Both the position numbers and the translations under genes were made by a program. DNA of 64,000 nt from Anaeramoeba flamelloides (Eukaryota > Metamonada > Anaeramoebidae), in assembly GCA_027625915.1 (NCBI GenBank), contig JANTQA010000060.1, positions 1,736,001 through 1,800,000 of the forward strand, given 5' to 3'. The notes below the pieces were generated by a model, which was not told where the DNA came from, searched no databases, and worked only from the letters and a program-made list of their open reading frames with translations. This document shows positions 1 to 64,000 of the stretch, piece by piece. How positions within the stretch are numbered: the first letter of the stretch is position 1; each line of letters begins with the position of its first letter.

Positions 1-118
1 AAATTTTAATTGTGTAGAAGTTGACAAAAAATAAAATGTTTTTATTTATTTTTTTTTAAAAAATTGTTGGGGAGTTTAGAGTATCAGAGATTTTATATAT
101 ATATATATATAAGTAGTG

Positions 119-602
119 TAAAAAATACCGTAAATGAAAAAAATACGGTTAAATATTTTAAATTGTGAATATTAGGAAAATTGTTGTGTAATTTATTTTA
201 TTTAAAAATCCTTTTTTTAAGAATCAAACTTTTTAAGTTATAATACACCCACTTATTAGAATGATGATTAATGAAATTCCACTTATTCAACACACCAACC
301 AATCAATCAAAAAACAATGTATAAAAATTTTCATTTTCTAAATTCTAATAAACCTCTATTAAACCCGATTGTTTTTCCAAAAAAAGTTGATCTACATAGG
401 CTATCAAATAATTATTTGAGTATTCTATAGACACCTTGCTTTAATGGACTTTTGGTTGGTTTATTACACATTCCTAAAAAAATTTAGTTATTTATAAAAA
501 GGATTTTATTGAACATATAAGGAAATTACACAGAAATTTTACTAATATTCATAATTAAAAATCTTGTCAGGGAATTTTTTCATGTCCTGTATTTTTTTCC
601 CA
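119..602. repeat. Family B foldback element, copy 1 (about 100-bp inverted ends)
   Basis: The left part (about 120-222) and the right part (about 499-602) are reverse complements of each other with moderate divergence. For example, the left end has GTGAATATTAGGAAAAT and the right end reads the same on the other strand. The whole unit resembles 23955-24435, including the middle stretch around ACCCACTTATTAGAATGATG. I infer a non-autonomous foldback or MITE-type element with long terminal inverted repeats and no coding capacity. An (AT)n run sits just outside or in its left end at about 96-113. Confidence 0.7.
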
Positions 603-1192
603 ACAGTAACTATATCTATAAATAAAATATTAAACATTTTTAATTTTAACAAGTTTACTAAAGTTGTTACCTATTTTATTATCTCTTATCATTTCACCAT
701 GTCAAATGATTTATTGTAACAAAATCCATTTTTCTTAATTAACAAAATGAATTTCTAAGAATAAAACTAACTCCATAAAGAGTAAAAATGTTAACTCAGA
801 AAAATGAATTGAGATATAAAAATTTCTAAATCAAAATATTGTGTTGGTTTGTTTTTCTTTTTAAAACTGATAAACTAAGGGTAAAACTAAAGTTTTTTAA
901 GAAATGTCAAAGGATAACAAAAAGGAAGAATTTGTCCACTAAAAGATTGGGAAATATATGTTTGAGAGGATATTTTTGAAATTTTACTAGTTTGGTTTGT
1001 GGGGTAAAATTATGAAAAGAATTAAATTTTTATGTTTGTGGACAATTGAAACATGAACAGACTTTTGCAAAACACTATACAAGAGTTGAATTGATTCAAA
1101 AATAGTTAAGTCACTTTACCATTCGATCCTTGATTAAAAATCTATTTATTTTTTTTTTCGTTATTTTAAAAAATTCACTCAACCAAATAAGA
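603..1192. other. Upstream region of the lysine transaminase gene
   Basis: AT-rich, with no open frame of note. It should hold the promoter and 5' untranslated region of the gene starting at 1193, but no motif can be singled out. Confidence 0.4.
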
Positions 1193-4100
1193 ATGTCTCG
1201 TGGATTAACAAAGGAACAAGTCGACAACCTCCAACCATCTCAAGTACTTGACAGTCTCCGTAAAGTAATGCTGATTGATGGCTATGATTTTGTTGTAGAT
1301 ACCGATAACTCAAAAGGGATGTATTTAGTCGATAAAAAAACAAACAAAAAATACTTGGATTTTTTTACCTACTTTGCATCTTCGTAAAATATACTTTTTT
1401 TTTTTTTTTTTCTCGTCGTTTGATTAAGCAAAAGTAATTTCATAAAACCAAACTGTTTTTTTTTTGAGCTAAAACGAGATCTTCAACACAAACACTTCAA
1501 AAACATTTCTTTCAAATAAATAAAGTGCTTTAGGGATGAATCATCCAAAAATGTGCACTGAAGAATTTATCAAATACATTGGAAAGTTGGCGCTGAACAA
1601 AATCAATAATTCAAGCTTTTACTCTCTTGAAATGGGGAAATTTGTCAGCACTTTGGAACGTGTAGCAATGCCAAAAGAGTTCACAAAGGTTTTTTTTATT
1701 TCGGGTGGTGCTCTTGCTGTTGAAAATGCTTTAAAGGCTTCCATTGATTGGAAAGTGAGGAAGAACATTAAAGCTGGTTTGGGGGAAATTGGTACAAAGG
1801 TCATACATTTTAAAGAAGCTTTCCATGGTCGCACAGGGTATCTTTTCCCTTTTTTTTTTTTATTTTTTTTCTTCTTTTCCAAGTTTTTGAATTTTTCCCC
1901 TTTTTAAAAGCAAAATCAAAAATCTTCAATGAACCACTTATCAGTGCAACAAACAAACAAATTTTGTCTACTGTTTGCTCTTTCAATATTATCTTCCTTA
2001 TGTCTACCCTTCCAATCGAACATAATATTTTTCGACAATCGATATTCATTTTTAATAATGGTTGGTTATCTTTCTAAAGGAATTTTCAGATTCTATGCTC
2101 TATAGGGATTGAACTATAATACTTTAACCTCTAAAAATGTTATTTAAAAGAATTCCAATTTAAGAAAAGTGAAGATATTGTTCATTTTAGGATTTTTTTA
2201 TGGATTTTCATTTGAAGGAAAAAATTATTGATCAAAAACTTTTAGTAATTTTCTAACAAAACAGGACAAATTTAAAAAATCATTTTTTACTGATATTGCT
2301 GACGCTTATGTCCAAATTATTATCGAGTATAATGGTACACGTGAAGCAAACTATAGGATGATGATTAAAAATAATTTAGATAAAACCAGTATAATGAATC
2401 TTTAAATTTTTGTCCTTTATCAAAAGTAAATTTTGAATTTTGTTGGTGAAAAGAGTTTTTAACCAAATTGACACATTTTCAAAAAAAAACACTAAAATTG
2501 TCAATTTTTTCACATGAACTCTTCACTCAACATTCTTTAAAGTCAATAAATATGTTGCTATTATAAAAGTAATATTCAATATACTATAAAATCTGAATAA
2601 TACTTCAGGTTCAGTTAGATCTTTATTCTAGAAAAATGTAGTAATTGAAGTCATAATCTTATTCAGTAATCTCTGTTTCAAATCTCTCAAAAAAATCTAT
2701 TTTGTAAAAAAGTTAAAATCATCATTTAAAGCCCTAGTACTAGTATAAAAGCAATAAATGGCTTTTTTTGTCATTTTTTTTGAAATTAACTTTTTTGGAA
2801 TATCGACAAGTTATAGTTTTGAACAAAGTATTTGGCTAGGTTTGAATAGTAATCATTTTTACATTTCAGGCAACCTTTGTTCACAGGATTTTTGAAAAAG
2901 GAGATTGAAAAAAAAAAATAAAATCAAAAACCAAAAAAAAAGTGAGTCACAATTTTTGAAATGATTATTATAGATTTTTTATTACTGGTCTTTAAATTAA
3001 AAAAAGATCAAAATATTTTTTGCTCATAATTATCTTAATTTTAACAGGAATTACAGAGCCTCAAATTTCTAATGTTTATTAGTATTTTCAATGATCTTTT
3101 TTTTTTTCAACTTGATCTTTCTCAAAAAGAAAAGGAAAAAAAAAAAAAAAACAAAGAAAAGAAAAAGAAAAGAAAAGGAAAAAGAAAGAAAAAACAAAAA
3201 TTTGATGAAATTAGAAAAAATGGTTTCTGATCTCAAATTGAAAAATACTATTTTGATAAGAATTGATCCTTTTCACTCAAAACAACTTCCAATAACATTA
3301 TAAAGTGAGTCAAAAATTTTGAAAAATATCTAAATTTAGATTAAAAAGAAATTATAGTTTTTTTAAAAATTCAATTATTCATTAAGTAATCAATTCTTAA
3401 ATTTTTATATCAAAAACAAATCAAAATAATTTATTTGAAGTGGAATAATATCAAAATTCTTTTTTTAACTTTTATCCCTTATTTAAAATATTTTTTAAAA
3501 TAATAAACGAATTGATAATGTTTTTAAGAATTAGTATATATATTTCAAAAATAAAAATAAATTATCATTCTCTACTTGGTATAATTACATGTTTTTATTT
3601 TATCAATAATTAAGGTGTGAATCCGTATCCCCTAAATTAAAATTAAAAAAAAACTACATTATTAGCTCAAAAAAAGCGAATTTTTTTTTTATAGATTAAG
3701 AGAGGAGTTTATAATTCACATTGTTTGCCATGAGGTTTTTTTTTTATTTCAAAAATTAAAAAAAAAAAAAAAAACTAGGCACTCTACTGTACTCTAAGGC
3801 ACTCTATAACAATTTTACTTTGGTTTTTATTGATTTTTATTTTGATTAGAAAATTAATTGATTTTTGAAACAAAAACCAAAATTAAAAAAAAACATCTCT
3901 AAATTTTCTTGGGTTTTCTATTTATAAGGAAAATCAATAGATTTTCGAAACAAAAACAAAAACCTCAAGAAAACGGATGTTAGCCTTTCAAAAATTCAAA
4001 AGAAAACCTCAGTTAGCTTTTCCATAATTCAAAATAATACTCAAGAAAACCTATTGATTTTCTTAATGAACAGAAAACCCAAGAAAACTTACCCGCTATT

Positions 4101-7100
4101 TTTCCATAAATCAAAATAATAGAGAAGTATCTTTAATTTTGATGAATTCTTTTAAATTCTGGAAAATCTAGACACTCTAAGGTACTCTACGGTATCTGAA
4201 GGCACACTACCGAAATTCACCAATTCCTAAATTTATATTTATATTATCACTTTTTGTATATTATTAGTTTTGTTTCTGATTTTTCCTTTAATATTATAAC
4301 TTTTGTTCTTGTTGTTTCCATACGTTTATTATTTAAAATTCAATTTGAATAGTTACACAATGAGCCTTACAAATACAGATCCCATCAAAGTGCAATACTA
4401 TCCAAAATTTGATTGGCCAAGAATTACAACCCCAAAATGTACTTTCCCACTTGAAGGGGAGAATCTTAAAAAAACAATTGAATTAGAGAACAAAGCACTT
4501 GAAGAAATTAAAGAAGCAATAAAAAAAAATCCAAATCAAATCGCTTGTTTAATTATTGAACCAATTCAAGGTGAAGGTGGCGACAACCATTATAGAGCAG
4601 AATTTATGCAGGCATTGCGTGAAATTACTTTAGAAAATGATATTATGTTTATTTGTGATGAAGTACAAACTGGAATTGGTAAATTTCAAATTTTTTGTTA
4701 AAAAATTCTAAATAATTAAATTAATACACATTTTAAAACCTTTTGGGAAAAAAAATTAAAAAATTTAACAGAATGAAACTAAATTTTTAGTATACTCATT
4801 TCAAAAAATTTTGATAAAAAATATTTTTCAAAACATCTTTAAAATAGTTAAGAAACTCTGATAAAACTTTTTATGGCATTATACGAAAAAATTTTTTTCG
4901 TCTCATTTTTTCTAATTGATTCTACTTTTTTCAATTTTCTAATAAGCAATAAAACAGTTGATAAACTTAAATTGGGCGATTTTTAAAACTATATTGAAAA
5001 ATTTTATTTCACAATTTTAAAAACCCACTTTAGAATTGTTCCCTTCTTTTTCATTTAAAAACGTTTCTTCAGAAATATTTAAATATGAAAAATGATAATT
5101 TTTACTAGTACTTTAGAATTAAAAATTGTTAAAAAATAATTTAAATTTAATGATTTTTTTTTTTTTATTATTATTATTATTGAAGGACTGTAAATTACAC
5201 TCTAGTTACCCTTAGACTTAAATTCACTTTCTGAAATTTAAGCGTAAAATCATAGATTTTCTTTCTATAGGGTTTTTACTCCTCCTGTTTCTTGGGACGT
5301 GTCGTCAAGTGCCGTAGGGTGCCTAGCTTTTTTTTAATTTGAAAAATAAAAAGAAAATTTCAAAAATTTTCTTTTAATTTCTCAAATCAAAAAAAAGCTA
5401 ATGGCGCTTTTCCAGAATTCAAAAGAATTTAGTAAAATCAAGTATTTTACTCAATTCTTTCAAATCCTGAAAAACCGAACGACAGTGGATAATTTTTAAT
5501 TTGGTCATATAAATGATATAATATTTTTTTTTACTTTAATATTTTAATTATTTTTCTTCTTCTCTTTTTTATTTAGTAAATTTTCTTTGATTACTCCTTT
5601 CTTATAATAATAATAAGTAAAATTATAGATTTCGCGATTATTAATTAATGAAAATAGTTTCAAACTGTCTTGATTTGAAATTAATTCATTAAGATTTATT
5701 TTTTTTAATTTGTTATGAAAAAAATTTAATGATTTTATACCTGATTTGAATTTGATAATTTGTGTTATTGTTTGTATATTTTTCGTTTTTATTTATTTTT
5801 TCAAGGTGATTTTTTGGATTGAGGAATACATTGAACAAATTTCTCGATGTTACTTGGCTTAAATTTCCATCATGTTTTGTGTGTGTGCGTATTTGCTTTA
5901 AAAAAAGGAAAAAATAAAAATTAAATGTATTTACTGTCTCAAATATTAATCATTGTATATAATCATTGAAAATAATTCATAATACACAGAGAATATGTTT
6001 CTTTACTAAAACAAATTATGTTCTTTTGGGGATTAATGTAAAAAAATATAATAATAATATCAATCAATCAATATAAAAAATCCTCAAATATAAAAAGTAT
6101 CCAAATTTCTACAAATATCTAAAAAAGAAGAAATCTATTACGTTTAATTTGTAATTCAGATTTTGAAAATAATTAACACGCTTTCCAAGATTTTAAATTA
6201 TAAAACCTTTCCAAATAAAATTTTTGAAATTAAAGTAAAAAAATAGATAAAAGTTATTAATTAAAAGAATATTTGACATTAGCTTTTATTACCTCTATTA
6301 ATTTGTCTTCAGAATAACTAATAAATCTCAATGTAATATTTATCGATGAATTTTATTAATGTAAACTCGATTTCGCCCCAAGTGGCCCAGCTAAAATGAA
6401 AAAATCACTTTTTTTTTAAGAATCAATCCAAACTAAGATTGTTTTTAAATACGAAAAATAATAAACTTCGGGTTAGATTCGATGATCATTAACAAAATAT
6501 CTTTACAAACAAACCCTAAATTTTCTAAAAAATAATATTGTAAAAAAATTTGTGATCACTTTTCAGTAGAACCGTCTACTTGCAAAATATCTCAATTTCT
6601 TTAGGAAATTAAAATTGTTGACAATAATATTTTTTAATAATAATTGTATTCATTTTAAAATATATTGTATCGCTTAACTTTTCTTAAAGTTGATTTGGAG
6701 TTTTCAAACATTGTTTTTTTTTGATTCTGACTTTCGAAAAAAAAAAAATAAAAAACTAAATTAGAAAAAAAAATAAAAAAAAAATTGAAGAAATTACAAA
6801 ATAATCCAGCTTTCACTTTTAAAAATTTATTTTGAGAAGAATATTGAATTAAACTCATGGGATATGTTCTATTTTTTCAATAAAACTGGCTTTTTTAACT
6901 GAAAAGAAGTTTCTTAACCTGAATTTTTCATAATTGTCTTGATAATATTGGTAAAGATCGTTTTATTGTAAATTTTTTTTTTTTCAAAATATTCAAGAAA
7001 AATTACAGAATAGAATTTTTTTCATTAAATATAAATTAATCTCAAAAAAATTACCCAAAATAACAAAAATTTTATTTTTTTCTTTTGTGTGATTAATTAT

Positions 7101-8409
7101 GATATCAAAAGAAACCTTTCTTTTTGTTTTTGGATCATCTTTCAAAAGGCATCCAATTACAAAATATCAAAAAATCAAATATTTAATCGTTATGTAAATT
7201 ATAATTGCATAGTATTTTTATTATTAAATAATCCCCAATTCAAGATTTTTAAAACCCCAAAATTCAATTTTTGAAAAAGAAAAATCTTTTTTAATCAATT
7301 CTAGAAGAAATACTAAAATAAAACCATTCACAGATTTAAATGTAAACACTTTTTTTATAAATTACAATACTCATAAAAAAAAAAATAAAAAAATATCAAT
7401 ACTAATAATTCAAGAGTGTATTAAAAATTATGTATAAGGGCAAAATAAAAAAATTAATTGACAAATTTGTTTAAATTTTAATTAGGAATATTGATCGATC
7501 AAATGGCTAGATACCATTGACTAATTTTGTTTGAGTTCTTCTATTTTGAAGAACTTGCTTTAATTTAATATCAATTGTTTGGAAAAAATTGATCGACTAA
7601 AATAGGTTATTTAATTCAAAAAATGAAATGAAAACAAAAAACTAAAAGTTGACAAAATGATTTTCATATTTTACAAAAATCAAAATTATTTCCAATTTGA
7701 ATGAAATTGTATCATTGTGATTTTTTTAGCTGTTTTAATAATGTGGAAAATTTTGAATTTTAGTTTAATTTTTTCCAAAAATTATATGAATATTGTATCG
7801 TTCGTTCTTCTATTAATATATTATCATGGCTTTAAATAACTTGATTTTATTCTTCAATAATTTGAATATGCATCGTTAACTCGTTTTTTTATAGGTTCCA
7901 CTGGAAAAATGTGGGGTTACCAGCATTATGGAATTGTCCCTGATATGATCACATTTGGAAAAAAGGCACAAGTCTGCGGATTCATGAGCACAGATCGTAT
8001 TATGGAAGTTGAAGATAATGTTTTTATGAAATCTTCAAGAATCTTTTCAACATGGGGTGGCAATTATGTAGATATGATCAGAGCACAAAAGATTTTAGAA
8101 ATCATCGAAGAAGACCAATTAGTTGAAAAATCTGCACTCGTCGGGGAATACCTTCTTGAGCAATTATTGTTGATCCAAAACGATTTCCCAAAAATTATTT
8201 CAAATACCCGAGGCAAAGGATTATTTTGTGCAATTGATTTCCCAGACAAAGAGTCCAGAAAGAAGGTTAGAGATCATTGCTATGAAAATGGCCTAATTGT
8301 TATTCCCTGTGGCCCTCTTTCTTTAAGGTGTAGACCTCCACTTGTTTGTGAGAAATCACATGTTGATGAATTTGTTCAAATTATGAGAAAAGCGTTACAG
8401 CAACTTTAA
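1193..8409 (+). CDS. lat: L-lysine 6-transaminase (class III PLP aminotransferase), four exons
   Basis: Exons are 1193-1383, 1526-1837, 4353-4678 and 7895-8409. They join in phase with GT-AG introns to give 447 residues, the usual length of lysine epsilon-aminotransferase. The enzyme moves the epsilon-amino group of lysine to 2-oxoglutarate, giving aminoadipate semialdehyde and glutamate. Family landmarks read straight through the joins: FASSALGMNHP across exons 1/2, HGRTGYTMSLTNTDP across exons 2/3 and DEVQTGIGSTGKMWGYQ across exons 3/4. Also seen are EPIQGEGGDNH, TFGKKAQVCG (PLP lysine by alignment K300), FSTWGGN and GKGLFCAIDFP. The start at 1193 matches the family N-terminus; an upstream TTG in the same frame is not needed. 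The family is best known from bacteria, so an intron-containing eukaryotic copy suggests old lateral transfer (inference). The introns at 1838-4352 and 4679-7894 hold repeats of families A, C and F. Confidence 0.93.
2870..3305. repeat. Family F dispersed purine-rich repeat, copy 1 (in intron 2)
   Basis: It contains a landmark CAACTTGATCTTTCTCAAAAAG, then a long A/G tract, then a tail with TTTCTGATCTCAAATTGAAAA and TTTTGATAAGAATTGATC. The same order of blocks recurs near 29700-30075, 60270-60800 and, more weakly, 6600-6930. The short reading frame through the A/G tract is lysine-rich by composition only. Confidence 0.5.
3765..4212. repeat. Family A modular hairpin repeat, copy 1 (in intron 2)
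   Basis: Both borders carry the family core on the minus strand, CTAGGCACTCTACTGTACTC at the left and CTAGACACTCTAAGGTACTC at the right. Between them lie A/T hairpin modules made of CAGAAAACC/GGTTTTCTG-type and CCAGAATT/AATTCTGG-type arms. The core and the arms recur at 5290-5480, 19368-19645, 52545-52740 and 53100-53430. Confidence 0.65.
5285..5482. repeat. Family A modular hairpin repeat, copy 2 (in intron 3)
   Basis: It has the core AAGTGCCGTAGGGTGCCTAG, then an inverted pair built on TTTGAAAAATAAAAAGAAAA and its complement. A second inverted pair follows, CCAGAATTCAAAAGAATT against AATTCTTTCAAATCCTG. Together they would form two adjacent stem-loops. Confidence 0.7.
6600..6935. repeat. 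Family F dispersed repeat, copy 2 (in intron 3)
   Basis: It shares TTCTTAAAGTTGATTTGG, a following poly-T/poly-A tract and ATTTTGAGAAGAATATTGAA with 29700-30075. It ends with a block resembling CTTTTTTAACTGAAAAGAAG. No coding capacity. Confidence 0.65.
7229..7765. repeat. Family C Tc1-like MITE, copy 1 (in intron 3)
   Basis: A diverged copy of the roughly 530-bp element best seen at 9487-10020 and 46233-46765. The left end starts near AATCCCCAATTCAAGAT and the right end near TGTGGAAAATTTTGAATT. The internal block GAATATTGATCGATCA and the following ACTAAAAGTTGACAAAATGA match 45160-45360. It ends about 130 bp before exon 4 of the transaminase gene. Confidence 0.65.
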
Positions 8410-9486
8410 ATATATTTTTCTTTTTTTTGATGTGTTTTTTTTTTTGAATAATCTCACAATATTAACAAAAATATCCAACATTCTCAAATCAATTTTGCTA
8501 TTACAAATATTACAGTTTAATAAAAAATTGAAAGAACAATATCTCTTTTAGAAAAAAAAAAAAATCTCATACAATAACCTTTTCAAAAAGAAAAATAAAA
8601 ATAAAGGAAACTCTAATAATTTTTTTTTCTTTTCTTTTTTCTTTTTACTCAGATATTTCCGTTTTGGTCTGTGTTACATGCTTTTTCATAAAAAAAAGAA
8701 AGAAAGAAAGAAAGAAAACATTAATGTTACCATATTGGTGGTAATAATAATGATATAGTGTGTACTTCCTCTTCTTAAAAAAAAGGGGTTCTTATTTCCT
8801 TTTTATTATATTTTCACTTAATTTCTTATTAATTTTTTGTAGAAAAAAAATGATAAAAATCTAATTTTCTATTTGAGTTTGATCAAAAATGGAGATAAAG
8901 GTTTTTAAATTGATTTGATAATCACATGGGACAGTCAATCAAGATAAATATTAAATTTAAAAAAAATCTGAACATTGAACTATTATGTATTCAAGTGTTT
9001 TGGTTGTTTAAAAGTAATTTCTTAATATGATTATTATTTTAGCTTCAAATATTAATAATTTGTTACTCCAAAAAAAAAAAAAAAAATAGAGATTTGTGAT
9101 GTTTTTAAATATATCTATAAAATTATTGCTATTGTTTTCAAAAATTTAGTACTTAAATATGTAAAAAAAAAAATAAAAATAAATAACTCTGAGGTATTTG
9201 ATAAACTTGTTAAATTGGTTTGGTCACTAAAATTTTTATAATTTTTAAACCCTCAGTTTATTTTTTGAAAGGAGTTTTTTGGAAAAAGTACAAATTATTA
9301 AAAAAATTCAATTATTTTTCAACTTATAATCATTATATTATTTATTTCTATTTAATACAATAATGAAAATGAATAAATTTAAAAAAAAATAGTTTTTTTT
9401 TTGAATAATGTTAAAATTAATGGAATATTTTTATAGATAAATTTGGATTAAAAAGATAATCTTACCGGAATATAAATATAGATAAA
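8410..9486. other. 3' flank of the transaminase gene, A/T-rich
   Basis: Non-coding. It contains an (AAAG)n run near 8690-8720 and several A/T homopolymers. AATAAA-like signals near 8585-8605 could serve the transaminase transcript. Nothing else is recognisable. Confidence 0.4.
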
Positions 9487-10020
9487 CCCCATTCCAAAAA
9501 TTTGGACACGCCCAAAATGAAAAATAGGTAAAAAAATACCCAATTTATAATATTTTTCCAAACGTGATATAAAACCACATTTATGTTACATAGTATTAAT
9601 GTTTTTATAAGTAATCATTTTCATCCCAATAAAAGCAAAAAATATAAAATGAAAAGAAAATAATCTTGGTGTCCAAAATAATGAAACGAGCGGAACAAAA
9701 AATGTATTATTTAATTTGTTGAAATTTCACCAACAATTGTTGATCGATCAATTTATAAGATACTATCAACCAATTATGATTGATTTTTCAATTTAACAAA
9801 CATAACACTAACTTTCTATCAACCATCGAAAAAAAAAAATTTCCGATCTAACCAAACAGATTACATAACTTGAAAAATAGGAATCAAAACAAAACAAAAA
9901 AGACAAAAAATGAAATAGTTTGTTAAATCAAAATATTTACAAAATGAATGTACAGTGTTATATTGTTATCCTTTCCACTGGGCTAAACTGTGTCGATAAT
10001 TTTTGGAATTTAGTTTGTGT
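9487..10020. repeat. Family C Tc1-like MITE, copy 2
   Basis: The left end CCCCATTCCAAAAATTTGGA and the right end (reverse complement) CTAAATTCCAAAAATTATCG are inverted repeats. Each contains the self-palindromic core TTCCAAAAATTTGGA or a decayed form of it, followed by a GACACA-like step. The interior matches 46233-46765 over its length, for example TAGTATTAATGTTTTTATAA and GGTGTCCAAAATAATGAAAC. It has no open frame, so it is a non-autonomous element. Confidence 0.75.
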
Positions 10021-11542
10021 GTGTGTGTGTGTACATTATATTTCTTTTGTTTGTATATCATCTTTTTATACAAGATAATCCTGTAAAAGTCAAACTTTTT
10101 TTCGAAAATATAATATTTGAATAAGGAATTTATCGTTGTTCTAAAATACGATCAATTTTTATCAGAAACAAATTTGATATTTTAGATTTATTGTTAAGGA
10201 AATAATTGTCAAAAATCTTTTAACTTTTAAATAGAGACTTTTGGAGTGGTTAAATTCGTTAAATTTATTAGATTATTGGATAAAAAGAGTATAAGAGACA
10301 TTTTAAATTTAAATTCATTTTTTTTTTTTTTTTTTTGGTATAGGTTCAATAATCTTTAAAAAAAAAAGAAGAAGAAGAAATAATAAAGAATAATAATAAT
10401 AATAATAATAAAATACGAATTTAAAAATAGATAAAAAAAAATGATTAGTGTTATTGGAATAACAATTTGAATCTGGGAATATATTTTCCAAAATAATTTT
10501 GATTTTTCGTCTTTTTTCCTGCTGGGCATGTTTATCATATTGAACAATGAAAATATTACTCAATTTTAATATAATGAATTTCTTTTTGGTTCATTTTCCT
10601 AAAAAATTCTATCTGTATCACCAATAGTAACCATTTTAAAGTCTAACTTTTTGATTTTCTGAAGGTATTTTTTTCATTATTTTCTTGTTTTTTTCATATC
10701 TTTAATTCACCCAGATGAAGTGATCTACAATCATCGATTTTTTTCTTCTGTATTATGTACATATTTTGGAAAATTGAAACTTTTTTTGGAATCCATTAAT
10801 TTTCTTGATACTATTTTTGATTTAAAGATCAAATTTACCCAAAAATAAATTAGGTACAGGGTATTTTGTTTCAGAAAATACTAATAATTCATAAAATTGA
10901 TTTGACCAAGAGTGTTCCTCATTCAAAAAGTTAAAAAAATTGATCTATAAATAAATTTTCAAAATTTTTTACTTTAAAAAAAATGAAACAAGCCTTAACT
11001 CAATTTTATTAAAAAAAAATCTACATGACTTCTTCCTTTTTCAAATAAAATCTTGATTTAAAAATAAAATTTACGATTTCTTATTGAATATTAAATAAAC
11101 TATTCTAAATGTAAAGTATAGAGGGTTAAATTGTTATTTTTTTGAATTTAAAAGTGCAACTTTACCTTGCCAGATAACAAAGGAATTGAATCTTTTACCA
11201 TTCCATGCATTTCATGCAATTGAGTCTTTTCAATAAAGCAAACAAATGATATATTTCAAAGTAATATTTTTAACATTTTTGGAAGTAATTAATTCTTAAA
11301 ATTAAAAAAATAATAATAATAAATAGCATAGAAAAACTAATAAATAATTATTTGTTTTTGAGAAAGAAATATATGATTTGAAAGAAAAAAAGCAAAAAAG
11401 AAAGAAAACTGACAAAAGGGAAAGCATGAAGAAAAAAAAAGAGAACTCAAAAAAGAAAAAAATGAAAAAAGGGAAAAGGATAAACAATGCAAAATATATT
11501 TTCATGTAAAAATAAATATGATCTGAAATTTGAATTATTGGG
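10021..11542. other. Intergenic, A/T-rich, between family C copy and HECT ligase stop
   Basis: A (GT)n run lies near 10016-10032 and an (AAT)n run near 10391-10411. I see no conserved gene; the short frames here encode only homopolymer-like sequence. The 3' end of the minus-strand HECT gene transcript must lie here. Confidence 0.4.
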
Positions 11543-14500
11543 TTAAGAGAGATGGAAACTATCTTGTCCTTCATTAATGGCGATCAATAATTTTTCTTTC
11601 AATATTTTTTTTGAGGAATATGGAGGAATTTTCAAAAAGTTTACACAGGTCATGCAAGTGGGCAGTCTTTGGTCTGGGTTTAAAAACCTGTCACTTTTCA
11701 CGATTGTTAATTTAGGTTTTAGGTTAGCGATCCCACCAACTGGTAATCTAGGCGAACCTGTGCAAAATTTTAAAAAGGCCTTTTTTTGGTTTGAATTCAA
11801 ATCTGATAATACTTGTACTAACCATTGTACGACTTTGCTCGATTTGAAATAGCCATGTTCACAGGATAAGGAATTTAATAATAACTTTTCATTCCAAGTT
11901 TCCATTTCGCCATTAATTATTGTATCTATTTCATAAATGGAGAAACATTTCAAATGGTTTATTGGCATTAACTTATTAAACCCATTTTTGAAGGCATTTA
12001 TTTGGTGCATGATACCATCAAATAGGAAGAAATTATAAACTAAATTCATATAATGTTGTAAATTGTTCATTGTAACCAATTTTTTTGACCCGTTTTTAAC
12101 GAGTTCGATCGTGGGGTAGCCAGGAAGGGTAAAATAAATATATAAATCCTTTATGTCCATCCCATTATATAGTATATTTTCTTCACCTAATTTTTTTCTT
12201 TTTATTAATTTTTTACAGTCATTTAAAAACTTATATACCTGTGGGTTAATAAGTTTTAAGTCTTCAATGGTTGGAGTTTCGCCAAAAGCAATTTTCCAAA
12301 ACAATGGCGATAACGGGATTTCAATTGTCTTTTTATCCAATATGGCCTTGGCAATAAAGGATCCCATGAATTCAAAATAAATCGTTTTTTTATGAAAATT
12401 AAGGCTATTATTTTTGTGGTCGTTGTAATTGATGGGCAAGGGCATTAACCCATTTGTTGGGTTAATGTATTTCGATTTTTCATTTTTTGAATCGGAAACA
12501 ACATACCATAATTGGGGATCTAAATCCATTTTACAGATTTCATTCGAAACCAAAGTATAAAATTCATTTGTTGGGCCGGTACCTGTGCCGACTTCATTAT
12601 AATATTGCACCTCTAAAATGGATTCCGATTTAATCTGTGGCATTTTCATTATTAGCATTGCTTGCTTTAATAAATGTTTTGACCTATTGATTCTTACTTT
12701 GAACCTTGTTATTCTAGGTATAGTGTGGTTTCTAAATTTTTCCACTAATCGATTTAAATGTGGCTCAATATCTTTAATTGTCCTTCGAAAGCCTAAACAC
12801 GTTCTATTAAAATATTTTTGCCTTGTTTGGAAATCAAATAAAAAAAAATAGCCATTTAACATTAATTCGTGGATCCACCTTGGGGTAGTTCCTGAAAATA
12901 AGACATATATCGAATCCAATTGCCTTTTGATTTTATTATTTAAATCTTTTATGATAAAGTTCTTATTATTAATTCTCGGCTTTATTAAATTCATTTGATA
13001 TAATACTTTTATTAAATATAATATTTTGCTTTGCTTTATTAAATGTTCTTCATTAGGATTGTTTTTATTTTTTAAATTCTTATTTTTAATAAAATTTTCA
13101 ACATATAATTTATTTTCAGATTTTAAATTTGGTAATAAAGTATTTTTAATAATTTTATTAAATATTTCAGTTTTTCTTTTTTTGATTTTTTTTTCTTCAT
13201 TAATTTCGATATAAATTTTATTTTTATTTTTGTTATTATTTTGATTTTGATTTTGATTTTTATTTTGATTTTTATTTTGATTTTTATTTTTATTTTGATT
13301 TTGATTTTTATTTTTTTTTTGATTTTTTTTTTGATTTTTATTTTGTTTTTGATTTTTATTTTTATTTTGTTTTCTCTTTTTATTTTGATTTTTATTATTT
13401 TTTTTATTTTTATTTTTATTTTGATTTTGTTTTTGATTTTGTTTTTTATTTTTATTTTGTTTTTTGAAATTTTTTTTATTTTGTTCTCTCATCCTTTTTT
13501 TCTTATTATTGTTATTCACATATACATTCTTCTTCTTTCTATTATTATTAATATTATTTCCCTCATTATCATCATTAACTGGAATCAAATTTTCATGATT
13601 GATGTTTTTATCAATTTCGGGATAATATCGTCTATATTCAATATAAACACTGGATTCGTATCTGCCAGGTTTTTCTTTATTTAATATCCTTTCAACTTCT
13701 TGAAATGAATTTGATTGGTATTTTAATGGCTCGCCGTTTAAAAAGAATATTAACGAATGGTCTAATTCTCTTTTAAATAATCTCTCATTAAATTCCTCTT
13801 TCCAAATTATATCATTAACCTTTTCCGTAAAGCCATATTCATTAAATTCATAATTCTTATGAATGAAATCAAATTGGTTACCGGGTAAGGGAAGCTCTTC
13901 ATTATTTTTCACATACTTCCATATCCATCTTTCAACGGATTCCATCGAAATCAAATAGTTAAAGGGTAATGATGTAGTTGTTGATTTGACCGTTTTTTCG
14001 ATCGGTTGTATTTGGAAGTATCCAGTAATATTTCTGGTTAAAATACTTAATGGATCATTGTTTTTATTGAAATTTGAAAGAGAATAACTTTCTAGATTTT
14101 GAATTCTCTGGAAAGATAATTGCAATGTTTTTATTAATTTTTCAATTCCATTTTTAACTAGATCTTCGATTTTTATCATTTCTTTATTAAAAAGATTTTC
14201 AAAGAAATTTAGAAATCGTTGTTTTTTTTTCAAAAAATTGAATAGTCTTAAAATTAAATTACTTTGTTCTATTTCAAAAATTGTAAAATCATTTTGACTT
14301 AATAATTTGAGAAATTGAATTAGATTATCTTCTTCATTTAAATTATTAATAACCTTTTGAAATTTATTTAATTCTTCATTTATTAATAGTTTTTTGTCTA
14401 ATTTATTGAAATATTTCAAATAATTACTTTTACTGATTTTTTTAATTAAATCATAATTATATTTTTTATTTAGAATTTCAATTTTTTTTTTTTTTTTTTT

Positions 14501-17401
14501 TTCTTCTTCGTATTTTTGAATTAATTTCAATCTATTATCATGCTCGTTTACAGTAAATCTATTTCGATTTATTTTGTTGAGGTTAATATTAGTTTTGATT
14601 TTATTATTAATTTTAATGATCGGTATTTCCAAAGATATAGGAATTGGTATACCACCAACAGCTTTTTCTTTTTCTTGTTTGTTGATTTTGGTTTCAAGTT
14701 CTTTTTCTGTTTCTTTCGCCTTTTCCTTTTCCTTTTCCTTTTCATTTTCATTTTTTTTTTCATTTTCATTTTCCTTTTCCTTTTCCTTTTCCTTTTCCTT
14801 TTCCTTTTCCTTTTTTTTATTATTATCTTCTTTTACTTCTTCTCTAATTTCATTTAATTCATTATCTTCTTCATATTCATATTCATATCCTTCGTCTTCG
14901 TCTTCTTCTTCTTCACTATCTCCTTTTTCGTCATATTCATCTATAATTTTTTTAATTGAAAATTGTTTTTGTAAATAATCATTTCTTTGTTTCCAAAAAG
15001 ATTTTTCGTTATTTACTAAATATTCTGAAATAAATTTAAGATTGAAAATTAAACCTTCTGTTGTTAAATTGTTAAGAACCTTCTTATTAAATTTATTAAT
15101 TATTAAAGAAATTATTTGAATTCCTGTAAATGAAATTTTTAGATTTTCATAAAAAATTACATCACATAAGAAAGAAAATATATTATTTTTAATGAAAATT
15201 TTTTCCATTAATGTTAAAATTTCATTGTTTTGACTATTTTTAAGGAGATTTTCTAAAAATATTAAACATTTTTTTTTGATCGTATCATTAATGGAATATG
15301 AGTACATTTCTATTACTTTATCTGTTAAAATTTCGATCATTAATTTATAATATTTTATTCCTTCTTCACTATATAAATAAATATTTTTACTTTTTTCATA
15401 TTCAGCAAATACCTTTTTATTGTCATAAAGAATTTTTTCATATTCTATTTCTAATTGCTTCTGTTGTTTGTTTAATTCTTCTTTGGTTAAGATTTGTGTT
15501 TTTTTTTGTATGTTGTTTTTTTCTATTTCGTTGATTTGCTTTGTAAATTCATTTTGATTTTTTACAATAATTCGGATCTCATCTTCTAATAATTTTTTTT
15601 TTTTATTCATATTATCTAGGCTTTCATCAATATTCGTTATTTCATTAATATGGTTTTGAATAGATCCAATAATTTGTGTTTCTTGAAGAATTTTTGTTTT
15701 TAAAATGTTGTTTAATTTGGTTTCTTCCATTTCTTCCTTTCTTTCCTTTTCATTTCCTTTTTCTTGATCTTGATCTTTTTCTTTTGTCATATTTTCTTGA
15801 ATTTTTATATAATTTCTTATTTCTTTTTTTTCTTTCTTTTCTTTTTCCTTTTCGTTTTCCTTTTCTTTTTCCTTTTCTTTTTCTTTTTCTTTTTGCATTT
15901 TTATTTCAATTTCCTTCTCCTTCTCTTTTTCCTTTTCTTTTTCCTTCTCTTTTTCCTTCTCTTTTTCCTTTTCTTTTTCCTTCTCTTTCTCTTGTTTCAA
16001 TTTATAATGTTCTTGTGCATTTTTTAAAAAAGAAAGAAATTTTTTTGTTTTTGATTTTTTTCTTTTTGAATAAGTAAAACTTGAAACACGTTTTGGATCA
16101 TTGTTTCTTGATTTTTTGGTAATATATTTATTATTTTGATTAAATTGTGGAATTATTTTTTCAGTTTCATAATTTTTTTTTAATTGTAATAATTCATTTT
16201 TAAAAGATAAAAAATCTTCTAATTCTCGATCCAAATTTTCGATTTTATTTAAATTTTTTGTTCTCTCTGTTTCTTTATTGAGTTCTAAACCTTTTATTCC
16301 ACCTCCTCCCCATCCTCCCCATCCTCCTCTTCCTCCCCTTCCCCCTCTTCCTCTCCCTCCTCTTCCCCCTCTTCCTCTCCCTCTTCCTCTTCCTCTTCCT
16401 CTTCTTAATTTTCGATTATCTAAAATTTTTTTAGCCATTAATTGGTCTTGGTTTAACAAAAGAAATTCGTCAAATTTTTGTCTATTCGTAAATTTTTTTT
16501 CTTCCAATTGCTGATAGTAATCAAATTCCGAGAATAAGGAATTAATTAAAGTAATTACTGGGTTTCTCGAGGAATTTTCAACTTGGTCTTCACCAATTAA
16601 ATGTTGACATAATTCAATTATCCCATTCTCAAAGGCGATTTTTACTGATTTATAATTGATTCTAAAAATATCTGACAGCATATTAATTAGGTTTGTCACT
16701 GTAAATGGGGACAACAGCGCCCTTTTTTCTTTTTTGAGAATTCGAATTAGCGAAGAGATCAGTTGCTTGTTGACAAGCGAATTGTTTCGGGTGTGATTCC
16801 TTTGTGCTATAAAATGATCCTTGAGCCGAACTAACGCTAAAGACGACAAATCCAAGACCCTTTTATCTTCGGTTATCGAAATCATTTCACAGAGCAAGGG
16901 TATCGCCTCCGCAGCGAGGTCTAAGCACTCACGAGGGATCACTCTCAAAATGTTTGCTGCAGTTTCGGCTATTTTTTGTTGTGTCATGGATCGACAGAAG
17001 CCAAAAATTGTTAAGCAGGGGATCAACGCACCCTCGTACAATAGAGTCTGGTTGTGTTCGTGGGTTAAAAGTTCCACAAGGTCAATCGCGTGCTCGCTCA
17101 CTTCAATGAATTGCAAAGCAGAGATCTTCGTGATAATCGACGACGAAATGTCAACAACCCTTCGCGCTGTTTGGGGCGCAGATCGCACCAAATTTTCTAA
17201 ACACTGAATGCCCAAGACAGCAATTTGTGGATGGCTGCTTGTGTCCAACAACTTTTTAATTAAAGATACAAAATGCTGCACATTGATCGAAGAACTAACA
17301 GATTCATCAGAGAGAATGATATAGTGAGATAAATTCTCTAAACAGCTTATTTGTTCATTTGCGTCTTTTGTTGTTTCTAGTTTTTTGAGAAAGTTGTTCA
17401 T
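11543..17401 (-). CDS. HECT-type E3 ubiquitin ligase, TRIP12/UFD4 class
   Basis: A single uninterrupted frame of 1952 residues. Residues 1-330 form an armadillo/HEAT-like array matching the N-terminal region of TRIP12/UFD4 (SALQFIEVSEHAIDLVELLT, TAANILRVIP). There follow a Gly/Arg tract (about 331-368), Lys/Glu coiled-coil-like tracts (about 464-524 and 824-900) and a region ending in a pre-HECT block with FFLNGEPLKYQSNSFQEV. A Lys/Asn/Gln tract (about 1294-1390) comes next. The HECT domain spans about 1575-1952, with YYNEVGTGTGPTNEFYTLVS, then LPTCMTCVNFLKIPPYSS and the C-terminal SFHLS. By family alignment the catalytic thioester cysteine is C1919, in MTCVNFLK. The expected role is ubiquitin transfer from an E2 to substrates, possibly in ubiquitin-fusion degradation. 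No WWE domain is evident. The low-complexity tracts sit between domains and come from simple DNA repeats. Confidence 0.93.
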   Translation of the reverse strand: MNNFLKKLETTKDANEQISCLENLSHYIILSDESVSSSINVQHFVSLIKKLLDTSSHPQIAVLGIQCLENLVRSAPQTARRVVDISSSIITKISALQFIEVSEHAIDLVELLTHEHNQTLLYEGALIPCLTIFGFCRSMTQQKIAETAANILRVIPRECLDLAAEAIPLLCEMISITEDKRVLDLSSLALVRLKDHFIAQRNHTRNNSLVNKQLISSLIRILKKEKRALLSPFTVTNLINMLSDIFRINYKSVKIAFENGIIELCQHLIGEDQVENSSRNPVITLINSLFSEFDYYQQLEEKKFTNRQKFDEFLLLNQDQLMAKKILDNRKLRRGRGRGRGRGRGGRGGRGRGGRGGRGGWGGWGGGGIKGLELNKETERTKNLNKIENLDRELEDFLSFKNELLQLKKNYETEKIIPQFNQNNKYITKKSRNNDPKRVSSFTYSKRKKSKTKKFLSFLKNAQEHYKLKQEKEKEKEKEKEKEKEKEKEKEKEKEKEIEIKMQKEKEKEKEKEKENEKEKEKKEKKEIRNYIKIQENMTKEKDQDQEKGNEKERKEEMEETKLNNILKTKILQETQIIGSIQNHINEITNIDESLDNMNKKKKLLEDEIRIIVKNQNEFTKQINEIEKNNIQKKTQILTKEELNKQQKQLEIEYEKILYDNKKVFAEYEKSKNIYLYSEEGIKYYKLMIEILTDKVIEMYSYSINDTIKKKCLIFLENLLKNSQNNEILTLMEKIFIKNNIFSFLCDVIFYENLKISFTGIQIISLIINKFNKKVLNNLTTEGLIFNLKFISEYLVNNEKSFWKQRNDYLQKQFSIKKIIDEYDEKGDSEEEEDEDEGYEYEYEEDNELNEIREEVKEDNNKKKEKEKEKEKEKEKENENEKKNENEKEKEKEKAKETEKELETKINKQEKEKAVGGIPIPISLEIPIIKINNKIKTNINLNKINRNRFTVNEHDNRLKLIQKYEEEKKKKKKIEILNKKYNYDLIKKISKSNYLKYFNKLDKKLLINEELNKFQKVINNLNEEDNLIQFLKLLSQNDFTIFEIEQSNLILRLFNFLKKKQRFLNFFENLFNKEMIKIEDLVKNGIEKLIKTLQLSFQRIQNLESYSLSNFNKNNDPLSILTRNITGYFQIQPIEKTVKSTTTSLPFNYLISMESVERWIWKYVKNNEELPLPGNQFDFIHKNYEFNEYGFTEKVNDIIWKEEFNERLFKRELDHSLIFFLNGEPLKYQSNSFQEVERILNKEKPGRYESSVYIEYRRYYPEIDKNINHENLIPVNDDNEGNNINNNRKKKNVYVNNNNKKKRMREQNKKNFKKQNKNKKQNQKQNQNKNKNKKNNKNQNKKRKQNKNKNQKQNKNQKKNQKKNKNQNQNKNKNQNKNQNKNQNQNQNNNKNKNKIYIEINEEKKIKKRKTEIFNKIIKNTLLPNLKSENKLYVENFIKNKNLKNKNNPNEEHLIKQSKILYLIKVLYQMNLIKPRINNKNFIIKDLNNKIKRQLDSIYVLFSGTTPRWIHELMLNGYFFLFDFQTRQKYFNRTCLGFRRTIKDIEPHLNRLVEKFRNHTIPRITRFKVRINRSKHLLKQAMLIMKMPQIKSESILEVQYYNEVGTGTGPTNEFYTLVSNEICKMDLDPQLWYVVSDSKNEKSKYINPTNGLMPLPINYNDHKNNSLNFHKKTIYFEFMGSFIAKAILDKKTIEIPLSPLFWKIAFGETPTIEDLKLINPQVYKFLNDCKKLIKRKKLGEENILYNGMDIKDLYIYFTLPGYPTIELVKNGSKKLVTMNNLQHYMNLVYNFFLFDGIMHQINAFKNGFNKLMPINHLKCFSIYEIDTIINGEMETWNEKLLLNSLSCEHGYFKSSKVVQWLVQVLSDLNSNQKKAFLKFCTGSPRLPVGGIANLKPKLTIVKSDRFLNPDQRLPTCMTCVNFLKIPPYSSKKILKEKLLIAINEGQDSFHLS

Positions 17402-18000
17402 TTAGTTCGGTTTTTGTTGTTGTTATTGTTGTTGTTGTTGTTGTTATTAATATTATTAATTTTTTTTTTTGTTAAGTTTTGTTTTGTTTGGTTTTCAATC
17501 GAAAAACAAAATCTGAGAAAAAATCCAAAACAAACAAAAAATCTTCAAAAAATAAATAATTTTAATGTTTTTTTGAAGGAATGAAAGGAGATTGTGTGTT
17601 TAACCAAAAACTGACTGTAGGTGTTGTCAAATTGATTGAATCTTTCTTGAGAATTTAAAACTCAGAATAGTTTTTTTTTAATGTTTTAACTAAATGTTTC
17701 GTGAGTCTAGTGCTTTAGGAACTTCTTTACCAATTATAGTTCATGTTGAAAGAATGATTATCTTTTTTTTCCATTTTTATTTTAATTTAAGGTAGACACG
17801 TCACTATTTGGGTTCAAAGTTACAATCCATTAAACCTTAATTAAATTTATTTGGTGTGAAAGTAAACCTTAATCTTAACAAAAGAATGAAATTAGTTATA
17901 AATAGGTTTGGATAATCAAATAAGTCCAATAACCTAATCTTTTTTCCAATTTTTCGGTAAAAGTATGGTATAAACAAAAAGTTGAAGAATTTAAAACTAG
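17402..18000. other. Upstream region of the HECT gene
   Basis: Begins with a (GTT)n-like run on the plus strand right next to the start codon of the HECT gene. Otherwise A/T-rich. It probably holds the HECT promoter; no motif can be named. Confidence 0.35.
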
Positions 18001-18486
18001 AGTGATCAAAATAATGCGTGCACATAGACTATAATCGGTGTTTGAAAATATTGTACGGGATTTTTTTTCTTCTTGTTCCAATGCAACATTCAATTTACTA
18101 CCCAGTAGTATACCTAAGTTCAAATCAATTTTGAAAGTAAATATCTGGATATTAAGAGTACATTTTAAATTATTAATGGAAAGTAGTTAAAAATTTTTCA
18201 TAATATTCTCAATTTTTTTGTTTTTTTTTATGTTTGTTTGATGATTCTAAATTTTCTTTTAAAATATACTTTATTATTATAGTACGAAAATTTTCAATTT
18301 GTTCCTTCATTTTTATAATTTCTATTTAAATAATAGAACTTTAAGGAACCAAGGTCAAATTCATTAGGGTTTATAGTTGTTTTCTTTGATCGGTTGATGC
18401 ATAGGGCTTTTATAGAAAAAAGAAACACACTTTTTATTTTGAAATACGGATAAAACTTTTCTAAACACTTTATTGTAACAAGAGTA
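18001..18486 (+). repeat. Family D MITE, copy 1
   Basis: It starts AGTGATCAAAATAATGCGTG and matches 62240-62704 over its full length. Shared blocks include AACATTCAAT-TACTACC, TTAAATAATAGAACTT and CTTTGATCGGTTGATGCATA. The right end, CACTTTATTGTAACAAGAGTA, is a decayed inverted copy of the start. Matching copies lie at 20775-21246 and, reversed, at 51400-51838. Non-coding. Confidence 0.75.
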
Positions 18487-19367
18487 GATGATAAATAAAT
18501 TATACAGTGACCCTGAATTTTTTATATTCTTTACTAATTCCAAATTTTTGTCAAATTTGTTTGCTCTCCTCGCATTTGTCTACTATTTAGGGGTGGTTGG
18601 GGATACGAAAACGAATAAAAAAATGTTAATAAGAATTTTGAAACTTATTAACAATTTGATCTTAAACAAACTGAACTTTTTCTGATTCGTTCATAAGCAA
18701 AAATGTCTGAAACAACAGTCTTTAAAAGGAGCAAACTGATACAATTTGAAACCTATTCAAGTGAAATAACTCGATCTTTCCATAAAATCTCTTGAGTTGT
18801 TATTTAAGAGGTAAATGTTGTTGAGGTGGTATCTTGTATTGACATTTTATGAAAACATTATTCTGGAAATTTGTTAAAAAAGAATAAAACAGCTATTACA
18901 ATAAATTAAAATAGGTAAAAGAAAAATAGTAAAAATAACAAAAAGAAAATATTGAAAATCAATTCTTAAAAATTCAATTGGTTTATTGGTCTGCTCAATC
19001 TATAAATTTATACTTTAAAACTTTATTCAATAAAATATTTCATTTGATCTCTAAGTTGAGACAAATATTAAGATCAATTTATTCAATCAAATTATTCTTA
19101 GAATCTTGAAAATTTTTTATAAAAGGAAAGAACCACCAACCCAAATTCAACACTCAGGTTACGAAATAACACTTTTTAGTGAAGATTTTACTTTTTATAA
19201 ATTTTTATTTACTCTCTTCCATTAATGTACATTCTTTCTCTTTTTCTTGTCTTTGTTCATAAATAAGTTTTTTTCTTTTCTTTTTTTTTTTAGAAAAGAT
19301 ATGCTATGAGTTATAACCTTTGATATATTATAACTAATATAAAAAATTACAAATAAATTTTGAGTTT
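18487..19367. other. Intergenic stretch between family D and family A copies
   Basis: A/T-rich. The 65-codon frame beginning at 18488 shows no family resemblance and I do not call it a gene. Confidence 0.35.
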
Positions 19368-19645
19368 CAGTAAGTGCCGTAGAGTGTTGTAGGGTGCCAC
19401 CGAGTGCCTAAGTTTTCTGTTTTATTCGTATTATGTATTGGTTTTAAAAATAAACATCAAAACCCAAGAAAACCTAAAGGTGGTTTTCCAGAATTCAAAA
19501 GAATAGAGTAAAATCTTTGATTTAACTTGATTCTTTTCATTTTTTGAAAAGTTAAAGACGTTTTTCCAGAAGAAAAAAGAATAGAGAATAACCATAAATT
19601 TTAAACAATTCTTTTAAATTCTGGAAAATACAAAAGCCAATAAAA
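19368..19645. repeat. Family A modular hairpin repeat, copy 3
   Basis: The core is present in two slightly different versions, AGTGCCGTAGAGTGTTGTAG and GTGCCACCGAGTGCCTAAG. TTTTCCAGAATTCAAAAGAAT follows, and there are two inverted AATTCTTTTAAATTCTGG-type arms. The module order differs from the copies at 5285 and 52545. Confidence 0.7.
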
Positions 19646-19839
19646 GAAAGAAACAACTCCTCCTTTAAATAAGCATCGTCATAATCATAATCATAATAAA
19701 GAATGATTCCATTAGTTTCCTTTCTGAGAATAAGTCATATTGTCAATATATATATACCGACTATTAATCAAAATAATTTTCGAATAAATCAATTCTTTAG
19801 TTAAATTATTTAATTTTTTAAAAAAAAATGGAATTGATT

Positions 19840-20140
19840 TAGTAACTAATCTACATTTCACCACAAATTTAAGAAAGATATTTTGTAACATTCAAATTTC
19901 CAACTCAAAAATTTCCTTGAATTTTGGTAACAAAACTATATTTTTTCGAAATTTAATCTATAATTTGAGACAAATTTACAAAAGATATTTATCAAGATTG
20001 GAGTTTGAATAATGATGATTCATCCTTGAAAATTTTTCACAAAATGTAGATCTTTTTCTAAAATTGTTTAGGTTTTTTACTAATACACAGATCATTTTTA
20101 ATTGATGAGATCAACTTTTTTTACTCCTTTTACTAATAAA
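19840..20140. repeat. Family G foldback repeat, copy 1
   Basis: It shares CTAATCTACATTTC-CCACAAATTTAAG and GGTTTTTTACTAAT with 44517-44700, which is shorter in the middle. Parts of the two ends are inverted repeats. Non-coding. Confidence 0.55.
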
Positions 20141-20774
20141 TTTTCTGTAGACATTTATTAAATGTAGAACTGGTACAATTTACCTTTAATCGTAGCATTC
20201 TTTGATTTTGAGACTTCATTGTGTTAGCAAATTATTACTTAAAGTTCTATGATTATAAAAGAAATTCGAAAATATAGGATCAAATCCAATATTTTTATCA
20301 AATTTTCAAGACAATTTAGAGAAAATTTTTATTAATAAAAAAAACAACAAAAAGTAAAAAATTGAAAATTTTGCAAATTAATTGAAAAATGTATTTTATT
20401 CCTAATTTAGTTTATCAATAAATTATCAAAGGGTTTACTTTCCAACATTAATTTCAATTTTGTATACTATTGTGTAGTGAATTATATGTTCTCTTGTACC
20501 GTGAAGAAAAAAAATTACTACTTTTATTTTAATTATACAAGTTTTAGGCTCTTGCTAAAGGTTTTTAGATCATTTTTATTCAAAATTCTGATTAATTAAT
20601 AGTTTTTGTTTCGTTAAATCTCTTATTTTAACTGAAAATTAAAAATACCTATATAATTACCCACTCTCTCAAAGAAAAAATAAATTAGTAATAATTACAA
20701 TAAGGAAAAAATATGAATAAAAAAAATAAAAGGGGAACAAATCAAAAGAAAAAAATCTTTAAGAGTCAATCACA
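20141..20774. other. Intergenic stretch, no gene seen
   Basis: A/T-rich and without a supported reading frame or a repeat that I can pair. Confidence 0.35.
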
Positions 20775-21246
20775 CATCGAGCAAAATAAAACCTCCCAAA
20801 GGTTATTATACGTGTTTCAAAATAAAAGCTTGCCTTTTTTTCTTATTGTTTAATATAAAATCGAATTAACTTCTGAATAAAAAACCTTAGGTCAAATCAA
20901 TTTTGAATCTAAGTTCCTTGATATTTAAAGTAAAATTTAAATTGTGAATGTAATTTGTCTAAAATTTTGAATAATCTTCTCCTTTTTTATCAATTTTTTT
21001 AATTTAATAAAATTTACTCTAAATTACCTCTATTTTTAGAGAAAAATTTTCGAATTTGATCCTATATTTTAAGATTTTATTTTTGAATAATAGTACTTTA
21101 CAAAACCAATACCATATTTAAGTAGGTTTATTATCAGTTTGTTTGATCGTTTAGTGTGTATAGATCTTTTATAAAAAGAAACAAGCTTTTTCTTTAGGAA
21201 AACTCGATTGAGCTTTTCTCCACGGATTATTTTGACAACAGTAATC
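20775..21246 (+). repeat. Family D MITE, copy 2
   Basis: It aligns in order with 18001-18486 and 62240-62704: GAGCAAAATAAAACCT at the left, AATAGTACTTTACAAAACCAATACC in the middle and GGATTATTTTGACAAC at the right. It is more diverged at the left end than copy 1. Confidence 0.65.
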
Positions 21247-21922
21247 TAACAAATATCCTTACATTTTGAAAATATTTCTCAAACATTAATTCGGTTTTAT
21301 TAATCTATCTTTGGAAGATTCAAAAAATAGGGTTTTGTGATTATTATATTTTTAAATAAAAAGGAAACATTTATTCGAAACTTGCAAATAATGTTCTAGT
21401 TTTTGATAGATATTCGAAAAGCTCTAACGAAAAATTATTTCCATTTTGAGTTTTTATGGCAAGTAAAAGAAACGAAGGAATGACAAAAATTTGATTATTT
21501 GGGGGTCAGTGTTTTGCAAAATTATTAAGTGAACTACTTGTAATAATTTATTGAGAAAAAAATTAATTCCATTCCAAGAGATTTGGATTTGAAGTAATAA
21601 AAAAAAAGAATTTATGTTGATTGGAACTTTTTGTAGACCAAATTCAAAGGTTTTTCAGAAAGTCTTTGGGTTTTAGAAATCTACAAACTAATTGAATTTC
21701 TTTACTGGCAAAAAGATAAAAATCTAAAATAAAATAAAAGTTTTGAATAAGATCCTGGTTGGAAATGTTAATAGGACACTGAAAAAGTTCCAATAAATAT
21801 AAGTTGCTGAATGACATTTTTTCCTTTTTCAAGAAATCTTCGAATTAAAAAAATCATTTAAATTTCAAACTTGAATTTATAAATATTTATTTTTAACAAT
21901 TTTTTAAACTTTAACTACCCAA

Positions 21923-22983
21923 ATGTCTGAAGAAGATAAGAAAGAATACAAAGAAAATCTGAAGTCAATTAAAAAAAAGGCAGCAAAATTAGCAAAGCTC
22001 ATTCGAAAATCGAAATATGTTGTTATTCATACAGGTAAAAGAAAACACTCCAAATTAAATTTCATTTTCTCCCAAATTCTAAACCAAACAAAAACAAAAA
22101 CAAAAACACTTTTTGACAAAATTCTTTTCCACATGATCTTGTTATAGGAGCTGGAATTAGCACATCAGCAGGAATCCCAGATTATCGAGGTCCAAATGGT
22201 TTGTGGACTTGTTTAGATCAAAACCGAGAAACGCCTGTTGTTGACAAGCCATGGAATTTATTAGAGCCCACAAATTGCCATATGACCATTGCGACGTTAC
22301 TACAACGTGGCCTTGTGAAGCACTTGGTCTCCCAAAACACAGACGGGTTGCATTTGCATTCCGGTGTGCCACTTGAAAAGATCTCTGAATTGCATGGGAA
22401 CTCCAACAAGGAATATTGCAAGGATTGTCAAAGCGAATATTTCCGTCCTTTTAGGTGCCGCACATCCCGCGAGGTGCACGATCACCAAACAGGAAGGAAA
22501 TGTGACAAATGCGGCGGCAAATTGTACGACTCCATCATCAACTTTGGTGAAAACCTGAGTGAAAAGCAGATCAACTCGGCCTATCTGCATTCCAAAAAGG
22601 CTGATCTCTCAATCGTCCTTGGCACGTCCTTAAGGGTCACGCCTGCTGCCGACTTGCCCATGATCAATGTGAAAAAGCAAAAAGGCAAAATGGTCATTGT
22701 GAATCTACAAAAAACACCACTTGACGATTACGCCTCAATTAGGGTCTTTGGAAGAACAGACCAATTTTGCTTCTATTTAATGAGAGAGCTCGAAATACCC
22801 GTTCCTACATTTAAGCAGGCACTTGAATTAAGAGCTAAAAAAAGACGTGAAAAACTTCAGCTTACAGAAAAAGAAGAAAAAAAACAAAAAATTCAAGAAT
22901 ACAAATTTTTTCAACAAACACCAAAAAGCCTTTTTTTGTTGGACTATTATGAGGAAGAAATTCATAAGAAAACAAAAAAATAA
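21923..22983 (+). CDS. Sirtuin, SIRT7-like NAD-dependent protein deacylase, two exons
   Basis: Exon 21923-22034, intron 22035-22147 (GTAAAA to TATAG), exon 22148-22983; 315 residues. The intron splits the glycine codon of the NAD-binding motif, which reads HTGAGISTSAGIPDYRGPNG across the join. Further motifs are SQNTDGLH (residues 99-106), the catalytic histidine H120 in SELHGN, and a zinc site C128/C131 and C156/C159. FGENLS, GTSLRVTPA and IVNLQKTPLDDYA also fit. The spacing HQTGRKCDKCG and the TPLDD-A motif are those of class IV sirtuins (SIRT6/7), closest in feel to SIRT7. Such enzymes act on acetylated nuclear proteins, with roles in chromatin and rRNA transcription in animals. The tail after about 275 is Lys/Glu-rich and may aid nuclear retention (inference). 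Confidence 0.93.
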
Positions 22984-23144
22984 CTTTTTCATTTGATTTT
23001 CTTTTTTTCGTTTTTCTTTTTTCCTTTATCATTTTTCTTGTTTCTTTTACCTTTTTTCTTTTTTCTTTTTACTTGTTGCTTTGTTCTTTTTTGTATTGTT
23101 CATTTTTACTTTTTCCTGTTTTTTTTAGCTTGTACACCTGAGAA

Positions 23145-23150
23145 AATAAA
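23145..23150 (+). promoter_or_regulatory. Possible poly(A) signal of the sirtuin gene
   Basis: AATAAA about 160 bases after the sirtuin stop codon, following a T-rich stretch. Positional inference only. Confidence 0.35.
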
Positions 23151-23528
23151 ACAAAAGATTTGATTTTGAGAAAATTTGAAAAGTTAAAAATTTTTTCTTT
23201 AATTATTTTTTATAGGCTGGTCTCGACTTTTTTTGCTCTCATTTTAAATCAAAATATGGGACACCAATTGAATGTCTAAATTAAAAACAAACAAAACTAT
23301 CTACTAGTTGTCATTTTTGAAATATAAGTTCTTTTTTTGAAATATTCTCAATTTTATATAAGTGTCAAGTCATTAAATTCGTGAAAAAATTAGCTGAAAT
23401 GAAAAAAATAGGGAAAATTATTAAATTTCAAATTTGGTAAAATTTCAAAATTGGTCAAATTCTCATTTTTTTTCAAAAAAGTTAATGTCATTTAAATATA
23501 TTGACTGTAGGTATTACAAAATCATTTT

Positions 23529-23580
23529 TAGGGTAGGTTAGAGTAGGTTAGGGTAGGTTAGAGTATGCTAGAGTAGGTTT
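23529..23580. repeat. Short tandem repeat of a 10-base telomere-like unit
   Basis: Five or so head-to-tail copies of GGTTAGRGTA, with one variant unit (TATGC in place of TAGGT). TTAGGG-like strings appear within it. It is short, imperfect and internal. Confidence 0.8.
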
Positions 23581-23954
23581 TTGGTGTTTGAATGGTATAC
23601 TAGAAAATTTTGACAAGGATTTTGAAAAAAAAATATAATTAAGTGATCAATTAGACTTTTGCAATTTTTTTCAAGGGGAAAAAAATTTACACTTAACTTT
23701 GGTGGTTAAAATTAGATTTCGAACAAATTTTTAAAAATATTTATTATTGATGATTTCAAAATTTTGGATTTTCTACAATTTAGTAATAAAATACTACCAA
23801 TCGCAAAATAATCGTTTTGCTTTTTCCTCCAACAACTATAAAAAAACATTAAAAACTTTCATACCAATTATAATAATCAAGAAACTCTTCAAAAATATGA
23901 AAAAGTTCAATTTGACCAATTTTGAAATTTGACCAAATTTGAAATTTAATAATA
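23581..23954. other. Intergenic A/T-rich stretch
   Basis: A 61-codon frame at 23747-23932 has no family resemblance. AATTTGACCAATTTTGAAATTT-like blocks repeat locally on both strands (about 23415-23460 and 23905-23945), giving another weak inverted repeat. Confidence 0.35.
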
Positions 23955-24435
23955 GACCCAAAAAAATACCCTGACAAGATTTTTAATTGTTAAAATTCGT
24001 AAAATTGTTGTTTAAATTCTTATATTGAAAATCATGTCCTTTTTTTTATGAATGTAACTTTTAAAATTATAACTCACCCACTTATCAAAATGATGACTAA
24101 TGAAATTGTACTTTTGCAAAATACCATTCAATCAATCAAAAAAAAAGAATAAAAATTATGATTTTTCCAACTCAAGTAAGTCTCGATAAATCCTCAATTA
24201 TTTTTTAAAAAAAAATAAGTAGATCTACTAATGTTATCAACCAATTACTTGATTATTCGATAGACACCCTACTTTTATGAAATATAGGTGGGAATATTAC
24301 TTGGATCATAACAAATTATTTAGTTAAAAAAAGGATTAAATATTAAATACAATCAATTACACAAAAATTTTCCTTATAGTTACAATTCAAAATCTTATCC
24401 TGGATTATATTAGTATCTGGTATTTTTTTCAATAC
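23955..24435. repeat. Family B foldback element, copy 2
   Basis: Same architecture as 119-602. The ends AAAAAAATACCCTGACAAGATTT (left) and, reversed, AAATACCAGATACTAATATAATC with AAGATTTTGAATTG (right) are long inverted repeats of about 100 bases. The middle contains CACCCACTTATCAAAATGATGACTAATGAAATT-type sequence shared with copy 1. Confidence 0.7.
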
Positions 24436-27400
24436 TAAAATCTATTTCCCAGTAAGTGGGGGTAATTTTTTTTTAAAATATATTTATTAAATTCAATTTC
24501 AAAAAAGTATTTTAATATGCATAATCATTAACTATCATATATTGATTCTTTGTAATAATTCAATTTTTTTCTTAGTATTGGTATACATTAATAACAGATA
24601 ATAAATTTTCTTATCTCGATTTTACCTTATATTTTTTCGGGGTAAAAATTGGTGTTTATTATTGTCTTTTTGGGCTGAAAAATCGTTATTATAACATTTT
24701 TAATCTCAATAAAATTCCAAATAGAATTAAATACATATAATTGCATTTGATTGTTTAAAAAATTATATGTACCTTTTCATATTTTCATTTTTTTATTTAA
24801 ATTGGTGTTATATTGTTTTCTCCAAAAAAAGTGCAATTGTTTTTTTTTTTTCATTTTTTGAAAATAGTTCAACAAACATCTTTTGAAAATAAAACATTAG
24901 TAATTAATTCAACAGGTATTAATATTTGACTTAATTTGGTATTGTCAATCAACAAATGCCTCCACTAACAAAGATTATTTTTTATGAAATTAAACAAAAA
25001 ATCCCACTTTTTTGGAAATAACTGATCACAAAAAAATTAAAGTTTCTGATTTGTTTATTTTTTTACTTATATTTTTAATATTATTTTTTTGATTTATAAT
25101 AAATATAGAATAGAAATTTGATCTTTTTTTGTTTCTTTTTTTTTTTTTTTTTCTTATTCTAACAAGGACAACAAATACCTAAGAATAAAAAAGGATTGCT
25201 TAAGTATAAAATAAAATACTAAATAGAAAGTACACATCTTAAAATAATTTTAATAATTTCAAGTAAAAAAATTGGATAAAATGATACAAGAATACATTTC
25301 GCTAATTCTATCTCAAAAAATTTATATATTATTATATTTTTATTACTTATTTTTTCTTCTTGATTTTTTCCTTCAGTTTGCAATATTTTTTCTTTTTCCT
25401 CAAACCAAACAATTAAAAATTTTAACTTATTTGAAATTTTAATAAATTTTATTTTAATTAACATATATATTATTTAAATTTTAAACCTTTTTCATTTAAT
25501 TCCTTAATTTTTAATAATAATTTCCATTAAAGATCTGTTAAATTATAATGATTATTTCGTTGTTGATTCATCAACTTTCATTGAAAAATTCAATTGATTT
25601 TCAATCAAATTTTATAATATTTTTAAAATATTTATTCAATGGTGGTTTTAATTCATATTATTTTTATTGTTATGTGAATAAAAATCCTTTAAATTTTTTT
25701 TTTCCTTATAATGTACCTATGGGATCCTATGAAATATTATATATAAACTTGAATTTTTATCAATCAAAATAAGTACAAATTCACAATATATTTTTTTCAT
25801 GGTAAGCTACTCCTCGGTTACCCAGTAAGCCCAGGGTAGGCAAATAGACTTTTAAATACAAAATGGGTGATCAAACACAAGAAAAGTTTTTAAAAAAGAA
25901 ACCTTTAGTAAGGGTTATTCTTTGATTGATTTTTTATTCAATATTTGATGAAAAAAATTAAGGTACTTTTTTTGAGATCCCCAAAATCACTCTAATTATG
26001 AGTTTCAATCAAAAAACCAACCCCCACATTGTTTTATAACTTAAAAACCAACTAAATAGTCTTACACTCTTCAATTTGGTTTTAGGGAAATTAATAAAAT
26101 AAATTTACAAAAATTGATTTTTTGGGCAACTATTAAATCACATACCAAGCCCAAGATCGATCAGCTAAGAACCAAATTAACAAGTAGACACACCCAACAC
26201 GAGATTATCTTATTTAAATTTTCAGGGATTATAAACCTTAAGGGATATATTAATATTTAGAAATTAAACTGAGAACTTATTTAAAGATCTTGTAAATTAT
26301 TTTTTGTAATTTGTGTTTTGGCTATTGAAATGGGCTAGAGTTAACCCGATTTAATCAATTTCTTATTTGATTCTAATTTTTTTAAAATCCCCAATTCGCA
26401 TGTTTCCAAATAAAAACAAAAAATTAACCTCTTCTTTTAATTAATAATTATGTTAATTCCTGAAAAGCTGAAAACATATTTTTAGTTTTATGTTGTAAAG
26501 TATTGTTTTTGAAAGAAAATTTATACTTTTGTTATTATTTTTTTGTTTTTATAATTTCAATTCAAATATCAGCCAATAAAACTAATTGGAATCCTCGATT
26601 TAATAAATGAATATACGAATTAAGTTTAACAAAATGATATCACTGAAATTAATATTTATTAATCACTAATTTTTTATCCCTTATTCTTTGAAAAAAGTTG
26701 GTTTTCTGATTTTCAAAAAATGAAAAAAAAATCTAAAAAAATATTTCAATTTTGTAGAACTTTTTTTAATTAATTTTTTCGGTCTTCTACACAAGAACCA
26801 CCATTAAAAACTTCGATTATTTTTGTCAGAAATAATAATTGAGTTTGAATTTTGAGGATAAAATTAAAAATATTCCTCAATATCTTCAAGAAAATTTTAT
26901 TTTGAAAAAACAAATTTAATCTTAAAACAAAAACAAAATTTCAAAGTAAAATCTTTACATGACTTTAATACTTTGATTATTATCACCATGGTTCTTAAAT
27001 CAATACAGTTATTTTTCAATTGGTTCAAAAAATCAATTTGTTGAGAAACTAAAAAGTTTTAGCTCAAATTTGAAAAAAATTGATCTTATGAATAAATTTT
27101 CTATTCTAAGGTTTCTTAGTCGATCAGTATTTTTCGACACTTAGATATAATTCGATTGTAAAGTATATCAACAAACAAACATTTTAAAAGTTTGTCCATT
27201 TGTAATAGAGTACATATCACTTAACTTAATTCTTAATTGGAAACACCAATAGAACCTGAACATGTAAAGTTCAATCTATTAAAAAAAGAAACAAATTACT
27301 TCCGATGTTTAATTCAATATATTATTTTCAACCAAACCAAAAAAGTATAGTCTTAAGTTTCGTTTCATATCGAAATTGTTGGAGTGATTTTCTAAATCTC

Positions 27401-28085
27401 AAAAAAAGTAAATTGTTTCAACAAATTTTTAATATTGGATCTATCAAAGAATAACCCATATCAAAAGATAGTATTAAAAAAATTGTTATTGTGTTGAACC
27501 CTTCATTTTGTATTTAATTATACTTTTTTTCTTTTATTTATTGATCTTACTTTTCATTTTCAGTTTCTCTTAACGTTTTCAATTAAAAATACTTTTGAAA
27601 AATATATCTCTAAAAGATTCTTAACAATGAAACAAAAATAGAAGAGGTACCCTTTTCATGAAACTAAAGGTTTTTTTAACTTTTTACCTCTTTTTTTTTT
27701 TGATTTGAGGATTTATTTGATCAATTATTCCAAAAAATTGTGAAAATGAAAAACACTATAATTGAGCGAAAAAAGTTGATTTCTAAATCTTTGAAAATTG
27801 ATCACAATTTGAACTAGTACGAAGACTGGTGGTGTTTAAAAATAACAGTAAAGTGTGCCTCAACAGTAAAATAAATAAATGTAAACATTTTTGTATTTAA
27901 TTTAATCTAGGCTTTAAAAGGTTGTATTTCTGGTCAAAGTTAAAAAAGACACTGATTTTAAAATTTGTACAAACCTGTTCTAATTAAGGCACAATTCTGG
28001 AATAAAAAACATTTCTGGAAAACAAAAATCATTTTTTTTATTTTACTTTTTCCAAAACTAAATAATACTGAACACATTACTCCAA
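24436..28085. other. Gene-poor A/T-rich region upstream of thioredoxin
   Basis: No supported gene. A less A/T-rich patch lies at about 25800-25860 (CTCCTCGGTTACCCAGTAAG). A half-copy of the hairpin of 35972-36059 lies at about 26165-26258. The 74-codon frame at 25548-25772 has no resemblance that I recognise. Confidence 0.35.
26165..26258. repeat. Partial copy of the 36-kb hairpin repeat
   Basis: It carries AATTAACAAGTAGACACACC, then AACACGAGATTATCTT, then AGGGATTATAAACCTTAAG. These match the loop and right arm of the inverted repeat at 35972-36059, with a few differences. The left arm is missing or has decayed. Confidence 0.6.
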
Positions 28086-28502
28086 ATGTTTAATCTTGTA
28101 AAATCAATTCAAACTCAAACCACACACACAAACCCATCGATGATCCTTTCTCGTCTCTTGTCAAAGTATGTCCATAACATTAAAAGCCCAAAGGATTTTG
28201 AGAAATATGTTTTGAAATCAAAAGTCCCAACAATTGTTGATTTCTATGCAAAATGGTGCGCGCCTTGTAAAGGACTGATGCCCAAATTGGTGAAGCATGT
28301 AGAAAAAGCTGATGGCAAGTTAACAATGGCTAAAATTGATATCGATGATCAAGGTGTTGAACAAACAATTGTAAATCATAGAGTACGTAGTGTGCCTTCG
28401 GTGTTTGCATACCACAATGGTAAAATTGTAGATCAATTTGTTGGCCTTCCAGCAAACAAGTTCATTACAGACTTTGTTGATAAACTGAAAAAATTAAACT
28501 AA
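28086..28502 (+). CDS. Thioredoxin, probably targeted to a mitochondrion-related organelle
   Basis: Single exon, 138 residues. The thioredoxin fold covers about residues 33-138. The redox site is WCAPC at 57-61 (C58 and C61), the cis-proline is P104 in RSVPSVF, and the buried acid is in VDFYA. The canonical bacterial and mitochondrial active site is WCGPC; here Ala replaces Gly, as in a number of thioredoxins. Residues 1-32 form an extension with Arg, Lys, Ser and Thr and no acidic residue, typical of a matrix-type presequence. M19 is a second possible start that would shorten it. Role: dithiol reductant for organelle proteins such as peroxiredoxins (family knowledge). No partner gene is nearby. 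Confidence 0.92.
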   Translation: MFNLVKSIQTQTTHTNPSMILSRLLSKYVHNIKSPKDFEKYVLKSKVPTIVDFYAKWCAPCKGLMPKLVKHVEKADGKLTMAKIDIDDQGVEQTIVNHRVRSVPSVFAYHNGKIVDQFVGLPANKFITDFVDKLKKLN

Positions 28503-29699
28503 GCAAGTTAGTTTGCTTGCTAATTCTTAATTTTTCCCAAAGAAGTGAGAAATTCTTAATAAGACAGCAACCTTTAACCAGACCATTTTTTGAAACAATT
28601 GGAATAATATTTTTGAACACTCTTTCAAGACTTTTTCAACTATTGGTTTGAATAACTAGTTTTTAAATCAATTCGATGTCTTTTATCTAACGTATATATA
28701 ATTCTTCTTATTTTTAATAAAGTGATCTCTTCCTTTTAAAAAAAATTTTTTTTTTGTTGGTTTTTTCTTTTTTGACTTTTTTTTTTCTTCTTTTTCTTCA
28801 TTTTCCTTTTGTAGTTTAAAAAAATTTCTTTGTTACCATTTCACCAAGAACAGAAACCCAGAGTCCCTTTAGGAAAAACTGGGGTCAATTTATTTTATTT
28901 TTCGAGATTTTAAAGTGTTGTCATTTTTGACTTCAAAATTTCTACATGTCAAAAGAAGAATTTTCGAAAAAAAATTTGATAGCTTATTTGTACTTATTGT
29001 TTTTCATTTTCCTTTATTCCCTTCCTTTTCGTTTTTCAACTCTCCAAAATATCAATAAAAAGAATATAAAGTAAGACCGAAAGAAAAAGAGTCAACCAAT
29101 TTCCCACAAACTGCTTGATATTTATTTGTAAAAAAAAAAAAGAAGAAAGGCAACATTTTTCTCCTTTCTTCACAAGAATTGGTATTTAGAACATTTACTG
29201 TGGTTTAGATAAATTTTAAAAACAATTTTGATTTTCTTGAGACACAGGCCTTTGCTCCAATCAATAGGAAAGATTATTTACTTCATTTTCCTACTTTAGT
29301 TGGACAAGAAGAGCTATCAGGTGAATAAATTATCGTTTGTTGTCTCTATTTATTGGTTGTTTGTTTTTTATTACTATCAACTAAGGTAGAGAGCCTTAGG
29401 AGAAACCTCAATTCAAAGAATAGTAAAGACTTGATAAAGGAAATCTGTTGAAATTTTTACTTTTTTTATAAGAATAAACCAAATTAACGATTATTTAGAA
29501 ATAGGGGGGGGGCAATTAAGTTTGGATTATGGTCCTTATCTATAAAAGAAATGTATGAACAAATCATCAATTTAAAAAAAAAAAAAAATATATTAGAAAA
29601 AATTTGTTGGTCATTTTAATTGGAAAGTCTCCTTCAAAATTTCTTAATTTCTTTAAAAATTATAATAGTTGAAAAAAAGATATTTTTATATGAAAATGT
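28503..29699. other. 3' flank of thioredoxin and spacer
   Basis: An inverted repeat CAAGTTAGTTTGCTTGC lies right after the stop. An AATAAA at 28716-28721 may be the poly(A) signal. A G8 run occurs near 29507. No further gene is seen. Confidence 0.4.
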
Positions 29700-30075
29700 G
29701 TGAATTTAACAATAAATACAATTTTCTCATTTTTCTTAAAGTTGATTTGGCATTTTAGTTATTGTTTTTTTTAAATTGACTTTTTAAAAAAATAAGAACA
29801 ATAATCTTCAAGATAAAAAAAAAGAAAAAGAAAAGAAAAATAAAAAAAGAAAAGAAAAAGAAGGCAAAATAAAAATAATCAAGGAGAAAAGAAGAAAAGA
29901 AAAAAAAAGTAAAAATCAAAAAAAAAAAAAATATATCAAATGTGAAAAAATGATTCTGATCTAAAAATTTAATATTTTATTTTGAGAAGAATAATGAATT
30001 AAACTGATAGAATATAATATATTTTTTGAATACAATGGGCTCCTTTGACTGAAGGGGGTTTATGTAACTATTAAT
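29700..30075. repeat. Family F dispersed repeat, copy 3
   Basis: TTCTTAAAGTTGATTTGGCA, a poly-T stretch, a long A/G tract (about 29780-29930), GATTCTGATCTAAAAATTTAA and TTTTGAGAAGAATAATGAATT occur in this order. All are shared with 6600-6935. It ends near CTCCTTTGACTGAAGGGGGT. Confidence 0.65.
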
Positions 30076-32001
30076 AATAATACAATTATAATTATTATAA
30101 AAATAATTTAATTTTTTAAAATGATTTTTTCATTTTTACGTTTTCATTTTGTTTTTTCAATTCTGTAGCAATTTACATTAAATCTGAATTTTTTTATTGG
30201 GTGATTGGTATTTAGTAAAAGTTCAGAAATTTTGAATAAACAAATTCCCACATATTTTTTTTATTGTGCCTCAATTTTTGATTGTTCTTTTATTCTTAAT
30301 GAACTTTTAATCTATTTAGAAATATATTCTTTAGTTGTGTTTGCTGCATTATTTTTTATTTATTATTATTATTATTATTTATTTTTATTTATTTTATCTT
30401 ATGTGTATTTTAGAAAGTATAAATTACTGTTAATATTTCAATTGGCTTTTATTTCAATTAAGTATTTCTAATAGATTTTTTTTGATAATAATAGTTTTTT
30501 CAAATTGAATTTTGGATGATGAAAATTTTTTAAGGTTGGTTTAAGTGGAGGATGGGTATTTTATATGTAAAAATATGATTGGAAAAGCATTGTTTTGGTA
30601 ATAATTATCAATGATTTGAGTTAATAAATAAATATGATTGGTTAAATATTTTTACTAGTATAAAAGAATAAAAAAAAAATTCTTATTTTTTGTTTACTCT
30701 GCTGTTTCGGTTACTATAAACATTTATATTATAATCATGTATATTCAATTAAGAACAGAGTTTTTAATATTTTGGTTTTTTTTTTTTTTTTTTTTTTTTT
30801 TCATCTTTCTTTTCTTTTTCTTTTTCTTTTTATCTTTCTCTTTCTTTATTGTTCTTAAAATCAAATACAAGGAAGGTGTTAATTTCCAATTATTGTAAAA
30901 TTGTAATATACTTTGTCAAAAAATATTTTAATTGTATTGGATGAATAATTTATCCTAAGGGGTAATATTTTCATTTGAAATTTGATGTATTTAAAAAAAA
31001 TAAAAGAATTTGTATTATAAATTTGCCATGGTGACCTATGTTTGATTACTTAATAAAACACTAATGTTTGTTACCGTTGTTTTGTTTTTGTGTGGAATTT
31101 CAACTTTCAATTGATAATTTTTTGAAGAAAATTAGGAATTGAGAAACAGTCAGTCATCAAAATTTATATGTTAAATTCAAAAAAAAAAAAAACTACCTTA
31201 TTTAATAAACCAAATTTCATAATTCGTGACAAACTTTTTTATTATTATTTTTTTCTTTTTTCATTTGTCTTTTAATAAATAAAATAATTATACTATGTTT
31301 TTATTTATTCATCTATATTGTTTATTCTCTGGTAAAACTTTAGTAATAGACATTATTATCTAAAAAAAAAAGCAATTAAACAAAATTTTTTCTGATAAAA
31401 AATATGCATCAATTTTTGAAATTTGGCATACTTGATAAAAATTAAATTTTTGCACAAACTCTTCTATAATTATGGGTAATTATTCCAAATCATAACCACT
31501 TTGAAAATTATTCAAAACAACACAATAAATTCCCAAAATTGTTTAAGGCAATTTCTTCCTAATAATGAGCAAAATAAAATTCGATTTAAAAATAAACAAT
31601 TAAAATTAAAAAAGAAATTTCTTTGTTACTAAAACAATAGTGTAACTAATTCTAATATTAATCATACCCTACTAATAAATTAATTTTAAATTAATATCTT
31701 TTTTCAAAAATTAATTTTTTTTTTACATTTTTATTTAAAAAAACATTAAAAAAGTATTGATAATTTTGAGAATCAAAATAAAAAATTTAAAATAAGAAAT
31801 AAATATTTTATTTATTCAATTTTTCATCAAAAAAAAAAAATAAAAATAAGAAAAAGAAAAAAAAATAATAAATAATAAAAAATAAAAAAAAAAAAAATCA
31901 AAAAAATATCATTAACTATCAATAAGTAACAAAACGAAAATATATTAAAAAAACGCCAAAGGAAGATAAATATTTTTTAATTTATCTTTTCCATTAAAAA
32001 A
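30076..32001. other. A/T-rich spacer downstream of the minus-strand gene at 32002
   Basis: Long T-run and pyrimidine tract at about 30777-30845 and poly-A tracts around 31820-31900. The 88-codon frame at 30205-30471 is Phe/Tyr/Ile-rich by composition and is not supported as a gene. Confidence 0.4.
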
Positions 32002-32100
32002 TTAATTAAAAAAAAAGTTTTCAATCTGATCATTTTGTAATGATTCTAAATCTAAATCGAAATTATTTAAAGAAATCACATTCAAACTATTATTATCAAC

Positions 32101-32132
<32 letters not shown>

Positions 32133-32703
32133 GATCAACATTATTATTCTTATTACAATTTGAAAGGTCTTCATCTCTTTCAATGATTTCGGAATAAGTA
32201 TTTAATTGAAACTGATCAACATTTAAGATGTTATTCTGATGGCTAGAAAGATCTAAATCCAAAATATTTGAAAAGGATTGGAACGAATCTTTGCATTCAT
32301 CTAAAGAAGTATCAAGCTGGGAAGAATTAAAAACATTTGACAAATGGCTTTGATTGAGATTTTGATCAGAGAAAAAGGTTTGATCACAAATTTCTTTTTG
32401 ATCTTGAATAATAATTTTCTCATGTTCAACATCAACATCAACATTATCAATGTTATCTAAATGAAAATCACTATTATCAGAATCAATATTATTGGGATTA
32501 AAATTACAGTTTGTGCCAAATAACAAATAATCGTTGTTAGTGTTATTTAAAGCAAAATCAGAAAACAAAGGATCATAATTTCGAGTGGGAAAATCAACAA
32601 ATTTTGACATATTTTGAGATGACGTTGAATATTGTTCACCAGTAGCTTGTGAAATCTGATTATCATAATTATCATAAAAATTACAATTATTAATTCCATA
32701 ATT

Positions 32704-32745
<42 letters not shown>

Positions 32746-33861
32746 ATTATTAATATTATTATTAATATTATTAATATTATTATTATTAGAATTAATAAGC
32801 TTAATATTATTATTAATAGGAAAATTAATATTTAAATTAATGGTTTCAGATTTGCTAATTGGTTTTTGCGTGAATTTATTCAGATCTTCTTCTTTTGTCT
32901 TGTTTGTTGCAAATTCTTCACTCGGATTTGATACATTTAAAACATTAAAATTTCTAGGTTTATTTGCAATTTTTATTTTATGAGAATTTTTACAAAGATT
33001 ATTGTTTTGTTCTGGTTGTTTTTGACAACTAGATTTCGAAACAATATCTCTATCCCCGTAATTCCGTTTCCTTGTATTGTTCTTAATATTACAAGATTGT
33101 TTTTTCGTTTGATCATCTTGGCAGGTACCATGAAGCCATTTACGTAAAAAATCATTGGAAAATTGTTTGATGTAGGGAAGAACATTTTCTTTGTTATTTT
33201 GCTTATTTAATCTTTTCGCTTTTGTTTTTCTTCGGGTTTGAGTAAGGGTAAGGGGCTTGGCTTTGGTTTTTGCTTTGGTTTGTGTTTTTTGATTTTTTTT
33301 TTTCAAAACATTTTTTTTTCTCTTGTTTGATCTTTTGTTTCGAATACCATTACCATTACCATTTCCTTTCTTTACGCTACTTGCTTTTTGTTTATGTTTA
33401 GAATCATTATTACGCTTGTCGTTAGTTCCATCCCGTATGATCATACGTAAAGAATCAGGTGAATCAGTTGTTCTTGGGTTACTTTTTAATCCCTTCCTGC
33501 GATAAAAGGTCCCCCAACAATTTCTCGTACCTGAGCTTCCCTGCTGGTAAGCAACCATTAAAGAAAGCAACAAAACGGAATCGAAGTAAACAGAAACGAT
33601 CTTCTTAGGATCATCCGTGCTGAACTTTTCGACAAAATATTTTGGAAATTTCGTTCGGAAAAGCTCCAAACGTTTGCTCCTTGTCATAGGTAAGCTTTTT
33701 AATAATAACCCCTGTTCTTCCTTACTTAAACGAGACCATGCACTAAGATGTTTTTTTTCAAAATCATCCATCGTCAAAGTCCCTTGCAGGCCATGAGTTA
33801 GTTTTTTACGTAAATAGCCCGAAACCATAATACGTTCCGCTTTTCTTTGTCGAATACTCAT
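32002..33861 (-). CDS. Unrecognised 619-residue protein, low-complexity, possibly nuclear
   Basis: I start it at the ATG at 33861 (MSIRQRKAERIMVSGYLRKK). The frame is open for 24 more codons, but these are Phe-rich and look non-coding. Residues 1-135 are of normal complexity and probably a folded domain (LSAWSRLSKEEQGLLLKSLP, then FPKYFVEKFSTDDPKKIVSV); I do not recognise the family. Residues about 164-230 are strongly basic, with KRSNKRKK- and KAKTKAK-type clusters that could act as a nuclear localisation signal. A second short normal-complexity patch is FLRKWLHGTCQDDQ. The rest is Asn-rich (an Asn run at about 354-387) and acidic, with repeated LDL/FDLDL motifs and an Asp run near 575-586. 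The end looks like an acidic activation segment. A transcription-related role is only an inference from composition. Confidence 0.75.
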
Positions 33862-33933
33862 AGTGTAATGGTAGTTTGTTGAAAAGCAAGAAAAATATTC
33901 GAAAAACAAAAAAAAAAAAAAAATGATCTGCAA

Positions 33934-35289
33934 AACAGTGGCATTTCTTGAAACAAAATTATTCAGTATTTGTGTTCGAGATCATTTAGTTATCAAAACA
34001 ATTAAATGGGACACTAAGAGTTGGTTTCCATTTTAAAAAATTCTTGATCTTTTCGGAATGAGTCATTTTGGATGGGTTTTCAAATGACGAATATTTATTT
34101 ACGATTTTGTAAAAAAAATTTAAAATTTATTCAAACTCGTACTTTTTTTTGAAGAGTTTTAGCGTTGTTATCCAATTTTCAATCTGAAAATTGGATAAAT
34201 GCCCAATTAATAATTTTTTTTGTTTTTGGGAATTTTCAAGAGTTTTTTTTTTTGTTCGAGAAAAAAAAAAAAAAAAATAATTTTGACAGTCTAGTTATTG
34301 TCAACAAAGGTTGAAAGAGTTTAAATTGGTTGGTTTGGGTTGGTTTTTTTTTTTCTAAAAAGTTAGAAAATTATTTATAAAAAAAGTGTCTTTCGAAAGT
34401 TGACAAGTTTTAGTTAAGAAGATCAATTAATAGAATTCTCCAAAATTTTGGAAAATTTTTAAGAGTCTCCAGAGTTTAGTCAACTGAAAAAAAAAAAAAA
34501 AAAACAAAAAAAAAACAAAAAATAATAAAAAAAAAATTGTTTTGTGGAAACAATAAAGTACCTCGTAGAAAATGTTAAAGGTTAAATTGTGAAAAGGAGT
34601 TAATTTTATAATCAAACAAAACAAGCTTCAAAAAAAAAATTCTGTATTAAGCGTACCTTTAAGTTCTTTAGATTAAGGTTAACTTTTTTTTTTTTTTTTT
34701 CAACACCCAACCAAAGCAATGTGAAGAAAACTTTTTTTGTTGTGATTAAAAAAAACATCCCAACAAAAAAAAAAAATTAAATTTAAAAAAAAAAACACAA
34801 AAAGAGTCTAAACATAAAAATTTTTATGAAAAGAAAAAAATGAAAATTTTAAAAAAAATGAAAATAGACTTTTGATAGAATAAAGCTAATTTGGACATTT
34901 ACAGTGAGTTTTACAAGATTTGAGATGTATTTTGGAAAAATTAATAATTTTAAATCGATCGAATTTAAAATATATACCTTTTTCAAAAATTAATCCAATT
35001 ACAATCGAATTTGTATTCGTCAGATTTCTTTTTCTAAATTAAAAAGATCAAAAAGAAATTTTTTTACAAAGAAAAATCCAAAACTTCAACTCAAGAAAAG
35101 AAACGCTTTCTATTCTTCTCGTTTCTTGGGCATTGTGATTTTTTGAATCCAATAGCTATTAAAGATTTAAGATACTGTAAAAAGATTTGTAAGCAACAAA
35201 TACAGAGAAAATTTTCTTGGTGTAGGGTCATATCAAGAAGTAATTAATCTTGTGTCTCAGTTTGTTTTTTCAGTTCTAAGAGTTGTCTA
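33934..35289. other. A/T-rich spacer
   Basis: Contains several poly-A and poly-T runs (34258-34277, 34486-34530, 34685-34700). An inverted pair around ATTTTCAATCTGAAAATTGGATAAA lies at 34174-34200. No gene is supported. Confidence 0.35.
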
Positions 35290-35672
35290 TTACTTGCCTT
35301 TCTCATCTTCTACATGATTTTTCCCTTTCTTTTTTTCATCCGAATGCTTATCAACATTAAGAATCTTTTTTTTTTTTTAACGTGATCTTAAAGAAACCAC
35401 ACACAACACTTTGCACCCCAGAAAAAACACAAGGGGCAAAATTTCAAATCACCCTAAACAATTCCTCGCTCTCTTTCTTATAGCAAATTTTTTCAAATAG
35501 AATATTTCTAAGAATATTCCACAAAGCATTTGCAAGTACCTTTTAATACAAAGTCCCGATCTTTGGGTGCACTTTTAAGCACACCAAAAATTCTTTTTTC
35601 TCTCTCTTCAGCGAATTTTAAAAGTTTTTTTATGTTAGTGGTTTGGGAAATGTTAAGGGGATCAAACCTCAT
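35290..35672 (-). CDS. Possible tiny two-exon gene, 65 residues, unrecognised
   Basis: The first exon would be 35672-35550 and encodes 41 charge-balanced residues (MRFDPLNISQTTNIKKLLKF, then AEEREKRIFGVLKSAPKDRDF). A GTATTA donor follows, the same donor hexamer as in the DENN gene. After an acceptor in an A-rich stretch, 35364-35290 continues in phase with 24 residues starting ILNVDKHSDEKKKG and ends in TAA. Composition is coding-like and unlike the Phe/Ile/Leu-rich shadow frames nearby. The frame is also open upstream of the ATG, so a further upstream exon is possible. Weaknesses: short, no known family, and the intron is inferred from GT-AG and phase alone. Confidence 0.35.
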
Positions 35673-35869
35673 CTTGTTCTCTTTGAAATTCTTCAATTTT
35701 CCATTCCTTTTGAATTTGGCAGTTTAACTTGAAAATATTTTAATACAAACAAGAAAAAGTACCCCAAAGAGAAAGAGAAAAAGAAAAAAAGAAATTTCTT
35801 TCTTGTGATTTGAAAAGAATAAAGAAAGATAAAAGAAGATCAAGTGTAAATTTTTACAACCAAAAGGAT

Positions 35870-35971
35870 TTAGCCTTCCGTTAAACCGCCACGCAGAACG
35901 GTGTGTGTCCTCTTCAAGTGATGCTTTTCAAAGTACTTGTCCCCAAAATAACTCGAAACTTTGACTAAGTT
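35870..35971 (-). other. Short GC-richer open stretch, coding-like but orphan
   Basis: On the minus strand 33 codons are open, including VSSYFGDKYFEKHHLKR and THTVLRGGLTEG, before a TAA. Base composition is clearly richer in G and C than its surroundings, with CGCCACGCAGAACGG on the plus strand. It abuts the hairpin at 35972. It may be a 3' exon of a minus-strand gene, perhaps linked to 35290-35672, but I find no convincing join. The plus strand is also open here. Confidence 0.25.
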
Positions 35972-36059
35972 TTAAGGTTTACAATCCCTGAAATTAACAA
36001 GTCACTACACCCAACACAAGAGAATCTTTTTTCAAATTTAAGGGATTGTAAACCTTAAG
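35972..36059. repeat. Near-perfect hairpin with 23-base arms
   Basis: The arms TTAAGGTTTACAATCCCT and AGGGATTGTAAACCTTAA are exact reverse complements, extended inward by ATTT/AAAT pairs. They are separated by a loop of about 38 bases containing CACTACACCCAACACAAGAG. A partial copy lies at 26165-26258. Confidence 0.85.
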
Positions 36060-37319
36060 TCTTTCAAACTTTTCAAACGTCACAAACAACTTCCAGACAC
36101 CTATTACACTTTCCAAGTGATTAAGCATTATCCAAGTGATTTTTTTTGTTGTTTTTTATAACTTGGAAAAATCATAAAAAGTTAGTCAGAGGTATCTGGA
36201 TTTTATACTTTGGAGATCTTGAAATACAATTCACGGACCAATAAAAAATCATTTAAAAGGTACCCCAATTCAGGTATTGTCAAAATATTGTCATTTTACA
36301 GATTGCCAGGGGTTTTAAATGAAAAAATTCAAAAGAAAAATTATTAATGACCATTCTCGAATTGAAATAAGGAAAATTTTAAATCACTTTTATTTACCTC
36401 TTACCACACTCAAGATCCACTTTATATTCAAGCATACCAATACCCACACCCTAGCCTCTGCAATATTTAAAAATAAAGCGGAATATACCTGTAACAGGGA
36501 AATTTTGATTTTCCAACATTTTTTAAGTTAAATTTCTAATTTGAAAATGATTTTACCCAAATAAAATTGTTTTTTAAATATTAACAAGGCCACTTTAACG
36601 AACACCCTTTTAGGTTAGAAAATACACAGTTGATGCTATTTCTAATAAAGAAATGTAAATTTTAACACACTCTTGGAAATATATTACTAATTATTAGGTG
36701 GAAAAACATAAAGATCCTTATCAAACCCATTAGAAACGATCTTTTTAGAGATTTAATTAAGCACCCTTATTAATATTTAGTGAGAAAATAATTCCAATTT
36801 TTATTTTAATTTATTTATATTTTAGTTGAAAATACAAAAAATTAAAATTCACATATAACCATTTTAAAAAAGTGAAAACTTGTTGTTTTTGATTTTGTTA
36901 GAATTAAAACGTTTCTAAAGTTAAATGTTTTCATAAAGTGAAATTTTGTTTAAAAAAAGTAGTTTTCTTCACATTCTAGCTATTTTATCACATTTGACTA
37001 TTGATTCTTGACTTTTTAAAACACAAAACTTTCAAAAAGTTTTAATTCTGAAAAAGTTTTCTTTTTTTGAAAATAGAAAACTTTGATCAACGTTTTAATT
37101 CTAAAAAATTCTTTAATTCTAAAAAATTCTTTAATTTTTTAAAATAGAAAACTAAATAAAATTTGAAAAAAATTCTTCACTTTTTTAAAACAACTGGATA
37201 AAAATAAAGTATATTTTATTGTAAAAATCAATATTAAAAAAACTTTTGATAAATTTAGTCATGTAACATTCCCACATTTGGACATGAAAAATATTAAAAA
37301 TGAAAAAATTAAATTTTCA
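36060..37319. other. Spacer with possible decayed element sequence
   Basis: The 70-codon frame at 36319-36531 is not recognisable. The stretch 36570-36760 has coding-like fragments on the plus strand but with many stops. It may belong to the same decayed element as 37320-37650, but I cannot show this. Confidence 0.3.
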
Positions 37320-37650
37320 TCTTAAAAATATTGCACAAAAAGACAATGCAAGGGATATACCTAGATGATTTCATTTCTTTTTTGATTTTTTGATTTATCA
37401 TCCACTTTTCAATTACATAAAATAAAATGTTTAGTTCATCATCTTAACAGATTTGTAGATGATATATTTTTAATTACCACTGGACCAATTCTAGGGATTG
37501 ACATAATTTTAATAAAATTCTATAAAATTATACTATAATTTGAAACGGATCCAAATATTGAGAAAAATTTAAAATTTAACCCTTTATCGTAAAATAAAAT
37601 CCCAATTAATTCAATTAGAATAAGAGAAACATTTACAATTGTGTTTTATA
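37320..37650 (+). mobile_element. Fossil reverse-transcriptase fragment, family uncertain
   Basis: Two reverse-transcriptase landmarks appear in order on the plus strand: a decayed GIP.GD..S block near 37348-37375, and RFVDDIFLIT near 37452-37480, the catalytic box. The fragment is broken, with several breaks over about 300 bases, so it is old. The VDD form of the box is not the common LINE form, so the family (LINE, Penelope-like or other) stays open. Confidence 0.45.
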
Positions 37651-38864
37651 AAAATAATGTTAAAAATAATAAAAATGATATTTAACATACACTGATTTGC
37701 CAAATTGAGTAAAACCCACAACTATTTATACCACGGCACACCCACCATTTATTTTATGAATTGATAAAATGAAACCCAACTCAAAAAAATTCCAATAGAA
37801 TAGATATTTAGATTATATAATTTTTTTTGTATTTATTTTATTTTTTTATCGAGAAGTGATGATTCATCAAAATTATATCCTCTTCACCTCAAATTTTTCT
37901 TAAGTTTCCGGTGTATATAGAAAATCAAGAGAGTTTACAAATAAAACATTAACCCCCCCCTAAAAAAAAAAAATAGGCACCACAATACACTTGATGGGAC
38001 TTTTCGGGACTTACTGAAACTCTAAAACTATTTTGGGGGTTATAATACCACCCGCAATATAGACACGATTAGAATACATTATATAACCATCTTTACAAAA
38101 AGAAATGAAAATATATTTATTTCTAAACAAATAAAAGTAAAATCGAAAGAACAACAAAAAATCAAAAAGAATAAAAAAATTAAAAAAAGGTAGAAACCCA
38201 TTTTTTACAAAAATTTATTTTGGACTTCGGATATGTAATGGGTTGGCGATTATTTGGTTTCATACTGTTTATTTCTCGATCTCTATCATATTTTTATTTT
38301 AATAGTGGGGTCTAAATATTATGCAAACTATTACCCAAATCAATATTTTACTTTATTAAATATTAAATTGACTTAACATATAAGCTAAACCTTTCTTGTA
38401 CAACTATTTTAAGAATAAGAATTTATTTTCAAAATTATTCTTTTTTTAAGCTGATTTAATTTATTTTTCCATAATCATTTTTTTACCCCAATTTTCCAAA
38501 ATCTTGCTTTTGCAAAACAAGAGTAGAAAACACACCCCCCCCAAAAAAAAAAAAAAAAAAACATTAATTGCCCAATTTGACGGAAAAGGCAATAAAAATA
38601 TTTACAATAATTTCTTATAACCATTAATATATTTTTATTTAAATTACATTGGAAAAACCATTGTTTAATTTTTTTTGATAATTTGCGGACTATTTGTCTA
38701 ATGTTTTAATAATATTTCACTAAAAGGAATTATTATCAAATGAAATTTAATTTTAATTTTATTGAAAAATTATTTAAATTCAACCAAGAATAATATATTT
38801 GAAAAATTCATCAAAATTTCATTATATATATATATATATATAAACTATTTTTTAATCAAAATGG
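37651..38864. other. A/T-rich spacer
   Basis: C-runs followed by A-runs at about 37953-37972 and 38534-38560, and an (AT)n run at 38822-38842. No gene is seen. Confidence 0.35.
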
Positions 38865-39015
38865 CCCAGTTGTAATGGTATAATACTCGTGTTTAAAGGT
38901 TTGTGCCTTAAAAGTGAAACTGACTGTAGAAGAAAAATTTCATTTTGGAAATTTTCAAAATTGAAATCATTTTTTCACATTTCTACACATTTTTGTTTTT
39001 TTTTTTGATTTTTTT
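38865..39015 (+). repeat. Family H SINE-like repeat, copy 1
   Basis: It begins with TGGCCCAGTTGTAATGG, which fits the tRNA-type box A (TGGCNNAGTTGG) at nearly all positions. About 30 bases later GGTTTGTGCC resembles a weak box B. The body matches the reverse complement of 54935-55090: GGAAATTTTCAAAATTGAAAT, then CATTTCTACACATTTTTG. This suggests a tRNA-derived SINE or its relic. Confidence 0.5.
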
Positions 39016-40763
39016 TAATAACTTCATTCATTTGCAAAAAAATTTTTTATTGCAAGATCAATAGTCACTTGGTAAAAACGTGTTATTCTGATGTCATTGA
39101 AACCATGTAAAGATTGCTGAGAAATCTATTGATTTCTATTGCAATTCAAATCAATCTTTGATCTTGATATTTGTTTAATAAATGTGAAAACTTTTCACTT
39201 CATTTTCATTTACTTTTTCAAACAGTTACCACAAATATCAACAAAGTTTGTTTGAGGGCTTGGTTTCTAAAAGAAAAGTATGAAAAATGAAGTGAAAAAT
39301 GTTTCCTATTTATTATCCAAATACCAGTAGAAGTTCAAAACGAACATCGTTGTTTTTCTCAATAGTCCCTAAGAATTCGAGTTTTTCAATTTTTAAGAAA
39401 ATCTATTGATTAATTAGTTTCCTTTCAGACATGTATCAACATCTCTTTGAGGTGAATTATTCTCTTTATTTCTTATTTGTTCTTCAAAGGTCAATTATAT
39501 AAAATAAATGATATTTGAAAAAAAAGTTGGGCACCTTTGACTGAAACAGAGTTTATATATGCTGGTTGGGAAAAACTGGAAATCTGTTTTTTTTTTTTTT
39601 TCCACCAACCATAAAAAAACAAATAACAGAATACCGGAAATAAGTATACTTTCTCGGTTTTTTCTCATTTTGTAATTTTTTTTTGTATTTAGCTTTTTAC
39701 CACCCTTTTCTTCTTTTCTTGTTCCCTTTTATTATTTTTAATTTAAATTTGTAAAAAAATACTTGAAACTCCAAAATAACATTAAGAGAAGTGATGTTTT
39801 GTAAGTTCTTTTAAAATTCATATATTTACAAGTAAAAAATCCCATTTTTAATAATTTTAATTTCCTTAAGAAATCTAGAAATTGAGTACAATACTTCCAA
39901 TTAAAGTAACCTACACAGTTTCTTAAATTTTTTTTTTTTGAAATTTATGGTTTTTTCATGCCCCTTTCTATGTTTAATTCCTCTAATACGAAACTTATTA
40001 TTTCCAGAATTTCTAAACAATCTAAGTTATATTGGTTCTTAAAAATAAAATAAAATTTTCATTTTTGACTAGGCACCTTTGGGTGAAATGAAGTTTACTT
40101 CAAAAAACTATTTATAGTTATGAATTATATGTTTTACTTATTTAACTTATCACATTAACCACACATACCGAACAATACATTTAAGAACATTTTTCATAGA
40201 GATTCTTTTCAAAGTTCACCCAAGTAATTAAGAATACTTAAGGTTCACAACTTAATGAATATATATACTATATTATATTATTATTGTTCATTTATCAAAA
40301 CAAAATAATAATCTTAAAAAAAAAAAAAAAATATAAATAAAATGATTATTTAAAATAAATTTATTTTTTTCAAAGATAAACCAAACATTTTTTCATTATA
40401 AATATAAAACACCCCCATTAAATTAAAACATATACACATCTTAAATATACAACCAGTAAAACCAATCAATAAACTAGTTAAATTAAAAAAAAAAAAAAGA
40501 AAATAATTATTGCCAAAAATTGGAATTATTAATAACTTAAACCAACAAAACCTAAGATAAAAGAAAATTCCCGTTAAACAAGTTTTTGATATTTTCTCTC
40601 AAAAAAAAAAAAAAAAAATAGAAAAATCTAATAAAAACACACTCTTTGGGAGAAAATAAGTGGATTTTAATTAGAAATTTTAATATAAACCCCTGGGAAT
40701 TCAGCAAACAAATCCCCGAATAAATGAATAATCAAAAAAAAATAATAATTATACTGAATACAA
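39016..40763. other. A/T-rich spacer downstream of the LRR-BTB gene
   Basis: CACCTTTGACTGAAACAGAG near 39535 and CACCTTTGGGTGAAATGAAG near 40075 are a repeated block, also seen at the end of family F. A (T)16 run and several A-runs lie here. No gene is supported. Confidence 0.35.
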
Positions 40764-43412
40764 TTATAAAATAGTACACGTATTTAAATCAATATATTGA
40801 TCTTTAATTTCAACCAAATTTTTTAAAAAATATTTCTCAGTATTGACTTTAATTTTATTTGAAGTTTTAAAATATTGATTTATATTTTTTAGCTCATCAC
40901 TTAAAGAAGAAATATCATCTGATTTTGTAAACCGGATAGTATTTGTATATAAGAATTCAACTAACAGTTGCAAGGCTCTAAAAGATAAACCACTTCCATC
41001 AACATAAGTGTTTGCATGATTATTATTTTGCAATAATTGTGAAAAGAACTGGCTCCTAACAGCTAATACAAAGCGATGTACCCATACAGCTTTGCCGTTT
41101 TTATGAATTATTTTAAAATCCTTTGTTTCATTTTCTTGGAATAACATTTTAAAAGTTATACTAATATTTTTTTTTAAAGGGTTTAACTGTAAACCAATGG
41201 TGTTATTAAATCCAATTGTCTGTTCAAAATCAAAAGAAATACCAGAATATATCCAAACTAAAAGATTATTAAACACTTTGTTATCATTTCCACAAAATTT
41301 CTCTAACGATTCAATGATCTGGTTTGTGTCTATTTTTGCAAACCACAATTTTAACCAAAACGAATGGAAATAGATATTATTTAATTGGAGATCAGTTAAT
41401 ATTTGCCTTTGGAAAAATTTATACAAGTCATTTTTAATTCCATTTTGTAATTGAAAATTTCTTTCAATTTTATCTTGAATTAAGTAATCATATATCAAAA
41501 ATTTAGGATCATCTTTAAATGATATACCTTTGATGAGAAAACCCGGGCAGGTGTCTAGTATATTTATTAATGCATTAACTATCTGTTCAGTAATTATTTT
41601 GAAACGCAAACATAATTTAAATTTTTTAAAGGCATTCAAATTGCTAGTGAGATTATTATTATTCGTTTCATTACCATTATTTTTGAATAATTTGGCAATT
41701 GTGTTTAAAATAGTTAGAAAATGTCCGTCTTGTAAAACTAGACCATAAACAGATAATGTCTCTAAATTATTCCAACAATCATTCAGAAGCTTGACAAAGC
41801 TATTAACATTATTTTCATTGACTGTTCTATTGTCTACCAAATATAAGTATAAATTCTTGATATTTTTTTGTTTATGTAGTGAATTCATTATCTTGAGAGA
41901 TTGCTCATTCTTAGAACAGACATTAAAAGAAAGGTATAAATCAGTCAAAGAATGTGCGCTTGTAATAAAATTTTGTAAGTGTATTACCGTTTCTTGATCA
42001 ATTACAAAATAGGGGTTATTTTTTTGCAAGAAACGAAGATTTGAAATTGAGCAATTTTTATTTTGAAAGCCAGACAAGACCAACCCAGAATACTTTTCAA
42101 GGTTTTTAATATTGGAAATGTCTAAGGTTAATAAGGATTGATGCTCTTCAATTAATTGCTTTAAGGCCTTGGAAGTTTGTTCATTGATAAGTGAACTGTT
42201 TAAAGACAAGAATTTCAAGGACTTCATTTTTAATAAAGACTGTATTAAAAGTTCGCCACAAGCACCGTTTTGTAAATGTAGATTATTGAGGAATAATGCT
42301 TTTAATTGTTGATCCTTTGAAAAATACTCGGACATTGCGATCGCCATTTCTTGGTTAAACAGATAAGTGCTCAGATCCAGCCGTTTCAATTCCCTATTTT
42401 GAATTGAGCATATAGCTTCCCCAATTGAAGCAATATTATTAGCCTTCAAAGAGTTGTGCCTTAGATACAAGGTATTCAAATGTGTACATTTTCTAATTAA
42501 CAAACAAAGCGAATCGCATGCCTTTGGGCTGAGATCAAGATAATTTAAATTCAATTGCTTTAAATTGGGGCAGTTCTCGGCTAAAGCCTGTAGCAGATCG
42601 CTTTGTTGTTGGGGATTGATCTTTGTACACCCAGATATATTTAGTCTTGTTAGTGCTTGCAGATTTTCACCTTCTTCACAAGTGAGGCCTGTAATTAAAG
42701 ACTTGGTTGCCTTTGAATTTAACTTTTGCAAAGGTAAATTAATCGTTTTCAAATTACGCATCCTTTTGATGTTTGAAAAAATAGCCGGAGTGCTGCTACT
42801 TCTGGGTGAGCTATAGTCAATTAATTCTAAATTGGGGCAATAGTCGAGCAGATACTGATAAAATTTCGAAAAGAGCGGTTTTTGATCACTAGAATATAAC
42901 CTTACGGTTTTTATCGATTGATTTTTGGCAAGTCCTTCAGCTAAACACAACAAAAATTCTGCTCCCTGAATGTTTTTAAATTCTAATTCAATTAACGATT
43001 CAGTTTTTGCCAAATATCTTGCAAAATAAGAAAGACTCTCCTTTTTGAAAGTCGTTTTTTGAAAAGACAAACTTTTGAGCGTGCCATTGGTATTATGAGT
43101 TAACCCAGAAAAGATCGAAAGGCTCAAAGTCTTGTGGAAGGTGATCTCACCAATTGTTAATTTTTCAATTGTTTCATTTGTAGAGAGCATACGTTCATAA
43201 AGCTTCCAGGTGCTACACCCTTCAGTAAGATTGCTAATGGCTAACTGCTTTAAATAACAATAATTTAAAGTTAATTTTTTTAAAAAATCCAAATAATTAC
43301 AATCCAATTCTTTGTACTGTTCATCTTCAAAGATTTCCATTGAGGTTGTAAACTCATTTTCAGGTTCAATTTCATTGAGTTCTATTCCAGATTTTGTTTC
43401 ATTGTTTCCCAT
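40764..43412 (-). CDS. Leucine-rich repeat protein with C-terminal BTB/POZ domain, possibly N-myristoylated
   Basis: Single exon, 882 residues. It starts MGNNETKS, fitting the N-myristoylation pattern G-x-x-x-S/T at position 2, which suggests membrane attachment. Residues about 45-560 form a ribonuclease-inhibitor-type LRR array with many LxxLxLxxN/C units (for example LTRLNISGCTKINPQ and LNLNYLDLSPKACDSL). A partial BTB-like segment (VFNNLLVWIYSGI) is seen around 690-720. A BTB/POZ domain lies at about 760-855: DFKIIHKNGKAVWVHRFVLA, then RSQFFSQLL and LLVEFLYTNTIRF. BTB domains of this class often serve as cullin-3 adaptors, the LRRs choosing the substrate (family knowledge). The combination in one chain is uncommon. 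No paralogue is nearby. Confidence 0.9.
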   Translation of the reverse strand: MGNNETKSGIELNEIEPENEFTTSMEIFEDEQYKELDCNYLDFLKKLTLNYCYLKQLAISNLTEGCSTWKLYERMLSTNETIEKLTIGEITFHKTLSLSIFSGLTHNTNGTLKSLSFQKTTFKKESLSYFARYLAKTESLIELEFKNIQGAEFLLCLAEGLAKNQSIKTVRLYSSDQKPLFSKFYQYLLDYCPNLELIDYSSPRSSSTPAIFSNIKRMRNLKTINLPLQKLNSKATKSLITGLTCEEGENLQALTRLNISGCTKINPQQQSDLLQALAENCPNLKQLNLNYLDLSPKACDSLCLLIRKCTHLNTLYLRHNSLKANNIASIGEAICSIQNRELKRLDLSTYLFNQEMAIAMSEYFSKDQQLKALFLNNLHLQNGACGELLIQSLLKMKSLKFLSLNSSLINEQTSKALKQLIEEHQSLLTLDISNIKNLEKYSGLVLSGFQNKNCSISNLRFLQKNNPYFVIDQETVIHLQNFITSAHSLTDLYLSFNVCSKNEQSLKIMNSLHKQKNIKNLYLYLVDNRTVNENNVNSFVKLLNDCWNNLETLSVYGLVLQDGHFLTILNTIAKLFKNNGNETNNNNLTSNLNAFKKFKLCLRFKIITEQIVNALINILDTCPGFLIKGISFKDDPKFLIYDYLIQDKIERNFQLQNGIKNDLYKFFQRQILTDLQLNNIYFHSFWLKLWFAKIDTNQIIESLEKFCGNDNKVFNNLLVWIYSGISFDFEQTIGFNNTIGLQLNPLKKNISITFKMLFQENETKDFKIIHKNGKAVWVHRFVLAVRSQFFSQLLQNNNHANTYVDGSGLSFRALQLLVEFLYTNTIRFTKSDDISSLSDELKNINQYFKTSNKIKVNTEKYFLKNLVEIKDQYIDLNTCTIL

Positions 43413-44516
43413 TACTTTATTTAATTTTTGTTTTTGGTTGTTCTTTTGAAAAAGGAATTCAAAATCGGAAAAAAATAAATAAAAAATTTGAATAGTATTT
43501 TTTTTAAATCAGGTCAAATTATTCAGAACAGGTGTGATCAAAAAGAACTTTATAAAAGATTTTAAACGAGGTTTTGATATTTTAAAAACCAAAGATAGTT
43601 ATTTGGCATCTTTTTGAATTAAATACAAATTTTTTTTCAATACAACTCATTGTAATTTTTTGTGACTTGTGAGAATCAAAGAGTAAATTAGGTAAATGTA
43701 ACATTTTGTCTTTAACAGAATTAACTAAAAAATAGAAAATAAAGTCGTCTTTTATATTTTTTTGTGAAAGGTTATTCAAAAAAAAGTACCAAGTAAAGTT
43801 TTATCGCAAAAAAATTTACTTGTTAATTCTTCAATATCTAATTTTAAAGTAGGTAACATTTAAACAAGATCAGATTCATATTTGAGGCAATCCGAATTTT
43901 ATGGAATGCGAATGACACTTTTGGGACGTTCAACATAATTATATTCTCCAAAAAGAATGCTTGTTAAAATGTGATCTTGTTTTAATTCAAAATTTTGTTT
44001 TTTTTTCAAAAATTTGTTATTTGATGAAAGGATTTTATAGAGCTTAAGGGATTAGCGTAACCATAGATTTCTCTATAATCAAAGTATGTTGCAAAGGGGT
44101 GTAAATGATATTCGTGCACCATGGCTCAAATAGCTCCAAAAAATCTATTATAAATCTTATTGCACAAAATAAATTATTAGATTTTTTACTAATGATCTCA
44201 ATTAAAAAAGTTTCATTTGGAAAAAATTTTTTTAATTCCTTTTCCAAATCTAAAAATAGAAATCCCAAAATACAGTATTCTGGCATTGAATAATTTAGAT
44301 TTAGAGCTTCCAAAAGTAACTTTTTTACAATTTTTAAATTTCAAAGATTAACTCAATAATCATCAACATAAAAACAACCCACAAAGACTGATTTATTTTG
44401 TTTGCTTTTGATAAATCTAATTAGAGTATCAATATATTTCGATGATTTGAGAAATAATTTGTCAAAAAAATTGTTTGTTAATTATTTAATTTTAAAAAAA
44501 AAACGAAATATTTAGC
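43413..44516. other. Upstream region of the LRR-BTB gene and spacer
   Basis: Short open frames on both strands at 44044-44313 look somewhat complex, but neither strand gives a recognisable family. The promoter of the LRR-BTB gene should be near 43413-43600. Confidence 0.35.
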
Positions 44517-44700
44517 TACTAATCTACATTTCGCCACAAATTTAAGATAGTTATTTTGTGACTTTGTAGTCTGAACATTGATAATTCAGTTTTTAAATTT
44601 GTGGTGAAAAGAAGATTTTTTTCTGAAATTATTGGGTTTTTTACTAATAATGGATCATTTTTAATTGCTGAGATCAGTAAATATTACTACTTGACTAATC
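44517..44700. repeat. Family G foldback repeat, copy 2
   Basis: AATCTACATTTCGCCACAAATTT at the left is mirrored by AAATTTGTGGTGAAAAGAAGATT about 60 bases later, forming a stem. GGGTTTTTTACTAATAATGG follows. It is shared with 19840-20140 but about 120 bases shorter. Confidence 0.6.
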
Positions 44701-44910
44701 GATTTTTAAGAAACCTTTGAACCATGTAACACGAATTTGGTTAGGTCCAATAACAACATACTTTGTTCCTAGGCTTCTCCTTGGTAGACGCTAACCCCTT
44801 AAGAAGAAATTTACCTTGAAATTGTTCAAAAAGAACAATATTCTTTTATACCTAACCGCCTACCACTTTTTAAATATTCCATAATTTAGGTCAAATGGAT
44901 TAATACATCA
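44701..44910. other. Less A/T-rich spacer
   Basis: Contains CTAGGCTTCTCCTTGGTAGACG and CCTAACCGCCTACCAC. No frame or RNA fold could be supported by reading. Confidence 0.3.
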
Positions 44911-45475
44911 AAACCCCATTTCAAAAAATTTAATACACCAAAATTCAATATTTCAAATTGAAATCTTATTTAATAAATTTAAGAAGAAACATCAAATTAG
45001 AACCATTCAGTAATTGAAATATTAAAACTCACTTATAAAATAAAATACCTACAGAACAAAATAAATAATTATCTATACTAATAAATCAAGCAATGTATAA
45101 AATTTTTGAGAGAGGAAAACAAAAAATATAAATTGATAAATGTTTAAAAATTCTATTAGGAATATTGATCGATCACCTGATTAGATATCATCAACTAATT
45201 GTTATCTGATTTTTTCTATTTTGGAGATTTCAACTTTAACACAATACCAATTGTTGAAAAAAATTTTGATTGAAAAAAATAGGTTATTTAATTCAAAGAT
45301 AAAATGAAAAAAAAAAAACTAAAAGATGAAAAAATTATTTTATATTTTATAAAAATCAATTTTTTTTCAAATTTAAATGAAATTTTATTATTGTAATTCT
45401 TTGATATAAATTATATATCAAATAAAATCGTACATACATTTTCAAGAATTATTCATATTGTTTCAATTTAATTAT
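44911..45475. repeat. Family C Tc1-like MITE, copy 3
   Basis: The left end AAACCCCATTTCAAAAAATTT is a decayed form of the family terminus. The interior GGAATATTGATCGATCACC and the AAATAGGTTATTTAATTCAAA block match 7229-7765. The right end is worn. Confidence 0.6.
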
Positions 45476-45499
45476 AGTATCAATCCAAAATATAAGAAA

Positions 45500-45930
45500 C
45501 CCTTTAAACCATATAAAAACACCCAACAGAATAGTTAAAACTTATTAAAACAAAACAATAAAAATTAAAAACCAAATATTTTAAAAATTTGTATAACCTT
45601 TTAATTGAAATGAGAAATCGTATTTTGTAAATTGTAGAGAAAAAAATTATACAACCAATAAAAAACTTTGAACATGGCAAATTGGGAAAAAGTTCGTTAG
45701 AAGCCAGAATTTTGTTCTTTAAAGACACACTTTTCAAGTATGGCCACAATTCATCTGGTGATTTTGTTGGTGTTGTTTTTTTCTTCATTTTCTTTTTTAT
45801 TTGTTCCATATATCAATCCAATAATGATCTTTCTTAATTCCGATATCTAATTCATTTGAAATCACACTTAAACTGTTTCCAGCTTTATTCTGGTAGGTTA
45901 TTTCCAAATTTATTTCTTCTTATCTTATTT
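45500..45930 (-). mobile_element. Tc1/mariner-type transposase C-terminal remnant
   Basis: On the minus strand, MEQIKKKMKKKTTPTKSPDE followed by LWPYLKSVSL resembles the end of Tc1-like transposases. In those, a NPIENLW-type block is followed by a Lys/Arg stretch and a -PSNLDELWEYLKEEW- helix. Just upstream another frame reads AGNSLSVISNELDIGIKKDH and WIDIWNKLKRK, so the coding sequence is frameshifted and N-terminally absent. After about 55 residues the frame turns hydrophobic and loses resemblance. It lies between two family C elements whose ends look Tc1-like, so it may be what is left of their autonomous partner. Confidence 0.5.
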
Positions 45931-46232
45931 CTTTCATTTCCCAACTGTCCAATATCTATAAATAAAAAAAAGAAAAGATGAAAAAATCAAAAATTAAAAT
46001 AAAAATAACCAAAAAGTAATTATCTTCTGAATAATCAAATTCAATAGTATATATCCTTTGTGAGGTTTTCCCTTTTGTTTGATATTGAGTTTATTTATAT
46101 TGTGGAAAAAATTTTAAAATTTTGTTTAATTAAAGCGAAAAATATCTATACCAGGAAAAAAAAAATTGATTGTAATATAACTCTAGGAAAATTTAGTTAA
46201 TATGATTATTAATCAAATATGGCACATATACA
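45931..46232. other. Spacer between transposase remnant and family C copy 4
   Basis: A/T-rich, no frame. It could be inner sequence of the decayed Tc1-like element. Confidence 0.3.
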
Positions 46233-46764
46233 AACCCAATTCCAAAAATTTGGACACAAACAATATCAAAAATAGCCAAAAAAAAAAAAACACTAATTTA
46301 TTATATTTTTCTAAATGGAATATGAAACCACTTTTAAGTTATATAGTATTAATGTTTTTATAATTGATTATTTTTATCCAAATAATAGTAAAAATATAAA
46401 AAGAAAAAATAAAAACATGTGTGTCCAAAATAATGAAACTAGGGGAACAAAAAATGTATTGGTAAATTATTGTAATTTCAGTAAAAATTTTTGATCGGAC
46501 GAATACTAATATAACATCCCAATTGTATGTGATTTATTTATTAGACAAACTCAATACTAACCTACTACCAACATTTGAAAAAAAATTTCAGATCTAAATA
46601 AATAGATTAAGTTAATAGAAAAATGGAAATAGAAAAAAAAAACAAAAACGACTATGAAATGAAAAAATAGTTTTTAAAATCAAAATTATTTCCAAATTGA
46701 ATGTAAAGACCAGTATTTTTATTCTTTCAAATGATTAAACTGTGCCCAAAATTTTGGAATTGAG

Positions 46765-46765
<1 letters not shown>
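46233..46765. repeat. Family C Tc1-like MITE, copy 4 (best preserved ends)
   Basis: The left end CCCAATTCCAAAAATTTGG continues with ACACA. The right end, reversed, reads CTCAATTCCAAAATTTTGGG and continues with CACAG; by eye about 20 of 24 positions agree. GTGTCCAAAATAATGAAACT is shared with copy 2. The right end abuts a TA run at 46766-46802, in keeping with TA target preference (inference). Confidence 0.78.

Positions 46766-46802
<37 letters not shown>
46766..46802. repeat. (TA)n microsatellite
   Basis: About 18 TA units, directly at the right end of a family C element. A similar run lies at 47699-47728. Confidence 0.95.
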
Positions 46803-46804
<2 letters not shown>

Positions 46805-47694
46805 TAGTTATAATTCTTAAATAGAACATGTGTAATTTTTTTATATTATGATTTAGGTTGGAAAAAAAATTAATGTGCTTTCATGACCAATCTTTTTTAT
46901 GCATTTTTTTGTAGATTATTTTGATTATTTGGACACATATGAGCTAGTTTCGAGTTCTTTTACAAACGATATAATTACAACACGATTACTTATTTTTACC
47001 TAAAGGCAATATAGTACTTATTTACACAATTATAGAATTAAACAGGATAAAAAAAACTCATTTCTCAAGATTAAGTAAATTAGTTATCATTTTTTAAAGA
47101 TTTCATTATCCAAATTAAATTTCCAGTGAAAAGATTTGATTCTTTTGATTGAATTTTGGATCAAAAAAGAAAATGAAATATTTTAAAAATGATAATTACT
47201 TTCAGTAATTTCCAGATTTGATATCTACAAATGAATTTCTAACACTAAACGAGCAACAATCAACCATAAAAAACAACATTTTAACCCTTTCGGACTTGAA
47301 CAAAAAAAGATATTTAATTTTATTTTCGACGATTTATTAAAATTATTTTATTTTAAAACAAGAAGTATTATTTTTTTTTTCAATTGTCACCAGTAAAAAT
47401 AAAAAACTGAGAAAATTTAAAAAAAGTTATTTGATAAATATCTGTTTATTATATTATTATTATATTTTTATTTGAAATAGTTTGTTTTTGAAAAAACTTC
47501 CTTTTTTAAGAAACAACGAAAGTCTATTGGTACATCTAATCTTTAGGTTATTATGTTCCAATCACTAGAAATAATAAAAATTATTTTATCTGCTATTTGG
47601 AACATAACAAATTATTATCATTTCATTGAGATTATGGTTGAATTTTCACAATTAGGAAAAATTATTTTAATAGAATTTTTAATTTAATAAACTA

Positions 47695-47730
<36 letters not shown>

Positions 47731-48870
47731 ATTCGTCTAACAAAAAGGAAAAAATATATAGAAAATAATATTTAAAGTTAGAAATTATATTTATTCAGGT
47801 TTAAAATAATTATTGTATTTTTTCGAAATTAAATCTATTTTTTTTTTACTTGATTATTCTAAAGAATTGTAATTTTCTTTTTAAAATATATTTTAATACT
47901 CTTTTTTTTCACAGACTATAAGATTTCTGACTTCAACAAAAACTATTTTTTTTGAAATAGTTCAGAAAAGATGTTGAATTTTGACTTTTCAAAAATGAGA
48001 AAAATGGGATCAAACTTTTAAAGAAAATAATTCAACTCCAAAAAGAGCAGTTTAAACAACCCAAGTATTGTAGTAATCGATTTTTTACTTCACTTTCTAT
48101 TTCGAGATGTGGGGTATTTTTTTTTTTTTTTTGGTTTTGTCATTTTTTTTTACTTGAATTATTTTTTATCAATATTAGATACTTAACTGTTTTGTTTTTT
48201 AAATAAAGTTTAACTTGCTTCTGGACCGTTTTAATTCAAAGTTTGAAGTTAACTAACTTTTGTATAGTAACATATATATTGGATTTAACATTTTTCGGAT
48301 TAAGTACACCTATTAAAATTTATTTTTTGTGCTTTAGTTCAGAAAATATGTTATTTATAGTGACATCATTTGCACAAACCAAATTTGAATTTCATATGAA
48401 AGGGGTTTAATTATTAAAATCCCTGCCCTACAAGAATACTTAACTGGGTTTATAACATGATGGAATTTAGAGTGAGTGTATAACTATACTTGAAAATTTA
48501 GTGAAGTTTTCTTTAAATAATAACAAAAAATCATTGGTTCAAAATAGTATTTTTTTAAATTTTTGGAATTTATTTTTTAGTCCAAATTAAAATCATCTTC
48601 AATACCTAAAAATTGCAAAATTTTGAATTTCCTTTATTAAACAACATTAATATCATTTTTTATTTACAACGTTATCTTTCAACTCTCATCGATCATATAA
48701 TTTAGAGAACCCTTAAAAAAAAAATATTTTTACCTTCATCAGTTTTTTTCAGAGAAAAATTTTCTTATTTTGTAATCTAAGTCCATTGTTTAGTAATTCT
48801 GAATTTCATCTTACCAGTGAATAAAAGATTTAATAGAAAAAACACAATATTTATTTTTCAAATTCCACAA
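46803..48870. other. Spacer and upstream region of the DENN-PH gene
   Basis: A/T-rich, with a (TA)n run at 47699-47728 and a T-run at 48118-48132. No gene is seen. The DENN promoter should lie in the last few hundred bases. Confidence 0.4.
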
Positions 48871-51800
48871 ATGACAAATTCACCTGTTTTTGAATTTGTT
48901 ATTATCTCAGGGATCGGCAATGAACTCACAGCAATTGACGTAAATGATTCTGACGAGATTACCTATGCAATGGAAATGCTTTTTAAGCCATACATAATTG
49001 CTGTTGAACCGAAAATTGATCCGCCACAATTTATTGAAAGGTTTTTACATCCCGAAAAAGGACTAAGGCTGTACTCTTCAACAAAGCCATATTTTTTTTA
49101 TGAGTTTGTTTTAACTGATATGAAAAGAGACAAACTGTATTGTTTTGCATGTACATCCTACCCAAAATTCAGTAAGGAAAAATATAATGCATTAATGGAG
49201 ATCTTTAAAAAGCAAGGTTCGATCAAAATTATCACTTCTTCATTCAGAAAACAAAAAAACGAAAAACTTCTTCTCTAGCTACAAAATTCACTTCTTCTTT
49301 TTCTTTTTTTTTTCCATGTCTTCTTCTTTTTCAATGTCAAAATAATTTATAACTTGATCTTTTTTTTTAAAATTTTCATCTTTTCAAAATCCAATAAAAA
49401 CAACAAAACGATAAATTTTCTCAAAAAAATCTTCAAAAAGGAAGAGAACTTGGCATCCCACCAGACTTACATAGTCCAAGAACTTTAGCTATTGTTACAA
49501 AGCTTCCCAACCATAAAACATTTAACCTTCTCTTACGCAAATTTATTAAAACAAACCCTTCGATCAGGTTTAATCAAACAGCAGCACAACAATTAACAAA
49601 AATTCTCGCAAATATTCAATCACCACAATTGTCACAACAAATTGTCACTGTCAAATTTACTGAAAAGGAATTGGTGTCCTTCCCAAAAACAAGAAAAAGA
49701 AAATTGATACCTTTAGATGATGTATTATATTTTTTTTTTTTCTTTTTCATTTTCCTTTCTTTTGATCTTCTTTATTATTTGGTTTTGGAATTTGGAAAAA
49801 AATTTTATTTTGATATTCGAAAATTTTTGTAATTTACCATTTTCTTCGATTTTATGGAATTTAAAAAGGATCAAATCACTTAAAATTACTTATTGAACAG
49901 AAATAGAATTCAAATTAAAAATTACCCGAAAACATTAAGATAGAAAAACTATAAAAATATGACGAAAAGTAAAGGCTTTATTCGAACTGATTTTCCCAAA
50001 TTCGATTGGATGACAAGTAGGGGTTATTTACCCAAATTTACCAAATCGTGAAAGTTTCTAATTTGTGATCACAAACCAACCAAATTGTTCAAAATCGTGA
50101 TTTGAAACAAAAAATGATTTTCGATCAAATTATTTCTTCCTTTTGCATACATTTCATTTTTTTTGGTTCAAATTTTACAATTAAATATTTTGTCCTATTT
50201 GGGTAAGGTAACCAAATCAAAATCTCCAGCACAACCAAAAATAAATTCAGAAAATTCAACCAGAAGGCAAATATAATGAAAAGATGTCTTGATCTTATTT
50301 TTACTTTGTAAAAATATTTCTTGAATATAATTTTACATCGAATAAATTTCAAAAATGTAACTTTTCCCCGTTTTAGAAAATGAATAGTAAGTAAGCTTAA
50401 ATTGAATCTCAGGAGCAAATTCCTTCAATATTCTCTATCTTTGGAAGCACCATACCTAAAACAAAAGATAATAATATCAATTAATGTTCCAAAAGCCTCA
50501 GAGAAATAAAACGATGAAAAACTCAAAGTTTGAATTTTTCAGGTCTTTGGGATATAAAACATAAAATAAAAAACAAATTTGAAAGTTCTAGAATCCTTTT
50601 TTGATATCCTCTCAAATTAAAAAAGGACTTTTCAAATTCAAATATAAAGGAAATTTGCATTTGAATATTTAATTTACTTTTCAGAGAAGAAATTCTACAA
50701 AACCCCTTCATCAATTAACCCGAATCCAGGAACATTTGCATTTATTTCAAAACTTACAACTTTAAAAAAGGTTTCATAAGTTATCAAAGAAAAAAAATAA
50801 TTTTTAAAAACAAATTTTTTTGATTAATAACCCAAACGAAGAAATAATTAAATTTATTAAAGAAAGAAATGTTTTATTTATTCACAAATCCGGGGATGAA
50901 GTAATTCCTTAAAATTATAGACCAATATCAATTAATAATACCTTAACAAGATTTTTTCAAAAACTTATTGATAGAGGGATAGAAGATTCTTGGAATCTAG
51001 TTTTAGATTCTCAATTCGGATTTAAAAAAAAATTGGATACAAGAATAGCTTTTCTAAATTTACTATTTGAACTCAAAAAATTCAAAAACAAAATATAAAA
51101 ATCAGGAATTTTTTATTGTCACAATTGATATTAAAAAATGCTCTGACACAATTAGTCAGTTATTAGTTAACTATACTCCCAATAAATATATTCATAATGA
51201 AAAAATTAAAATTTGTTACAAAAAAATTATAAAGAAGAAAAAAGGAATAGGAGTTTTATCAAGGAGAGATCCCCTTTCCCCTTTAATGTTTAGATTTATC
51301 AACCACTTTTTAATTCAAAAAATAAAAGATCTGATTAAACATGTCCAAATGTTTGCAGAATACCATGGTCAAAATAATGCCTGTTGAAAAGTATAATCTG
51401 TGTTGCAAAATAAAAAGCGTGTTTTTTTTTTGTTATAAAAGACCTATAAATAAACCAATCAAATAAACTGATAATAAACCCTAAAAAATATTGTATTGAT
51501 TTCCTAAAGTTCTATTATTTAAAAAGAAATTCTTAAAATAAAGAATCAAATTGGAAATTCTTTCTCAAAAAATAGAGTAAATTTTTGAAGAAAATTTTCA
51601 TCATCCAAAAAAACAAAAAATTTACAAATAAAAATTAAGAAAATTACTAAAAATTTTGAACAAAATTCCATTCCTAATTTAAAATTTACTTAAAACCTCA
51701 AGGATTTTACCTTCAAAACTGAGTTAAACTTAGGTATACTATTTGATAGTGAATTTGATGTTCCATTGAAACAAGAAGAAAAAAGACACGTATTATATTT

Positions 51801-54355
51801 TGAAACACTGATTATAGTCTTTTAGCACGCATTATTTTGATCACTATACTTAATTTTAATAATGGAAGGACTCAATATCAGAAATTGACAAAAAGTTAAT
51901 ATTAATTTATACTATTATCCAAGAATTTGTAATGAATCCAAATATAGATAAAACCACAAAATCAAATCAATTATCAGAAATAAATTATTTAGACATTTTG
52001 GCTTGGAAAAGAGAAACATTTACAAAAAAACTTTAAAAAAGTAAAAGATAATTTTAAAAAAATCAAAATGATTTTTAACCAAAAAAAAAAAACAGCCAAT
52101 GGAGTAAAATTACAAATGCTTAAATCAATATACATTCAGCCAACTATTTTATGGCTTAGTAATTTTCAATCTAACTCAAAAAGATTTCAACATGATAGAT
52201 GTTTGTATAAATAAAAAAGTCACAAAATTGTTTAAAAAATTAATACACATCCTCTCCAAGAATAATTTATAAAACTGAAGCCAAACTAGACAAAGTAAGA
52301 ATTTCGATATATAAAAAAAGATTTAAACTCAAAAAGAAATTAGAAATTCTTGGTTTTGAACACATTTCAAAAAATTTAAAATTTTCAAAAAAAGACAACG
52401 AAAATATTAATTTGAAAGTAGAAAGTTGAAAACTACTAGATTTAAATCTTAATCAATTTAGAGAAAACTTAATAATAAATAGTTCTGGATGGAAAGTTCA
52501 AGAATATTTGAAAATTATTAGGCATAATAGCAATATAAATAAACACCCGTGTCGCCAAGTGCCGTATAGTACCTAGGTTTTCCAGAATTCAAAAGAATTT
52601 AGTTAAATCCTTGATTTTGCTATATTCTTTCAAATTCTGGAAAGGATAACTGCTTTTTTTTTTTAATTTGAGAAATAAACAGAAAATTTTATAAAAAATT
52701 CTATTTATTTCTTAAATTAAAAAAAACCTAACAACAAAAATAGTTTCAAATGGAAGGGTTCTACTTCCATCTAAAAAGTAAGAAACTTCACAAATTATCT
52801 AAATAGATATTCTTATGTTTATGATAAGAATTAAATAAAAACAAAATCTTGCAATTTATGCAAAAAATACTTCAAATCAGAAATCATTGAAGATATCGAT
52901 CATTTTTTATGGGACCGCCCATTCTATAAAGAAAATAGAATAATTTGGATTAAAGATTTAATCCAAATGAACAAAAATAATCAAAATAATATCTTTGATG
53001 TTATTTAAAATAAAGAATCATATTTATTTTGTCATTGGTTAATGATAAAGAAAATTATGATTCTTTATTGAAATTTCTAAACATAAAATTTAGAAATTAG
53101 GGAGAAGTTCCATAGAGTGCCGTAGAGTGCCTAGGTTTTCTTGAGGTTTTCTGTTTCATTTGTTAAATCTATCAATTTTCGTTAGGTTTTTTTTTCTTTT
53201 TGAAATCACACAGAAAATTTTATTAAAATTTTCTATTTATTTCAAAAAGTAAAAAAAACCTAGAACACTTCACAAATAAAAGAGAAAACCTCAAAAAAAC
53301 CTAGAAAACTTTACAAATAAACAGAAAACTCAAGAAAAGCTAACGGCAGTTTTTTTAATTTTTGAAATAAACAGAAAATTAAATAAATTTTCAGTTTATT
53401 TCTTAAATTAAAAAAAACCTAATGGCTGTAAGAGGAAACTAATTTCCTCCCTTCAAAATAAAAAAAAAAAAATATTCTAATTTTTTTGACATTCTTTTAA
53501 TCAATTCATCTTACATTGACAAACCAAACTTTAAAACAAAATAAAAACCAATAATTGTGAAGAGCCCCATTCTAAAAGTTAAAAAGAAGACATAATATTT
53601 TCATTACTTTTTGAAAAAGTACAGTAAGTGAAATAACCCGTGTTTTTGTATTTTATTATTTTTCAAAAAATTTAAATGTTGTTTTTGAAATTTTGTTGAA
53701 ATAATTGTTGTTTTTAGGATTTCGTTTTGTGGGTGTTTGGAATACATGTGTTATTTTTCAGATTTTATTTTATTGGGAGTTTCAAATAATTGTTTTTGTT
53801 TTTTTAATTTATGTTTTGCGGGCCTTCTATGTTTGAATGATCGTGCTTGAATTTTACATTTTCTTGAGCTGTTTTATTTTTTTTCTGAATCTAAAGGAAA
53901 ATTTTGAGATAAAAGATTTCTTGGAATGATAAAAAGGAAATTGTTACAAGATTGTTCTTGAATTTTACATTTTATTGGATATTTTTTTCAGATTTTTTCA
54001 AAAACTTCATTTTTCAAGATAAAGTTTCACAAATGTATATATACGTTCAATTTAAAGTTCATGTTTTTGATTAAACCCAAAAAAAAAATAATTATTAAAT
54101 CCTTTAAGAAAAAATAAATTCTAATCAATTTAAAAAAACTTATATAAATATCCCTATAAAATTGCAAATTAAAATCCTAAAATTTTGTTCAATAAAGAAA
54201 AATCAGAGTTTAATTTTGAACTTTTAAATTTATGTTTTTTTAATGATAATTTTATTTGTTTTCCATTTTTTCAAATAAAAATATTTATTCTTAATAGTAA
54301 ATTATTTGATATTAAGATTATTATAAAACCCCTGCTAATATAATTTCCTTTTCCT

Positions 54356-54388
<33 letters not shown>

Positions 54389-56291
54389 CAAAATATTAGA
54401 TTGATTATAAAATTTTATTTCGTTCTTTATCACCAGAAAGTATTATTATTATTTGGAATGCAATCTTACGTGAAAGAAAATTGGTATTTCTTTCCATTCA
54501 TTTACAGACTATAACCTCTTGCATTTTGGCAATGCTATCTTTTATTTATCCATTTAAATGGCAATGCCCATACATACCAATACTCCCTATATCATTTAGT
54601 GAACTTTTCCAGTCGCCAGTTCCATTTATAGCAGGTTGCCATTCATCAATATTTTATGAAGCATATTTCCCAGATGACGTAAGACATTCCATTTGTTTTT
54701 ATATTTTTATTTATAAATTACCACAATATTGATCATTTGAAAAAAACAACAATATTCATTTTGATCTTCAATTGAAGATCAAATAAAATTCCAATAGAAT
54801 TCAATATTAATTCTCAACAATCATTTCCACATTTTCGATAATATTTAAATAACATGCTTTTAACTAAGTGACATAAGATTTTGTAATAAAAAAAAAAAAT
54901 TTGTAAAACAATTAGGTTTGAATGAAAAACCTAAAAAAAAAAATAAAGTAAAAATGTGTAAAAATGTGAAAAAGTGATTTAAATTTTTAAAATTTCCTAA
55001 ATTGATTTTTTTCTTCTTCTAATATCTAACAAAACCCGTTAAACACATATAATTAATGCACCACAACTGAAACCCTTTGACTGGAAAATAGTTTTATTTA
55101 TAAATTAGGAGATTTTTGGCAAATATAATTTTTTTCCTCAAAATTATCATTTTTTTGAGATTATTATTATTATTTTAAAAATTAGTTTTTGAACATTCCT
55201 CTTTACAAAATCAATTATTTAGATTTTCTTTCAAAATATTTTATATTTAACCCCTGATGATTGTTAAAAACATTTAAAGGATAAAAAAATACTTTTTTGA
55301 AAAAATAAAACAAAATAATTCTTAAAACTTTTGATGGTAGAGTTATTTGTCTATAAACCTTCTTTGAATTTTTTGTAGAATATAAATGAGAGTTTTCTCA
55401 TTTGGAAATTAGTAATAGGTTCATTTAAATAATCTTTCATTAAAGTAAAGAAAATATATTTTTTTTGTCAATTCATCACATAATAAAATCTTTATAAATT
55501 CAGTGGTACATCAAAAATATTTAAAATAAAAACTTTAAAGAAAAAAAAAGTACTTTTGAATCTTCTGATAAAACTTTAATATTTATTAATAGATGTTAAT
55601 AAATACTATTGTTTCAATTTATTTGTTGTTAGTTTTTCTTTTATAGTTCATCAATATATTTATATTTGATGATACAACATTTGAATTCAAAATCAAATTT
55701 TTCATTTTACAAAGTATCAAACTGTGATTTATTATATTTTCACTTAATTGAAATTATATTTCATTTTCTCTTTTTCAATTTTTTTATCTTTTGTTTTATC
55801 TTATCTAAAAGAAAATGATAATAATTGAATTCAAAATTTATTCATCAAAAAGAAGTTAAACCCATTTTACAAAAAAACAATGAGTCTATAATATTCTAAT
55901 GAATTTTTATCAAACAAATTATTATGATTTTTTTTTAGGGAATTTTTCTCCTTTTAAATTTCAAGAAAAAAATCTTCAACTTGATCAATTGTTTTTTGAT
56001 CAGTTGAAAATTCAACTTTAAATAGATATAATTGAAAATTTTAACTGATTTTTTGAATCGTGATCCAATTGTAAGAAGACTTTAAATGATCACAAAAAAT
56101 TATTATTTTCAGAACCTTTCAGCAAAAAAATTACTCGTAAAAGATTGGCTTTTTATTGTTGATAAACGAAAAAAAAAATATGTTAATCAAATCCTTTCAT
56201 TTGAGTTCTATATTTTTCAACTTTCTTTTTAAAATCGATTTTATCATTTCAACAATTTAAATTTTTTTTTTCCCCTTTTCCGAAAATTTCG

Positions 56292-56326
<35 letters not shown>

Positions 56327-59094
56327 AAAATTCAAAAAACACATTTTTAATTTAAGCATGTTTAAATTTGAATTTACTATTTTGATCATTATTGTTTTTT
56401 TAGAAATTTAATTTATAATTCTTTCTCCATAAATCTTAGAAATCATTTCAAATTTTTTTTCCGTTAATTCTACTTATTTCATTTTTAAATACGATTATAC
56501 ATCAAATTTAATTATAGGTAATAATTATTGATTTAGATGTTGATCATATTGTTTCTAAAGAACCTTTGGTTGATTTGCCAAGAAAAACAAAAAAAATACT
56601 ATTAAAAAATATAACCAAAAATGCAAATTTATTTAATTCACCTCAAAAAAACTTAAGAATTTCACCTTTAGTAAATATACCAAAAATTCAGCTCATTGAA
56701 GAAGAAACTAGCTACAAGCCTACTTATTGGAAATCATATCAAAAAAAAAAAAAAAATAATTCTCATTTCCGAAAAAATAAGAATAATAAAAAAAAAATCA
56801 GCCATTTAAAGACTAAAAAAACTGTGACGCCATTAATACTAAGAAATAAAAAGAAAATTTCGAATCAGAAAAATTCAAATTTACATAAACAGAAAATTAG
56901 AATCAGCAGATCAAACAAAACTCAATCACTTACGCCTAACATTAATAGACTACAAACAAGAAATTTACAGAAAAAAAATAATTCAAAATTTTTATCTAAT
57001 GATTCTAATTTTAAGAATATGGATATAAAATTAAGAAGGAATGTATCAAAATCATTAAATTTTAGTAAAATTGACGATAATGATTCCGATATAACAACGA
57101 GTACCACTACAAGCAAAGTAATAAATAACTTTAAAAAAAAGACTAAATCGTTGGATTTAAAGCACCATGAGGATTTAGGAATAATTATTAATCACGATTC
57201 AATCACCATTGACTCAACGAATTCACCCTCCTCAAAACAACAGAGTGAAAAAACAAACCATGAAAATATAAATGAAAATGGGAATGGCTATGATAATGAG
57301 GATCAGGATGAGAATGTTGAAAAAAATGAGAAAGAGGATGGTAAAGGTCTAGATAATGAAGATGAATATGAAGATGAAAATGAAAATGAATATGAAAATG
57401 AAAATGAATATGAAGATGAAAATGAAAATGAAAATGAAGATGAAAATGAAGATGAAGATGAAGAAATTGATGAAGATGAGGACGAGATAAAAGACGAACT
57501 TAATCCGTTTATTAATATTGATATAGAAATAATTGATAAGGAAAATGAGAATCATCAAAATAATAAGGAAAGGGAAAAGGAAAAGGAAAAGGGCGAAAGT
57601 GAATTAAACCATAAATACGGGAATAATGAGAATAAAGAAAATGTGAAACAAAACGATGAGAACAAATCAAAGCAAGATAATAAGAAAGACAAAAAAAAAC
57701 GAAAAAAAAAGAAAAGAAAAAAGAAAAAGCATAAAGATAAAAAAAGGAATAGTAATAAAAACAAGAGAAAAAAATTATCAAAGAAGAAACTACGAATTGC
57801 TAATTTAAAAAAAGGATTTGTAAAAATTTTTATTAATTGGTTTCATTCTTATGATCAATTTATTTTTCCTAAAAATGTCAAAAGCGACAATTCAACAAAT
57901 ATCTTTGATTTTGAGGGCTTTCTAAAAATTGTACCAGAACATACAACATTATTTTGTAAGAACTTTTTAGAAACCCAAATGTTTATTTCTTTTATAGAAG
58001 AAACACTTTTAGATATTGTGCATGAGAATTATTATTTTGAAAAGCAAGCCGATAACAAAAGAAGGGAATTTTGTAAGCACTATACAAAATATATAATTCC
58101 AACTAAAAGAGGATACATGTCAAAAAAAGAAAATGGCAGATTTAAAATTTGGAAAAAAAGGTATTTTATTGCGAAACAAAAGGGTTTGTATTATTATAAA
58201 AATTCTGAACCTGAATCGTTAAAACAAACACCAGGTATTATCCAATTAATTACCGGGGAGACACAAATAGTAATACCAAAAAACAAAAAAGATGAAAAAT
58301 CAAAAATAAAAATAAAAAAAAAAATAAAAAATAAGAATAAGAATAAAAATACAGATAAGAATACGGATAAGGAGACGTATAAGAACAAGAACAAGAACAA
58401 GGATAAAAATAAAAATAAGAATAAGAATAAGAACAAGAACAAAAACAAGAATAAGAATGACAATAACCATGGGCACAGACAAGAGTATTACTTTGAAATC
58501 CATAATCGAATAAATAAGGATAAAAAACAAGACAAAAAAATTATCCAATTTCGGGTTGATACAAAACATAAACGAAATAAGTGGGTATCACAATTAAAGA
58601 CAATTTGTATGAAAGAATCAAATATTAGTTACACTAAGCGTATCAATACCATAAAAACAAAAAAAGTTATTCAAGTTCAAGATCTTAAAGAAAAAAGGCT
58701 TCAAAAAATTGAAAGAACTAGATTAAATGAAAGTAGGGTTTTTTCAAGTCCAAAAGAAAATTTAGTTGATATAGGGATTTTAAATGAATCTTTATTCCGG
58801 GATAAGAGCGACGTTGAAGAATATCATTTCAATAATCAGCAGGAGATGTCCTCGTCATCGGATTATGTTATCGATGATCAAAGCAATACGGGTGCTGATA
58901 CAGAGATCGATACAGATACAGAAAATTATAAAAATGGGGATGGTGATCAGATTGGTACAGATGAAAGCCTGGTTGAAGGTGGAGAAGAAAACGAAGAGAT
59001 TTTAAGAAAGAAGAAAAAAGAAAAAAGAAAAGGTGAAGACGAATCGAGTAATACCATTGTAGATAACGAAGAAAGAAAAATAACTTTAAAATAA
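48871..59094 (+). CDS. DENN domain protein with C-terminal PH domain (Rab GEF), four exons
   Basis: Exons 48871-49216 (or 49171), 49441-49721, 54400-54678 and 56518-59094 join in phase, giving about 1160 (or 1145) residues. uDENN: about 1-105 (FFYEFVLTDMKRDKLYCFAC). cDENN: about 120-320, with RTLAIVTKLPN, then across the third join LDDIDYKILFRSLSPESII. LYPF-like SFIYPFKWQCPYIPILP and, across the last join, FPDDVIIIDLDVDHIV complete it. Then come an acidic Glu/Asn/Asp stretch (about 550-630), a basic stretch, and dDENN (about 730-807, FLETQMFISFIEETL). The PH domain lies at about 833-1002 (RGYMSKKENGRFKIWKKRYF, then KRNKWVSQLKTI), with a Lys/Asn repeat tract inserted in one loop. DENN modules exchange GDP for GTP on Rab proteins; PH domains bind phosphoinositides. 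So it probably activates a Rab at a membrane. The ATG at 48871 is chosen because the frame upstream looks non-coding. Confidence 0.85.
49722..50819. other. 5' part of the 4.7-kb DENN intron
   Basis: Donor GTATTA at 49722. A/T-rich, with no supported frame; short minus-strand frames at 50125-50418 and 50523-50714 are not recognisable. Confidence 0.35.
51400..51838 (-). repeat. Family D MITE, copy 4, nested in the LINE
   Basis: Reverse complement of the family: it ends (plus strand) with GCACGCATTATTTTGATCACTA and begins with GCAAAATAAAAAGCGTG. Inside are the complements of the AATAATAGAACTT and TGATCGGTTGATGCAT blocks. LINE sequence resumes on both sides, so it jumped in after the LINE. Confidence 0.75.
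52545..52740. repeat. Family A modular hairpin repeat, copy 4, nested in the LINE
   Basis: CCAAGTGCCGTATAGTACCTAG core, then the CCAGAATTCAAAAGAATTTA / ATTCTTTCAAATTCTGG hairpin. Next comes the TTTGAGAAATAAACAGAAAA / TTCTATTTATTTCTTAAATT hairpin. LINE-like coding sequence continues after it. Confidence 0.75.
53100..53432. repeat. Family A modular hairpin repeat, copy 5
   Basis: AGTGCCGTAGAGTGCCTAGG core, then GTTTTCTTGAGGTTTTCTG. Two rounds of the GAAATAAACAGAAAATT / AATTTTCTATTTATTTC inverted modules follow, with AAAAAACCTA ends. Confidence 0.75.
53433..54399. other. 3' part of the 4.7-kb DENN intron
   Basis: A/T-rich, with locally repeated blocks such as TTTTTCAGATTTT and AATTTTACATTTTCTTGAG. 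A 28-base A-run lies at 54361-54388, just before the acceptor TATTAG at 54394-54399. Confidence 0.4.
54935..55090 (-). repeat. Family H SINE-like repeat, copy 2 (in the last DENN intron)
   Basis: The reverse complement matches 38865-39015: CAGTTGTGGTGCATTAATTAT-like head, then GGAAATTTTAAAAATTTAAAT and CACATTTTTACACATTTTT. Box A is more worn than in copy 1. Confidence 0.5.
55091..56517. other. Rest of the last DENN intron (54679-56517)
   Basis: A/T-rich with an (AT)n run at 56292-56323. Acceptor TATAG at 56513-56517. No frame or repeat could be paired. Confidence 0.4.
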
Positions 59095-59114
59095 AATTTT
59101 GAATAATGGGGAGA

Positions 59115-59328
59115 TCAATAGTTCAGTCATTTACACTTTTAAGACACAAAATTTCAACAAAATTAAATGCACAAAAAAATCTCAAATTAAAGAACAAAAT
59201 TCGGTTTCTAGTAAAATAACTTGTGTAGAAAAAAAAATAATTCCAAAAAAATGAGCCCTAATTTGGGATTTTTTTGTGCCTGAAATTTCGTTGAAAGTGT
59301 GTGCCTTAATTGTGGAACTGAATGTATT
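59115..59328. repeat. Family E MITE, copy 1 (CAGT inverted ends)
   Basis: The left end CAGTCATTTACACTTTTAAG, with ACACAAAATTTCAACAAAATT following, is the reverse complement (with changes) of the right end TTTCGTTGAAAGTGTGTGCC to GTGGAACTG. Inner CTCAAATTA / TAATTTGGGA arms also pair. It lies 20 bases after the DENN stop. Confidence 0.75.
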
Positions 59329-60269
59329 AAATAATAATGCGACTGTCAATGATGATGATAAACACCAAAATCTTTATACCTATTCATGTGTTTTAAATGA
59401 AATTTTCAAAAAGTTATCGAGAGTTAATCATAAACATTAATAATTGACAAATTTTACATCAAATAAAAATTGTATATAAAATAAATATATAATTGAGTTT
59501 TTAAAAACAATTTTCAAAGAATAGAAAAATCAATTTTTATTTTATTATTTGATATTATTAATTTTTTTTTTTTCTTCTTCCTTTTCTTTCCTTTCTGTAA
59601 AATAAAATCACAAAATTTACTTTTTTTTTTGAAGAAAAATGAATCTGTTTTTGAACAGAATGAAACTTTACAACATTTTTTAACTTTTAAAATATAAAAG
59701 AGATTTTGATGATCACATCAATTATCACAATATTATCAATTATATCATGAGAAAATTATAAAATCAAGATTAGTCCTACTTTATCACGAAAAATCATAAA
59801 ATCGCAATTCATCCAACCCTATCAAGAAAAATCATAAAATCACGATAAACAACATTATTGCAAAAAAAACAAATTTTATTTTTTTGAAATCAACCTTACA
59901 AAAAATACTCATGAATTTTACAAAATCTTGTGAATTTTCCAAAGCTTTGCGACTTAAAAAATGTTAGAACGTGTTTGAAAGGTGTGTAAATTGTCTTCAA
60001 GTGTTTGAAAGTTTTGAAAGACAGAAAACTTTAAGAAATGGCATGAGACTGTTTGTAGTCGAAAAAATTGATTTTTCGTTTCATTTTTTTTTTTTACAAA
60101 ATAAACAATCTCAAACGAATTTTATTATCAATCTAATAATTACCTATTTCATCAATATACTTGAATGTAAAATCGATGTGATGATATCAAAAATTGTGAC
60201 TCACCTGAAAAAAAAAATTTAAAACAAAAACATATTCTTTTTTATTCGAGAACAACTAATAATTGTAAA
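59329..60269. other. 3' flank of the DENN gene
   Basis: Repeated AATCATAAAATC(A/G)CGAT-type units near 59745-59850. The 83-codon frame at 59971-60222 is not recognisable. Confidence 0.35.
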
Positions 60270-60800
60270 TTTGATTTCTAATTCAGTTTTAAATTGTAAT
60301 AAATACAAAAAATTTTGATATTTGAAAAATTAAAAAAAAATAAAACCAAAAACAAAAAAAATAGATTAAAATTTTTGAAATTAACATTACCGATTGTTTG
60401 TAACTGAACTTGATGAAAACAAGTTAAGAAGAGGTTTATTTGCTAAAAAATATATATCGTTTTAGAAAGAGATTACATTCTAACAATTTTTTTTATGTCT
60501 ATTGGTATTGTAAAAGTTCTTTTTTTGTCAACTTGATCTTTTGCAAAAAAAAAAGTTTCTTATAAAAAAAAAAAAAAGAAAAAAAAAGTAAATAACTAAA
60601 AGTATTGAAAATACATATTTGAAAAAAGCAAAAAAAAAATGAGGAAAATAGAAAAAAAAATTACTAATGGGTAGAAATGTTTTGAATCGAAAAATTGGAA
60701 ATTATTATTTATAAGAATCTGAAATAAAACTCAACTTTTTTAATAATATGATAATAAAAGCCAATGTATTTTAAAAAGGGTTGATATTATGAAAGTTTCT
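60270..60800. repeat. Family F dispersed repeat, copy 4
   Basis: TGTCAACTTGATCTTTTGCAAAA, an A/G tract, then GGAAATTATTATTTATAAGAATC and AAATAAAACTC occur in the same order as 2870-3305. Diverged. Confidence 0.45.
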
Positions 60801-61132
60801 TGAACAATTTTGTTAAAATTGTTTTATAAAATGTATATAAAAGAAGTTTTTTATTTGAAAAATTCAAATTTTAATTTCTTCTCTTTTTAGAAATTTTTAT
60901 TCTATTACAAAATGTCATGATTTTTAATATATGTTTTCAGATCACAATATAATTTTATGATAGAAATTAAAGTATATGGCAGAAAATGGATTTTATGTCT
61001 TTCATAGATTTTACCATAGGATTCGAAATGTTATACATTTCTTTATAATTATTCTAATTTCTACTATCTAACGAAAATTTGGGTATAGGGTTTTTGTTAG
61101 GGAAATTTTTCTTTTTTGTAATCATGAGGATT

Positions 61133-61177
<45 letters not shown>

Positions 61178-61663
61178 TATGTATGTGTGAGGATAGGTTA
61201 CTACTTCTACTTAGATAACTATTTTTCAGTTTTTTTATATATTGGTTTTAGCTTTTAATTTATTACTTAAGTATTGTGTTACAGTTCGAATTAAAATAAT
61301 TTAAAAAAAAAAATAATAATAAAATTTTTTTAATAACGGTGGAATTTTAAAAATTGTATTTTTGCTTTCAAAAAATATAGATAATTTACGTTACCCCCCT
61401 AAATCCAAATAAAAAAGGTTTTTAATTTCTTACTAATAAATAAATTTTCCCAAATTTTTGATCATTTAGTAAAATTTTTTTTTATTGAGGATCTTCAATT
61501 TATATGACGAATTGGTCTAATTTTTATTAGTCACCATTTTTTTTTTCAGAGACGTAAAACCCAAAACGAAAATATATCACAAGATTATAAGAACAAGTTT
61601 AAAAGTTATGGTATTTTATCGTGATGAAAGTACCTTGAAAAATGAAAATATTTTTTTGATATA
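60801..61663. other. A/T-rich spacer
   Basis: A T-run followed by (GT)n and GTATGTATGTG at 61137-61188. No gene is seen. Confidence 0.35.
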
Positions 61664-61864
61664 ATCAGTTCCACTTTTAAGATACAAAAAAATCTCAAAT
61701 TAAGGTCAAAAATTCAAATTCTAGAAAAATAATTTTCAGATAATAGTTACAATAATTTGAATAAAAAACAATTCCAAAAAATAAGGTTTTTTAATTTGAG
61801 ATTTGTTTTTTTTTCCTTACATTTTGTTGAAAGTTTGTGTCTTGGAAGTGAAACTGAATATAAT
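61664..61864. repeat. Family E MITE, copy 2 (CAGT inverted ends)
   Basis: CAGTTCCACTTTTAAGATAC at the left pairs with TGTCTTGGAAGTGAAACTG at the right. Inner CTCAAATTA and TAATTTGAGA pair perfectly. TA-containing sequence flanks both ends (ATATAAT on the left, AATATAATG on the right). Confidence 0.8.
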
Positions 61865-62239
61865 GTTAATTGCAAAATAATCAAGATCAAATTTTTCATT
61901 CAGTTTTCCAAAAAAAATCATATTTATCAAGAATTAAAATAAGTCTACAAGGCCACCAATTTGAAAATGAAAATTAATACCTAGCTAGTTTACATAATTA
62001 AAATTTTGAATTTTAACATAATTTTTGAACCTTTTTTTGGAAAGATGAATGAAAATTGTTTTCAATTTATTTTACAACAAAAGTATTTAACAATTTGTCT
62101 ACCTTAAAGACTTTTATTTTTTAAATACAAATTATTTAAATATATTAATTTTGTTAACTTACTAAAGAGGAATAAGACAGAACTGTTTTAATTGAACTAT
62201 ATATTTTTAAATCGCAAAGAGAAAAAATTTCAAATTATT
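61865..62239. other. A/T-rich spacer
   Basis: No gene, RNA or pairable repeat is seen. Confidence 0.35.
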
Positions 62240-62704
62240 TCTCTACAGTTATCAAAATAATGCGTACACAAAGACTATAATCCAAGTTTCAAAATATTAT
62301 CCGTGTTTTTGCTTCTTGTACCAAGGTAACATTCAATGTACTACCAAATCGTATCATTAAGTTCAAATAATTTAGAAAGTAAAGGTTGGTTATTTTGTGT
62401 AAAATTTAAATTATTCATTCAAATAGTCTAAAAATTTTCTATAATATTGACAATTTTTATGAATTTTTTATTTTTTTGATGATAAAAATTATCTCTTAAA
62501 AAATTATTCTATTTTTTGAGATAAATTGTACAATTTGATCCTTCATTATTAGAATTTCTTTTTAAATAATAGAACTTCAAGAAACCAATACCATATTTTT
62601 TAGGGTTTTTTATCAGTTTCTTTGATTGGTTAATGTATAGGTTTTCTATAACAAAAAAATAGACTTTTTATTTTGAAACACACAGTAAATTTTTTTGCAC
62701 GCTT
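62240..62704 (+). repeat. Family D MITE, copy 3
   Basis: Starts TTATCAAAATAATGCGTACA and ends GCACGCTTTATTTTGACTC. The reverse of the end (GAGTCAAAATAAAGCGTGC) matches the start of copy 1, giving the clearest terminal inverted repeat of the family, about 17-20 bases. Confidence 0.78.
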
Positions 62705-63406
62705 TATTTTGACTCTAATATTTTCCTTTTTTTGAAATAAAAAGAATTCCAAAGAAATTAATTCTGAGTTGTCATCTCGATTTATTTGGTTTAGCACTTT
62801 TATCTGAGATATTTTCTTGAAAATAAATTGGTGGTATTAAGTACCTTAAATTAACATTAGATTTCAGAATAATTGAAAAACGGAAAAATTAAATGAAATT
62901 TTAATCCCATTTAAATTTCAAATACCCAAAAAGTTTAATTCTTTTTCATTTGGTAAACTGCCTCTCAGTTATTGGAGTAGGCCCATTCTTAAAAAGATAT
63001 AAAGGAAACAAAACAAAAAATCAGTAAACATATAGATTTTTTTTTGCAATTAATTATCTTTTTTCTAATTTTTTTTTCTATCGGACAACTTACCGAAATT
63101 TAGCACCTTTCTGATGATCCCGATTTTACCCAAAAAAAGTTTTTTAGGATAAAGTAATTTCAAACAAACCAAATTGTCACAAGACAAATAAATTTTAACA
63201 AGGACATGGTGTCGAGTTATAAATCCACAAATTGAAATTTTACTGGAAAAAAATGTTTTTGTGACTGTGATTAACGAAACAAAAAACCTCATATTCCCAT
63301 CACAAATATTAACTTGCTGTTTAAAAAGATGAACTTTATGAGAAAGTCTGTAAAAGTATAAGTATTAACTATTTTTTTTTAATTTGTTTTAAGTTTTGGT
63401 TTTTAA
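62705..63406. other. Spacer upstream of the small gene at 63407
   Basis: A 75-codon minus-strand frame at 63065-63292 shows no recognisable family. Nothing else is seen. Confidence 0.35.
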
Positions 63407-63860
63407 ATGGCATACCGCTCATTTGTTCCATTTGATTATGACAAATTCAGCTCTTTGTTTGACATCAGCTCTTTTGCTGAGCCTAACCATTCTCCAGCAT
63501 TTCATAAACCATACTCTTCGCCTTACTCTGACTTTGGATATGAATTGCTTCAACCCGGTTCAGAAGATGAGTTAATTCCAAAAACTTTCAAACACAAACC
63601 AAGATCGAAATTTCGATCGAAATTCAGATCAAAAAAAAAACGTAAAAAAAACAAGAACCGTGAAAATTATTTCCAACACCTCCCTGACGAAAGTAAATCT
63701 TTCATTTTTTATTTTTTTCAAATAAGAATAAATTTTGGTGCTCTAGTTGTACTAAAAATAAAAAAAAAAAAAAAAAAAAAAAAGAAATTTTGAAGTTTGG
63801 TTACAACAAAAATTTTGATTATTTCTCTTTGTTTTTCCAACAGAAAATTTCAAAAAATAA
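63407..63860 (+). CDS. Small unrecognised basic protein, two exons
   Basis: Exon 63407-63692, donor GTAAAT, intron 63693-63843 ending CCAACAG, exon 63844-63860 with TAA; 100 residues. The N-terminal half is rich in Ser, Phe, Tyr and Pro (MAYRSFVPFDYDKFSSLFDI, then SPAFHKPYSSPYSDFGYELL). The middle is a basic run made of repeated RSKFRSK units and KKKRKKNKN, a possible nuclear or RNA-binding segment. Without splicing the frame would run into a poly-Lys stretch from an A-run, which argues for the intron. Codon use is coding-like. No family is recognised, and a different downstream acceptor beyond the window cannot be excluded. Confidence 0.65.
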
Positions 63861-64000
63861 GAATGCAAATTACCAAATAAAAAAAAAAACAAATTAAAAT
63901 TTAATTCCGTTTGGTAAAAGAAAATTAAAATTTTTTCTTTTTATGAACCAATTTTATCATTGGTGTGAATCGAAAATCCCAAGATCCACCTGAAATTCTA

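Follow-up and report, generated by a model that had tools for sequence, protein, structure and literature searches.

The window, that is, the whole 64,000-nucleotide stretch of DNA analysed, contains on its forward strand a lysine 6-transaminase (LAT) gene with three introns. Splicing of its four exons gave an uninterrupted protein of 447 aa, and all three introns were of the GT..AG type. The features of the gene, with residues of the M. tuberculosis enzyme (Mtb numbering) in brackets, are as follows.

1193..1383, + strand: LAT exon 1, with the Met1 start (MSRGLTKE), ending in phase 2 inside a Ser codon
1384..1525, + strand: LAT intron 1, 142 bp, GT..AG, position and phase common to the four paralogues
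1526..1837, + strand: LAT exon 2, from the splice model and the paralogue introns
1614..1616, + strand: Ser94 (Mtb Asp97), Asp in 80/80 prokaryotic LATs and 4/4 paralogues
1838..4352, + strand: LAT intron 2, 2515 bp, GT..AG, with dispersed repeats; paralogue counterparts 363-1212 bp
4353..4678, + strand: LAT exon 3, carrying the switch residue Glu242 and Asp270
4679..7894, + strand: LAT intron 3, 3216 bp, GT..AG, with dispersed repeats; paralogue counterparts 124-166 bp
7895..8409, + strand: LAT exon 4, carrying the PLP lysine Lys299, Thr329, Arg421 and the stop codon
8044..8046, + strand: Phe327 (Mtb Asn328, active site), Asn in 79/80 prokaryotic LATs (Asp in one) and 4/4 paralogues
8329..8331, + strand: Cys422 (Mtb Phe423), adjoining the substrate arginine, Phe in 77/80 prokaryotic LATs and 4/4 paralogues

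A search of the 254-Mb host genome revealed five LAT genes among nine Aminotran_3 loci. All three intron positions were common to the five genes, with identical codons and phases; the age of the family is read from this, and the exon joins of the window copy are supported by it. The earlier note had joined the four exons into a 447-residue enzyme, which splicing and the shared introns confirmed, and on this evidence the gene is real. Its claim that the introns were filled with repeats broadly holds, since a 515-bp stretch of intron 3 (7220-7726) had a 77% copy at 44899-45402 of the window, and further pieces of introns 2 and 3 had 70-85% copies elsewhere in the window. Long residence in the genome, which it had deduced from the large introns, is also supported, but intron size is no clock, because the introns of the four paralogues at these positions were mostly short (124-439 bp, apart from one of 1212 bp).

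The window copy was the most divergent of the five genes. Its dN against the paralogues was about 0.26 with dS saturated (1.8-3.3), which fits purifying selection. The four paralogues had 28 extra N-terminal residues resembling a presequence, and the window copy had none; reading in frame upstream of its exon 1, no ATG was present as far as the stop before 1106. A hidden presequence exon was not supported, as a homology search of the 3.2 kb upstream found none, although a non-homologous one would be possible.

Profile analysis assigned the window protein to the LAT family. It matched TIGR03251 (LAT_fam) with 594.4 bits over profile positions 1-433 of 433, against a curated equivalog cut-off of 520.8 bits; the one paralogue scanned (C57) reached 629.5 bits. 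The second-best family, the GABA transaminase (GABA-T) model TIGR00699, gave 274 bits, below its cut-off of 567.15. The best solved relatives were LAT structures, at 417 bits. As in the bacterial LATs (EC 2.6.1.36; M. tuberculosis 2cin, PMC9780415, and 2jjf), the PLP lysine, the Glu switch and both substrate arginines were present: Lys300, Glu243, Arg170 and Arg422 of Mtb were kept as Lys299, Glu242, Arg166 and Arg421, and with Gln274, Thr330 and Asp271 the whole PLP and carboxylate set tested was conserved. Unlike the bacterial enzymes, the protist LATs are encoded with three introns in five copies, four of which have the presequence-like N-terminus, and the window copy carries Phe for Asn328, Ser for Asp97 and Cys for Phe423 (Mtb numbering). 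According to PMC9780415, Asn328 belongs to the active site and contributes to holding the C5 substrate.

Asn328 and Asp97 were retained in all four paralogues; the weight given to these two residues comes from their conservation across the 80 prokaryotic rows and not from a published family definition. Among the 103 columns conserved in at least 95% of the 80 prokaryotic LATs, the window copy departed at 5, including four private to this copy, and the four paralogues together departed at 2. All motifs had earlier been described as intact, and this stands for the tested PLP and carboxylate residues but not for Asn328 and Asp97. In the same way, the proposal of a working lysine 6-transaminase agrees with the catalytic set, but is better supported for the four paralogues, because the substrate pocket of the window copy is altered.

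The origin of the family was investigated in collections of prokaryotes, viruses and plasmids together with the host genome, which as the sole eukaryote sets the scope of the trees. The 80 prokaryotic LAT loci used were the best 80 of at least 558 confirmed; many came from Ignavibacteria, Bacteroidota, KSB1 and MAGs, and some from archaeal MAGs. Two trees were constructed, one of 89 rows and a careful one of 84 rows, from which three viral rows, the M. tuberculosis row and one near-duplicate were left out. The five copies, as the sole eukaryotic rows, nested among prokaryotes in both trees. In the 84-row tree they formed one clade (support 100/100), sister to loci L014-L016 with support 97/76, the SH-aLRT value being only 76 and the nearest rows being MAGs. 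The stem of the protist clade was long (0.41), and the best prokaryotic match among the matches listed was 58% identical. The branch of the window copy (0.37) was close to the paths of the four paralogues (about 0.32-0.37), which gives no sign of a general speed-up of the window copy.

The protist clade lies between uncultured prokaryotes and prokaryotes of FCB type, none of them a close donor, from which we infer an old transfer. An actinobacterial origin was not supported, given the groups that make up many of the 80 loci and the M. tuberculosis row, which fell elsewhere in the tree. LAT was present in Heimdall/Kariarchaeota loci, yet these lay outside the protist clade in both trees. The plasmid matches were two distant records (E up to 1e-60), and the three viral contigs were 42-44% identical and far off in the tree. 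The view of the locus as a bacterial-type LAT in a eukaryotic gene is supported by the TIGR03251 match, the introns and the prokaryotic relatives.

An aminoadipate-semialdehyde dehydrogenase had been suggested as a partner to look for elsewhere in the genome. Four ALDH7-type genes of this kind were found (11 of 25 ALDH candidates were scored, so more ALDHs may exist), two with a presequence-like upstream frame and two with none. For the main exon of all four, NF050084 (piperideine-6-carboxylate dehydrogenase) was the best family, with 480-494 bits for the single exon scored in each; its cut-off of 730 bits applies to the whole protein. One of them, L105, gave 462 bits against antiquitin (2jg7) and 447 against alpha-aminoadipic semialdehyde dehydrogenase (6o4e), both of which we take to be animal proteins, and scored lower against 10fm (384 bits) and Pcd 6rtr (341 bits). 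In prokaryotes, an AASADH-type ALDH adjoined LAT in 5 of the 80 loci and was not seen in the other 75, many of which had short flanks; the LAT-adjacent ALDH of Weeksella passed NF050084 (837.6 vs 730 bits). Bacterial pairs of LAT and piperideine-6-carboxylate dehydrogenase, such as the adjacent genes in L092, catalyse the same two reactions from lysine to 2-aminoadipate. Unlike these, the protist genes are unlinked and L105 scores closer to antiquitin than to Pcd, which suggests a mosaic pathway.

The saccharopine pathway (LKR/SDH, AASS) reaches the same semialdehyde, and in the protist L113 is a saccharopine-dehydrogenase-like gene that stands alone and L114 resembles PH1688. Unlike that pathway, no LKR was recognised in the host genome by an exon-by-exon domain search, which could miss one. 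Of the five PF05222 (AlaDh_PNT_N) matches, L115, L117 and L118 were read and look like transhydrogenases; L116, similar to L115 in score and length, and L119, which adjoins L118 and matches the other half of the profile, are presumably the same. A bifunctional LKR/SDH was not supported, as L113 stands alone within 7 kb and the open frame upstream appears by eye to be actin-related. The presence of four ALDH7-type genes, with no LKR recognised, makes a mosaic route from lysine to 2-aminoadipate likely, in support of the unusual route through aminoadipate semialdehyde proposed earlier. Other lysine routes besides LAT may exist, because an LKR could be missed and because of L113 and L114.

The domains of later steps gave no candidates in the host genome, either for the OGDH/DHTKD1 C-terminal domain (PF16870) or for the acyl-CoA dehydrogenase domain (PF02770), so classical lysine breakdown past 2-aminoadipate looks closed. 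Together with 48 FeFe-hydrogenase matches, this points to an anaerobic host, probably of the genus Anaeramoeba.

Overall, we consider it probable that the window gene is a functional but divergent member of a five-gene LAT family that goes back to one old transfer and takes part in a mosaic lysine route, with an altered substrate range in the window copy; we infer the direction of transfer, location, activity and flux. An ancestor of this anaerobic protist would have received LAT in a single, ancient transfer, the source being an uncultured prokaryote that was probably FCB-like, and the gene would then have gained introns and been duplicated to five. The four close copies, with their putative organelle-type (hydrogenosomal) presequence, would most likely transfer the epsilon-amino group from lysine to 2-oxoglutarate. 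The aminoadipate semialdehyde formed would then be oxidised to 2-aminoadipate by the ALDH7-type enzymes, with NAD+ as the oxidant. The window copy, in which no presequence was seen, would probably act in the cytosol, and the changes at Asn328, Asp97 and Phe423 suggest an altered substrate range; it may act on a substrate other than lysine. A fuller version is rather unlikely: the mosaic route, assembled from the bacterial LAT and the protist's own ALDH7, would be divided between compartments, lysine would only be half-oxidised to 2-aminoadipate in the hydrogenosome, the NADH feeding H2 production, and a GABA-T-like Asn-to-Phe change in the pocket would have turned the cytosolic window paralogue into a transaminase acting on another omega-amino compound.

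It is quite possible, though we do not expect it, that the window gene simply encodes a normal cytosolic LAT, which acts on lysine like its paralogues and tolerates the pocket changes. The complete PLP and carboxylate-binding set, the scores (594 bits for LAT_fam vs 274 for GABA-T) and the paralogue-like branch length agree with this, but the departures at conserved columns, concentrated in this copy, and the reported role of Asn328 argue against it. We are more doubtful of a change to an omega-amino-acid (GABA-T-like) transaminase. In its favour, mitochondrial GABA-T shares Phe327 as part of a RIF[N/S]TW motif (RIFNTW in the aligned 4y0i, RIFSTW in the window copy), the GABA-T/LAT scores shift from 255/629 in C57 to 274/594, and no separate GABA-T was recognised (of the four other Aminotran_3 loci, two scanned were not GABA-T and two resemble L003 by eye). 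However, 274 bits is far under the family cut-off (567), and a source of GABA is not evident, since PF00282 (glutamate-decarboxylase-type) had no candidate in the host genome.

As to origin, LAT could have long belonged to eukaryotes and survived here and there in protists and animals, with no transfer into the host lineage. We regard this as improbable: PMC4054779 reports a nematode LAT annotation, and the long stem would fit, but the five copies nest among the prokaryotes sampled, and the same paper, from 2013, describes LAT as previously considered restricted to prokaryotes. In addition, 4-5% of Anaeramoeba genes are reported as transferred in PMC11550330, which bears on the host if it belongs to that genus. 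Bacterial contamination or mis-assembly, which the closest relatives among the matches listed, being prokaryotic, could suggest, has a negligible chance, as the earlier note had held: the genes have introns, third-position GC is 0.26-0.30, and the five copies are spread over four contigs, each 3.9-24 Mb long.

The preferred reading, an old transfer followed by duplication, agrees with the picture of Anaeramoeba in PMC11550330, where an A+T-rich, hydrogenosome-bearing type of host has many bacterial genes, most thought to act in mosaic pathways. In the main text of that paper "lysine" occurs once, as poly-L-lysine, and the sole "aminotransferase" is SerC; LAT may be in its supplements. Our literature search found nothing joining lysine 6-transaminase with protists or horizontal gene transfer, and nothing on lysine aminotransferase with saccharopine in amoebae or on hydrogenosomal lysine degradation via aminoadipate. 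If true, the reading would show clearly how the amino-acid metabolism of an anaerobic eukaryote can be rewired by a transferred enzyme, based on duplicated, intron-bearing LATs, both targeted-looking and untargeted, with ALDH7-type partners and with the usual downstream steps absent. The five natural paralogues would also allow the role of a single pocket residue in omega-transaminase specificity to be tested.

The earlier note described a four-exon gene of 447 residues for lysine epsilon-aminotransferase (LAT, L-lysine 6-transaminase) in the window, and the model held. The features were as follows.

1193-1383, + strand, LAT exon 1
1526-1837, + strand, LAT exon 2
4353-4678, + strand, LAT exon 3
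7895-8409, + strand, LAT exon 4
142, 2515 and 3216 bp, + strand, the three LAT introns, GT..AG in each

The spliced translation (447 aa) was free of stops. Family membership was confirmed by the TIGR03251 LAT_fam score of 594.4 bits (cut-off 520.8) and by the LAT structures 2jjf and 2cin, the top solved relatives. The GC content of the window was 24%; Anaeramoeba genomes are described as A+T-rich in a passage of PMC11550330. A dispersed repeat of about 515 bp occurred at 7220-7726, inside LAT intron 3, and at 44899-45402 (77% identity). Elsewhere in the window, a single open frame of 1952 aa (11543-17401, - strand) had long low-complexity KE and GR tracts and a C end that was HECT-ligase-like by eye, and uDENN, DENN, dDENN and PH domains were spread across open frames within 10 kb (48781-59094, + strand), possibly one gene with long introns.

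When the whole 254-Mb genome (76 contigs) was searched with the Aminotran_3 profile and 20 of 20 candidates were scored, 23 matching exons fell into 9 loci. Five were LAT genes: the window gene and four paralogues, on contigs C57, C22 and C24 and at another position on C61. Each paralogue could be modelled as an intact gene of 475 aa whose three introns sit at the positions and in the phases seen in the window gene; their introns were 124-439 bp, with a single exception of 1212 bp. The paralogues shared 91-96% identity among themselves and 66-67% with the window copy. C57, the one paralogue scanned, scored 629.5 bits to the LAT model, above the cut-off. Among the other four loci, the best solved relative of L003 was ethanolamine-phosphate phospho-lyase, and L002 and L004 were L003-like by eye; the top NCBIfam models of L001 and L003, with one exon scored, were uncharacterised aminotransferases, below cut-off.

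A genome-contig scan confirmed at least 558 relatives, of which the best 80 were kept; the closest among the matches listed was 58% identical and came from a MAG. The careful tree, built on 84 of the 89 rows, grouped the five protist copies in a 100/100 clade, sister to three MAG rows (97 bootstrap/76 SH-aLRT), and a Zixibacteria row adjoined this group (81/89). The quick tree of 89 rows placed the window copy as sister to the other four (99). The protist stem was long (0.41), and recent transfer is therefore unlikely. In trees whose rows, apart from the protist copies, were prokaryotic or viral, the best fit is a single old acquisition, after which introns were gained and the gene was duplicated. 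The bacterial affinity and long residence put forward earlier were supported. A passage of the Haemonchus genome paper (PMC4054779) calls LAT "previously considered restricted to prokaryotes". Three contigs classed as viral (L094, L095 and L096) carried LAT-like genes 42-44% identical; L094 and L095 were the same in sequence, with a stop within the frame read.

The catalytic and family motifs had been called intact, which was true of the PLP and substrate set: Lys300, Glu243, Arg170, Arg422, Gln274 and Thr330 (M. tuberculosis numbering) were retained in all five protist copies, and Asp271 in the window copy. It was not true of Asp97 and Asn328. Among 103 columns at least 95% conserved in 80 prokaryotic LATs, the window copy differed at five (M. 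tuberculosis number to window number: Asp97 to Ser94, Ala104 to Gly101, Phe249 to Tyr248, Asn328 to Phe327, Phe423 to Cys422); the four paralogues differed at two (Ala104, and Gly at window position 42) and kept Asp97 and Asn328. A review counts Asn328 among the active-site residues; it is contributed by the partner subunit and helps to keep the C5 substrate in place (PMC9780415). No role was found for Asp97. The aligned mitochondrial GABA transaminase 4y0i reads RIFNTW and the window copy RIFSTW at the same place. At columns at least 80% conserved, 12 departures were found in the window copy alone and 9 in the four paralogues together, and the tree branch of the window copy (0.37) was similar to the paralogue paths (0.32-0.37), so the five copies diverged about equally overall. 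What is distinctive in the window copy is which sites changed.

The four paralogues start MQ(N/K)LFGS(I/L)QKS(N/S)LLKTIG...SRSLSRGLTKK, a basic stretch free of acidic residues that we judge to be typical of matrix targeting. The start Met of the window copy falls at the position of Leu in the paralogue LSRGLTKK, and no homologous presequence was found in the 3.2 kb upstream.

Candidates for the aminoadipate-semialdehyde dehydrogenase (AASADH) that the earlier note proposed to seek elsewhere in the genome were four ALDH7-type genes among 12 aldehyde-dehydrogenase matches (11 of 25 candidates scored). Their main exon was 48-51% identical to the dehydrogenase adjoining LAT in Weeksella, and their top NCBIfam match was NF050084 (480-494 bits on one exon each; the cut-off of 730 refers to the whole protein). 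For L105, the one ALDH7-type gene compared with solved structures, the nearest relatives were antiquitin and alpha-aminoadipic semialdehyde dehydrogenase. In two of the genes the first Met of the frame opens MTD(L/F)TFNKFDFLAELG; the remaining two have in common a frame that starts with an ATG further upstream, MLSSIT(T/S)FK(S/T)SSS(I/L)LLRSLSVS; this frame, whose join to the next exon is putative, resembles a presequence. Since such starts occur in some LAT and some ALDH7-type genes, both enzymes seem to exist in targeted and untargeted forms. An ALDH lay inside the fetched flanks at 22 of the 80 prokaryotic LAT loci (best 80 of at least 558), of AASADH type at 5 and another type at 17 (one partial); one example of the latter, when scanned, fell below the cut-off of its own best model.

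For other lysine routes, the whole genome had two saccharopine-dehydrogenase C-domain matches, a stand-alone SDH-like gene and a PH1688-like gene. The latter (L114:1480-2634, - strand; G000:C46:1453042-1453785) was an open gene of 385 aa most similar to PH1688 of P. horikoshii (166 bits), a lysine-dehydrogenase-like protein, and may be another route by which lysine reaches the semialdehyde. Five matches to PF05222, the lysine-ketoglutarate reductase N domain, were found; the three read were transhydrogenase-like, and of the remaining two, one resembled these in score and length and one covered the remaining half of a copy that is split in two. The transhydrogenase-like genes at these loci (L115-L119; C29, C41 and C48) had their halves fused, as read in three of them; L117 was strongly diverged, with acidic/lysine-rich inserts. 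The genome gave no candidates for PF16870 (OGDH/DHTKD1 type; positive in 6 of 14 control genomes), PF02770 (acyl-CoA dehydrogenase; 9 of 14) or PF00282 decarboxylases (controls positive in 8). The single P5C-reductase-type match makes pipecolate a possible end product.

The FeFe-hydrogenase family is greatly amplified in the host, with 48 large-subunit domain matches in the whole genome, some of them pieces of one gene. Together with the absence of PF16870 and PF02770, these point to a hydrogenosome-bearing anaerobe. RPS23/S12-type ribosomal protein matches occurred at 13 places, and a single TAG lay within 6 of 13 N-terminal matches (six-frame search count). Passages of PMC11550330 give more than 1100 ribosomal-protein genes in A. 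flamelloides, and H2, acetate and propionate as predicted products of Anaeramoeba hydrogenosomes. The host features fit Anaeramoeba, probably A. flamelloides.

Within the hydrogenosome, LAT most likely moves the epsilon-amino group of lysine onto 2-oxoglutarate, and ALDH7 most likely oxidises the semialdehyde, in open or cyclic form, to 2-aminoadipate, yielding glutamate and NADH. As a classical-type 2-oxoadipate dehydrogenase was not seen, the carbon skeleton would then be exported, stored or handed to some enzyme outside those detected in these searches. The window copy is probably active in the cytosol and may use an amino donor other than lysine.
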